A stretch of 64,000 nt of DNA from Lonicera japonica (lineage: Eukaryota; Streptophyta; Magnoliopsida; Dipsacales; Caprifoliaceae). The stretch covers positions 25,573,325 to 25,637,324 of the forward strand of contig CM038468.1 in assembly GCA_021464415.1 (NCBI GenBank), in the 5' to 3' direction. Under the pieces are notes generated by a model. The model saw only the letters and a program-made list of their open reading frames with translations. It searched no databases and was not told the DNA's origin. This document shows positions 1 to 64,000 of this stretch, piece after piece (position 1 is the first letter of the stretch; every line of letters starts with the position of its first letter). Both the position numbers and the translations under genes were made by a program.

Positions 1-457
1 ATTATTTATTAATTTATTTAAGTCGTGTGACGATAAAAAATGATAAAAAAATGCTGAAGAACAGAGGCGGCCCAAGGTCATAAAAAATAGATTTTAAACT
101 TGAATCTAAAGCAATTACAAAGTATCAAAATAGAGTTATGGATTTAGTCAAAAATAAGATAATTGAAAAATAATACCCTTTTCAATTCAAAAAATGAAGA
201 AGTATTAAATGGATTTCATTTCCTATTCATTTTTTGTTCTTTTGTAACATTCCACTTGTAGTTATACCTCTGTGTATATTAGGTATTGTACGTGTTAATG
301 CATCACCTTGCAGTAGCAGTGGAGATATGATATAGAATGCTGAAGAAGATTATTTATTTATTTATTATAACAATAGTGAAATCAATCTAAGGAATTACAA
401 ATCAGAACATGTTAATCATCATCATCATCGTCATCATCATCGCTTAACACGTCATTG

Positions 458-697
458 TTAAACCAGTATGTTTGAAGCTTTACCGTATTGGTCCCATATA
501 GTATACTCCTCTATAATATCATTACCAGTCAAGTGCTTACACATCTCATTCACATTAAGCTTCCGTTTATAGTTGCGACAGTTTATGCAAGGACACGTGT
601 ACAATCCAGTTGGTTCATTAGTATTTCGTGCTACAAACTCCAAGAATTTGAGTATCCCCAAAATGTAGGGGTCCGAATCATTACAGCACTGCATCAA
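458..697 (-). pseudogene. CACTA transposase N-terminal fragment (transposase-associated domain)
   Basis: The 79-residue frame has the signature of the plant transposase-associated domain found at the N-terminus of En/Spm TNP2-type proteins: a CPCINC cysteine motif, then a basic stretch, then EMCKHL and EEYTIWDQYG. Upstream of the first ATG the frame continues to an AG at about 717 and reads IDKSLM, which resembles the usual D+SWM opening of this domain, so the exon probably starts there. After the domain the frame stops. A +1 shift would continue into an Asp-rich run (about 420-445), which in intact relatives often follows this domain, so a frameshift or an intron boundary lies here. The rest of the transposase would be left of the window. 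Confidence 0.6.
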
Positions 698-1639
698 ACT
701 CTTATCTATGTTTCCTATTATTTATAAAAAATAATTAATAGATATTAAATATATTGATTAGATTATCTTTACAAAAAAAAATAGAGAAAAACGCTTAAAT
801 TATTTGTACTTTTATAGATATAGATATAGATTGATATATTTTATTAAAATTAAGACTTCTTTATAGTTATATATATATATAAAGAAGTCTTAATTTTAAG
901 TATCAAATCCTTAATTTTTAAAGACTCATCATATCCCTAATTAGTATAGTATTGTATCATATAAAATACGTATTTGTGCTTCCTTGCTTATTGTGAATAT
1001 TTTATGTTTAATTTATAATGATAACAGATACGAACTTATTTGAAGCATTTGTCTTGTACCTAAATCATCAAAGCACTTGAAAAGTATATAATCATTTATT
1101 TAAATATCAAGGATAGTGTAATGAAATTATAATAATTTATATTATATAATTTTCTTTTATATATTAATATATTTTTCTAATAAATATTTATATATATAAT
1201 AATAAATAAATATAGTATTATACATAATATTATATATAAAAGTATTTAAATTAACACTAAAACTACATTTTTAACACTAATTAACTCAATCTAACTATTA
1301 TGAACACAAAATTTAGTAACAAATTAAGATTAGTAACGAATTAAGATGAATAAGAGAGATTATACTAACCTAAAAATCAAATAGGATGCAAGAACAAAGC
1401 CTTTAGTGATAGAAATGGTGATTTGCACCTTAAAATCGCCCAAATAGCATCTCCTCCAACCAAAATGCATTATGAGAAAAAGCTTTATATAAAAGAAAAT
1501 ACATTTAGGCGACTGATAATGCATTGTCAGTCGCCTATGTAAGATCTTAAGCGACCGATAATGTACAAACTTAGTCTCCTAAGCAGTCTGGTCAAAGTCC
1601 TTCGTACTTGATTAAAAATGTCGGTGGAAGCTTTTAAGC

Positions 1640-2110
1640 GATTGACATATGAATCTCAGTCGCTTAAGATCTCTTAAGAGACGAACATAGGTCAGTCTCT
1701 TAAACGTAGTCGCATAAGGTCTCTTAAGCGACTAACAAAGGATGGTCGTTGAAGTATAGTCGCATAAAAGCCTCCTAGGCCACTAATTAACTATAGTCGC
1801 TTAAATGTAGTCGCTTAAGATCTCTTAAGTGACGAACATAGGTCAGTCTCTTAAGTGTAGTCGCATAAGGTCTCTTAGGCGACTAACAAAGGATGGTCGC
1901 TGAAGTGTAGTCGCATAAGAGCCTCCTAGGCGACTAATTAACTCTAGTCGCTTAAGTGTAGTCGCTTAAGATCTCTTAAGTGACGAACATAGGACAGTCT
2001 CTTAAGTGTCGTCGCATAAGGTTTCTTAGGCGACTAACAAAGGATGGTCGATGAAGTGTAGTCGCCTAAGAGCCTCCTAGGCGACTAATTAACTCTAGTC
2101 TCTTAAGTAT
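1640..2110. repeat. Subterminal tandem array, period about 151 bp, about three copies
   Basis: The landmark CGCATAAGGT recurs at about 1711, 1862 and 2013, a spacing of 151. Each unit holds several copies of a CTTAAG/GTCGC motif in both orientations, so it can fold on itself. Such motifs are the expected transposase-binding sites of CACTA elements. Function is inferred from position only. Confidence 0.65.
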
Positions 2111-3003
2111 AGTGGCTTAAGCATGCTTAAGTAACGGACAATAATGTTAGTCGCCTAAGAATTGCTTAAGCGATTGACCGAAAAAAGTCAGTCTCTTAAG
2201 ATGATTTGGTGTAGTGTTAGGTTTCCTAGGAATCCTAAATATCTTGCCAAAACTTGAACCAAACAATGGAATCCTCTCCAGAAAGGAAATTAGGATTCCA
2301 GGAATCACCAAAAACTCGAACCAAACGGACCTTAAGTGGACAGATTGAGCCATTTAATTTGAGGGGGTAAACGGATCAATTTTATGATGAATATCTCCAT
2401 GATTAGTATATCATCTTTAACAAATTTTATCAAAAAATAATCGGAAAGTGAGTAAACTAAACATCATATATATATGCGCGTTTCGGGCCATTGAAATTTT
2501 AGATATTTAGTTTACTCACTTTCCAGTTGAATTTTTTGAAGAAATTTGTTGAAGATGATTTACTAATCTAGAACATCATCTTCACCAATTTTCATCATAA
2601 AACCCAAATTCTGAGAAGAAGTAAACATCTTAATCATCCAAACACAAATCAATTGTTTCTATCTTGTTATTAAATTGGGTCTAAATATTCCATATGTATG
2701 ATAAGTGCACTAACAGATGAAGTATATAATAATGCATACCAAATTTATTTATTTTGGCATGCAGCGTATTCGTATGGAGTTTGCTACATCCAATGGTTTA
2801 GCCAGTAGAAAGTGTGAAATGATAATGAAAGATTAAAAGGGATATATGGTCATGGCCTCTTAAGGTTGGTACTTGATAAGAGTCATGTTTACATTACTAG
2901 AGGATTGCATCATTTATATACTACAAATGGCATGAAAGAAGGATATTCTTTCATCATCCAGCTCCTCCACAATGGATACGAGCCTGTTACGAATTTTCTT
3001 ACT

Positions 3004-3030
3004 ACTCTCTCTCTCTCTCTCTCTCTCTCT
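3004..3030 (+). repeat. (CT)n tract after decayed exon-4 donor
   Basis: A run of CT dinucleotides starts 2 bases after the position of the lost 5' splice site of the pseudogene exon. Confidence 0.9.
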
Positions 3031-3098
3031 TCAACTTAAGGAAAGATTATACCTTACCACTAGACCACTACTTAGTACACTCGACCGTTATGCGATAT

Positions 3099-3590
3099 TT
3101 CACTACAATAAACTGTTTAATTATTTAAACTATTCGTGTAATCGTAACATAAAGTATTCATTTAGTGATGCAAGTTTGTGTTTCATCACTTCATGTATTT
3201 TTTTAGTGACGAAACCTAGAATTTGTCACAAATGTTGCTACAGCCAAGAGAGAGTTTTGTAATTAAAGTATGTTTTCTAGTGATGCAAAGACCATTAGTG
3301 ACCAAAATATTTTGTGATGAAACTCCTTTTTTGTCACTAGAAACTTTGTGACCATGTTGTGATGAAATTTTTATGTCACTAATGTGGTTTGTGCCAAAAA
3401 ATATAATTTTATCCAAAAGTTTAGTGATACAAAGACCTTTAATGACCAAAACATTTTGAGATGGTACTCTTTTTTTGTCACTAGAAACTTTAGTGACCAT
3501 GTTGTAAGTCACTAATATGGTTTGTAACGAAAAACATAAGTTTAGTGCATAGTTGTCACTGAAAAGTTATTTTGTTTTAAATTAGATATT
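3099..3590. mobile_element. CACTA-like fragment with GTGAC subterminal motifs
   Basis: It starts with CACTACAATAAACTG and then holds many TTTAGTGATGCAA and TCACTAGAAACTT motifs in both orientations. The same stretch is in the paralogous intron at 26096-26475, so it was inserted before the block duplicated. No opposite terminus was found, so the class is tentative. Confidence 0.4.
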
Positions 3591-4320
3591 TTATATCACA
3601 ATATTTAAATTTTCAAATCATAATAAGTACACATGATCGATAGCGTTTGATCATGCTGCCATAACATTTCTTCCTTATATATATTTAAGGTAATGATTCT
3701 AAATCTTAGTTTAAGCAATATTTTTATTACTGAAATATGAAAGGTAATTTTACGTGCATACCAAAGGTCCTAATTGATGAATGTCGATTTGTAAAGGGTT
3801 AAATAAAATCCCAAAGAAGCAGCATGTAGAATGCAAGTTTTATATTGAAAGACAAAGCTGCTACTTAGTGTTCGAGAAATACAACTAATACTACTACTCA
3901 TCATCATCATGATGGAGGACATGGACATCCTTATTTCAGCTCCACTTTGACAGCCTCTAATATCAAAAGTTTGGGATTGGTGAGTATTTGAATTATTGAA
4001 GAATTTATATGACACGCGCGACAACTATAGCCAATTTCCATCTTTTTTAGCATTTAACTTCGTTTGGTACTTTTAATTTTGCAGTGTGTTCTAATGGAGT
4101 ATGCTAGGTTGAATGGTTTGATTGGTAGAAATTGTGAGGTGATTATGAAAGATGAGAAGGGAAGGTCATGGCCTACGAGATTGAAGCATAGTGGAAATTA
4201 TGTTTGTATTACTAGAGGATTTCATCACTTCCTTACTACAGATGGCTTAAAAGGAGGAGTTTCTTTCATCATCCACCTGCTCCAAAATGGAAACAAGCCT
4301 CTTATGGATTTTCGCTGTAA

Positions 4321-4324
4321 TCTC

Positions 4325-4360
<36 letters not shown>
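4321..4360 (+). repeat. (CT)n tract after exon-6-like donor
   Basis: It begins 4 bases inside the intron after the donor at 4317. A C-rich tract follows at 4381-4402. Confidence 0.9.
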
Positions 4361-4362
<2 letters not shown>

Positions 4363-5040
4363 GCACGTATGAAAACATGCCCCCCTCCCCCCCCCCCCTC
4401 CAGTTAAGCGAAGATTATAACTTATCATTAAACCACTACTCAATTTTTTTCAAATTTTGATTTTAAGTCATTTATAAGCTATATGAAGACCACATAAGAC
4501 ATATTGTGTATGCACGGAAAACTAGTATTAAAATGTACAAAAGTGATTTACATAATGGCTGGTTTACATATATGAACGTAGAACAAATATATAATTTTGC
4601 AGTCACACGTCTTAAAATTTAAACAGGTATTGGTGAACGCAAAATAGGCAAAGTTGAAGGAAAGGAGCAGATCAAAAAAGAGCCAAAAAATGAAAACCTA
4701 ACTAAATGTTAGTGTATTTTGAAGCAAAGGGATATATATACATTCAAATGTGTAAAACTTTTGATTACAAAATTGTTTAAATATTATTTTTTAGTTAATC
4801 CACTCACCCATTTAATTTTTGGATGAAACTTGGTGGAGATAATCCACATGTTTAGTATATCATCTCTACCAAATTTCATCAAGAAATCAAATAAAAAAGT
4901 GAATTAACTAAAAAATTGATATATATATATATATATATGCACGTAGCCATTAATATGTCATATGTTTAGCTAACCCACTTTCCGGTTAAATTTTTGATGA
5001 AATTTGGTAGAAATTATCTACTAATCATGGAGAAAATTGT

Positions 5041-6640
5041 TAACATGTATATATCTGTATAGTTTCCCCTTCCTTATTACTTTCCTTTTTCTAATTAGCT
5101 AGTTTCCTTTCTTGTGTAGAAGTATAGGGTTAATTAGTTATTTTTTCTTGTGTATTCCTTATTCTTGTTTTCAATCTTGTCATCTCACAACCTTTTGTGT
5201 CTTCATTCATCCACCACCAATCTCCAAACATCACCAAACTATACCAACTATTCCCCTCTTCAAAACGAGTAATCTACCGTTCAAATCACCTCAATCAGCC
5301 TCTTACGCGCCCACACGCGCCTTCGAAACCAGCCTTTTTTCAATTGTGTAGATCTAAAGCTACTGAAGTCCAATCTTTAAATTTTTTATAATATCCTCTT
5401 CGTCTCTCCCAGACAATCACAGCTGCGAAAAAATACCCCAAAACGGTCCGTCACACGCCCACACGCATGCCATCTTCCTGCCGTGCTTCCTCCACGCGCC
5501 GCCGGGTTCAACCGTTAACTTTAGCATTGTCAACTAATACCATTAGCCATTACCTTTAAAGTTAACAGTGTTACCATCCATCGCCATTAAAGTTAACAAC
5601 GTTAACTCAGAAGTTTTGGTATTTATAATTTGACCCTAGAAGTTTCGATTTGTCTTAAACTTTTGATTCTTTGTCACCAGAATATTGTTTTAGCAATATA
5701 ATAATGTCAAGCAATCAAATTCAATGCATGGATTTGTTTTGACCTGGCAAAGGGTCGTGTCAGATTAGTTTCATGTCAGGTTAAATCAGGTTTAGGTGAA
5801 ACATTGGTAAAACCAAACACGGCCCGTTAAGCTAATGGGTGGAATGATGCTAAGATTTTTTTCATTTTTTTTAAATGCGTGTAGGATGCAGACTTATTCC
5901 TTTATTTGCAGTAAGGGTAATTCAGTGGCTCTCTTTTTAGTCAAATTTGCTAGGAATGTTGATGGTTTAATGTTATTGGTAAAAGCAGCCCCTCATTTTT
6001 TTTGTTACGTCTTTTTTTAATTTATTTAGAAAAACAAAATCACCAGACTACAAATATTGCACACCCATTAGAATGTTAGAAAATTGTCATTTTGCACCAT
6101 TTTGAGACCAATTTTATTTAAAACCAATTGGTCGATTTTGAAAGGTTGTTACGGATTTATGTTCTCCTCGGTGAATACATTAAGATCATGTATTTATTTG
6201 CTCAAAATGGATAACGGGTGAATGAGAAATTGTCATCCAAAGTGAGCTACTTGAGATGGAAAATTAAATGGGAAGTGTTAAGCCCTACACTGGAATTTTG
6301 TGGGAGAAGTTATGAGTTTATAAAAGATCACCATTCACAAACTCATAAGCTTCTAAGAAACATAATGCTCTCTCTCGCACACCTAGGCGCAGGGGGGTGT
6401 GAATCATGGATCAAATTTGGCTTGACATAGGCTTAGCTTGTGTGCGCCCGCACCTGCGAATACAAATGTCGAACCAAAAAAGGACAGTCGCGCGGGGCCT
6501 TGTTTTGCACTCGTAGTTAAATTTTTCCTTCTTCATTTCAATTCAATTTTGAATTTTGAATTATTGTAACAGACAATTGAATACATAAAACGTATGTATT
6601 AATATTCATTTATCAGAAAACGGTTTAATAAGTGACGCGC
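5041..6640. other. Intergenic stretch with no gene seen
   Basis: 5060-5640 is pyrimidine-rich and then GC-richer, with several GTTAAC motifs near 5510-5610; no protein signature was found. 5835-6010 matches 29785-29945 and is a dispersed repeat of unknown class. 6360-6500 is a short GC-rich part. The short open frames here have no recognisable domain. Confidence 0.5.
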
Positions 6641-8284
6641 CGAAAATACTTCCGTGCTTAGGTACCCAAGTGCAGGTTGTCAAGTTATAATACTTGGTAA
6701 GTCCAAGTGTCGAACCACAAGGATAGTCGGAAAGACGATGTGGTGATTTCGAGTCCAAGGCTTTGTTTAAGAGAATATGATTGGTTGATTTTAGTTGTTG
6801 ATTTTAAAGTCTTGCAATAAAAATTAAAATGATGTAATAATAGATGAGAAAAGGCTAAGGCATTATAGAATCCATTTGTTTTGCAAAATTAAGTAAAATC
6901 AATCTCATTCAAAGTTCTCAATGCAATTCCTAAGTGTTGAATATTTTACCCATTTCTAAGCAAAAGGGTGTGGAGAAAAAGCAACCCATTCCCATATAAA
7001 TGCCATATAAAGAAAGGATGTAAGCAAATATCAACACAAGTGTATCTCTCATTTTTATCTTGTGACAAAGGGTGTGAAGCAAATGCAACCCATTCCCATA
7101 TAATATCAACCAAGATTCAAACTTAAAATACACAAAAAGAAAAGGCATAAATTTAAACTAGGCATTTAAGAACTCATTGTTAGTTTCCCCTAGGCAAATG
7201 ACTTGATTATGAAAATGGCCAACTACAAGGAGTTTAGCTCGATAAATCATAACATTTCATTTGTCTAAGATTGGGAGGTCTGGATGGAGGTCAAACCGTC
7301 CTATATAGACTTATTTGAGAAATACAAATTGAATCCTCAAAATGATTAATGAAGTTGTTTATGACATAAATTTAAAAGATCCTCTTTGGCAATACTTTAA
7401 CTAAGAAGATGATGAGTCTTAAAATCACATAAAGTGTAGAAAGCACTCAACATATCATTAAAGTATTAAAAGATTAAAATCTCAAATTTATGGTGTTTCC
7501 ATGAATATTCAAAAACTAATCATGCTTGGCAATGAAAAGTAACTCATTCAGAAAAAGAATGGACATAGGCTAGTAAGAAATACACAAGTGTATCATCTCT
7601 TCATTAATGCTTGAGATCTATGTATACAAGGCATACAAAGTCAAATCATCATATGAAAATTATCTTATTAGCTTATGAATGGTTGAAAAAATGGAGAAGA
7701 TGAAGGATTCAAAAAGTATTTAACAATACTAACAATGGAATGAGAATTGAACTTACATAATTAATGCATTGCAAATTTCATCTTTTAGCTCTAGCAAAGA
7801 AATTTACTCCATAATAAATGTAGAGACAAGAATTATCAAAGTGAACTCCATTTCTCTCTCTAGAAAAAACTATTACGAGCTCTATATATATTAAGAAATG
7901 AGAAGTAATATAGAGTCCTCTCTCCAAAACAACAATGATCACTATAAATAGGAGAGATGTGTTGGATGCTTAAAAATAAACAATGCTTTTTATTTTTATT
8001 TATTTAATTTTTATTTTTTTATTTTTATTTTTGGTGGAGAATTTCACTTTCTTGGATGCTCTTTGGTCACATGGACATGGAGACTTTCTTTCTTGGATGC
8101 TCTTTAATACATGGATACTTTATTTCTTGGATGCTCTTTAATCACATGGACATGGAGACTTTCTTTCTTGGATGCTCTTTGGTCACATGGAGAATTCCAC
8201 TATTGTATTAAATACAATATTTCTTGAAATCTAAAGACACCAAAATAAACACAAAATGTGCCTCTCCAAGCATTATTGTCGCGA
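6641..8284. repeat. 1.64-kb tandem repeat, unit 1
   Basis: Unit 1 of a head-to-tail pair. It begins CGAAAATACTTCCGTGC and ends in a part with short internal repeats of a CTTGGATGCTCTTT motif (8050-8190). Unit 2 is similar throughout, with scattered substitutions and some indels. The opening lines resemble non-coding parts of plant LTR elements, but I see no PBS, polypurine tract or protein, so the class is open. Confidence 0.7.
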
Positions 8285-9884
8285 CGAAAATACTTCCGTG
8301 CTTAGGTACCCAAGTGCAGGTTGTCAAGTTATAATACTTGGTAAGTCCAAGTGTCGAACCACAAGGATAGTCGGAAAGATGATGTGGTGATTACGAGTCC
8401 AAGGTTTTGTTTAAGAGAATTTGATTGGTTGATTTTAGTTGTTGATTTTAAAGTCTTGCAATAAAAATTAAAATGATGTGATAATAGATGAGAAAAGGCT
8501 AAGGCATTATAGAATTCATTTGTTTAGCAAAGTTAAGTAAAATCAATCTCATTCAAAGTTCTCAATGCAATTCCTAAGTGTTGAATATTTTACCCATTTT
8601 TAAGCAAAAGGGTGTGAAGCAAAAGCAACCCATTCCCATATAAATGTCATATGAAGAAAGGGTGTAAGCAAATATCAACACAAGTGTATCTCTCATTTTT
8701 ATCTTGTGACAAAGGGTGTGAAGCAAGTGCAACCCATTCCCATATAATATCAACCAAAATTCAAACTTAAAATACATAAAAAGAAAAGGCATAAATTTAA
8801 ACTAGGCATTTAAGAACTCATTGTTAGTTTCCCCTAGGCAAATGACTTGATTATGAAAATGGCCAACTACAAGGAGTTTAGCTCGATAAATCATAACATT
8901 TCATTTGTCTAAGATTGGGAGGTCTAGGTGGAGGTCAAACCGTCCTATATAGACTTATTTGATAAATACAAATTGAATCCTTAAAATGATTAATGAAGTT
9001 GTTTATGACATAAATTTAAAAGATCCTCTTTGGCAATACTTTAACTAAGAAGATGATGAGTCTTAAAATCACATAAAGTGTAGAAAGCACTCAACATATC
9101 ATTAAAGTATTAAAAGATTAAAATCTCAAATTTATGATGTTTCTATGAATATTCAAAGACTAATCATGCTTGGCAATGAAAAGTATCTCATTCAAAGAAA
9201 GAATGGACATAGGCTAGTAAGAAATACACAAGTGTATCATCTCTCCATTAATGCTTGAGATCTATGTATACAAGGCATACAAAGTCAAATCATCATATGA
9301 AAATTATCTTACTAGCTTATGAATGGTTGAAAAAATGGAGAAGATGAAGGATTCAAAAAGTATTTAACAATACTAACAATGGAATGAGAATTGAACTTAC
9401 ATAATTAATGCATTGCAAATTTCATCTTTTAGCCTTAGCAAAGAAATTTACTCCATAATAAATGTAGAGACAAGAATTATAAAAGTGAACTCCATTTCTC
9501 TCTGTAGAAAAAAATATTACAAGCTCTCTATAAATTGAGAAATGAGAAATAAAAATAAGACTAAGATCCCCTCTCCAAAGCAACAATGAAGACTATAAAT
9601 AGGAGAGTTTTGTTGGATGCCAAAAATAAACAATGCTTTTTTTATTTTTGGTGGAGAATTCCACTATCTTGGATACTCTTTAATCACGTGGACAATTCCA
9701 CTTTCTCTCTTTAATCACATGGACATGGAGACTTCCACTTTCTTGGATGCTCTTTAATCACATGGAGACTTACTTTCTTGGATTCCTTTTGCCCATGGAA
9801 AATTCCATTATTGTATTAAATACAATATTTCATGAAATCTAGAGACACCAAAATAAATACAAAAATGTGCCTTTCCAAGCATTG
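8285..9884. repeat. 1.6-kb tandem repeat, unit 2
   Basis: The second unit starts directly after the first with the same CGAAAATACTTCCGTGC opening and ends near CCAAGCATTGTT. It is slightly shorter than unit 1 because its internal short-repeat part (9650-9790) differs. Confidence 0.7.
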
Positions 9885-10140
9885 TTAAATACAAAAGTGC
9901 TACGGGACTAATCGCGAAATAAGTTGGCAAACCGAGTAGTTTTAGAGAAATAAACGCGTCAAACAACTCTGAAAATGAGCGTATGAATGACAATATAAAG
10001 CGTTTATCAATTATTAAATACAAAAGTGCTACGAGACTAATCACGAAATAAGTTGGCAAACCGAGTAGTTTTAGAGAAATAAACGCATCAAACAACTCCG
10101 AAAATGAGCGTATGAATGACAATATTAAGCGTTTATCAAT
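9885..10140. repeat. 129-bp direct tandem repeat, two copies
   Basis: TTAAATACAAAAGTGCTACG starts at 9885 and again at 10014. The copies differ at only a few positions. The minus-strand open frame across them is a by-product of the repeat. Confidence 0.85.
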
Positions 10141-10540
10141 AAGTACTCATTATTAACCAAAAATGGTTTTGGCTTAATTGACATGTTTAATACACCACTC
10201 CCACACCTCTGTATAAATAGACATTTTCTCTTTTAGCACAAACATACAATTCGGGATACCGTTTCCAAACAAACATACTTACAAAAGTTCTTCTCCTCCA
10301 ATCTGGTGATATTGTTCATATACTTGTTCAGTTCGTTGTGAGTAACACTGGTGTGCTTAAGGTAGATACTCTAACCCATTTTACCCTGGGAAACAGACGC
10401 CGTAAGCAACCTCTAAGCACCTCCGGCAAGGCGGCATAACTATTTTAAGGGAATTGAGTGGTACACAAGACTCGGAAATATTTTCTTTTTCCGTATTTTA
10501 TTCTGTTTATGCGTGGCATTTTCTAACACAATATAGCGCA
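10141..10540 (+). mobile_element. Possible LTR fragment with TATA box
   Basis: TATAAATAG at about 10212 lies upstream of a leader-like part and a GC-richer stretch (10380-10440), which resembles the U3/R/U5 order of an LTR. No partner LTR or primer site was found, so this is a weak call. Confidence 0.25.
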
Positions 10541-11710
10541 GGTTCTAATTTAAATTAATCAGCAATAACATTAAGATTTTTCAAAGCAAAGATTAAGGCC
10601 AAGAAGAGAGAGAGAGAGACGAATGACTAATACTTTACAACCATCTCGTTCACCAATTGATGTCAAGTTTGGCATATTGTTTAATAGCTATATTTTGATC
10701 AAAATAATATTTTGAGTAGCATTAAACTTACTCAATTTTAATTTGTACAAACCTTTTATACAAATACATAAAACATTAAATAAAAGGCCACACTAGTTTA
10801 TTTATGTGATGTTACATCGATTTGTCAAAAACTAAGTAAGCCTAACTAACATTTTTCTAATATATTTTTTTACCATTTTTCAGGAAAATTATGCAAACCA
10901 CATAGTATGCATAGATGGATAGGTAACTGGAAAATCGGGGATTTCTTCAAAGTATGATTTCACATAGCTCAATACGATTCCACATACAATATAAAAACCA
11001 AAGTATTAATTCCCATGGTTGTAATTGTACATTTTTAGTGATGAGTATAAACATGTTATTTTATTAATAATGAAGATAATTCTTCTTTCATCATCTTTTC
11101 AAAAAGAGTAATGATAGATAGGGTACTAAATTAAAGGTAGGAAGTTTTACACTCACTAATAGTTTTCTTTCAATTTCATAATTCATCAATCTATTGATGG
11201 TTGAATTAATTCATTGTAATCACCCAAAGATGCATGAAAAAAGTTAAAGTAATCGGAGATACACAAGTCCCTCATCATAATCATGTTTTATAGTGGATTA
11301 TGAACATTACAAAAACAAGTAAAAGCATAGTGATTATGTAGTTACAAATATCGGATTGATTTGAAATTTTGCATGCATGATAAGCACAATAAAAATAGCT
11401 TCTCCAATGGTAGAACTGATAAACACAATAAAAAGTTACAGATATAGGTAAAATTTCTTAATCTTATACGAGTGTAACTTAAACTTTCTCCCTAAATTAA
11501 TTAACCAAGTTATTAGACCAAATGATATGTCAGAAAGAGAATGGGAGATATATGGATCTGATTAAAACACTGACGATACAATTTTTGGCACAATATTTTT
11601 TTAAGCAAACTAGAAATAACATTAAATCAAGGGAAAATAATGATGAGAAGAATCTGGGAACAAGAAATCCGATAATTTTTCAACCAATCTATATTATAAA
11701 ACACCATCTT
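10540..11710. repeat. Dispersed 1.2-kb repeat, copy 1
   Basis: It matches 30010-31290 and, in part, the split copy at 12365-12935 plus 20866-21180. Shared landmarks include TTCAAAGTATGATTTCACAT and AAACATGTTATTTTATTA. It is non-coding and its class is unknown. From 11711 to 12340 I see only AT-rich sequence. Confidence 0.65.
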
Positions 11711-12364
11711 TGACCAAAAAAAAAATTCAAAAAGTATAAGAATCTAATGGTTAAAAATACACATGTTATGGTGTGCATTAGTTCTATACCATTAAATGAG
11801 TTTTATACACATATCCAGATGTCACATCAAAGTTAAAACACTCACACTAATAATATACACACAATAAACTCTCACATACTAATAATTTTGTCTACATTAA
11901 AAATGCCATAACTTAAAATAAAAAATTCAAAATTTAATAAAAATTTAATATTTCAAATCTACTAATCAAGATCAATTAAACAAGATCCATCATGACTATA
12001 CAATTATGCAAAAAAAAAAAAAGAAGAAGAAAAATTATTGTGTAACATTTGAGGTCATACGCTATTTGTTCGTACATTATTGATCATCTTAATTTGTCAT
12101 TTTTAGGACGTACGTTACGTGGTTGGATTATGCTTAAAAAACTCTTTAAAAAATAAAAAAGTCGGTCCAATCCGGTATACTTTTAATTTTTTCAGCATGA
12201 AGATATATTGAACTTACGTTTCGGTTGTTCACAATATTAAATTAGACTCAACAATGAACTCAAAATAGACCGATTGATTTTATCAATTTAAATTCCTCAC
12301 ACGTTAATTTTTTTATCCTATTATCAGATTTTTTTTTGTATTTCACCATGCCAGATGGCACGAG

Positions 12365-12940
12365 TATACCTTAGTAATCGAAACAACAAAATAAGCAGTG
12401 AAAATTAATGGATCGGCACATTCGCGCTTCCCAAGGAACTAACCCAAAAACATGCAGGAATGGAAGATAGATAACATAAAATCAAGGACCTCTTCAAAGT
12501 ATGATTTCACATAGCTCGATTAATACGATTTCACATACAATTCATTATAAAAATTAAAGTATTAACTCTCATGACCATAAACATGTTATTTTATTAATGA
12601 TAAGATACTTCTTTGATCGTTTCGAAAAGATTAATGATAGATAAAGGTATTGAATTAAAGGGAGGGTTCAAATTACACCTTGTGTAAAATAAGAAGTTTT
12701 ACACCTATTAATATTTTTTTCTCAATTTCATGATTCATTAATCTAACGATTGAATTAGTTCATTGTAATCTCCAAAAGGTGCGTGCAAAAAGTTAAAGTA
12801 ATTGGTGATGCATAATCTCTCACCATAATCATGTTATATAGTGGGTTGTGAACCTTACAAAAATCAGCTAAAAGTAAGTATATTGGTTATATAGTTACAA
12901 ATATCATATTGATTTGAAACTTTGCATGCTTGATTAACAT
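12365..12940. repeat. Dispersed 1.2-kb repeat, copy 2, left part
   Basis: This copy is interrupted at 12941 by the Ty3/gypsy element and resumes at 20861. The uninterrupted sequence of the site is visible in the paralogues at about 11388 and 31073. Confidence 0.65.
12936..12940. other. Target-site duplication, left
   Basis: AACAT, identical to 20861-20865. Confidence 0.85.
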
Positions 12941-13710
12941 TGATGGTGTCAAAATCTAGAAATAGAAAATTAACCAATCAACAAATAAATATCGATAAAT
13001 AAATAAAATAAATGAACACGAGACATTTTTTATTAAGGTAGGTTCCCCCGGTAGCACTTATGCTAGTCCGGCAGTACGTCCTCCTTTTGTGTGTGCTTGC
13101 TTTATATTAGCTCAAAGGCAATTAACTTGAATGATACAAGCAACCAATCTCTCTCTATAATTTCCTTAATTCTATTTATAAATATAGAATTAGGATTACA
13201 AATATTTCAAGAAAATAAAATATATAAGAGAGAAAGTGTATAAGGGTTTTTGGTGTTTTTTGGGGTATGAAAAGGGAGAGTATAAGACCCTCGAAAATTG
13301 GCTTGTATTTGCCAATGGCTTAATATCTCTTGGAAGAGATAGATGGATATTGAGAGAGAAGAAAGAAATGTTTTTTGTTGTGTGTTGAATGAATGAATGG
13401 TGGGGGTATTTATAGGTAAATGGAGAATGGCAAAAACCGTAAATTTGATAAAAATGAATGGCATAAGTTAATCTTTGGTGGAGGTAGGTGAGGTAGGTGA
13501 GATGTGGTAGGTGTGGTAGGTGAGATGTGGTAGGTGTGGTAGGTGAGGAGGTAAAAATGAGATTTTACCGGGGGTAAAAACGAGATTTTACCGGGGGTAA
13601 AATTAGAATTTTACCGAAGGTAAAAAATGTTGAAAATTACCTTTGTAAGCCAATAGTAAAATTATTTTTTATTTTTGTAGGCCAATGGTAAATTAATATT
13701 TACCCCATCA
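12941..13710 (-). repeat. 3' LTR of the Ty3/gypsy element
   Basis: Nearly identical to 20090-20860. Inside are short repeats of TAGGTGTGGTAGGTGAGATG and of a GGGGTAAAA motif, and a TATTTATAG at about 13408-13416, the minus-strand TATA box of this copy. Confidence 0.95.
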
Positions 13711-13724
13711 ATTGCCCCCTATCC
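13711..13724 (-). other. Polypurine tract
   Basis: On the minus strand GATAGGGGGCAAT directly precedes the 3' LTR, the expected place for plus-strand DNA priming. Confidence 0.7.
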
Positions 13725-14415
13725 TTATCATTTAGCTCGGATGAGCTGATTGGTGAGGATATCCTTCAATCCGGGAGCTAGTAATAGCTCTGAGCTCTGA
13801 TACTTGAGATGTCTTAGGCCTGAATCCTTGACCGTAAGTTTGTGGAGCTTGGAACATTAATGTGTAAAGCTAACTAGACTTTGATCATTAGTTTTAGAGT
13901 TTCAGAACATCATTGTGTAAGGCTGGCTAGACGTTGATCTCGAGTCTTAGTTCAAGGACGTTAGATCTCGGATGCTAGTCGTTGAGCTCAAAACATCAAT
14001 GTGTAGAGCTTTTAGAGCTTCAGAACATCATTGTGTAAGGCTGGCTAGACGTTGATCTCGAGTCGTAGTCCAATGATGCTAGATCTCGGATGCTAGTCGT
14101 TAAGCTCGAAACATCAATGTGTAGAACTCGTTAGACATTAGATGCAAGTCGTAGAGCTTGGAACATTAATATGTAAAGCTCGCTATACTTTTGATCATAA
14201 ATAGTTTGATTCTTTTTGGCTAAGTCTTGAGTAGAGTCATGCCCCCTTCTGACTTAGGTAAATTCTGATAATTTTCTCATTTGTTACCAGGCCTCTTTAG
14301 TTAGCAAACCGTCCTCTTACAGAGTGTAATTTATAGGGAATGAAGTGGCACACAAAATATTTCTTATGCATTTCCACAAGAGAGCAACTATTACAAAGAT
14401 AAAACCTGTCTTAAT
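13725..14415 (-). other. Non-coding 3' part of the retrotransposon with 118-bp repeats
   Basis: This lies between the end of pol and the polypurine tract. CAGAACATCATTGTGTAAGG occurs at 13903 and 14021, so about two units of 118 bp are present. There is no open frame of note. Confidence 0.7.
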
Positions 14416-16092
14416 TCAAGGATAGTATCTCTTAAGGTGCTCTATGTTCCACGGTCGCATGAGCTCCATGCCATCCGCGGTCCTCAAATAGTAGGTGCCA
14501 GGTCGGCTGACTTTGGTGACCACATAGGGACCTTCCCACTTAGCAGCGAGTTTGCCATGTTCAGAAATCTTTGTTGCTAGGGTGACTTTCCGAAGTACTA
14601 AGTCACCAACATTCAGACTCCTGTGCTTGACCCTTTTGTTGTAACTCTTGATCATGCTTCTTTTATACGCCTCTTCTTTGATTCGAGCTTGCTCTCTTTT
14701 TTCTTCGAGGAGATCTAAGTTAGCCAATAAGTTCTCATCGTTACGAGTTGGGTCATGATGGTTGACTCTGTAAGTTGGCACTCCTATCTCCACTGGAATA
14801 ACCGCTTCTGTTCCGTAGGTCAGGGAAAAAGGAGTTTCACCAGTTGGGCCCCTGATGGTGGTCCTGTAGGCCCATAGTACCGATGGGAGCTCTTCAGACC
14901 AGTTTCCATTGGCATCATCAAGTCTCTTTTTCAATGAGCTCAGTAGAGTTCTGTTGGTGACTTCCGCTTGGCCATTAGCTTGAGGGTGGATAGGCGAGCT
15001 ATAATGGTTCTCGATTCCATGTCCTTCGCAGAAATCTCTGAAGAGGTTGCAGTCAAACTGCTTTCCGTTATCAGTGATCAGGATTTTTGGGAGACCAAAA
15101 CGACATATGATGTTTCTCCACACGAAATTCTGAATCTTCATGGTGGTGATCATTGTCAGTGCCTCAGCCTCAACCCATTTGGTGAAATAATCGATGGCCA
15201 CAACTGCAAACTTAGTCTATCCTTTGCCCAAAGGAAAATGCCCTACTATGTCCATACCCCATTGAGAGAAAGGCCAGGGGCTGCTGACGGGGGTCATAAG
15301 TTCTGCTAGGAGCTGCTGAATGTTGGCGAATCGCTGGCACTTGTCACATTTCTTTACTATTTCCTTTGCGTCTTGTAGGATAGTGGGCCAAAAATAGCCT
15401 TGTCTGCCAACCTTGAGTGCTAGTGAGCGAGCTGCTGGATGCCCTCCACATAGACCCTCATGAATTTCTAGCAGGGTTGTTTGGGCTTGGTGTGGGTGTA
15501 GGCAGAGCAAAAAAGGGAGGACGTACCCCCTCTTGTACAGCTTTTCTTCGATGACCACATATCTGTTTGACATGTATTTTATTCTTTTGGCCATCTTTCC
15601 ATCTTCGGGGAGGGTTCCGTCAGTGAGATAGTTCAAAATGGGATCAATCCAGCATTTGCAGACCTGTATTGGAGCCGTATCCAACTCCAAGGGTTCATCT
15701 ATGGCTTTTCTTTCCAGATACTCAACATGAACCCCTTTTGGTAAGTCCGAAGTCGTGGCAAGCTTGGCCAGGTGATCTGCCTTGTTATTCTGAGCTCGTG
15801 GGACCTTAATAAAAATTAAATTCGAGTACTTTTGAGCTGCCATTTTTACCTTTGTCAAGTAAGTGGCCAGGCGTTCTTCTTTCGTCATATTGTGCCCAAG
15901 TATTTGGCCGACTACTACCGCGGAATCATTATAGACCACCATTTGCTTTATTCCCAGATCACTAGCTATTCTCAGGCCTGAAATGATGGCTTCGTACTCA
16001 GCCTCATTGTTGGAGGCCTTAAATAGGAATTTCAATGCTATCTCCAGGGTGTTAGCCTCAGGAGTGATTAGCACCAAACCAGCTCCATAACC
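14416..16092 (-). pseudogene. pol: pol, C-terminal part: second RNase H and integrase
   Basis: This part reads in one frame with the rest of gag-pol. The second RNase H-like domain starts upstream (WVLHADGASNL) and continues after the stop at 16093-16095. The integrase has its zinc-binding HHCC part (HEGLCGGH followed by CDKCQRF), then core residues in MDIVG, TDNGKQF and GQAEVTNR, the D, D and E positions of the family. A stop at 15217-15219 (TAG) falls just after the first core aspartate, where relatives usually have Gln, so CAG to TAG is the likely change. The C-terminal part keeps the LVLRKV and WEGPYVV-type motif. The frame ends at 14416. Confidence 0.9.
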
Positions 16093-18387
16093 TTATAAAT
16101 TGGAAGCTCCATCGGCGTGCAAGACCCATATGGGTACTCCCGGTAACAAGTTCATCGAGGTGGTAGGGGTCCAAGTGTTTGGGTCTGGGAGCGGCATTAA
16201 CTCTGGTGGCTCGCTAACCTCTTCTTCTGTGTAGGTGAACTCGGCTATAAAGTCCGCCACCGCCTGGCCCTTGATCGAGGTTCGAGGCCGGTAGTTAATC
16301 ACGAACTGCCCGAGTTCCACTGCCCAGATGGCCAAACGACCTGATTGTTCTGGCTTGTCAAGAATTCTTCGCAGTGGCTGATCTGTGAGCACATCTGTGG
16401 TGTGGGCCTGAAAGTAGGGTCTTAGCTTTCGAGATGTGATGAGCAGGGCATAAGCTAACTTCTCCAACCTTGGGTAGTTTAGTTCGGCGGCGTGCAGAGC
16501 TCTACTCGTGTAATACACTGGTAGTTGAGCTCCTTCATCATTCCTCATCAGTACTGAACTAACTGCCGTTCGTGATACTGCCAAGTATAGATTTAGAACC
16601 TCCTCCTTTTTTGGTAAGCTAAGGAGGGGAGGAGTTCCGAGGTATTGTTTGAGCTGCTGAAAAGCTATCTCGCATTCTTCAGTCCACTCAAAAGCTTTCT
16701 TTAAAGTTTTGAAGAAAGGGTGGCACTTGTCGGTTGCTCTGAAGATGAACCTGTTGAGAGCTGCCACTCTTCCTGCTAAACTCTGGACTTCTTTCGGTTT
16801 GGATGGAGATCTCATGTCAATAAGGGCTTGTATTTTCTCTGGATTAGCTTCAATTCCCCTTTGAGTGACCATAAAGCCCAAGAATTTTCCTCCTTTAACT
16901 CCAAAAGCGCATTTGGCTGGGTTGAGGGACATGCCATTTTGTCTGAGTATTGCAAAGGCTTCATTGAGGTCGGCCACATGGTTTGAGGCCTTAAGGCTCT
17001 TAACCAACATGTCATCAACATAAACCTCCATGTTTTTGCCTATTTGGTCTTTAAATAGTGAATTCATCACCCTTTGATAGGTAGCTCCCGCATTTCTTAA
17101 ACCAAATGGCATAGCTTTGAAACAGTACGTGCCTTCGTTGGTGATAAAGGAGGTTTTCTCTTCATCTTCCGGAGCCATTCTGACCTGATTGTAACCGGAG
17201 TATGCATCCATGAAACTCAACATTTCATGGCCCGTAGTGGCGTCTACAAGCTGGTCGATCTTTGGGAGTGAAAAATTGTCTTTCGGACAGGCCTTATTGA
17301 GGTCTTTGAAATCCACGCGCATTCTCCACTTTCCATTGTGCTTCTTTACGAGCACTATGTTAGAGAGCCACTTTGGATAGTGGACCTCCCGAATGAAACC
17401 AGCTCGGAGAAGCTTCTGAACCTCTTCTTTGGCGGCCAAATTCCGTTCTGCAGCAAAATTTCTTTTCTTCTGCCTCACGGGTTTGAAAGTGGGGTCGACA
17501 TTGAGCCTGTGTACCATGACATCTGGATTCAACCCCTTTATATCGTCGTGGGACCATGCAAAGATATCAGCGTTAGCCCGTAAGTATCGGCAAAGTTCTT
17601 CTCTGACCTCTGCGCAAAGTCGATCACTGATCTTTAGGATCCGATCGGGCTGTGAGGGGTCCAGAACTAGATCTTCCAAGTCTTCCACTGGTTCACCACG
17701 GAGCTCTTTTTCTTCATCTCTGGGATCTAAGGTGTCGATCTCCCACATCTTTATGTCGCTAGGCTCTTTTGTCCCTATCAATTCTTTCTCAGCAGTGACT
17801 TCGACCTCAACTACCGTGATGTCTATAGTTCTGACCTCTTTTAGTGTCCCGAACTGACAGCTACGAGCTTCAACCTGATTTCCTTTGACCTCCCCAACTC
17901 CGTGGGGGGTAGGGAATCTCATAGTTAGGCTACAAGTCGAAATGGCAGCCCTGATCTCATTAAGCGTTCCCCTGCCGAGAATGGTGTTGTAATGGGGGGC
18001 TCTATCTAGTATCAAGAATTCGGCGACTGTAGTGATCTGCTTTGGAGCTGTTCCCAGGGTTACAGTGAGTTTAATTGTTCCCAGGGATTTAATATTTTCT
18101 CCTGAAAAACCAACCAGGGTGACCGAGGAAGGGGTTAGGTGCTCCATAGTGAGACCCATGGCCTTAAAGGCGCTGTAGTACATGAGGTTGGAAGTGGCTC
18201 ATGTGTCAATGAGGATTCTATGGACATTGTGATTACCCACCATCGTTGTTACTACTAGAGGGTCGTCGTGGGGGAACTCTACCCCGCTCATATCTTCGTC
18301 AGTGAATAAGAGCTCCTTCACATCGTACTTCACCATTTTGGTAGGTCTGAAGCTGAAACATTCTGCCTTCGAACTCGAGGACTTGGC
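16093..18387 (-). pseudogene. pol: pol, protease, reverse transcriptase and RNase H
   Basis: The protease part has the active-site context ILIDT, then TGA at 18199-18201, then ATSNLMYY. The stop replaces the Gly of the DTG triad. Reverse transcriptase follows, with RVDFKDLNKACPKD, SFMDAYSGYNQ, FGLRNAGATYQR and the catalytic YVDDM, then connection and RNase H (YYTSRALHAAELNYPRLEKL, TDQPLRRIL). 16093-16095 is a TAA inside the second RNase H, where Gln (CAA) would fit. The open part covers 18183 to 16093. All catalytic RT residues are present, so the RT domain itself is undamaged. Confidence 0.93.
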
Positions 18388-20010
18388 TTATCTGATGTAA
18401 GCCTTCCTGGACCTATTGCTGTTCCCAGAGTAGGAGGAGCCCCCCTCGATCATGAAGATCTCATTTTCTGGTGCATTCCCTTTGGCTTCTAGGGGAGCCC
18501 CTTTTTTTCTATCTTCATATTGCTTGAGTTTCCCTCTTTGAATGAGCTTCTCAATTTCTTCCTTCAGGTTCCTACAATCATCTGTTTCATGACCGTGGTC
18601 CTTATGGTACCGGCAATACTTGGTCGTATCCCGTTTCTTTTTTAATACATTCATCTTCCGAGCCTCTGGGATCTGCCCTGGATTTAATTGAGCATAGACC
18701 TCACCTAAAGGGGCCGTCAGGGGGGTAAACTGTTGGCGTGCCTTGCCTTCTCTTAGCTCAGGCTTGTCTGATTCTTTCTTACCTTTTTTACACTCTCTCT
18801 CTTGACCATGGGGTGGGGTGTCCCCTCTTTGGCGCTTGGAGGAGGATAAAAAGGTTGACAAGTTCCTTCCTTGCAGAGTTTCTTCCACGCCAATCTGCTT
18901 GTTGACTTCATCCAAGAGCTCGGACATGGTCTTTGGGGCCATTCTTTCCAGAGTCATAAGGCAGTATGGGGAGGTTACTCCTTCCATGAAAGCTGCTACA
19001 GCCACTCCTTCATTTAGGTCGGTGACCATGAGACTTTCTTGGTTAAAACGGCGAGCATATTCCTTCAAACTCTCGGTAGATCCCTGCTTTATAGTGAAGA
19101 GGTGAGTAGAGGTTTTGGACTGCCGCTTAGTCCCCATGAAATGTGAAATGAACTTGGTACCGAGCTCTTGTGAGCTTGAAATTGACCCTGATGGCAGGCT
19201 GTTGCACCATGTTCGGGCTGCCCCCTTAAGAGTAGTAACAAAGGCTCTGCATATTATGCCGTCTGGGACATTCTAGAGCCCCATCATATTTTCGTATTGT
19301 TGCCAATGATCCACAGGGTCAGTGGTTCCATCGTAGCATTCCAGCGTTGGGAGTCTAAATTTTTTGGGAACTAGACAATTTTGAATGTGATCCGCAAAAG
19401 GAGATTTAGAGTCTCTAACCAAAGCTGCTGTCGTGTTACCTGTCAGACGACCCACGGTCTTCATCATTTCTGCCATTTGGGCCTCCATCCTTGTCATCAG
19501 TCTTTTCTCGACTTCTTCGACTGACTCTTTACGAGAGATCCTATCAAAAACGGATCCCCTAGGTCTAACTTCTACCTCTCGTCCTGGTATCTGAGCTAAC
19601 GGGAGGGGAAGTAGGCCTACGCTTGGGCTCCGATGTCGCGAAACTTCGTTTGAGCGCCTCTCACGAACCACGTTCATCCGTGGGTCCCTTACTAGTGGAG
19701 GAGGGGGTGAGGTAGAAACTTCCTCATAAGAGGTCTCCCTAGTAGAGCTAGAGTGGTGGGATTAGAGCTCGGCAGTTCTGCTACGGCTCATCCCAAACCC
19801 TCTGCTGCCACGGTCTTCGAGTCTTTCTCTGACTGGGACTCTTGGAAGGATTGGCACATTAGCAGACGCGGAGACTGAAAACGACCTGCTTCTTGAGCTG
19901 GCTTGGGAACTCTTTCTTTGGGCTAAGAGTCTGTCAATTTGGACTTGAAGAGCAGCTTGTTGCTCTTGTAGAGCCAGTATGGGGTCTGGCTGAGTTCGTC
20001 TAGAAGACAT
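18388..20010 (-). pseudogene. gag: gag of the Ty3/gypsy element
   Basis: ATG at 20010 (MSSRRTQPDP) is the chosen start. An ATG further upstream, at 20088, lies in the primer-site region. The frame holds a Ser/Arg-rich N-terminus, a retrotransposon gag region (LKEYARRFNQESLMV, AAFMEG) and a CRYHKDHGHETDDC motif, characteristic of Tat-type gag in place of a standard CCHC knuckle. Stops at 19762 (TAA, codon 83), 19273 (TAG, codon 246) and 18388 (TAA, codon 541) interrupt it. In all three a Gln codon would fit, giving C-to-T changes on the coding strand. No frameshift occurs from 20010 to 14416. Confidence 0.88.
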
Positions 20011-20071
20011 AATAAATTTTGGGTACTTTCGTACCTTTATGAGAGGTGTGTGACTTTGAGAAAATGTCTTT

Positions 20072-20089
20072 TCCACAGACGGCGCCAAC
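20072..20089 (-). other. Primer-binding site
   Basis: On the minus strand the bases next to the 5' LTR read GTTGGCGCCGTCTGTGG, the usual position and style of a tRNA primer site in this clade. I do not assign the tRNA. Confidence 0.65.
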
Positions 20090-20860
20090 TGATGGTGTCA
20101 AAATCTAGAAATAGAAAATTAACCAATCAACAAATAAATATCGATAAATAAATAAAATAAATGAACACGAGACATTTTTTATTAAGGTAGGTTCCCCCGG
20201 GAGCGCTTATGCTAGTCCGGCAGTACGTCCTCCTTTTGTGTGTGCTTGCTTTATATTAGCTCAAAGGCAATTAACGTGAATGATACAAGCAACCAATCTC
20301 TCTCTATAATTTCCTTAATTCTATTTATAAATATAGAATTAGGATTACAAATATTTCAAGAAAATAAAATATATAAGAGAGAAAGTGTATAAGGGTTTTT
20401 GGTGTTTTTTGGGGTATGAAAAGGGAGAGTATAAGACCCTCGAAAATTGGCTTGTATTTGCCAATGGCTTAATATCTCTTGGAAGAGATAGATGGATATT
20501 GAGAGAGAAGAAAGAAATGTTTTTTGTTGTGTGTTGAATGAATGAATGGTGGGGGGTATTTATAGGTAAATGAAGAATGGCAAAAACCGTAAATTTGATA
20601 AAAATGAATGGCATAAGTTAATCTTTGGTGGAGGTAGGTGAGGTAGGTGAGATGTGGTAGGTGTGGTAGGTGAGATGTGGTAGGTGTTGTAGGTGAGGAG
20701 GTAAAAATGAGATTTTACCGGGGGTAAAAACGAGATTTTACCGGGGGTAAAATTAGAATTTTACCGAAGGTAAAAAATGTTAAAAATTACCTTTGTAAGC
20801 CAATAGTAAAATTATTTTTTATTTTTGTAGGCCAATGGTAAATTAATATTTACCCCATCA
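20090..20860 (-). repeat. 5' LTR of the Ty3/gypsy element
   Basis: Nearly identical to 12941-13710; see that entry for internal repeats. Differences seen include positions near 20201-20206, 20276, 20555, 20573, 20687 and 20781. Confidence 0.95.
20558..20566 (-). promoter_or_regulatory. LTR TATA box
   Basis: On the minus strand CTATAAATACCCCCC sits in the middle of the 5' LTR, a suitable place for the element's promoter; transcription would run left into gag. Confidence 0.5.
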
Positions 20861-20865
20861 AACAT
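20861..20865. other. Target-site duplication, right
   Basis: AACAT, identical to 12936-12940. Confidence 0.85.
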
Positions 20866-21250
20866 AATAAAAATCGCTTATCTAACAGTAAAATTGATAA
20901 ATTATGAATCTGGGAAAAAATTACAGATATATGTAAAATTTCTTAATCTTAGACTAGTATAACTTAAACTTTCCGCCTAAATTAAATAGCCAAATTACTA
21001 GATCAAATGATATGTCAGAAAAAGTATGGGTTAATGTATATATGGATCTGATTCAAACACTAACCAATTAATACAATTTTTGGCACAACATTTTTTGTGA
21101 GCAAAATAGAAATAGCATTAAATCAAAGAGAAATAATGCTAAGACGCCAATCTGGGAACAAGAAATCCAAGAGTTTCCGAACCAATAATAGAAACAACAA
21201 AACAAGCAGTGAAATGGACCGGCACATTCGCTTCCCGAGGAACTAACCCA
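20866..21250. repeat. Dispersed 1.2-kb repeat, copy 2, right part
   Basis: It continues the copy cut at 12940. Its right end (GAAACAACAAAACAAGCAG) also resembles 12380, suggesting that several repeat units once lay in tandem. Confidence 0.6.
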
Positions 21251-22484
21251 AAAACAAATTGATTATTCGAAACAAGAGATCAAATGTCATCCAAAATCAA
21301 ACCAACATCGATACATACATGTTCTAATCTAAATTAATTAACAAAGATTTGAACTAGCTTATTGGCCTGAGTTTGTTAGGTTTCCTAAAACATTTTTCCT
21401 CAAATAAGAGTGTTTTGCTCCCTCTTTTTAAGTTGTAAGCACAAAATATTATCCTTTTGAAAATTATAAAAATGCACTTTTCGGAGATGTATGTCTTCTT
21501 GCATATTTTGTTTCTCACTTCTATAATATCAAATATGTTCTTTTGCACGAATTATCATTGCTTGAATAATTTCTATGTTAGTTTTAGTATTTAAGAGTTC
21601 TCGCACATAAAATTTGTGCAGTTAAAATTAATTACGCAATTATTTTAACAAAATCTGAAGTCAATATACTTAAAATCTATGACAAGATAAATTGATATTG
21701 TCGTCACGAGTATATCAATAATTTAAATAAATTTAAAAAAATTACAAAATAGTCGTCAATCGACATAATTTTTGCCTTTGTTTTAGAGTCGCTTGTTAAA
21801 TGGTGAAAGGAGATGAACAAGTGGGGGTGACTGTGGCAAAGGTGTATTAAGGACTTGGCTCCTCCCTATTATTTTTCTATTCAATTTCACACAATGGGAT
21901 CTAATTCGAGAGCTAAACGAATGAATATTTTCATAAAATTTAGCGGAGATGATCTTTATGATGAGTAAATCATCTCCAAAAAATTTTATTAGAAGATTCA
22001 ATTTAGAAATGTGTGAAATGATCATTTAAATTTACAATGGTTGAAAATGAACATATGTATCAAATTTTTATTAAGCTCAATTTCAGTTTGAATTTCTTGA
22101 TGAAATTTTATGGAGATGATCTTCAACATAGAGATCATCTCTACTAAATTTCATAAAAAAAATTATTTATTTAACTCTCGAACTAGACCCCATCAAACAA
22201 AATTAAACCGAAATCGATAGATATAGGCATGAAATAACTGAGAGAAAACAGAAGGATGTGCATAAAACTCTATTCATTAACTTATTGAAATACGTGAATA
22301 ACGGGATATACAAAGCTATATTAATTCACTTTCCCTTATTTTATTTTATTTTTCAAATTTACAAAATATTCACCTTCATTTATTGTTTACGAACAAGACT
22401 TTTGAACTTCCACAAATATTTATACATACAAACATAAACAGAAACTTACTTCATTTTTTGGTAGAGAGAATATTTTGGATCCTG
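21251..22484. other. Upstream region of the first REM gene
   Basis: AT-rich with no coding signal. It holds one foldback element (21897-22192). The promoter of the REM gene should lie in the last few hundred bases, but I cannot point to a clear TATA box. Confidence 0.4.
21897..22192. mobile_element. Foldback/MITE-like element with GATGATC stems
   Basis: The ends are inverted: GGATCTAATTCGAGAGCTAAA on the left and, read on the other strand, GGGTCTAGTTCGAGAGTTAAA on the right. Inside are GGAGATGATC hairpins with AAATTT arms, as in the foldbacks near the REM genes. Confidence 0.55.
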
Positions 22485-22560
22485 ATGAGATTTGTCCCAA
22501 AGAAACCTCATTTCTTCAAGCCTGTCCTTCCTAATTTCAGACATAATGGTCTTGTGAGTC

Positions 22561-22606
<46 letters not shown>

Positions 22607-25600
22607 TCTCTCTCTCTCTCTCTCTCCATGTCTCTTTTTGTTCAAGAGTTTTAACTGAAGTATCATGCCAATACTTGCTTTACGGCCACCCTATAGGGAG
22701 ATTTAAATCTTTCGTAATTATTAAAAAAAAATAGTATATTTATACATCATCAGCCATAAGCGTGTGCAAGGTGTCTACAATGTACATAATTCTTGTTACT
22801 GTAAAAAAATTTATAACATATGTAAAGGCCCAATATTCAGTGTATTGACCTAAACCCAACAAATATGTTGTATATGAGATAATATTTGTACCGGGACCTA
22901 TGTATTTCGGGGCCAACTCGGTATATATAATGAGGAGATCGTATCCACGATGAGATTATGTGGAGACAACCTCCATATTATATATAGATCGACATCATGT
23001 ATACCAAATTTGATAAGAAAGGGGAGGGGTGATTTTAGGGGGTTTTTTCCCGTTTACAAGCGATAATTTAGCTTACTATCGGACTTCTATTATAGATGCA
23101 TCACACTCCGATTGTTACCACAAATGGGTCAATACCCACTATATTCATGTGAATCGAATCCAATACCTGCTTATTGTGGGGAGATAAAATATGCCAACAG
23201 GCTGCAAAATTGTTGACTTAGAAAGTTTTATTTTAACTATCAATGAAAATGCAAAAGTAATTGGGTTTTTATTAATTGTCACTAAAAATATATTTGTGAG
23301 CAAGAGTCTTTTCCAACTCTCTTTTTTTTTGTTCTTCAAAGTCTACATTCTTTTGAACTAACTTCACAGTCTACATGCTGATTTTTAATTGCAGTCAATA
23401 CCCATAAATTTCATTGAGAGGTATTTAAAAGGACAAAAGTTGGAGTATGTAGAATTGAGAAGGGGCAATAGGAAATGGAAGGTGAAGATAATGAATGGGA
23501 GGATTATGGAAGAAGATGAAGGATGGTCCAAATTTGGAGAGGAAAATGAAGTAGAAGTTGGTGATTTCTTGGTTTTTAGACATGAAGGGGACTTAGTTTT
23601 TGAGGTTTTGCTATTTGATCCCTCTGCTCTTCTTAAACCTATATTCTTATCTCCGCCTAATCCTCGTGTTAAACAAGCAATTATACTTGATCATCTTCAC
23701 CACAACAAACCAAGTCCACTACCTGTAAAACAACACAAATTTGATGGTACGTTTACTAATTTATTTATTATTTAATTAGGATCTATTATCAGTATTATTA
23801 TTGTTATTATTATCGTTGTTATATGATGTTTTAATTTTTAATATATTTTGTCTATATATGTTTTGAATGTGAAATTAGATTAAATTCTTTTGGTGATCGT
23901 TTAGTAGACTTTGTCCATATATGCCATGCGAAGGTAGTTGCAAAAAAATTACCTAAGATAAGTGTGTATTTACATTTCTTTCATGTAATTATTTGACTCA
24001 ATTTCTTATTTTTATGTAATTCTTTTGAAATACCTAGTAACAAATTTAAGACTACATCAATATATATAACCTCACTAGGTCCCAAGTGCTCGTCTTGGGT
24101 TTGACTGGGAGCTCCCCAGGTCGAATCCTCGTGCCAGCACCTGGAGCTACCCACTTGGGCCATGCCTCCTAACCCCTTTGGGGAGCTCTCGGTGCACGGC
24201 GGATTAATCAAAAGGAAAAGGCCTTTTATGACAGCCAATAATGTCATAACAAAGTTTTTATGGCACGGTTTTCTCAAACCTATGTGTCATATATATGGGA
24301 ATCATAAAAAGTTTAAACAACCATCCTAAAAAGGACGACCGTAATTTCTTATTTTTATGTAATTATTTGCATATGCACTGAGTCGTGTTAGGTACAAAAA
24401 AAGTATACTAACTTGGCGCATAGCAAGCGAGTATATGCCTATTCATTCGCTGCATATACACCAAGGAAGTAATTAAAACCAAGCATATGATAGTGTGTGT
24501 TTAGAAGTGGCCTTATTTTAAATTTTTTTTCTTACTTTCATTTTGGCAAAGAAGAGCCCATTTTACTTTTATATATATATATATATGGCATCACATGGAA
24601 TGAAACCACCACTCTTCAATTCAAAATTTAATTTATTTCTTTTTTGTTTGGTGGAGGGTTGGGGGGAGGGGGGTGGAGCCTTTCCAAATAAATAGAAGAG
24701 TCCTTCTCTTTTTCTTTTTTTCTATTCCTCATGAAACTCATTTTGTTGATACTATTTTCAACTTAATTATTTTTTTTATTTTGTTTTTGGGGAAAGTAGT
24801 CCTTAGCCTATTGGATACTTGAGCTCTTAGTTACTGGGTTGATCAATAATTAAATGATTCAACTATTTTTTGTTAGGTCTCATTTTTTGACCAATCATAT
24901 ACGTACATTTTTTGTACTAAATTTCTTCTTGCCCAATATTTACTCCTCTAAGGCTCTAAGTATATAGTAAGTTAGTGTGGCAAAATTTGATGTTGTGTTG
25001 TAAAGGGTCAACAAATAAAATCCCAAAGGGGAAGAAGCCAGCGTGCAAGTTAGGTTTTGAAGACAAAAATACTGATGATGACGACGCACATCCATATTTC
25101 AGCTCCACTTTGACACCTCATCATCTCAAGAAGTCTATATTGGTGAGTGACAAATTTAAAAATGTACACTTGATATATGTATACAAATACAATATTTTCC
25201 ATACATACAAAATCAAACAGTACATATAATTAAAGTGGATAGATTGAGCCATTTAATTTGAGAAGGTAAACAGATGAATTTTATGTTGAAACAAAATGAT
25301 CTCTAAGATTAGTAGATCATCTTTACCAAATTTAATTTATCAAAAAATTCAATCAGAAAGTGAGTTAACTAAACATCTAAAATTTCAATTGTCAGAAATG
25401 TGCATATGTATATATATATTGTTCAGTTAACTCATTTTTCAGTTGAATTTTTTGTTGAAATTTCTTGAAGATGATTTACTAATTATGAAGATCGTCTTCA
25501 CCAAGTTTTATCTTAAAATTCAAATTCTGGGAAGTAAACCTCTTAATCATCCGGACACAAATAAATTGTATTGCCTATCATTTTCTATCTTGTTACCAAA

Positions 25601-25936
25601 CAGAGTCTAAATATTTTATATGTATGATGTGTGCACTACTAACAAATGAAGTATATAATAATGCATACCATTTTATTTTGGCGTGTAGTGTATTCCAATG
25701 GAGTTTGCTATATCCAATGGTTTAGCTAATAGAAAGTGTGAGGTGATAATGAAAGATGAAAAGGGAAGGTCATGGCCTCTGAGGTTGATGCATTATAAAA
25801 GTCATGTTTACATTGCTGGAGGATTGCATCATTTCTATACTACAAGTGGCTTGAAAGAAGGAGATTCTTTCATCATCCAGCTCCTCCACAGTGGATACAA
25901 GCCTCTCATGAATTTCCTTAGTAATGTCTCTCTCAG

Positions 25937-25975
<39 letters not shown>

Positions 25976-25991
25976 CCCCCTCTCTCTCTAG

Positions 25992-26026
<35 letters not shown>

Positions 26027-27327
26027 CAACTTAAGGAAAGATTACACCTTACCACTAGACCACTACTCAGCACACTCGACCATTATGCAGTATTTCACTA
26101 CAATAAACTGTTTAATTACTTAAACATATCCGTGTGATCGTAACATAAAGTATTCATTCAGTGATGCAAGTTTGTGTTTTGTCACTTCATGTATTCTTTT
26201 AGTGAAGAAACCTAGAATTTCTCACAAAAGTTTCCATAGGCAAGAGAGAGTTTTGTCATTAATGGGTGTTTTCTTTACGTGGCCCAATAGTTTAGTGATG
26301 CAAAGACCTCCAGTGACCAAATTATTTTGAGATGAAGCTCCTTTTTTTGTCACTAGAAACTTTAATGACCATGTTGTGACAAAAATTTTATGTCACTAAT
26401 GTGGTTCATGACAAAAAATAATAATTTTAGTAACATTCATCACAGAGAAGTTATTTTATATCACATTATGTAAATATTCAAACCATAATAAGTACACATG
26501 ATAGCGTTTCATCATGCAGCCATAACATTTCTTCTTTATATATATAGACAATTCCAGGTACGATCCTTTTTACGATGGTTTTGCGTCATAAAAAACATTT
26601 CCAATGTTTTTATGACTAAAAAACGTTGTAAAAAGCCCCGGTCCGTACCAGAAATGAACTCTATATATATATATTTAAGGTCATGATTACAAATCTTAGT
26701 TTAATCATTATTTTTATTACTAAAGTACGTAAGGTAATTTTACGTGCATACCAAAAGTCCTCCTAGCTAATTGCTGAATGTCGTGTTATAAAGGGTTAAA
26801 TAAAATCCCAAAGAAGCAGCATGAAGAATGCAAGTTTGGTATTGAAGACAAAGCTACTACTAAGTGTTCAAGAAATACCACTAAAACTACTACTACTCAT
26901 GATGATGATGATGATGGAGAAGGACATGGACATCCTTATTTCAGCTCTACTTTGACAGCCTCTAATATCAAAGGTTCGGGATTGGTGAGTATTTGAATTA
27001 TTGATGAATTTATATGATGCGCGACAAGCCAACAACTATAGCTGATTTGCATTTTCTCTGCATTGAACTTTGTTTGATACTTTTATTTTTGCAGTATGTT
27101 CCATTGAAGTTTGCTCGGTCGAATGGTTTGATCGGTAGAAATTGTGAGATGATTATGAAAGATGAGAAGGGAAGGTCATGGCCTCTGAGGTTGAAGCATA
27201 GTGGAAATCATGTTTGTATTTCTAGAACATTTCATCACTTTCTTACTGCAAATGGCTTAAAAGAAGGAGATTCCTTCATCATCCACCTCCTCCAAAATGG
27301 AAACAAGCCTCTTATGAATTTCCGTAG

Positions 27328-27368
<41 letters not shown>

Positions 27369-27702
27369 GCGTGCACGCATGCGCCCTCCCCCTACTTAAG
27401 CGAAGATTATATCTTACCATTAAACCACAACTCAATTTTTTCAAATATTGATTTTAAGTTATTTATAAGCTATATGAAGACCACATGCAGACAACATATT
27501 CCGTATGCATAGTATTAAAATGAACAAAAGTCATACAAAAGTGAATTATATTATGGCCGGTTTACTTATATGAACATATATAGAACAAATATCTAATTTT
27601 GCAGTTACGTGTCTTGAAATTTGAACAGGTATTGGTGAACGCAAAATTGGCAAAGTTGATGGAAAGGAGCAGATCAAAAGAGAACCAAAAATGCACATCT
27701 AA
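22485..27702 (+). CDS. REM-type transcription factor with three B3 domains (REM-A)
   Basis: Predicted nuclear DNA-binding protein of the plant REM branch of the B3 family. The seven exons I read are 22485-22553, 23395-23746, 25006-25142, 25689-25920, 26794-26984, 27095-27326 and 27629-27702, all with GT-AG borders and compatible phases, giving 428 residues. B3-1 (about 6-108) opens PKKPHFFKPVLPNF and closes GDFLVFRHEGDLVFEV. B3-2 (about 170-264) and B3-3 (about 310-405) each run from HPYFSSTLT to GDSFIIxLL and contain MKDEKGRSWPLRL. The tail is basic (KEQIKREPK). The ATG at 22485 was chosen because it aligns with REM-B; an in-frame ATG at 22383 lies upstream. It is intact, and sits in tandem with REM-B. 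Target genes cannot be inferred. Confidence 0.88.
22557..22626 (+). repeat. (CT)n/(CA)n tract after REM-A exon 1 donor
   Basis: The donor GTGAGT at 22554 runs straight into a compound CT and CA microsatellite. Confidence 0.9.
23747..25005 (+). other. REM-A intron 2
   Basis: It contains a GC-rich island at 24065-24215 with GGTCGAATCC, which resembles a polymerase III B box, so a degenerate SINE is possible. The rest is AT-rich; no coding signal. Confidence 0.4.
25250..25530. repeat. Foldback repeat in REM-A intron 3
   Basis: The arms TAGTAGATCATCTTTACCAA and its inverted partner (GAAGATGATTTACTAATT) flank an AT-rich centre, with AGTGAGTTAACTAAAC and its reverse inside. The same structure lies at 2390-2610, 4795-5035 and 27800-28005. 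Confidence 0.6.
25926..26026 (+). repeat. (CT)n tract after REM-A exon 4 donor
   Basis: About 100 bases, nearly all pyrimidine, beginning 5 bases inside the intron. Confidence 0.9.
26096..26475. mobile_element. CACTA-like fragment in REM-A intron 4
   Basis: Paralogue of 3099-3590, with the same CACTACAATAAACTG start and GTGAC-type motifs. Tentative. Confidence 0.4.
26550..26660. mobile_element. Short foldback element in REM-A intron 4
   Basis: The arms CGTCATAAAAA and TTTTTATGAC, and outside them GGTACGATCC and GGTCCGTACC, pair around a short centre. It is absent at the matching place in the paralogous block (about 3690), where a TATATA run stands alone, so it is an insertion with an AT-type target duplication. 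Confidence 0.55.
27331..27366 (+). repeat. (CT)n tract after REM-A exon 6 donor
   Basis: It starts 4 bases inside the intron (GTAATCTCTC...). Confidence 0.9.
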
Positions 27703-27799
27703 CTAAATGTTATTTTGAATCAAAGGTATACATAAATTCAAATATATATATATATATATGACACTTCTGATTCCAAAATTGTTTATGTATTATTTTTTA

Positions 27800-28005
27800 G
27801 TTAACCCGCTTTCCGGTTTAATTTTTTGAGAAATTTGGTGAAGATAATCTGCTTTAGTATATCATTTCTATCAAATTTCATAAAAAAATTCAACAAGAAA
27901 GTGGGTTAACTAAAAAAATTGACATATATGCAAATTTGTAGCCGTTAAAATTTTATATGTTTAGCTTACCCACTTACCAGTTAATTTTTTAATGAAATTT
28001 GATTT
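27800..28005. repeat. Foldback repeat downstream of REM-A
   Basis: Inverted arms of the same family as 25250-25530; paralogous to 4795-5035. Confidence 0.55.
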
Positions 28006-28355
28006 TTTATGTTTGTGTGGCAACGTATATTTGGTATTTATAGGAAATTTCCCATCTATATAGGATGGACAGTCTTTTTGTTATGAAAATGAATTTAGTT
28101 TGCTTTGATGATTTACAGGTAATTACTGCAAGAGGGATTTGAAGAAAATGCTATCCATGCTTTGTATTTTGTAATTACATAATAGGACTTTTATCTAGAG
28201 TTGTGGAACAATCTTTTTGGCAAGTTTTTGGACTTTCTTTTGGGGAAAATTACAATTGGCTGAAGAATTAATTACTATAAATTTAGGTCAAGCTTTTATG
28301 AGCCCGGGTTTGTCAACGTCTCATTTGACTAGCGGATACAATAGGAAAACAGTAA

Positions 28356-28642
28356 GGCTCCGTTTGATTGCTAAGATAGAAAAGGAAAATAAATTTAGTT
28401 AGTTTGTGTGAAAAGATAGAAATTAAGGTGAGAGATGTTACTCATGTTATGAGTACATATCCCCCATCTTTCAATATTTTTTGTGGAAATTTTTTACTCA
28501 CCACCAAGTAAAGAAAATTTTTTCATGGAAAAAAACTTAAAAATTAAGAGGATATCACTTCTATCACTCAACTTATTTTCCATCTTTTCACCAAAACTAA
28601 CTCAATTTATTTTCTTTTTCCACCTTGCAATCAAACGGAGCC
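28356..28642. mobile_element. Tourist-like (PIF/Harbinger) MITE, 287 bp
   Basis: Perfect 16-bp terminal inverted repeats GGCTCCGTTTGATTGC, with similarity between the arms continuing for about 70 bp, flanked by TAA on both sides (28353-28355 and 28643-28645). It has no coding capacity. Confidence 0.85.
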
Positions 28643-30009
28643 TAAGTTGATCACCACATCAATCAGTGAGAGAGGGTCATATTAATCCTTCCTTGAACCG
28701 AAAAATATTAATCAACACAAACAATTTCTAGATATTATTGAAAAGCAAGTTGTTTATACATGCAATCACGTGGAAAATTATTGAATTCCATTAAGTTCCA
28801 TTCTCTACTGTAAATTAAAAAAGGTGTTTTAGGTGAAAGTGGTTTTTGAATTACATGAAAAATTAATTTTTGTCTGTACCAAGTCTTAAAGTAAAATTGA
28901 TTATGGAAAACTATACAATTAATCAAACACCACTGAATAATTAAACATGAAAAACTTTAAATTTTAAGCATATTTGTGGCATTACAATACACCCCCCAGC
29001 TTTGAAAAATAAACTTGCCAAGAAAAGTTTAAATTGTTAACTTTTTTACTACAACATTTCAACGTTAATCCCAAGAAGCTGCAAAAGACATTGGGGGAAA
29101 AAAATAAAAAAAAAAACAATTATGGCGCTATTTATGTAGATGGCTGCTATGTGCACACCATTTTTTACTTAGTTTTATTTTATTTTTTATTTGCCCAATA
29201 ACAAGCGAGTAAGTGCATGTTATTCGCATGATTACAAGCGAGTAAGATCTTGAAAATAATTTACTCACTTGTCATTGGACGAGTATGTAGGTATATACTC
29301 ATTTTTTATCGTGACAATAACATGCATTTACTCACCTGTTATCAGGCAAATGAAAAACAAAATGTTACCAAATATTTTGTGAAATACAAATAGAAGCTAC
29401 TTTTATATATCTCCTTTTATTTAATTTCATATTCGAGTATGCATCACTGACTGCAAATGTAATATATATATATATATATATTTTCACTTCCAATGTAATA
29501 TTGTAGGTATAAAAAATTAGCAAAGTAAATAAAAAAGATGAAAGGATACAAGATAAAGAAGAGGAAGAAAATGATTGCCCTCAATAAAAATCTGACATTT
29601 TTATTTGGTATTTTGGTGCTATTAATTGAGCAAACATGCATCTGCAGCGCTTTAAATTCCCTATGCAGTCAGCAATCAATTAAGGCATTTGATTATTAAA
29701 AAAAAAAAATGACTGTTATTTTTTATATGCACTCGAATTAAAATTTTCTAAAATACAAATTAATAATTCTAAGATTTTATTTTATTTTTTCAAATGCATG
29801 TAGGATGCGGACATATTCCCTTACTCATTCGCAGTGAGGATAATTCAATGGCTCATTTTTAAGTCAAATATGCTAGAAATGTTTATGGTTTAATGTTATT
29901 GGTAAAAGAGGCCCCTCATTTTTTTTGTTACCTCTTTTATTTATTAAAGAAATTATATTATAACTTTTTTTATTAATTTAGAAAAATAAATTTACCTGGC
30001 TACAAATAT

Positions 30010-30075
30010 TTCTATAGTACAAGTTCTAATCTAATTTAATTAGCAATAACAATGAGATTTTTAAAGTAAAAATTA

Positions 30076-30121
<46 letters not shown>

Positions 30122-31290
30122 TGAATGACTAGGACTCGGCTCCCCTCCAACACATGTTTTATCTAATTTTGTCCAATATAATTTAGTTGAAAGTTTAAAT
30201 AGATGAATTTTTTTCACGAAACTTAGTGGAGATGATCTCTACAATAAGTATATCATCTCCACAAAATTTTATCAAAAAATTCAAACTAGAATGGGTAATA
30301 CTTTACAACCACCTCATTCACCAATTGATGTCAAGTTTGGAGTATTGTTTAATACCTAAATTTTGATCAAATTAATATTTTGGGTAGCATTAAACTAGCT
30401 TAATTTTTATACAAACCAATAAAACATTAAACACGTGGCCATACCAGTTCATTATGTGATGCTACATCAATTTGTCAAAAATTAAATAAACCTAGCTAGC
30501 ATTTTTCTAATATATTTTTTTACCATTTTTTATGGAAATTAAGCAAACCATAGTATGCATGGATGGATGATAGGTAACAAAAAATCAGCGACCTCTTCAA
30601 AGTATATATGATTTCACATAGCTCAATACGATTTCACATACAATTCACTATAAAAATCAAATTATTAACTTCCACAGTTGTAATTGTATATTTATTAGTA
30701 ACGAGCATAAACATGTTATTTTATTAGTGATAAAGATACTTCTTTCATCTTTTCAAAAAGAGTAATGATAGATAGGGTTTCTAAATTAAGGGGAGGGTTC
30801 AAATTATACCCGACGTAAAATAAAGAAGTTTTATACCCACCAATAATTTTCTCTGCAATTTCATTATTCATCAATCTAACGGTTGAATTAGTTCATTGTA
30901 ATCTCCAAAAGATGTGTGCAAAAAGTTTAAGCAATCGGATATGCATAAGTTCCTCGATCATCATACTTATGTTATATAGTGGGTTATGAGCCTTACAAAA
31001 ATCAAGTAAAAGTAAGTATAGTGATTATATAGTTCCAAATATCGGATTGATTTAAAACTTTGCATTCTTGATAAACACAATAAAAATAATTTATCTAACG
31101 GTAGAATTGATAAATTATGAATCTGAGAAAAATTATAGATAGGTGTAAAAATTTACACCATTGTAACTTGAATCTTCCCTCTAAATTAAATAATCAAATC
31201 TGATTAAAACACTAACCAATACAATTTTTGGCAACATTTTTTTTAAGCAAAATAGAAATAGCATTAAATCAAAAGGAAATAAAGCAAAAT
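30010..31290. repeat. Dispersed 1.2-kb repeat, copy 3
   Basis: Matches 10540-11710. It includes a long (GA)n tract (30078-30119) and a short GGAGATGATC foldback (30185-30295) that copy 1 lacks. Confidence 0.65.
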
Positions 31291-31490
31291 ATGAAGATAA
31301 CAAAGTACCTCACGACGGTTCCAATAGAGATGCATATGTAGAGGATAATGTTAAGGATGATGAAGATCTAGATGATGATGAAAAAGATGAGATTGAAAAA
31401 TTGAGGATGTAAGTGATGTCGTTGAAGGAGATGATGGAGCTTGAGATGGAGGATAAGGAGTTGAAGAATTGTCTATCAAGGTTCAATTTC
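31270..31490 (+). pseudogene. Possible exon fragment, acidic and coiled-coil-like
   Basis: The plus frame reads an acidic run (VKDDEDLDDDEKDEIEKL), then a TAA at 31410 with a perfect GTAAGT donor over it (31409), then a charged helix-like part (SLKEMMELEMEDKELKN). The base and residue use look like coding sequence, but I recognise no family and see no partner exons. It may be a captured gene fragment. Confidence 0.25.
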
Positions 31491-31894
31491 ACATTTTTTT
31501 TTGTTCTTATTTGCTAAGTTTTGTGGGATTTTGAAATATTTCCTATTTTAATTGGACATTAATTAACATTTTTTATAATTATGGTACACAATTAATATGT
31601 TCTTGTTAAAAGTTTTTATTTCTTATCTTGTAATTCTATATTACATTACATAATCCTAGGTATATATTTTTTGTTTTATTCACAATTCTTAAAACATGTA
31701 TTTTATATATAACTACAACAAAGATGATAAAACAAGAAAATAAAAAAAAAGGTGACATGTGTATGAATAAGTTATCTTTTTAGAAAACTAATTTTGAATA
31801 TATTTTAGTAGTTTTTATTTGAAAATTGATTCTGACGAGGAATAATACCAAAGTGTTTCAAAGGAATTATCTTCACATATGTATGCCTCTGGCC

Positions 31895-32052
31895 TAGACA
31901 GGGGCTGACCCAGGAATCTTTCGAGTGGTGGGCTAAAACTTAGCAAATGAGTGGGCTTATATACCAACTTTTTTTTTTTACAAATACTAGTAGGTTTTTC
32001 AAAATTTTCTCATGAGCTAAAGCCCACCCTCTTGGGTCCGCACCTGAGCCTA
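31895..32052. mobile_element. Short palindromic MITE-like element
   Basis: The ends CAGGGGCTGACCCAGGA and (other strand) CTCAGGTGCGGACCCAAGA are inverted, and GGTGGGCT/AGCCCACC pair inside. A related sequence may lie at 35205-35672 in a REM-B intron. Confidence 0.4.
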
Positions 32053-32683
32053 GATTAACCTAAGTTAAATAAAGTTTGTACAGTTCTACTTAAAAAGAAA
32101 ATATGAAACTTCATACACCTTAAAGTTCATAGGATGAAAAGAAATTTTGTTTTTTATACAAACTTTATGCCACTTTAATCAGTTAAAAGTGTTAATTTTT
32201 TTTAGTTTCCCTTGTTAAGTATAACATTTCATAACTATATAATTCTTTTTACATGATTAAATTTATTTTATTTTTTTTTAATATGGATTAATATTTTTTA
32301 TAGTTATTGACTATACCAAACTAATTTGCTTGCTTGTAGCATCTAAGTTACAAAATCAACAATTATAGTTTCCTTGTATAACTGAAAATTCAAAAACAAC
32401 TTAAATTCATAAATCCTTAAATCAAGCAAGCCTTACAACTTTTTAAAAACGAATACAGGGGTAAAATTGTCATTCTCACATGAGTTTCCAGCTTTGACTA
32501 ATCATATTGAAGGCAACATATAGTCAAATAATCAACCCAGGGATGTATCCCTAATTTTTAAATTTTAAGTGGTCATCACCCTTAATATGTTTCAAAACTA
32601 GGGGTAAAATCCTAATTTCCTATTATTCCAAATTCGCAAACACAATACCGCAAAATTGGTACACATATTATGAGGATGTGTTT

Positions 32684-33475
32684 GGCAAACCTAATTCCAT
32701 AGTATGGAATTGGAATTGGAGCATGATTTTAGAATTTCATTGTTTGGATGGACAAAAAGGTTATGGTTTTGGAATTCCGGTATAATTCCAAGACTATCAA
32801 TTCTACAGGATTGAATTCCATATGAAGAGTAGAGCTTTCCAATTACAATTCTCAATGAATTCTAATAAATACTAACTATCAATCACCACCACTCCACCTA
32901 ACCCCTTTTCCAACCCCCAGCCACCACGTACAACACAGAGTGCCCCTCTCCCCCCCCCCCCCCCTCCATCCCACCAAACACCACTTTACAAAAGTGCGTC
33001 ACCATTATAACTATATAGATTAGAAATGTTTAATATATACCTACGTAAGCATTTTATATATTATATATCTACGGTACAAATAATATATATGCACGTATTA
33101 TATATATATATAGTAAATATATGTATGTATATCTACACTATATATACTACTAAACAACCTTCCTACCACTACCTATTGACAACACTTACTCTCAAAACTC
33201 TTTGGCAACTTGATCGGAGTTCCAATGATCTATTTGGACTCCAGCAATGGGTGGTATGTCGGACGTTCTTCAAGATCGTTGTTTCTTTGGAATTTCAAAT
33301 GAATTCGATAAATTAACCAAACAAATAAATTTGAAATCCTAATAAAATTCCAAATGAAAATTAAACTACATACAATCAAAACAATAGTATTGTAATTCTT
33401 TGGCATTACTATTCCATAGAATCACAATTCTTATATAATTCCAAAACTATGCAACTAAATGCACCCTTACTCTTT
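32684..33475. mobile_element. MITE-like element with AATTCCA-rich ends
   Basis: The ends GATGTGTTTGG and (other strand) GGGTGCATTTAGT are roughly inverted, and both sides carry many GGAATT/AATTCC motifs in opposite orientation. No transposase was found. Confidence 0.35.
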
Positions 33476-33857
33476 TCTATGAAAAATTCTTTACACTAAC
33501 GAAAACAATTACAAAGGAACCGAACACAATTTATCATTATTATTTACGTCCGTTATTATGTGTTAATTGTTAAATAGTGAAAAGGAGATGAACATGAAAT
33601 GAATGAGAGGGAACAGAAGGTTGTGCATTAATTAAACTCTCCATTCATATATATTGAGATATATATATATATATACATGAATTGAATATACATAGGTACG
33701 GCCATAAATCTACTTTCCTTTATTGTTTACCAACAACACTTTAATTGCAACTTCAACTCATAATTACATATGTAGATACATACATAAATAGAAACATATA
33801 TATCTAGAATACTCCATATTTAGCTAGAAATTAAAGTTCCAAATAATATTTTGGATC

Positions 33858-33929
33858 ATGAGTAATTTTCTTCCAAAGAAGCCTCATTTCTTCAAGCCTG
33901 TCCTTCCTAATTTCAAACATAATGGTCTT

Positions 33930-34000
<71 letters not shown>

Positions 34001-37000
34001 CAACCCTTTTTTTCTACTTGGGAGACATTTAATCTTTCTTTTCAGTATCACATTCGTAATTTGGTCATACTCCTCTAGTGGCCAGGTTACCGTGATCGAT
34101 ATACTTGATTTTGATCGGTTGATGTATTAAAATAATTATCGTGATATTGTTACTCAAATGCATGAACTCAAATTGAATCCTCATTTGACAAGATAAAAAG
34201 AAAAATTGGATCAACAAATTGATCTCGACTCTTATATACAACTTTTGACTCATGTTATTAGTCTCATCTTTTTTGGGGGGGCATATTAAATTGACAGTCT
34301 TATTTCCTTTTAAGAGCATACTCATTCTTACAACTAAGGCGGATTGAACACTAAATAAGCATTTAATTTGATACTATTTGCTAATTTGTATATGCAGTTA
34401 ATACCCATAAGCTTCATGGAGAGGTACTTAAAGGGACAAAAGATGGAGTATGGAGAATTGAGAAGGGGGAATAGGAAATGGAAGGTGAAGATAATAAATG
34501 GGAGGGTTTTGGTAGAAGAAGGATGGTCCAAATTTTGGGAGGAAAATGAAGTTGAAGTTGGTGATTTCTTGGTTTTTAGACATGAAGGAGACTTGGTTTT
34601 TGAGGTTTTGTTATTTGATCCCTCTGCACTTCTTAAACCAATATTATTTCCTCCTCCTCATGTTAAACAAGAAATTATACTTGATGATCACCAGAGTCCA
34701 CTACTTGCAAAATGTGTGAAACAACACAAATTTCATGGTATATGTTTATTTTTCTTATTTTAATTGTCATCTTAATGCTTCTAAACAAAAAATATTTCTT
34801 CTTGATAAATATTGTGTTGTAATTAAGGGTCAAATAAAATTCCAAAGGGGAAGCAAAGGGCATGCACAAAGTTTGGTTATGAAGACAAAGCTATCTCTTC
34901 AAGAAATACTCATAGTGATGGATATCCTTATTTCACCTCCACTTTGACTCCCTACAATATCAAGTCTGCTTTGGTGAGTAATAAATTATATCCTTTCGTT
35001 AAGAATTAATACGAAATTATCAATTAGTCCATTATAAAATGTTTGGGCCAACAGACTTTTATTGTTGGCGTTTTCTGTCTTCATAATAAGAAGATTCTAG
35101 GTTAAACTCACATAAACGTGGTTGTCAAAACCTTATAGGTGTGGTAGTTGTATGGCCACCTTTTAGTCCATGGTTATAAATGTGTATTGTGAAATCATTT
35201 CTTTATGTACAAGGACGGAGCCAGAATGCGAAAACTGGGAGGGGTCATGGGAATTATCATTGCGGTAGATTTCGTTGTTTCTAAAAAGTTGTAAGGAAAA
35301 CGAACCATCAGCCATGGCCAGAGGAGGATGAGAGCATACCCTCGTTTTTTTGCCCTTTTCGTAGTACGAAGTTTTATAGACCTTTTTGTGAGTTTTCAAA
35401 CTTTAGGGTTTTGTTCAAAATTACCAAAAACATAAAGGTGAATTTTGTATTGAGGTAACAAAGCGCTCCGCCCCTGGTTCATTCAACTGAGCTTTTTATT
35501 ATTATTACAAAATTCACATTAATGTTCTCAATAATTACAAACAGAACCCTAAAGTTTGAAATTTACAAGAGGATCATAAAACTTTTTTATTACTCCATAT
35601 ACCCTATTGTTTTCTAAAATTCTAGATAGGGCCGTAGCCCCCCATGGTCCCAGATATATCCGCCCCTGTTTGTATGTATAAAAAATAGGTTGTATTAGGA
35701 AATCATCCACTTTGTATATAAAAAAAATGTTTTAATATTTGGAGTTGTGATAATTCTGACTCGATAATATATATGATAATCATGAAATGTGTTCGATCAT
35801 TAATATTTGTTAATTGGTTAACCAATTAGTATCTGTGCACGAGATTATACTATATTATGAGGGCGAGATTCATTAGTTTCAACAGCTTGAATTATGCTAA
35901 AAAAAATTAGTGCATTTTTGGCTCTTGTGATTTTCTATTTTTATTTAAAAAAAATAAAAATTGCCGGCAACAAGAATCAAACTTTGATCTTAAAACAAAA
36001 CACTCGGTGCTAGTTGATTCATTTCTATAATCTTAAATTGCTAAATTCACACACTAGGAGTTTCTTATAATTCATGTTAAGAGGTTAAATTATAATTTAT
36101 GAGACTCAAATCTAATTTCAATGTGAAATTACCATTTCTGATTACAGGAATGAACAATAACTCGAACCAAACGAGTACTCATAGTTAACCACTAGATCAA
36201 TTTCCCTTTTGTCAGATCTTTCACCTTAAATTCTATACATGCGAGTAGCGCATGAATCAAGTGCCCAAATGATCTAGTTCGTATATATATTAAGTCTGAT
36301 CGAACACTCAATTACTCGATCTCTGTACTACTAGGCCTTCTTTGTACCAAGTCTACTGGACTTGAACCGCCAACTCTCCAGAACCGAGATGTTAATATTG
36401 TCCACCATAGAATTATTGTGCCTAAATCCCCAGTTCTCTATACCGTACCTGAGACTTAAACTCCAGCAATCCGCGCCACCATAATATTAGGCATAAATCC
36501 CCAACTCCCCGTCGGTCTTCTGGACTTTAACCCGATATATTATTTGATATTGTTATTTGGAAGTGCATAGTTTTTTAATGTGTGCCTGCATGCGACTGAA
36601 TATATAGTTTCAAATTGATACTGTATACAACTTTATTTTGGCAGAATATTCCAATGAAGTTTGCTAGGCTGAATGGTTTAGCCAGTAGAGATTGCGAGAT
36701 GATAATGAAAGACGAAAGGGGAAGGTCATGGCCTCTGAGGTTGAAGCATGATGGAAGTCATGTTTATATTAGTAGAGGATTTCGACAATTCAATGTTGCA
36801 AATGGCCTAAAAGCAGGAGATTCATTCATCATCCAGCTACTCCACAATGGATACAAGCCTCTAATGAATTTCATTAGTAACCTCATCTCTCTCTCTCTCT
36901 CTCACACGCGCACACATGTACACAAATACTTCTCCACTAGTCCAGTACTACTGATCAATTTTTTCACATTTTATTACTGTATAACCAATGGGAATTTAAC

Positions 37001-38677
37001 CCCTGCTGTCAGCAGAGGTGAATTGTAGTACTTCTTAACAACTGAGATGCAAATCATTCTTTTAGTATTTTCTCCTTAAAATGGCATATGTGCTAGTTGC
37101 GCGTATAAGAAAATCAAGTATATATATAGGAAATTGTGTGTACAAAGAAGATGGTGTATAAGTCAGACATATTGTGGCTAACTTTGATGAATGTTTGTGT
37201 CGTAAAGGATTAAATAAAATCCCAAAGACGAAGCCGGCACGCAAGTTGGTTTTTGAAGAGAAAGCTAGTTGTTCAAGAAATTCTAATGATGGAGGAGAAC
37301 ATGGACATCCTTCTTTCAGTTCGACTTTGACAGCATCTAATATCAACATCAACGTGATGGTGAGCGATATTATTTCGAGCTTTATTAGTGCTGATTTAAT
37401 ACATATATATAAGTTTATAAAGAAAAACATTAAATATTTATTATCTTTGAAATTTGAATTGTCTTTTCACCTTGTAACATTTTCGGTTTGGCAAGAAAAG
37501 GAATCCCTCACAGTTTTTGGTAGGAAAAGCCTGACTTTCAATATCATGAATCAGCCAAATCGATCACACTGACTTGACTCATCACTTGAGCCAAGTCTGT
37601 CTGATTTGGCTAATTCATGAAAGTGAGGGGTTGGGGAAAACTACTTGTACCTTCTCCGCATTGAACGTTGTTTGATACTTTATTTTAAAATTGCATATTA
37701 TAAGGTGTGCACGGATTCGCAAATGGAGTATGAAGTTTCAAAATAATATACCATTTTATTGTTGCAGTATATTCCAATGGAGTTTGCTAGGACCAATGGT
37801 TTAACAAATAGAAAGTGTGAGATGATTATGAAAGATGAAAAGGGAAGGTCATGGCCTATGAGATTGAGGCATAATGGAAGTCATGTTTCTGTTAGTAAAG
37901 GATTTCATGAATTCCATACTGCAAATGGCTTAAAAGAAGGAGATTCATTCATCATCCAACTGCTCCAAAATGGAAACAAGCCCCTTATGAATTTCCTTGG
38001 TAATCTCTCTCTCTCTCTCTCTCATTCGGGTACACAATTTTTTCAAATTATGATTTTAATTCACGCATAAGCTAATAAGCTGCATCAGAACCGCACAGGC
38101 GGGTTGTCTCTCCCTGGATTTGAAATTTTTTTCCTACATTTAGGGTATTTTTTGACAAAAAAAAATTATATAATTTATATATATAGGGACATGTGTTAGA
38201 ACTTGAAATTTGAGGATGCGTGTTAGGAGTCCAAACTTCAAGGGTCAAGTGAAACTTTAAAATTACTTTAACCAATTAATATATCCGCACCTCGCGGTAC
38301 ACGTACATACTATTTTTCCTCTTTTCTGAGTTCTCTCACTCAGTCCACTGTCCAGCAATTCGTTCTCCTCCTTTCACTTCTTCTTCACTTCTCTAGTTCT
38401 CTCACACAAGCCCGTCCACTGCCCACAGTGCACCGTGGCACTGCCCCTGCCCACTGCCCACACACTATTAATTTCTCTTGAGAAGGAGGAAGTGTTGCAA
38501 TACTTTTAAAATATGAAATCCCGTAAAATATACATCAACTATTAATTATGGTCTCTAAATGTAGAACAAATATATAATTTTACGGCCACACGTGTTGAAA
38601 TTTGAGCAGGTATTCGTGAACACAAAATTGGCATAGTAGAAGGAAAGAAGCAGATCAAAAGAGAGCGAAAATACTAA
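33858..38677 (+). CDS. REM-type transcription factor with three B3 domains (REM-B)
   Basis: Close paralogue of REM-A. Exons 33858-33929, 34398-34737, 34828-34973, 36645-36876, 37208-37359, 37768-37999 and 38610-38677 join in frame to 413 residues. B3-1 (about 7-108) has PKKPHFFKPVLPNF, RKWKVKI and GDFLVFRHEGDLVFEV. B3-2 (about 170-264) and B3-3 (about 300-392) each have the HPSFSSTLT-type start (YPYFTSTLT in B3-2), CEMIMKDE and GDSFIIQLL. The end is basic (KKQIKRERKY). The protein is expected in the nucleus. The gene lies tail to tail with the kinesin gene, about 0.9 kb from its stop codon. Exons 5 to 7 recur at 48633-50125 across the assembly gap. Alternative: exons 1-4 and 5-7 could belong to two transcripts, but the exon 4/5 phase fits and no start lies between them. 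Confidence 0.87.
33935..33996 (+). repeat. (CT)n tract after REM-B exon 1 donor
   Basis: About 60 bases of pure CT starting 5 bases after the splice site (GTAAGTCTCTC). Confidence 0.95.
34974..36644 (+). other. REM-B intron 3
   Basis: 1.67 kb. 35205-35672 is a degenerate element whose ends (ACGGAGCCAG and, inverted, GGGGCGGA) resemble a common plant non-autonomous transposon. The rest is AT-rich without a coding signal. Confidence 0.45.
36885..36903 (+). repeat. (CT)n tract after REM-B exon 4 donor
   Basis: A short tract, 8 bases inside the intron, ending in CACACGCG. Confidence 0.85.
37534..37624 (+). ncRNA. miRNA-like imperfect hairpin in REM-B intron 5
   Basis: The arms CATGAATCAGCCAAATC and GATTTGGCTAATTCATG pair with one mismatch. 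Inward, GACTTGACTCA pairs with TGAGCCAAGTC with one mismatch, and outward CTTTC pairs with GAAAG after a small bulge. Total stem is about 32 pairs around a short loop. This could be a pre-miRNA, a MITE remnant or a chance foldback; expression is unknown. The right duplicate has it at about 48983-49073. Confidence 0.4.
38004..38023 (+). repeat. (CT)n tract after REM-B exon 6 donor
   Basis: Starts 4 bases inside the intron; same at 49452-49471 in the duplicate. Confidence 0.85.
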
Positions 38678-39593
38678 GGCACACTCAACTATATCTTAGT
38701 GTATTTTGAAGCAAAGGTATACCTCCTTTTTAGTTTGTATAATATATGACTTTTGTGGGACGATCTTTTTGGTAAGTTGTGGGACTTTCTTTTGGGCACA
38801 AGTGTAACCTGTTGAATATTAATTACTATAAATATAGGGCAAGATTTTTTGAGGCCGGATTTATCGACGTCTCAATTGACTCGCAAATGCATTAAGAAAG
38901 CAGGAACTCGCAATAAATAGTCTATTCATGACTTAGCCCATTTAGTCGGGCAATAAAAGGGAGTCATGTTAACTCTCACCCGAGAAATGTTAACCAATCA
39001 AAAATCAATGTTTTTCTAGATATTATTGAAAAGGAAGATTTGTACACGGAAAATAATTCAATTTCACAAAATTCTGACATAAAAACAGTTTTTTCTATGA
39101 GAAATAAAAATTGGGGATCGAGGTGGTTTTTGTATTACATGAAGAATTGAAAATTAGGCTTTACCAAGTCGTACAATGGAATTGATTTTGGAAAATTATA
39201 CAATCAAACACCACTAAAGAACTAAACATGGAAAATATAAAACTACAAGCATTTTTCATTGTGTTATCAAACACACCCTTTAGAAACATAAACATGCCAA
39301 GCTTTATACGTAGGTAATTGTGAACTTTGGCTTGGGAAAAAATGAATAGAATCATTTTCCATTCATTCAATTCTTATGATATGGAAGAAGAATCCATAGT
39401 GAATACAAAGCAGAACAAGACTACAACCAATACAAACAAATTGGTGATCCCAACTGATGATTTTCCCTGTAAAAAAAAAAATACGCCAAAAACTGCTACA
39501 ATCACAGTACACACATGTATATATATCTATATAAACAACAGAAAATGCTGGTAGTACACACAAATTTGTTCGCCATTATAATATCCTGTCCCT
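38678..39593. other. Convergent intergenic space, REM-B to kinesin
   Basis: 3' flanks of the two genes. 39010-39300 matches 28680-29000. No further gene seen; the kinesin 3' UTR should lie in the right part. Confidence 0.5.
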
Positions 39594-42500
39594 CTATATG
39601 TTGCACCGGTCGTAGCCGGAGAACCAAGATGGCTCTGCTAGTTTCGATATCTCCCCTTCTCCGACTTTATAAACTTGCTCAAATTCCACTCTCCATTGCT
39701 CATCACCATTACTATGGGCCACCACTGAATCGTATTTGGCCACAACCGGTTCATCATAAACGGGATCATCAAAAATGGGTGGCTGTAATGCTGCTTCTTT
39801 AGGCAAACGGGATTCAGCAAGTAACTGATTCAAAGTGGTGATCTCCTTTTCGTGTTTTTTCTTCAGTTTATCAATCTGTTTGTACGCCTTCTCAGCTTCT
39901 TGCTCAGCCTCTGCTGCATGTGCCTGCAATTTTTTTGAGATTTCTTAGACAACTCCAAATTAAATAATTACTGTGTTGAATTTCATAGATTATTAAGCTC
40001 TTGTTTTCGGATACTCCTCCCTGCCAAATTAAGAGTTCACGATTCCTTTTTGGGATGTTTCATATTAATCAACAGACTCTTAACTACGGACAGAGGGAGT
40101 ACTTCATAATAAGCTTTTCAAGACACAAATTGCATGTACCATTCTCTGTCGCTAAAATGTCACAATCCGGGAAATTGGGGTTGGCAGCTGGGCTCCCCCC
40201 ATCCCAAATTTAAGTTTCCATGTGACTTTCACATTTCTAAGAATTCAGTAATTCACTAGTTTCATCACTACCAAATGTTTAAAACAAGAACTTGTTTCTT
40301 ATTGTGAGTTTTGGTACACTAATTATCTTTTGAAAAGGAAAGTGGACTCTTAGTTTGGGATGAAGGGCGTAAAAGACTAAATAATACACATGATGAAGGA
40401 TGCAAAAGAAAACCGAACAAACATAATACGTCAACAGAGTAACAATAATACTCACCTGGGCAGCAGCAACAATTTCTTCAGCTTCTTTAAGCCGAACGAG
40501 TAATTCACCGGCAGCCTGTACAGCTTCTGCAGTATCCCTCAATTGAGCCTGAAGCCCTTTGTTCTCATCCTTTAGATACCGTCTCTCTTTCTCTCTCTCC
40601 ACTTTTAGAGCAGAAATCTCTGCCGCTAAGCGTTTATGAACTTAGACTCAGCACCCCTAACTCCAGCTTTAGCCGCTGCTTTCTTCACATCATCTATTCC
40701 CTCTTGCATCTTTCTGTGCCTCATAAGTAGTTGTATATGTTTCTCCTCGAGATCTACATATTGTTCAAGTAAACGTGCATGGCCCTGCATTGCCATTTGC
40801 ATTGCTTCCTTCAATTCTTCTGAACATTCTTTCTCCATTTTGAGTTCTTGCTTTTGTTTTTCAGTAACCGAGCGGTTAGCTTCTAGCTCAATTCTCAATT
40901 CTTCTGCTAGAGAGATCCACTTGCTCTCAGCTTCATTCCATTGATTCCTTTCCAGTTCGAGTTTCCTCTCAGTACTGTCCTCAGTCGTCTCTGTAATTGT
41001 GCACAACATTGGAGTGGGCTCGCATAATTGTAGAAAAGGACTTCGTTTTCGAGCCAACTTAGGTGAAGTGTCTATATAGTATTGAAGTTGGCTTCGTAGG
41101 TCTTGAATTTCTTCGACTAGTACGTCCCTTTCACCCATATCGAAGAAGTTCCGATAACGTTCTAGCTCATTTTGAACTCTTTTTAGCTCAATTTTCGTGC
41201 TTAGAACTTCGGGGTGATTTTCATACTTTTCCTTCAAAAGCTGTTTTACCAAATGGAACATGGATAACAACAGAGATAAGTACTAAAACAATTGAGGTCA
41301 GTTTGTTCAAAAACAGTTGGATTACAAAAACAATTGATTTTTGTGATAAGCTGAAAAAACTAGATGGTGATTTGAAGAGATATTTTTAATCTTTTCTTCC
41401 TTTTACATAGAAAATTTTTCTTGCCCATCATCCCCCAAAGAATTGGATTCCATAGAAAAACCACATAAGTAATTGAACTCTCATAAATATTACTATTGTT
41501 TCAATCATTTTCCAACTGTTTACAAACACAACCTAAAATTATGAAATTTTACTGATCAAAGTGAAAATAAATGCATACCATATGCTCATTTTTCAGTGAT
41601 AGTAATTCATTGTCAACAAATTCCTCGGAAGATAAAATACCATCCATGAGGCTCTCGAGGCGAATGATTTTATCTTCCCGTGTTTGCCCAATTATAGCAT
41701 TGCATTCCCTCTCATGTTTGTACTGTTGAACCTGTTATTGATGGCCAAAAATTATCAAATGGAGGAAAAGGATTTCATCATTCTGATCTGGTCTAACAAT
41801 AGAAAACCTACCAAACGATTAAGGTGCATAATTTCAGAATTTTGCTTCGTGCAGAACTCTTCAATTGCCATCTCTCTCCTTATTGCCCCTGCCAAAACCT
41901 TTTCTACAGCCTGCCAGATAATAAATTGTTAAACATACATAACAGTCAAGAGCGTAATTTTAAGAGTCCATTTGATAAAAAGTTGGAAAATGATTGAAAC
42001 ACTGCTTATGTTTATGATAAATTGGACAAAAGGATGAATGATTGGTGAGATGTTGTTCATCTTCTGCTTACTTTTCACCGAAAAAATTTCTTTCCCACCA
42101 CCCAAAGAAATTTTGTTCCATAGAAAATAGAAACATCTCATCAAATTACTCCTCTTTTTCAACTTCTCGTAAAAATTACTAGTGTTTTCAATCATTTTAA
42201 CGCCCTAAGTGCCCAAAATTTCATGGGGGATGCCTACAAACGTACTCTGGGAACTTGCTTCATGGACTTGTCAGCTAGATGAGACCCATCAACAGGTACT
42301 AACATGAACTTGTCGGCTAGATGAGACCCATCAACAGGTACTAACATGGACTGGTCGGCTAGATGAGACCCATCAACAGGTACTAACTGCATATTTGAAA
42401 CTTCATTACCATCTTTAGGCTCTTGAGAGTTCTTGCATTTACTGCACAAATATTCCGACAAATCCTCTTCCACCAAATCATCATCTTGAAGAAGAGTTTG

Positions 42501-45500
42501 AACACCCACATCGACTTTGTGAACAAGTACTGGCTTAATATCTGCAGGTTTGTAAGAAAACCTGAACGCTGACCTCCTCAAAACGAACTCTGCCGATGAC
42601 TGTCTATAATTTCAAGACCACGATGGAGACTAGCCGCCAAATTATCAGTTGGTTGAAAGCAACTTTTACTGCTTTGAGTAGACAGGGATTTCATACAGAT
42701 GCTGCTATTTGAGGGCTTTGCACTGAGATCTTTCTGAGAAGCAGTTGACATTGATGAAGTCCTAAGACTTTTTCTGCTGTCATTATTAGCTCTTGGTGAA
42801 ACACTTGGAGTTGGAGATTCAAGAACAGGGGATACATCACAGGAAATATGCTGAGGTTAGGAGGAACAAGATCATGTGAGCCATTTGGCGAAGCTTGGTT
42901 CTCACAGATATCAATCACTGGTTTTCTAGGTGATTCTTCATTCAGTAAATTATTTGGTGCAATTTTCAGCTTCAGTCTTTACAAAACATGATGTATTCAT
43001 ACATGATTCCTGACAATGAGCAACAGAGATTTCTTGTTTGTCAACCTGTTTAAGAACTTCTTCTTCCATAGTGGCATCAGTATCCTCGGAATGTTGTTCT
43101 TCAATATACGGACTTTCAGATGTGTTTGGGTAAGGATCCACAGTGTCTTCTTTCGAGACCATAACTCTTGAATTTAAATCCAAAGTTTCTGCTTTACTTC
43201 CATTCAGAGCATCATTTTCTTCAATAGCTGCTACAGCTTCCTCAATAATTTCCATTTCTTCATCACTATCATCATCTACACGAGGTAACCCCATCGGACG
43301 ATTAAGGCTGAACTTAAGGAGATTCAAGCTTCTACGAGCATTCCAACCTGTTAAGTGACCTCCGTTCAGGTCACTTTGGGCACCATTTGCTTTCATTCGA
43401 AGTAATTCATCCTGTCAAATATTTTATGTTAGAGAATGCTTTGTCTAATGTCATATTTGGTAACATATATTACTCACTAGCTTACCTTGAACACGTGATG
43501 TGTGTGCGATTTGTATATATATAGCATATTTGGGTAAAAGAATTGCACAAAAGTAGCAAGTGGCCTAGTGGATTGATGAGCATATGTCAAATTTACTTAG
43601 ATGCAAAGGTTCGAATCTAGTCAGAAACATGTTTACTATGAAAAAAGAATACTAGAGGGTTAAAATCAGCAATTCAAAATTGTGACACAGTTTCATGGCG
43701 GTTGAATTCCGCTTTGGCTTTATAATATTAGATAAACAAAAATTAAAAGAAATCTCTAAAAGAAATAGAAAGCGTGGAAACCTTTAGCTGTCTTATCACT
43801 TCACGCAAGACATTCACATCATCTTGCATTTCTTCATTGATAATTGCCTTGTTCTTAATAGCCTTTGCACGTTGTGCAAATCTCAGTGTACTAAAGGTCT
43901 CACTCTTACAGCTGCATCATCAACCCATGAAATTTCAAAAAGAAAGAACTTTTTTTACTTTGCCCCCCATTTTATATGCAAAATTTGACTTACCAACCCT
44001 GCATGCGGGGAATCTCACAGAGTTGCATAAAAACAGGGGTTAAGTCAAAGGATTACGTTAATAGAACTAGACATTGCTCCCCAGTTTTACATAATTCTTT
44101 GAGATTCCTTTGCATATGGGCATGGTCTAATGATTATGAAAACAATGGGTATGTCTAGTTTCGCATTAAGAACGGGGGGGCAAAGTCCAAAAACCATAAA
44201 AAGAAAGGGAGGAAAGAGAGGTTTTGCCATCACCTTTGTGAGGGAGAAATTGCACAAACCATTGCTAGTTTTGAATTTCCACCAAGAGATTCCTGCAGTA
44301 AGAATGTCAATTTGGAATCTCGGTAAGGGATGTGCCTTTGCTTTCCTGTTTGGGAAACTTCAGCAAGAATGTTTATCAAGTTCCTGCAATTGTTCATCAT
44401 AATGACAATCAGCACCAGAAACAACAAAAAATTGACTTGGAAGAAGCTTGAATCAAAAGGTCATATTATGTATGTAAGGTTATACATGATATTCATTTAG
44501 CTTCACATCTTCAGGGAAAATTAGGCCTAGGCAATGGGCCGAGCTGGGCCTACCCAGCCCAATTTTTAAGGCCCACGTGCCTTTTTGGGGCTAAGATTTA
44601 ACCAGTCAACAGGCAGGGCCAGGCCTAAGAGTTGAAGGCATATCCAAGGGCCACAGCTGCCCATGGGCCTGCCCAAATGGGCTCTTTTCGGGACAATAGC
44701 TAGAATAATATTTCAGAAGGTCTTCTGTGAAAGAAAATCTTGAACAATGTACAAATTCTCCTCTATGGAAAAAACGCAATCATGAATCCCAGCCAATACA
44801 AGTTATTGGAAACAATACCCAACATGGAAAATAAGGGGATGTCTATTCATTTATAAAGATGGAGAAATAAACCAGACGAACAATAACTAGATGCAGTGAA
44901 AATGGATGCTTTTTTTATTTTCAAGGAACATAAAATATAGAAGAAATTGGTTGCTTCAATTCATCAAGATCAGATACTTTTGAAGAAGCAAACTTCCAAT
45001 ATCGATTAAAGATGAGGTGCCCAAAAATGCGTCTTTACAGACTTTTCAATAATATGATAGTTTTCGAGTTCAGAGCAAGGATTTCATTAAGTTACACTTT
45101 AATGCAACCAATATTGGCCAATTTATATTTTGGAACCAGTTTAACTTGGATGTTTTTGTTTAGACACAATATCAGCATGTCAGTTTATTTTTTTCCCCTC
45201 CATATTACATTTACTTCAATACAAAAAAGTTCAAAGCACAATTGAAACTATATGCGTCAGTACAATAACTTAAGTGAAATAAACATCCTCCAATCCTTGC
45301 AATAACTTTACATGGCTTTTAAGTTTTAATTTTAATTAGACTCTCTACTAAATCACTACTCAATATCTTAGACTCTAGTGAGCTCTCTATCTTAACCTGT
45401 GTTCTCCACTATACAGCACATAACGTATATATAACAACAGATTGCATTGAAATAATCACTTAGCTTGGGCTTTTTTTGACTTTGCCCACAATTTTATATG

Positions 45501-47759
45501 TGAACTTAAGAGATTTGGCATTAAAAATAGGGGGCAATGTCAAAAAAAGTCCTTAATTTTTACTGATTGCAACTAAGTAATCACAGAAGTCCAAAAATCC
45601 ACTGATGCAATGCAAAATTAACATTAACAACTGCTAATGATTTTTAATACCCGAGCTGTGAAAGAGAACGATTTATATTCCCAGCTTCCTTTAACCGCTC
45701 TCCAGCTGCACCAGTTAGCTTCTGTCTTTCCGATCCAGCAAGATCAACAAGATTTATTCTACTTGTTTTAAAGCAGCTCAAACCATCTGCAACACTCTAG
45801 ATTATTGAAGATTAAATTAGACTACATTTAGCAAAAAATCTAATCAAAAAATCAAGAAACTAAAACTATGCCATTTCCTCATAGAAAAGAAAAGTGTATA
45901 TATAATTCTCTAATCTAACAAATAACTAGATAATAATCTGTCCTCCCAATCCATGATTGATACCTTGCATCGTGATTCAACAACACAAGTAAACACACTA
46001 TGTGAACGCGAACTCTCGGCATTTATACTTGTTGCACCAGTCCTCCTATTTGACAAACCCTGCATCAATATTATGTTAAGTTATATAATTAATATGAATA
46101 AAAAATAAAGTGCGCACTAGTAGTTCAAGATCAAATATAGATTAATGCAAAGGAGGAGACACAGTTGTATCTCTTGTTCATATCATCTTGCGCCTCACAA
46201 CTGGGATTCAATTATGTTAGTACAGGTAGGCATTACTTTAAATCAGCACACGTCATTTGAGAAGAAAGCAAAATTAGCCGTTCCAACATTTGCTATAAGA
46301 CCAATAAGTCAGGCATTTCACACTTGCTTGTATCAAGGCTAAGTAAAAATTAATGCCAAAAAATGGGAGTTGTAGACTTGTTTTACCATAGAATTAAGAA
46401 AACTGACAGTTTAGTTTAGCATTAAATTTGCAAGATTCCAACAAAAAGTTACAGGAAAGAAGTAGAATAAAACCCCAAGAAGATTAAGTGTCTTGTGTTT
46501 CTCATGCAGTTTACTTTCTTGTTCTGTAACCGTTACACAATAAAATGCTATACTATAAATTGTAAATCAAATACAGGCCAACGGATTCACCAAATTGATC
46601 AGCAACAGACACAACAAAATTCCATTCAGATTTCACTCCTTATATTGCCTTTGAGGAATCACAAAACCCTAAACATGAGAGAAAGCATAAAAGATGTTCA
46701 AACCTTTTATCAAAAGCTGTGTAACATCTTCATAGTGCTCACACATTCCTCTGTCAAATTTTCAACATAAACACCAGTTTTGACATCTTCTCTTATCTGA
46801 AAGGAAAATGCCAATGTTTGAAAGAAATTGTAGAAAACCAGATGGATAATGGGTGTACAGCATTCAAACAATATTATTTATATAATATCCTTTACCTGGG
46901 GTTCCCTTGACTTGGATCCAATAAATCGGTGATTTGTTCATTGTAAATCTGTAAACACGTAATTTGAGGATTAAGTGGAGTGGCGTGAAGTAATTAATGT
47001 CATGTACATCATTTGCGCATAATAAGAGTACAACCTCAAGAAAGGAACAGCGACATTGATATCTGAGTTGCTTGTCAGCATGCTTTTCTTGCTCCTACAA
47101 TAAAAATGGTCATTGATAAAAAATTGAATGAAACCACATAAATAATAATAAATTATGATGATATCACATATAGCCTAACCATCTTTTTTTGTAATGCAGA
47201 ATATAAAGTCACACCTCGTTTATGCGAGAAAAAAGTTGCTGAAAGACTCGAGGTGTTAAACCTTGCTGGTCACTAGATAGGTTCTCGTGCAACAAGCGTT
47301 TGCTGGTCCCATATTGTTACGTCTTCCCTCCCAGTCTAATAATTACAATTCAGAGTATATGAATGATGTATAACAGACACAAATCATGACATTATAATAT
47401 ATACATTTGGTTAAGTCAAGCAGGTAACTGTCGTATGCAAAAACAGAACTGTTGAACCCAGCAAGACAGTTTTCAACAAGCGGAGCTCCAACAAACTGGT
47501 ATATGTCTTGCTGAAATTTACCAAAATAAAAAATGGACACAGATAATATAAGTATTTTTACGTATAATCATCAAAATTTGTTTCAGTAGTCAACAGAAGA
47601 AAGCAAATAACAAGAGTTTACCTGTGTTGATTCTGCATCTGCAACAGAATCAAATGTAAATGTCTGTCCATGAATCGACAAAGAGTCGCCAGATACTTTC
47701 TGGACTATCATATCTCCTTCTTCTCATATTTATTAGGTGGCCGCATTCGCACTATAAAC
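39594..47759 (-). pseudogene. KIN12A/B: Kinesin-12 (PAKRP1-like), left copy, broken and lacking exon 1
   Basis: Exons 2 to 16 of the right copy can be found here (exon 16 at 39594-39923, 15 at 40456-41240, 14 at 41579-41731, 13 at 41812-41910, 12 at 42246-43411, 11 at 43782-43911, 10 at 44234-44383, 9 at 45652-45797, 8 at 45965-46060, 7 at 46704-46796, 6 at 46896-46948, 5 at 47035-47094, 4 at 47215-47335, 2 at 47622-47759). Lesions: one base lost near 40627; one lost near 42581; one lost at 42840; one gained near 42953; compensating +1/-1 in exon 7 causing a stop; -1 in exon 6; five bases lost in exon 4, destroying the P-loop; exon 3 donor lost; +1/-1 in exon 2. Exon 1 would lie in or beyond the gap. 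A real pseudogene and poor consensus sequence are both possible; the pattern favours the latter. Confidence 0.8.
43561..43618 (+). mobile_element. SINE-like (tRNA-derived) head in kinesin intron 11
   Basis: TGGCCTAGTGG at 43561 and GGTTCGAATCT at 43608 match polymerase III A and B boxes at nearly tRNA spacing, on the strand opposite to the gene. The body between them does not fold as a tRNA by eye. The duplicate is at 55009-55066. Confidence 0.45.
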
Positions 47760-48276
47760 CTAAATTTTATGACAGTGACAACGGAATCAGTAAAGAACTA
47801 AACATTACATTTTGTTTCACAAAGTAGGCTTCATTATGCTGCTCCTACTGATGCCAAATTACCATAGCCTTCGCTCTAATGAAAAGTAAATCCAGAGAAA
47901 AAATGTATCAACATTTAACGAGAACAGAAAATGAAATCTGAATATTCTGGTCTTATTGCAACATTTTCCCAAAAGTTAAAAATTACATTTCAAAATAAGA
48001 AGATAAGGGCAAAATTGTCCAAATAACATTCCTTTGGCATTCAAATGAAACAACACTTGGTTACATGACATTCAGAGCCAGAGAAACCAAAGTTGTCTTA
48101 TTTAAAAAACATTAACATTTACATTCAGTTTCTCTAGAACAGTTCCGGAGAACTCCGACTTTTAGTCTTCAAGTTATAACAAAACAAACACACATCGCTT
48201 CGCATGAAAAAAAAAAAAGAATTGAAAAATTATTTCGAAAAACCTTAACCCAGAAAGGTTATTCCCAAAAGACCTT

Positions 48277-48376
48277 NNNNNNNNNNNNNNNNNNNNNNNN
48301 NNNNNNNNNNNNNNNNNNNNNNNNNNNNNNNNNNNNNNNNNNNNNNNNNNNNNNNNNNNNNNNNNNNNNNNNNNNN
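48277..48376. other. Assembly gap, exactly 100 N
   Basis: A round-number run of N is the usual placeholder for a join of unknown length. It lies precisely between the two copies of the 11.4-kb duplication. Confidence 0.99.
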
Positions 48377-48632
48377 ACTGATCAATTTTTTCACATTTTG
48401 TTACTGTATAACCAATGGGAATTTAACCCCTGCTGTCAGCAGAGGTGAATTATAGTACTTCTTAACAACGGAGCCGCATATCATTCTTTTAATATTTTCT
48501 CCTTAAAATGACGTATATGCAAGTTGCGCGTGTAAGAAAATCAGGTATATATAGGAAATTGTGTGTACAAAGAAGATGGTGTATAAGTTTGATATATTGT
48601 GGCTAACTTTGATGAATGTTTGTGTTGTAAAG

Positions 48633-50125
48633 GATTAAATAAAATCCCAAAGATGAAGCCGGCCCGCAAGTTGGTTTTTGAAGAGAAAGCTAGTTGTTCA
48701 AGAAATTCTAATGATGGAGGAGAACATGGACATCCTTCTTTCAGTTCGACTTTGACAGCATCTAATATTAACATCAACGTAATGGTGAGCAATATAATTA
48801 TTTTAGAACTTATATGACACGATAACTGTACACGAATTTTGAGCTTTATTAGTGCTGATTAAGTTTATAAAGAAAAACATTATATTTCTTATCTTTGAAA
48901 TTTGAATTGTCTTTTCACTTTGAAACATTTTCAGTTTGGCAAGAAAAGGAATCCCTCACAGTTTTTGGTAGGAAAAGCCTGACTTTCAATATCATGAATC
49001 AGCCAAATCGATCACACTGACTTGACTCATCACTTGAGCCAAGTCTGTCTGATTTGGCTAATTCATGAAAGTGAGGGGTTGGGGAAAACTATTTGTACCT
49101 TCTCCACATTGAATGTTGTTTGATACTTTATTTTAAAATTGCATATTATAAGGTGTGCACGGATTCGCAAATGGAGTATGAAGTTTCAAAATAATATACC
49201 ATTTTATTGTTGCAGTATATTCCAATGGAGTTTGCTAGGACCAATGGTTTAACAAATAGAAAGTGTGAGATGATTATGAAAGATGAAAAGGGAAGGTCAT
49301 GGCCTATGAGATTGAGGCATAATGGAAGTCATGTTTCTGTTAGTAAAGGATTTCATGAATTCCATACTGCAAATGGCTTAAAAGAAGGAGATTCATTCAT
49401 CATCCAACTGCTCCAAAATGGAAACAAGCCCCTTATGAATTTCCTTGGTAATCTCTCTCTCTCTCTCTCTCATTCGGGTACACAATTTTTTCAAATTACG
49501 ATTTTAATTCACGCATAAGCTAATAAGCTGCATCAGAACCGCACAGGTGGGTTGTCTCTCCCTGGATTTGAAATTTTTTTCCTACATTTAGGGTATTTTT
49601 TGACAAAAAAAAATTATATAATTTATATATATAGGGACATGTGTAGAACTTGAAATTTGAGGATGTGTGTTAGGAGTCCAAACTTCAAGGGTCAAGTGAA
49701 ACTTTAAAATTACTTTAACCAATTAATATATCCGCACCTCGCGGTACACGTACATAACTATTTTTCCTCTTTTCTGAGTTCTCTCACTCAGTCCACTGTC
49801 CAACAATTCGTTCTCCTCCTTTCACTTCTTCTTCACTTCTCTAGTTCTCTCATACAAGCCCGTCCACTGCCCACAGTGCACCGTGGCACTGCCCCTGCCC
49901 ACTGCCCACACACTATTAATTTCTCTTGAGAAGGAGGAAGTGTTACAATACTTTTAAAATATGAAATCCCGTAAAATATACATCAACTATTAATTATGGT
50001 CTCTAAATGTAGAACAAATATATAATTTTACGGCCACACGTGTTGAAATTTGAGCAGGTATTCGTGAACACAAAATTGGCATAGTAGAAGGAAAGAAGCA
50101 GATCAAAAGAGAGCGAAAATACTAA
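48633..50125 (+). pseudogene. REM-B exons 5 to 7, second copy (partial gene)
   Basis: Exons 48633-48784, 49216-49447 and 50058-50125 match REM-B exons 5 to 7 with open frames and good splice sites, encoding the third B3 domain and the basic tail. Exons 1 to 4 are cut off by the gap. If the duplication is an assembly artefact, this is REM-B itself seen twice; if it is real, it is a 5'-truncated gene or one whose start lies in the gap. Confidence 0.8.
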
Positions 50126-51041
50126 GGCACACTCAACCATATCTTAGTGTATTTTGAAGCAAAGGTATACCTCCTTTTTAGTTTGTATAATATATGACTT
50201 TTGTGGGACGATCTTTTTGGTAAGTTGTGGGACTTTCTTTTGGGCACAAGTGTAACCTGTTGAATATTAATTACTATAAATATAGGGCAAGATTTTTTGA
50301 GGCCGGATTTATCGACGTCTCAATTGACTCGCAAATGCATTAAGAAAGCAGGAACTCGCAATAAATAGTCTATTCATGACTTAGCCCATTTAGTCGGGCA
50401 ATAAAAGGGAGTCATGTTAACTCTCACCCGAGAAATGTTAACCAATCAAAAATCAATGTTTTTCTAGATATTATTGAAAAGGAAGATTTGTACACGGAAA
50501 ATAATTCAATTTCACAAAATTCTGACATAAAAACAGTTTTTTCTATGAGAAATAAAAATTGGGGATCGAGGTGGTTTTTGTATTACATGAAGAATTGAAA
50601 ATTAGGCTTTACCAAGTCGTACAATGGAATTGATTTTGGAAAATTATACAATCAAACACCACTAAAGAACTAAACATGGAAAATATAAAACTACAAGCAT
50701 TTTTCATTGTGTTATCAAACACACCCTTTAGAAACATAAACATGCCAAGCTTTATACGTAGGTAATTGTGAACTTTGGCTTGGGAAAAAATGAATAGAAT
50801 CATTTTCCATTCATTCAATTCTTATGATATGGAAGAAGAATCCATAGTGAATACAAAGCAGAACAAGACTACAACCAATACAAACAAATTGGTGATCCCA
50901 ACTGATGATTTTCCCTGTAAAAAAAAAAATACGCCAAAAACTGCTACAATCACAGTACACACATGTATATATATCTATATAAACAACAGAAAATGTTGGT
51001 AGTACACACAAATTTGTTCGCCATTATAATATCCTGTCCCT

Positions 51042-54000
51042 CTATATGTTGCACCGGTCGTAGCCGGAGAACCAAGATGGCTCTGCTAGTTTCGATATCT
51101 CCCCTTCTCCAACTTTATAAACTTGCTCAAATTCCACTCTCCATTGCTCATCACCATTACTATGGGCCACCACTGAATCGTATTTGGCCACAACCGGTTC
51201 ATCATAAACGGGATCATCAAAAATGGGTGGCTGTAATGCTGCTTCTTTAGGCAAACGGGATTCAGCAAGTAACTGATTCAAAGTGGTGATCTCCTTTTCG
51301 TGTTTTTTCTTCAGTTTATCAATCTGTTTGTACGCCTTCTCAGCTTCTTGCTCAGCCTCTGCTGCATGTGCCTGCAATTTTTTTGAGATTTCTTAGACAA
51401 CTCCAAATTAAATAATTACTGTGTTGAATTTCATAGATTATTAAGCTCTTGTTTTCGGATACTCCTCCCTGCCAAATTAAGAGTTCACGATTCCTTTTTG
51501 GGATGTTTCATATTAATCAACAGACTCTTAACTACGGACAGAGGGAGTACTTCATAATAAGCTTTTCAAGACACAAATTGCATGTACCATTCTCTGTCGC
51601 TAAAATGTCACAATCCGGGAAATTGGGGTTGGCAGCTGGGCTCCCCCCATCCCAAATTTAAGTTTCCATGTGACTTTCATATTTCTAAGAATTCAGTAAT
51701 TCACTAGTTTCATCACTACCAAATGTTTAAAACAAGAACTTGTTTCTTATTGTGAGTTTTGGTACACTAATTATCTTTTGAAAAGGAAAGTGGACTCTTA
51801 GTTTGGGATGAAGGGCGTAAAAGACTAAATAATACACATGATGAAGGATGCAAAAGAAAACCGAACAAACATAATACGTCAACAGAGCAACAATAATACT
51901 CACCTGGGCAGCAGCAACAATTTCTTCAGCTTCTTTAAGCCGGACGAGTAATTCACCGGCAGCCTGTACAGCTTCTGCAGTATCCCTCAATTGAGCCTGA
52001 AGCCCTTTGTTCTCATCCTTTAGATACCGTCTCTCTTTCTCTCTCTCCACTTTTAGAGCAGAAATCTCTGCCGCTAACGCGTTTATGAACTTAGACTCAG
52101 CACCCCTAACTCCAGCTTTAGCCGCTGCTTTCTTCACATCATCTATTCCCTCTTGCATCTTTCTGTGCCTCATAAGTAGTTGTATATGTTTCTCCTCGAG
52201 ATCTACATATTGTTCAAGTAAACGTGCATGGCCCTGCATTGCCATTTGCATTGCTTCCTTCAATTCTTCTGAACATTCTTTCTCCATTTTGAGTTCTTGC
52301 TTTTGTTTTTCAGTAACCGAGCGGTTAGCTTCTAGCTCAATTCTCAATTCTTCTGCTAGAGAGATCCACTTGCTCTCAGCTTCATTCCATTGATTCCTTT
52401 CCAGTTCGAGTTTCCTCTCAGTACTGTCCTCAGTCGTCTCTGTAATTGTGCACAACATTGGAGTGGGCTCGCATAATTGTAGAAAAGGACTTCGTTTTCG
52501 AGCCAACTTAGGTGAAGTGTCTATATAGTATTGTAGTTGGCTTCGTAGGTCTTGAATTTCTTCGACTAGTACGTCCCTTTCACCCATATCGAAGAAGTTC
52601 CGATAATGTTCTAGCTCATTTTGAACTCTTTTTAGCTCAATTTTCGTGCTTAGAACTTCGGGGTGATTTTCATACTTTTCCTTCAAAAGCTGTTTTACCA
52701 AATGGAACATGGATAACAACAGAGATAAGTACTAAAACAATTGAGGTCAGTTTGTTCAAAAACAGTTGGATTACAAAAACAATTGATTTTTGTGATAAGC
52801 TGAAAAAACTAGAAGGTGATTTGAAGAGATATTTTTAATCTTTTCTTCCTTTTACATAGAAAATTTTTCTTGCCCATCATCCCCCAAAGAATTGGATTCC
52901 ATAGAAAAACCACATAAGTAATTGAACTCTCATAAATATTACTATTGTTTCAATCATTTTCCAACTTTTTACAAACACAACCTAAAATTATGAAATTTTA
53001 CTGATCAAAGTGAAAATAAATGCATACCATATGCTCATTTTTCAGTGATAGTAATTCATCGTCAACAAATTCCTCGGAAGATAAAATACCATCCATGAGG
53101 CTCTCGAGGCGAATGATTTTATCTTCCCGTGTTTGCCCAATTATAGCATTGCATTCCCTCTCATGTTTGTACTGTTGAACCTGTTATTGATGGCCAAAAA
53201 TTATCAAATGGAGGAAAAGGATTTCATCATTCTGATCTGGTCTAACAATAGAAAACCTACCAAACGATTAAGGTGCATAATTTCAGAATTTTGCTTTGTG
53301 CAGAACTCTTCAATTGCCATCTCTCTCCTTATTGCCCCTGCCAAAACCTTTTCTACAGCCTGCCAGATAATAAATTGTTAAACATACAAAACAGTCAAGA
53401 GCGTAATTTTAAGAGTCCATTTGATAAAAAGTTGGAAAATGATTGAAACACTGCTTATGTTTATGATAAATTGGACAAAAGGATGAATGATTGGTGAGAT
53501 GTTGTTCATCTTCTGCTTACTTTTCACCGAAAAAATTTCTTTCCCACCACCCAAAGAAATTTTGTTCCATAGAAAATAGAACATCTCATCAAATTACTCC
53601 TCTTTTTCAACTTCTCGTAAAAATTACTAGTGTTTTCAATCATTTTAACGCCCTAAGTGCCCAAAATTTCATGGGGGATGCCTACAAACGTACTCTGGGA
53701 ACTTGCTTCATGGACTTGTCAGCTAGATGAGACCCATCAACAGGTACTAACATGAACTTGTCGGCTAGATGAGACCCATCAACAGGTACTAACATGGACT
53801 GGTCGGCTAGATGAGACCCATCAACAGGTACTAACTGCATATTTGAAACTTCATTACCATCTTTAGGCTCTTGAGAGTTCTTGCATTTACTGCACAAATA
53901 TTCCGACAAATCCTCTTCCACCAACTCATCATCTTGAAGAAGAGTTTGAACACCCACATCGACTTTGTGAACAAGTACTGGCTTAATATCTGCAGGTTTG

Positions 54001-57000
54001 TAAGAAAACCTGAACGCTGACCTCCTCAAAACCGAACTCTGCCGATGACTGTCTATAATTTCAAGACCACGATGGAGACTAGCCGCCAAATTATCAGTTG
54101 GTTGAAAGCAACTTTTACTGCTTTGAGTAGACAGGGATTTCATACAGATGCTGCTATTTGAGGGCTTTGCACTGAGATCTTTCTGAGAAGCAGTTGACAT
54201 TGATGAAGTCCTAAGACTTTTTCTGCTGTCATTATTAGCTCTTGGTGAAACACTTGGAGTTGGAGATTCAAGAACAGGGGATACATCACATGGAAATATG
54301 CTGAGGTTAGGAGGAACAAGATCATGTGAGCCATTTGGCGAAGCTTGGTTCTCACAGATATCAATCACTGGTTTTCTAGGTGATTCTTCATTCAGTAAAT
54401 TATTGGTGCAATTTTCAGCTTCAGTCTTTACAAAACATGATGTATTCATACATGATTCCTGACAATGAGCAACAGAGATTTCTTGTTTGTCAACCTGTTT
54501 AAGAACTTCTTCTTCCATAGTGGCATCAGTATCCTCGGAATGTTGTTCTTCAATATACGGACTTTCAGATGTGTTTGGGTAAGGATCCACAGTGTCTTCT
54601 TTCGAGACCATAACTCTTGAATTTAAATCCAAAGTTTCTGCTTTACTTCCATTCAGAGCATCATTTTCTTCAATAGCTGCTACAGCTTCCTCAATAATTT
54701 CCATTTCTTCATCACTATCATCATCTACACGAGGTAACCCCATCGGACGATTAAGGCTGAACTTAAGGAGATTCAAGCTTCTACGAGCATTCCAACCTGT
54801 TAAGTGACCTCCGTTCAGGTCACTTTGGGCACCATTTGCTTTCATTCGAAGTAATTCATCCTGTCAAATATTTTATGTTAGAGAATGCTTTGTCTAATGT
54901 CATATTTGGTAACATATATTACTCACTAGCTTACCTTGAACACGTGATGTGTGTGCGATTTGTATATATATAGCATATTTGGGTAAAAGAATTGCACAAA
55001 AGTAGCAAGTGGCCTAGTGGATTGATGAGCATATGTCAAATTTACTTAGATGCAAAGGTTCGAATCTAGTCAGAAACATGTTTACTATGAAAAAAGAATA
55101 CTAGAGGGTTAAAATCAGCAATTCAAAATTGTGACACAGTTTCATGGCGGTTGAATTCCGCTTTGGCTTTGTAATATTAGATAAACAAAAATTAAAAGAA
55201 ATCTCTAAAAGAAATAGAAAGCGTGGAAACCTTTAGCTGTCGTATCACTTCACGCAAGACATTCACATCATCTTGCATTTCTTCATTGATAATTGCCTTG
55301 TTCTTAATAGCCTTTGCACGTTGTGCAAATCTCAGTGTACTAAAGGTCTCACTCTTACAGCTGCATCATCAACCCATGGAATTTCCATTTCAAGATTAGA
55401 GGCAAAAAGAAAGAATTTTTTTTACTTTGCCCCCCATTTTATATGCAAAATTTGACTTACCAACCCTGCATGCGGGGAATCTCACAGAGTTGCATAAAAA
55501 CAGGGGTTAAGTCAAAGGATTACGTTAATAGAACTAGACATTGCTCCCCAGTTTTACATAATTCTTTGAGATTCCTTTGCATATGGGCATGGTCTAATGA
55601 TTATGAAAACAATGGGTATGTCTAGTTTCGCATTAAGAACGGGGGGCAAAGTCCAAAAACCATAAAAAGAAAGGGAGGAAAGAGAGGTTTTGCCATCACC
55701 TTTGTGAGGGAGAAATTGCACAAACCATTGCTAGTTTTGAATTTCCACCAAGAGATTCCTGCAGTAAGAATGTCAATTTGGAATCTCGGTAAGGGATGTG
55801 CCTTTGCTTTCCTGTTTGGGAAACTTCAGCAAGAATGTTTATCAAGTTCCTGCAATTGTTCATCATAATGACAATCAGCACCAGAGACAACAAAAAATTG
55901 ACTTGGAAGAAGCTTGAATCAAAAGGTCATATTATGTATGTAAGGTTATACATGATATTCATTTAGCTTCACATCTTCAGGGGAAAATTAGGCCTAGGCA
56001 ATGGGCCGAGCTGGGCCTACCCAGCCCAATTTTTAAGGCCCACGTGCCTTTTTGGGGCTAAGATTTAACCAGTCAACAGGCAGGGCCAGGCCTAAGAGTT
56101 GAAGGCATATCCAAGGGCCACAGCCTGCCCATGGGCCTGCCCAAATGGGCTCTTTTCGGGACAATAGCTAGAATAATATTTCAGAAGGTCTTCTGTGAAA
56201 GAAAATCTTGAACAATGTACAAATTCTCCTCTATGGAAAAAACGCAATCATGAATCCCAGCCAATACAAGTTATTGGAAACAATACCCAACATGGAAAAT
56301 AAGGGGATGTCTATTCATTTATAAAGATGGAGAAATAAACCAGACGAACAATAACTAGATGCAGTGAAAATGGATGCTTTTTTTATTTTCAAGGAACATA
56401 AAATATAGAAGAAATTGGTTGCTTCAATTCATCAAGATCAGATACTTTTGAAGAAGCAAACTTCCAATATCGATTAAAGATGAGGTGCCCAAAAATGCGT
56501 CTTTACAGACTTTTCAATAATATGATATTTTTCGAGTTCAGAGCAAGGATTTCATTAAGTTATACTTTAATGCAACCAATATTGGCCAATTTATATTTTG
56601 GAACCAGTTTAACTTGGATGTTTTTGTTTAGACACAATATCAGCATGTCAGTTTATTTTTTTCCCCCTCCATATTACATTTACTTCAATACAAAAAAGTT
56701 CAAAGCACAATTGAAACTATATGCGTCAGTACAATAACTTAAGTGAAATAAACATCCTCCAATCCTTGCAATAACTTTACATGGCTTTTAAGTTTTAATT
56801 TTAATTAGACTCTCTACTAAATCACTACTCAATATCTTAGACTCTAGTGAGCTCTCTATCTTAACCTGTGTTCTCCACTATACAGCACATAACGTATATA
56901 TAACAACAGATTGCATTGAAATAATCACTTAGCTTGGGCTTTTTTTGACTTTGCCCACAATTTTATATGTGAACTTAAGAGATTTGGCATTAAAAATAGG

Positions 57001-60000
57001 GGGCAATGTCAAAAAAAGTCCTTAATTTTTACTGATTGCAACTAAGTAATCACAGAAGTCCAAAAATCCACTGATGCAATGCAAAATTAACATTAACAAC
57101 TGCTAATGATTTTTAATACCCGAGCTGTGAAAGAGAACGATTTATATTCCCAGCTTCCTTTAACCGCTCTCCAGCTGCACCAGTTAGCTTCTGTCTTTCC
57201 GATCCAGCAAGATCAACAAGATTTATTCTACTTGTTTTAAAGCAGCTCAAACCATCTGCAACACTCTAGATTATTGAAGATTAAATTAGACTACATTTAG
57301 CAAAAAATCTAATCAAAAAATCAAGAAACTAAAACTATGCCATTTCCTCATAGAAAAGAAAAGTGTATATATAATTCTCTAATCTAACAAATAACTAGAT
57401 AATAATCTGTCCTCCCAATCCATGATTGATACCTTGCATCGTGATTCAACAACACAAGTAAACACACTATGTGAACGCGAACTCTCGGCATTTATACTTG
57501 TTGCACCAGTCCTCCTATTTGACAAACCCTGCATCAATATTATGTTAAGTTATATAATTAATATGAATAAAAAATAAAGTGCGCACTAGTAGTTCAAGAT
57601 CAAATATAGATTAATGCCAAAGGAGGAGACACAGTTGTATCTCTTGTTCATATCATCTTGCGCCTCACAACTGGGATTCAATTATGTTAGTACAGGTAGG
57701 CATTACTTTAAATCAGCACACGTCATTTGAGAAGAAAGCAAAATTAGCCGTTCCAACATTTGCTATAAGAACCAATAAGTCAGGCATTTCACACTTGCTT
57801 GTATCAAGGCTAAGTAAAAATTAATGCCAAAAAATGGGAGTTGTAGACTTGTTTTACCATAGAATTAAGAAAACTGACAGTTTAGTTTAGCATTAAATTT
57901 GCAAGATTCCAACAAAAAGTTACAGGAAAGAAGTAGAATAAAACCCCAAGAAGATTAAGTGTCTTGTGTTTCTCATGCAGTTTACTTTCTTGTTCTGTAA
58001 CCGTTACACAATATAATGCTACTACTATAAATTGTAAATCAAATACAGGCCAACGGATTCACCAAATTGATCAGCAACAGAACACAACAAAACTTCCATT
58101 CAGATATTTCACTCCTTATATTGCCTTTGAGGAATCACAAAACCCTAAACATGAGAGAAGCATAAAAGATGTTCAAACCTTTATCAAAAGCTGTGTAACA
58201 TCCTTCATAGTGCTCACACATTCCTCTGTCAAATTTTCAACATAAACACCAGTTTTGACATCTTCTCTTATCTGAAAGGAAAATGCCAATGTTTGAAAGA
58301 AATTGTAAGAAAACCAGATGGATAATGGTGTACAGCATTCAAACAATATTATTTATATTATATCCTTTTACCTGGAGGTTCCCTTGACTTGGATCCAATA
58401 AATCGGTGATTTGTTCATTGTAAATCTGTAAACACGTAATTTGAGGGATTAAGTGGAGTGGAGTGAAGTAATTAATGTCATGTACATCATTTGCGCATAA
58501 TAAGAGTACCAACCTCAAGAAAGGAACAGCGACATTGATATCTGAGTTGCTTGTCAGCATGCTTTTCTTGCTCCTACAATAAAAATGGTCATTGCATAAA
58601 ATATTGAAACCACATATAATAATAAATTATGATGATATCACCATATAGCCTAACCATCTTTTTTTGTAATGCAGAATATAAAGTCACACCTCGTTTATGC
58701 GAGAAAAAAGTTGCTGAAAGACTCGAGGTGTTAAACCTTGCTGTTCACTAGATAGGTTCTCGTGCAACAAGCCGTTTGCTGGTCCCCATATTGTATACGT
58801 CTTTCCACTCCCAGTCTAATAATTACAATTCAGAGTATATGAATGATGTATAACAGACACAAATCATGACATTATAATATATACATTTGGTTAAGTCAAG
58901 CAGGTATACCTGTCCGTATGCAAAAACAGAACTGTTGAACCCAGCAAGACAGTTTTCAACAAGCGGAGCTCCAACAAACTGGTATATGTCTTGCTGAAAT
59001 TTACCAAAATAAAAAATGGAAACAGATAATATAAGTATTTTTACGTATTAATCATCAAAATTTGTTTCAGTAGTCAACAGAAGAAAGCAAATAACAAGAG
59101 TTTACCTGTGTTGATTCTGCATCTGCAACAGAATCAAATGTAAATGTCTGTCCATGAATCGACAAAGAGTCGCCAGATACTTTCTGGACTATCATATCTC
59201 CTTCTTCCTCATATTTATTAGGTGGCCGCATTCGCACTATAACCTAAATTTTATGACAGTGACAACAGGAATCAGTAAAGAACTAAACATTACATTTTGT
59301 TTCACAAAGTAGGCTTCATTATGCTGCTCCTACTGATGCCAAATACCATAGCCTTCGCTCTAATGAAAAGTAAATCCAGAGAAAAAATGTATCAACATTT
59401 AACGAGAACAGAAAATGAAATCTGAATATTCTGGTCTTATTGCAACATTTTCCCAAAAGTTAAAAATTACATTTCAAAATAAGAAGATAAGGGCAAAATT
59501 GTCCAAATAACATTCCTTTGGCATTCAAATGAAACAACACTTGTTACATGACATTCAGACAGAGAACAAAGAAATTTTTCATATTCAGTTTCCAGACTTC
59601 GGAACCAGTCTTTTAGTCTTCAGATTCATACAACAAAACAAACACACCCTTAGCATAAAAAACATTAACAGGTTACCAAAGCCTTTTGCTCTATGGAACA
59701 GTAAATCCGGAGCAAAAAAAGCATTAACAGTTGACCAAAGAGAAACTCGGATCTGAATGTTCTCGTCTTATTGCAATATTAACCCAGAATTTCAAATCTT
59801 AATGCACATCGCAGAAAATTCGAGTAATTGAAAAAAAAAAATTAGAATTTGAAAAATTATTTCGAAAAATTCCCTTAACTCCAGAATCAGAAGGGGTAGG
59901 TAATCCATTTAAATTCAGACTTTACTGTTTAGAAAAATGATCAAAGTAACATGTTCAAAGTATAAGAATTCAGATATTACATTCAGACAAGAAACAAACG

Positions 60001-60535
60001 AAATTTTGAGGTTCACTCTTTAGACTTTAGATTCAGTGTTCACACTTCAAATTTAGAATTAAGATACAAAGAACAAAACAAACACCACCTCAATATAAAA
60101 TTGCTTTAGTACACTTGGCAAAAACTAGGTATAAGAATAATTTGAAAAGTTAGGGTTCCGAAAAATTACTTTAACTCCAGAATCAGAAGAGCTAGGTAAT
60201 CCATTCTCCGGAACAGTCTCCATATTTAGTTTCCTCTTAAGGGGATTCGAAGGCGGAGGTCTAGGCGGGAGAGGGCTCTTCAACTTTCCGGTGGCCGGAG
60301 ACGGTTTTCCTCCGGCGAGAGGGGAGGAATTATCCGGCGGCATTGAATTCGAATCGGAGGAGGGGGGATTGTTCTCCTTGGACCACCATTTCTGCTTGCG
60401 ATTGTTAGAAGATGGCGATTGTTTCTGTTTCATTGAATTATTATTAGGGTTTGGAGAAGTGGAGGATGGGGAAGTGTCAGTAGTAGAAGAGAGGTGGTGA
60501 TTCTCTCTCAAGACTGTGTTTCTTGGTTGCTTCAT
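51042..60535 (-). CDS. KIN12A/B: Kinesin-12 motor protein, PAKRP1/KIN12A-B type (complete)
   Basis: Plus-end-directed phragmoplast kinesin; the Arabidopsis relatives act at the phragmoplast midline and are needed for cytokinesis in pollen development. Sixteen exons: 60170-60535, 59106-59243, 58910-58993, 58690-58815, 58514-58573, 58372-58425, 58179-58271, 57433-57528, 57120-57265, 55700-55849, 55231-55360, 53694-54860, 53261-53359, 53028-53180, 51904-52689, 51042-51371. The phases all fit and give 1325 residues, close to the known family size of about 1300. N-terminus: Pro-rich [18 protein letters not shown]. Motor about 118-465, with P-loop GQTGSGKT (195-202), NAESSRSH (320-327) and DLAGSE (357-362). 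[10 protein letters not shown] follows the neck. A 14-residue repeat occurs three times (824-865). The tail is long coiled coil (about 905-1270). The start is the first ATG of the conserved N-terminus. Confidence 0.93.
53709..53834 (-). repeat. 42-bp coding repeat, three copies, in kinesin exon 12
   Basis: It encodes [28 protein letters not shown] and [14 protein letters not shown] (residues 824-865), in frame, just before exon 13. The same array is in the left copy at about 42261-42386. From memory, Arabidopsis PAKRP1 has a single LVPVD-type segment here, so this looks like a lineage-specific expansion. Confidence 0.9.
55009..55066 (+). mobile_element. SINE-like head, duplicate of 43561-43618
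   Basis: Same A-box-like and B-box-like motifs, in intron 11 of the intact kinesin gene. Confidence 0.45.
55850..57119 (-). other. Kinesin intron 9
   Basis: 1.27 kb. It contains a GC-rich stretch (55985-56160) dense in GGGCC and GGCCC motifs, probably a transposon remnant, and otherwise AT-rich sequence. Confidence 0.5.
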
Positions 60536-60625
60536 TGTGTGAGCAACAAATCCAGAGAGATAAAATGAGTTAGAGAGAGAGAGGGAAGGAGATTAGGGTT
60601 TGATCAGACAGCCACAAAGGTGAGC

Positions 60626-60657
<32 letters not shown>

Positions 60658-60800
60658 CCGTTAGGGGAGATTTGGAGGAGGCGGATGATTTTGAATTGAA
60701 TTTGGGGGTTTGGAATTTTTGGACGGGTCCAATCCAGATCCAAATATTTTATTTTGTTTTTCATTTTTTTTCTTTTCTTTTTTTGGATTTGATGTCATTT
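60536..60800 (-). promoter_or_regulatory. Kinesin 5' UTR and proximal promoter
   Basis: On the coding strand a (CT)n tract (60631-60657) lies about 100 bases upstream of the ATG, a common plant 5' UTR or core-promoter feature that can bind GAGA-type (BBR/BPC) proteins. I see no clear TATA box. Confidence 0.45.
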
Positions 60801-63100
60801 TAATAACAACATAGATCTATTAAAATAAACCATTGAATTTTTTTTATTTTAAGGGATAATCCTATAAATAAAGACCCCATGATCAAGGGTGAAAGTTGCC
60901 TACCACTGAGTCAACCACTCTCCTCAAATAAACCATTGAATTTCAATATACCAATTCAATAATTTTAGGTGATTCCATTTTTAACCCCAATAGTAATTGA
61001 TTCACTCTCACTTCTCATTAGGTCTTTTAGCACTAAGTAAAGGTTTGTTATTCAATTTTTAGTACTTAGTATAAATCTAAAAATGTTTTACTTGACCCGT
61101 CAATGCTGAGTAATAGGTTTATGGAGGTCCTTAAGAACTGAATAATATGCTCTTACTTGGTCGTTAAGAACCGAATGAGAGGTATAAGTAAAATCAAGCA
61201 TTAGTGGGGGTGAAAATAAAATCACCTATAATTTTTGTGCTTGTACTGAAGGCATTGAGTGAGTATTTCTCCAAGCAATCCCTAGAGTATTCAAAAATCA
61301 AAATAGTTGAGTAATGTACCATATAAGAGCATCTCCAACAATGCTCTCTATTTTAGAGAGCAATTTTTTCAAAATAGAGAGCATTGTGTGAAATGAAGAG
61401 TGTTGTTTGAAGAGTGTCTCCAACAATGCTCTCTATTTACACTTTTATGAAGGCACATGTCGTAATTTAATTGGGTGTAACAAATAAAAGAAAAAAATGA
61501 TGATTTTTTTAATGCAAAAGTATAAAATAGAGAGCCAAGGAGACTCTTTAAATCTAAAGAGCCAAACTAGGCTCTCTACTCTAAATCTCTATTTTAGCTA
61601 TATTGTTGGAGTCTCATTTGTTAGTGTTGGATAGCTATTATAAAGAGGATTAATATAATAGAGAATTCTCTTGGAGATGCTCTAAATAGGGTAAATTTAT
61701 TTTACGAGAGTACACAATATTTGAGAAAGATTTGATAAAACAATGTTTTGTAGTATATGAGAATGGTTTGATAAAACAATGTTCTATAGTATATGGCGGT
61801 TGGTGCCTCAAAATGTACATTTAGCCAATATGAGACTTTTAAATGGTGGTGTTTGTATGTTTCTAAACAAGTTTTCTGGAAAGTTTTTAAAAATTTAGTG
61901 TTTGGTTGAATGTTTTGAGTTAGAATAAGTTGAAAAGTGAATTTGGTTTGACTTTTTTTCAACCAATACGCATAAAAATTTTCAAAAATAGTCACAATGG
62001 ATCTTATTTTATAGATCTCAATGAGTAGGTTTCAAATATATATATTATATGGAGTTATGGCTTTTATTAGAGAGAGAAAGTGTAGTGAAATAAATTTTAG
62101 GAAGTGTGAAAGTAGAGTTGATTTTAAATTGTGTTTTGAGAAAAAATTTTAAAATTTTGTTCAGAAATATGTGTTTCTCTATCTTACTTTTACTTTATCT
62201 ATTTACTCTCTCTCTTTTAAAATACCACATAATATTTATTTTATCTGTGTTTTTATCATACCACTATTTTAACACCCAACTAAGTGGGATAAATAAACCC
62301 TACTTACCATGCCATTAAATTCCTTATTGTGGATTAAGGGCTAAGATTGATGATGATATTAATATTAAGGTTGTCTTTGACTTGTAAGAGAAAAGGATGA
62401 GAAAGAATTAAATTCTCCGATCCCATATTTGATGTTGGTTATAATTGGATTAGAAGTAGATTATTAATCCTACAAAATCCTCTGATCCCACCAAGAAAAG
62501 AATTAAACAACCCACCACGAGAGTTTCTATTTGGAAATCATTTTTTCAAGGATTTTGAGTATGGCGGTTGTGCCGAACTCAAAAACCGAACGACTAAACT
62601 ATACCAAATTGAACCGATCCATTAAAAACCAAACCAAAAAAAATCGAAACAAAGAAACCGAACCGAGTATGTTTGTTTCAGGTCTGAGGTATGTCACTGC
62701 AAAACCGAACCAAATCGAATCAATTCATATATGACTCGAGAATAATATTACTTCACTACCTAAAATTTTATATTCCAACTCTAGTGAAAACCCGACTCTT
62801 TAAACTAATATGAATATTGAAATTATATTATAAATGTAAGAGTAAATTTTATTTTATTTTATCCAAATAATTAAGTACAAGTATAGATTTATTATTTTTT
62901 TTGACAAAATTAAGTGTTGCTTTACAATTTATTTTTAAATATATATATATATATATATGAAAATGAAAATTGCATAAAATCGAACCAAAAAGTTTGGTTC
63001 TAGTTTCGATTTGAAAGATTTAGAAATTGAACCGAATCAAAACTAAACTTTTAAATTTAGTTTGGACATTCTAATTTTACCTCGATCGAAACCGAAAACA
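60801..63100. other. Intergenic region right of the kinesin gene
   Basis: AT-rich with one MITE (61327-61682). 62570-63090 holds many AACCGAACC and ACCAAA-type short motifs in both orientations, low-complexity repeat DNA. No gene recognised. Confidence 0.5.
61327..61682. mobile_element. MITE with GAGCATCTCCAA ends, 356 bp
   Basis: Terminal inverted repeats GAGCATCTCCAA, flanked by TAA at 61324-61326 and 61683-61685, which fits PIF/Harbinger-type insertion. The left end sequence is partly repeated inside (TCTCCAACAATGCTCTCTATTT at about 61350 and 61420). Confidence 0.75.
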
Positions 63101-63129
63101 CCTCTAATTATAAGTAGTTCAGTGTGGTT

Positions 63130-63284
63130 CACTACCAACAAGGAAGCTCAGGTGTGGAAACTGCTATGCCCTTCTATCACCTAGGAGCAAGCATGCCTCA
63201 ATCAAAGTCGGATGTATTATCAGTGTCGTCGTGTCGTGTGCTTACAAGGAGTAATGGAATTGTTATGTACAGCCAAGTTCGGAA
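63130..63284 (+). pseudogene. Possible coding exon of unknown gene
   Basis: From a TTCAG acceptor-like site (63117-63121) an open frame runs to a good donor (CGGAAG, then GTAATT, near 63285). It reads like coding sequence: AMPFYHLGASMPQSKSD, then LTRSNGIVMYSQVRK. I do not recognise the family, and no second exon is visible to the right edge. It may be a gene fragment or a single exon of a gene continuing outside. Confidence 0.25.
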
Positions 63285-63289
63285 GGTAA

Positions 63290-64000
63290 TTCGGTAGTTA
63301 TAAAAATGTGCCAGGTTTTCAATTTTTTTATTTTCCCCTTTGCGGTCTTTTATTTCACTAAAAAATAATGTTATTTACCATAAGTAATGGGATTCAAACC
63401 CATATTCATAGCTAGAATACTAGAACTCGCAACCATGCTGCATATTAGTTTTTTAACAACTTTTAAAAAAAATTAATTATATCTATATCGCACACATATT
63501 ATATGTGCACAAAACTCTATATAATATAAAAAGGCCACTTTTTTTTATTAAGTACAAAGGAATACTTAAATAATATTCTTACATGTACAAATATTAGATT
63601 GCTCAACCTCGATTTTTTTTTTCCTTTTCTATTTACATATCACATCTATACATAATTAAAGGGTGTTCTTAAATGCACCCATATAATCCGCCTTCTCACC
63701 CTACTAAAAGTCAAAGTTACATTAATTTTAACCTAAAAAATAGCGTAAAACCCTTTCTTCTCACCCCGCTTTCTATATTTTGAAAAAATCGCCACTAATT
63801 TATCTTCTCACCCATTTAAAGTTTTAAAAATAAAAAATTACATTATTTCCAACAAACAAACATCTACTATTTTCACTTAATTACATACATCTCATAAATA
63901 TATGCTTATAATAAGTATTCTCATAATTTTATATAGATTACTAGACTTTTATTTTTATTTTTATTTGCACCGGCACAATAACATTTTCAATGATGTTTTT
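63290..64000. other. AT-rich right edge with nothing recognised
   Basis: No open frame of note, repeat structure or RNA gene was seen. Confidence 0.5.

Follow-up and report, generated by a model that had tools for sequence, protein, structure and literature searches.

Does the genome of the honeysuckle Lonicera japonica carry a kinesin gene and its neighbouring B3-domain gene twice in tandem, or has one locus been written twice into the assembly? The question is raised by a direct repeat within the window, the whole 64-kb stretch of DNA analysed here (C6:25573325-25637324, in an assembly of 886,079,548 bp and 967 sequences; positions without a prefix are those of the window). By self-BLAST of the window, positions 36950-48092 recur at 48377-59571 with an identity of 98.42% over 11,219 columns, including 77 mismatches and 52 gap openings. 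An original prediction, made from the letters of the sequence, had described the copies as nearly identical, in keeping with these figures, and had explained them as probably two overlapping contigs that were never merged, naming two haplotypes placed in series as the other artefactual option.

The sole N run in the window, 100 bases at 48277-48376, lies between the copies as the scaffold gap that joins both contigs, and the homology is bounded by this gap on both sides. To the right, the match opens at 48377, the first base past the gap and the counterpart of 36950, which is precisely where the right-hand sequence had been predicted to begin; 36950 itself sits just after a segment that matches the B3 exon at 79% by DNA (36540-36916) and before that exon. 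To the left, the final ~184 bases before the gap are jumbled, and 48205-48255 pairs with 59829-59886 after a jump of ~170 bases in the right copy, in line with the predicted end of the left sequence near the equivalent of 59905. That this end falls within kinesin intron 1, as was also proposed, fits as well, because the left sequence stops short of the frame of the presumed exon 1 (60125-60592, minus strand). The left copy accordingly runs from 36950 to 48276, with a B3 exon on the plus strand and, on the minus strand, a kinesin gene without its exon 1, and the right copy from 48377 to 59886. The geometry alone is not decisive, as a real tandem duplication whose junction fell within an assembly gap would look identical.

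Both copies contain an open frame for a B3 domain on the plus strand (37747-38070 on the left and 49195-49518 on the right; each Pfam PF02362, E 1.4e-17), and we take these B3 genes to belong to the REM group. The kinesin, presumably of the KIN-12/PAKRP1-like type, is fuller on the right, where it occupies approximately 51042-60592 on the minus strand. A kinesin motor was recognised by Pfam in three of the four right-copy exon frames of one set (55699-55926, 57116-57265, and 57382-57549), while no Pfam match was obtained for the frames 51727-52731, 53682-54863, 58339-58626, 59070-59243, and 60125-60592; the further kinesin frames (51042-51392, 51727-52731, 53682-54863, and 59070-59243) were assigned by their order and strand. 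The open frame 60125-60592 probably belongs to the kinesin as its first exon, judging by its order and by a diverged kinesin on an unplaced sequence (C427:133340-143154), which is 67-79% alike in DNA pieces, this frame among them, and shares in part the order in which it and the later exons follow one another. The left kinesin (39594-48092, minus strand) is truncated, with no counterpart of the presumed exon 1, and its frames are broken. The right-hand frames of 393 (53682-54863) and 334 (51727-52731) amino acids are open, whereas their left counterparts are interrupted by one-base differences near 40630, 42584, 42842, and 42953, and the RMRPP frame is broken on the left by another at 47723.

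The decisive evidence comes from an unplaced sequence of 202,719 bp, C966, in which the REM-gene region to the left of the repeat appears in another version, inverted; 72,719 of its 202,719 bases were compared. Base 1 of C966 aligns at window position 36949 on the minus strand and reads leftwards from there, with C966:1-7205 (reversed) as the 95.7% counterpart of the left-hand sequence at 29721-36949. When the last 2,000 bases of the reversed C966 are joined to the 2,000 bases that open the right-hand sequence, the composite aligns to the left sequence as a single block of 4,021 columns with 95.7% identity, and no base is gained or lost at the joint. The far end of C966 (C966:200001-202719) matches C6:25457979-25460690 at 99%, so that its two ends bracket a 152-kb stretch to the left of the gap, vs 203 kb for C966 itself. 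An assembly search with 37000-39000 found two near-identical places, both in the window, with C966 giving only pieces of 66-90%, as expected if C966 stops at 36949, and the best 40 candidates for the kinesin sequence 51000-55000 included no match in C966. These alignments are most simply explained if the sequence from 48377 onward and C966 were a single contig, cut exactly there; 36950 is then the mark of a cut within a longer contig and not of a natural contig end. No single contig holds both copies, given the gap between them and the continuation of the right contig into C966, where no kinesin was listed; likewise, a continuous junction from the end of one unit to the start of the next is absent, the junction consisting of N only and the leftward continuation of the right unit being C966.

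The differences between the two versions are distributed unevenly. Between the left sequence and C966, 29721-36949 shows 24.6 substitutions/kb (111 of 178 being transitions), and between the left and right copies the first 1.75 kb of the repeat (36950-38700) shows 20.6 substitutions/kb (28 of 36), so that the divergence runs on across the joint. The copies are much closer in 38701-46000, at 2.7 substitutions/kb, and this approximately ninefold drop on passing from the REM array to the kinesin gene could reflect either a genuine shift in diversity or a left contig that switches haplotype. The transitions of 36950-38700 are lopsided, with 21 sites pairing a left-hand C/G with a right-hand T/A vs seven of the reverse kind, against directions of 50 to 61 for the left sequence and C966. 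Further along, 46001-48092 contains 30 one-base indels, 24 of which are a base missing on the left, and six substitutions, none of them a transition, a pattern that presumably reflects long-read errors left uncorrected where the contig ends; the error-rich terminal part of the left contig is placed at 46001-48276. The earlier claim that the left copy becomes error-rich only towards its end holds, with the nuance that frame-breaking indels occur already from 40630.

Beyond the overlap, the locus appears once. The kinesin sequence 51000-55000 has two near-identical matches in the assembly, both in the window, among the best 40 candidates. No second near-identical copy was found of 59950-60700, which contains the presumed exon 1 and has C6:25633274-25634024 as its one near-identical match among the best 40 of 65 candidates, nor of 60800-63800 among its best 40, apart from a repeat of ~360 bp and short weak pieces. 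Any near-identical copy would be expected among the highest-ranked of these candidates.

Each version also bears one LTR-type insertion that the other lacks at an otherwise matching, unoccupied site. The insertion at 12941-20861 on the left, with terminal repeats of 772 bp that are 99.1% alike and a 5-bp target duplication, is missing from C966; conversely, the 5,740-base LTR-type element at C966:21891-27630, with identical (100%) terminal repeats of 541 bp and a 4-bp target duplication, is missing at window 4275-4278. Several repeats resembling the B3 exon by DNA similarity are present in window 1-38000, and a direct repeat at 6633-8277/8277-9886 has an identity of 91.5%. The compared parts of C966 match window 1-38000 only in blocks, and the structure of the REM array therefore probably differs between the haplotypes.

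Taken together, these sequence comparisons make it very probable indeed that the repeat would be a heterotype false duplication, in which two haplotypes of one locus have been placed in series across a gap. The tandem kinesin copy is thus most likely not a real duplication, and each haplotype most likely carries, at the true locus, a single kinesin and a single copy of one REM gene, the REM-B of the original prediction. The artefact proposed there is supported, in that the rest of the right contig appears to be C966, which abuts 48377 to the base, and its second option, two haplotypes in series, is the better form, as the contigs, with 24.6 substitutions/kb between C966 and the left sequence and 20.6 at the start of the repeat, look like the two haplotypes and not like identical overlapping ends. 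An overlap of two contig ends of the same haplotype, unmerged only owing to errors at the left end, could draw on the low divergence of 38701-46000 and on the one-base indels that make up most of the differences in 46001-48092, but 20-25 substitutions/kb in the first 1.75 kb and in C966, multi-base indels, and different LTR-type insertions leave it very little probability. A real, recent tandem duplication of REM-B and the kinesin, the gap concealing its junction, is slighter still as a prospect: a gap inside such a duplication would give the same geometry and the B3 exons are open in both copies, yet the contig of the right copy continues leftwards into the REM cluster of C966 and not into another kinesin, no further near-identical match to the presumed exon 1 was found among the best 40 of 65 candidates, and the left frames are broken.

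It may also be asked whether C966 and the right sequence together form a separate paralogous locus, derived from an old segmental duplication and misplaced on C6. The divergence of 2.5% near the joint and the 51-kb difference in size both exceed what the mean heterozygosity would lead one to expect, the published genome-wide mean being 0.74%. On that reading, however, the left contig should continue on its own past kinesin intron 1, and no second near-identical 59950-60700 or 60800-63800 was found among the best 40 candidates for each; moreover, C966 agrees with C6 at 99% at its far end. A separate locus is accordingly as improbable as the tandem duplication, and C966 and the left contig would appear to be alleles rather than paralogues.

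The history of the assembly offers a plausible origin for such an arrangement. The window's assembly is almost certainly that of L. japonica 'Sijihua' described in PMC9130202, for which 967 scaffolds, nine pseudochromosomes, and 886.13 Mb in scaffolds are reported, vs 886.08 Mb in the sequence analysed (a difference of 52 kb). According to the main text of that paper, PacBio long reads (SRP353698) were processed with Canu correction, SMARTdenovo, Pilon, and LACHESIS; the heterozygosity is given as 0.74%, the genome size estimate as 817 Mb, which the assembly exceeds by ~69 Mb, and the duplicated BUSCOs as 5.70%. The words purge, haplotig, and redundan are absent from this main text, which names LACHESIS with no mention of contig splitting. 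From its table, the scaffold total exceeds the contig total by 91,400 bases, equivalent to 914 gaps if all are of 100 N, as is the one gap examined. Since the table gives 1,519 contigs (the text has 1,159), the resulting 967 + 914 = 1,881 pieces would imply several hundred cuts.

Five of 20 unplaced sequences whose size was seen are exact multiples of 100,000 bp (C11, 200,000 bp; C950, C963, and C965, 100,000 bp each; C960, 300,000 bp), which points to fixed-bin cutting, and a cut of this kind in the Hi-C step with LACHESIS probably made the break at 36949/48377. In the workflow outlined in PMC11676654, contigs were similarly cut into segments, of 50 kb on average, before Hi-C grouping with LACHESIS, as against multiples of 100 kb here; no paper with the wording "100 kb segments" was found in the literature. 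On the assumption that fixed bins were counted from the far end of the right contig, gaps would be predicted at multiples of 100 kb to the right of 48377, but none of the 60 places inspected (1-60 x 100 kb, up to 6 Mb) contained N; the right piece may extend beyond 6 Mb, or the bins may have been counted in another way. C965 was considered as a second cut haplotig and set aside: it matches C3:39349605-39350283 in pieces of 91-97%, but the adjoining 2 kb of C3 is largely high-copy repeat.

The sequence of events may thus be envisaged as follows. Two haplotypes of one honeysuckle locus would have been assembled as separate contigs, the left one ending, in poor sequence, in kinesin intron 1, and the other consisting of C966 (reversed) followed by the sequence from 48377 onward. 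Scaffolding would then have cut the second contig between C966 base 1 and 48377, leaving the 202,719-bp part unplaced, and the remainder, of which the right copy would be the first 11.5 kb, would have been set after the left contig with 100 Ns, the 11.4 kb of allelic overlap being kept. In PMC9516828, heterotype false duplications are described as alleles that are scaffold neighbours with a gap between them and a partial extra gene, as for ZBTB11 and NPNT, a form that the honeysuckle repeat fits. That source recognises such cases by half read depth, by k-mers that are single-copy, by read pairs that map discordantly, and by an assembly gap that parts the copies along one scaffold; the gap is present here (48277-48376, 100 N). 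The honeysuckle case differs from those in PMC9516828 in concerning a plant and not a bird or the platypus, in that the rest of the other allele survives in the assembly as an unplaced sequence, and in that the cut can be placed to the base.

For the published honeysuckle assembly, this reading would remove a likely false gene gain, namely a second, broken kinesin together with a partial REM gene. It also makes the locus repairable, with C966 belonging to the same contig as C6:25621701 onward. Given the apparent fixed-bin cuts and the silence of the main text on purging, other joins in the assembly may hold similar overlaps. Last of all, the contrast between the two versions deserves attention in its own right: a REM (B3) array of ~152 kb vs ~203 kb, diverged by ~2.5% at the joint and bearing separate young LTR-type insertions, with an approximately ninefold fall to 0.27% in the kinesin, could reflect a real and unusual difference between haplotypes, although we regard this as rather unlikely. 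If true, it would fit a REM haplotype of old or introgressed origin that has stayed heterozygous in a cultivar.
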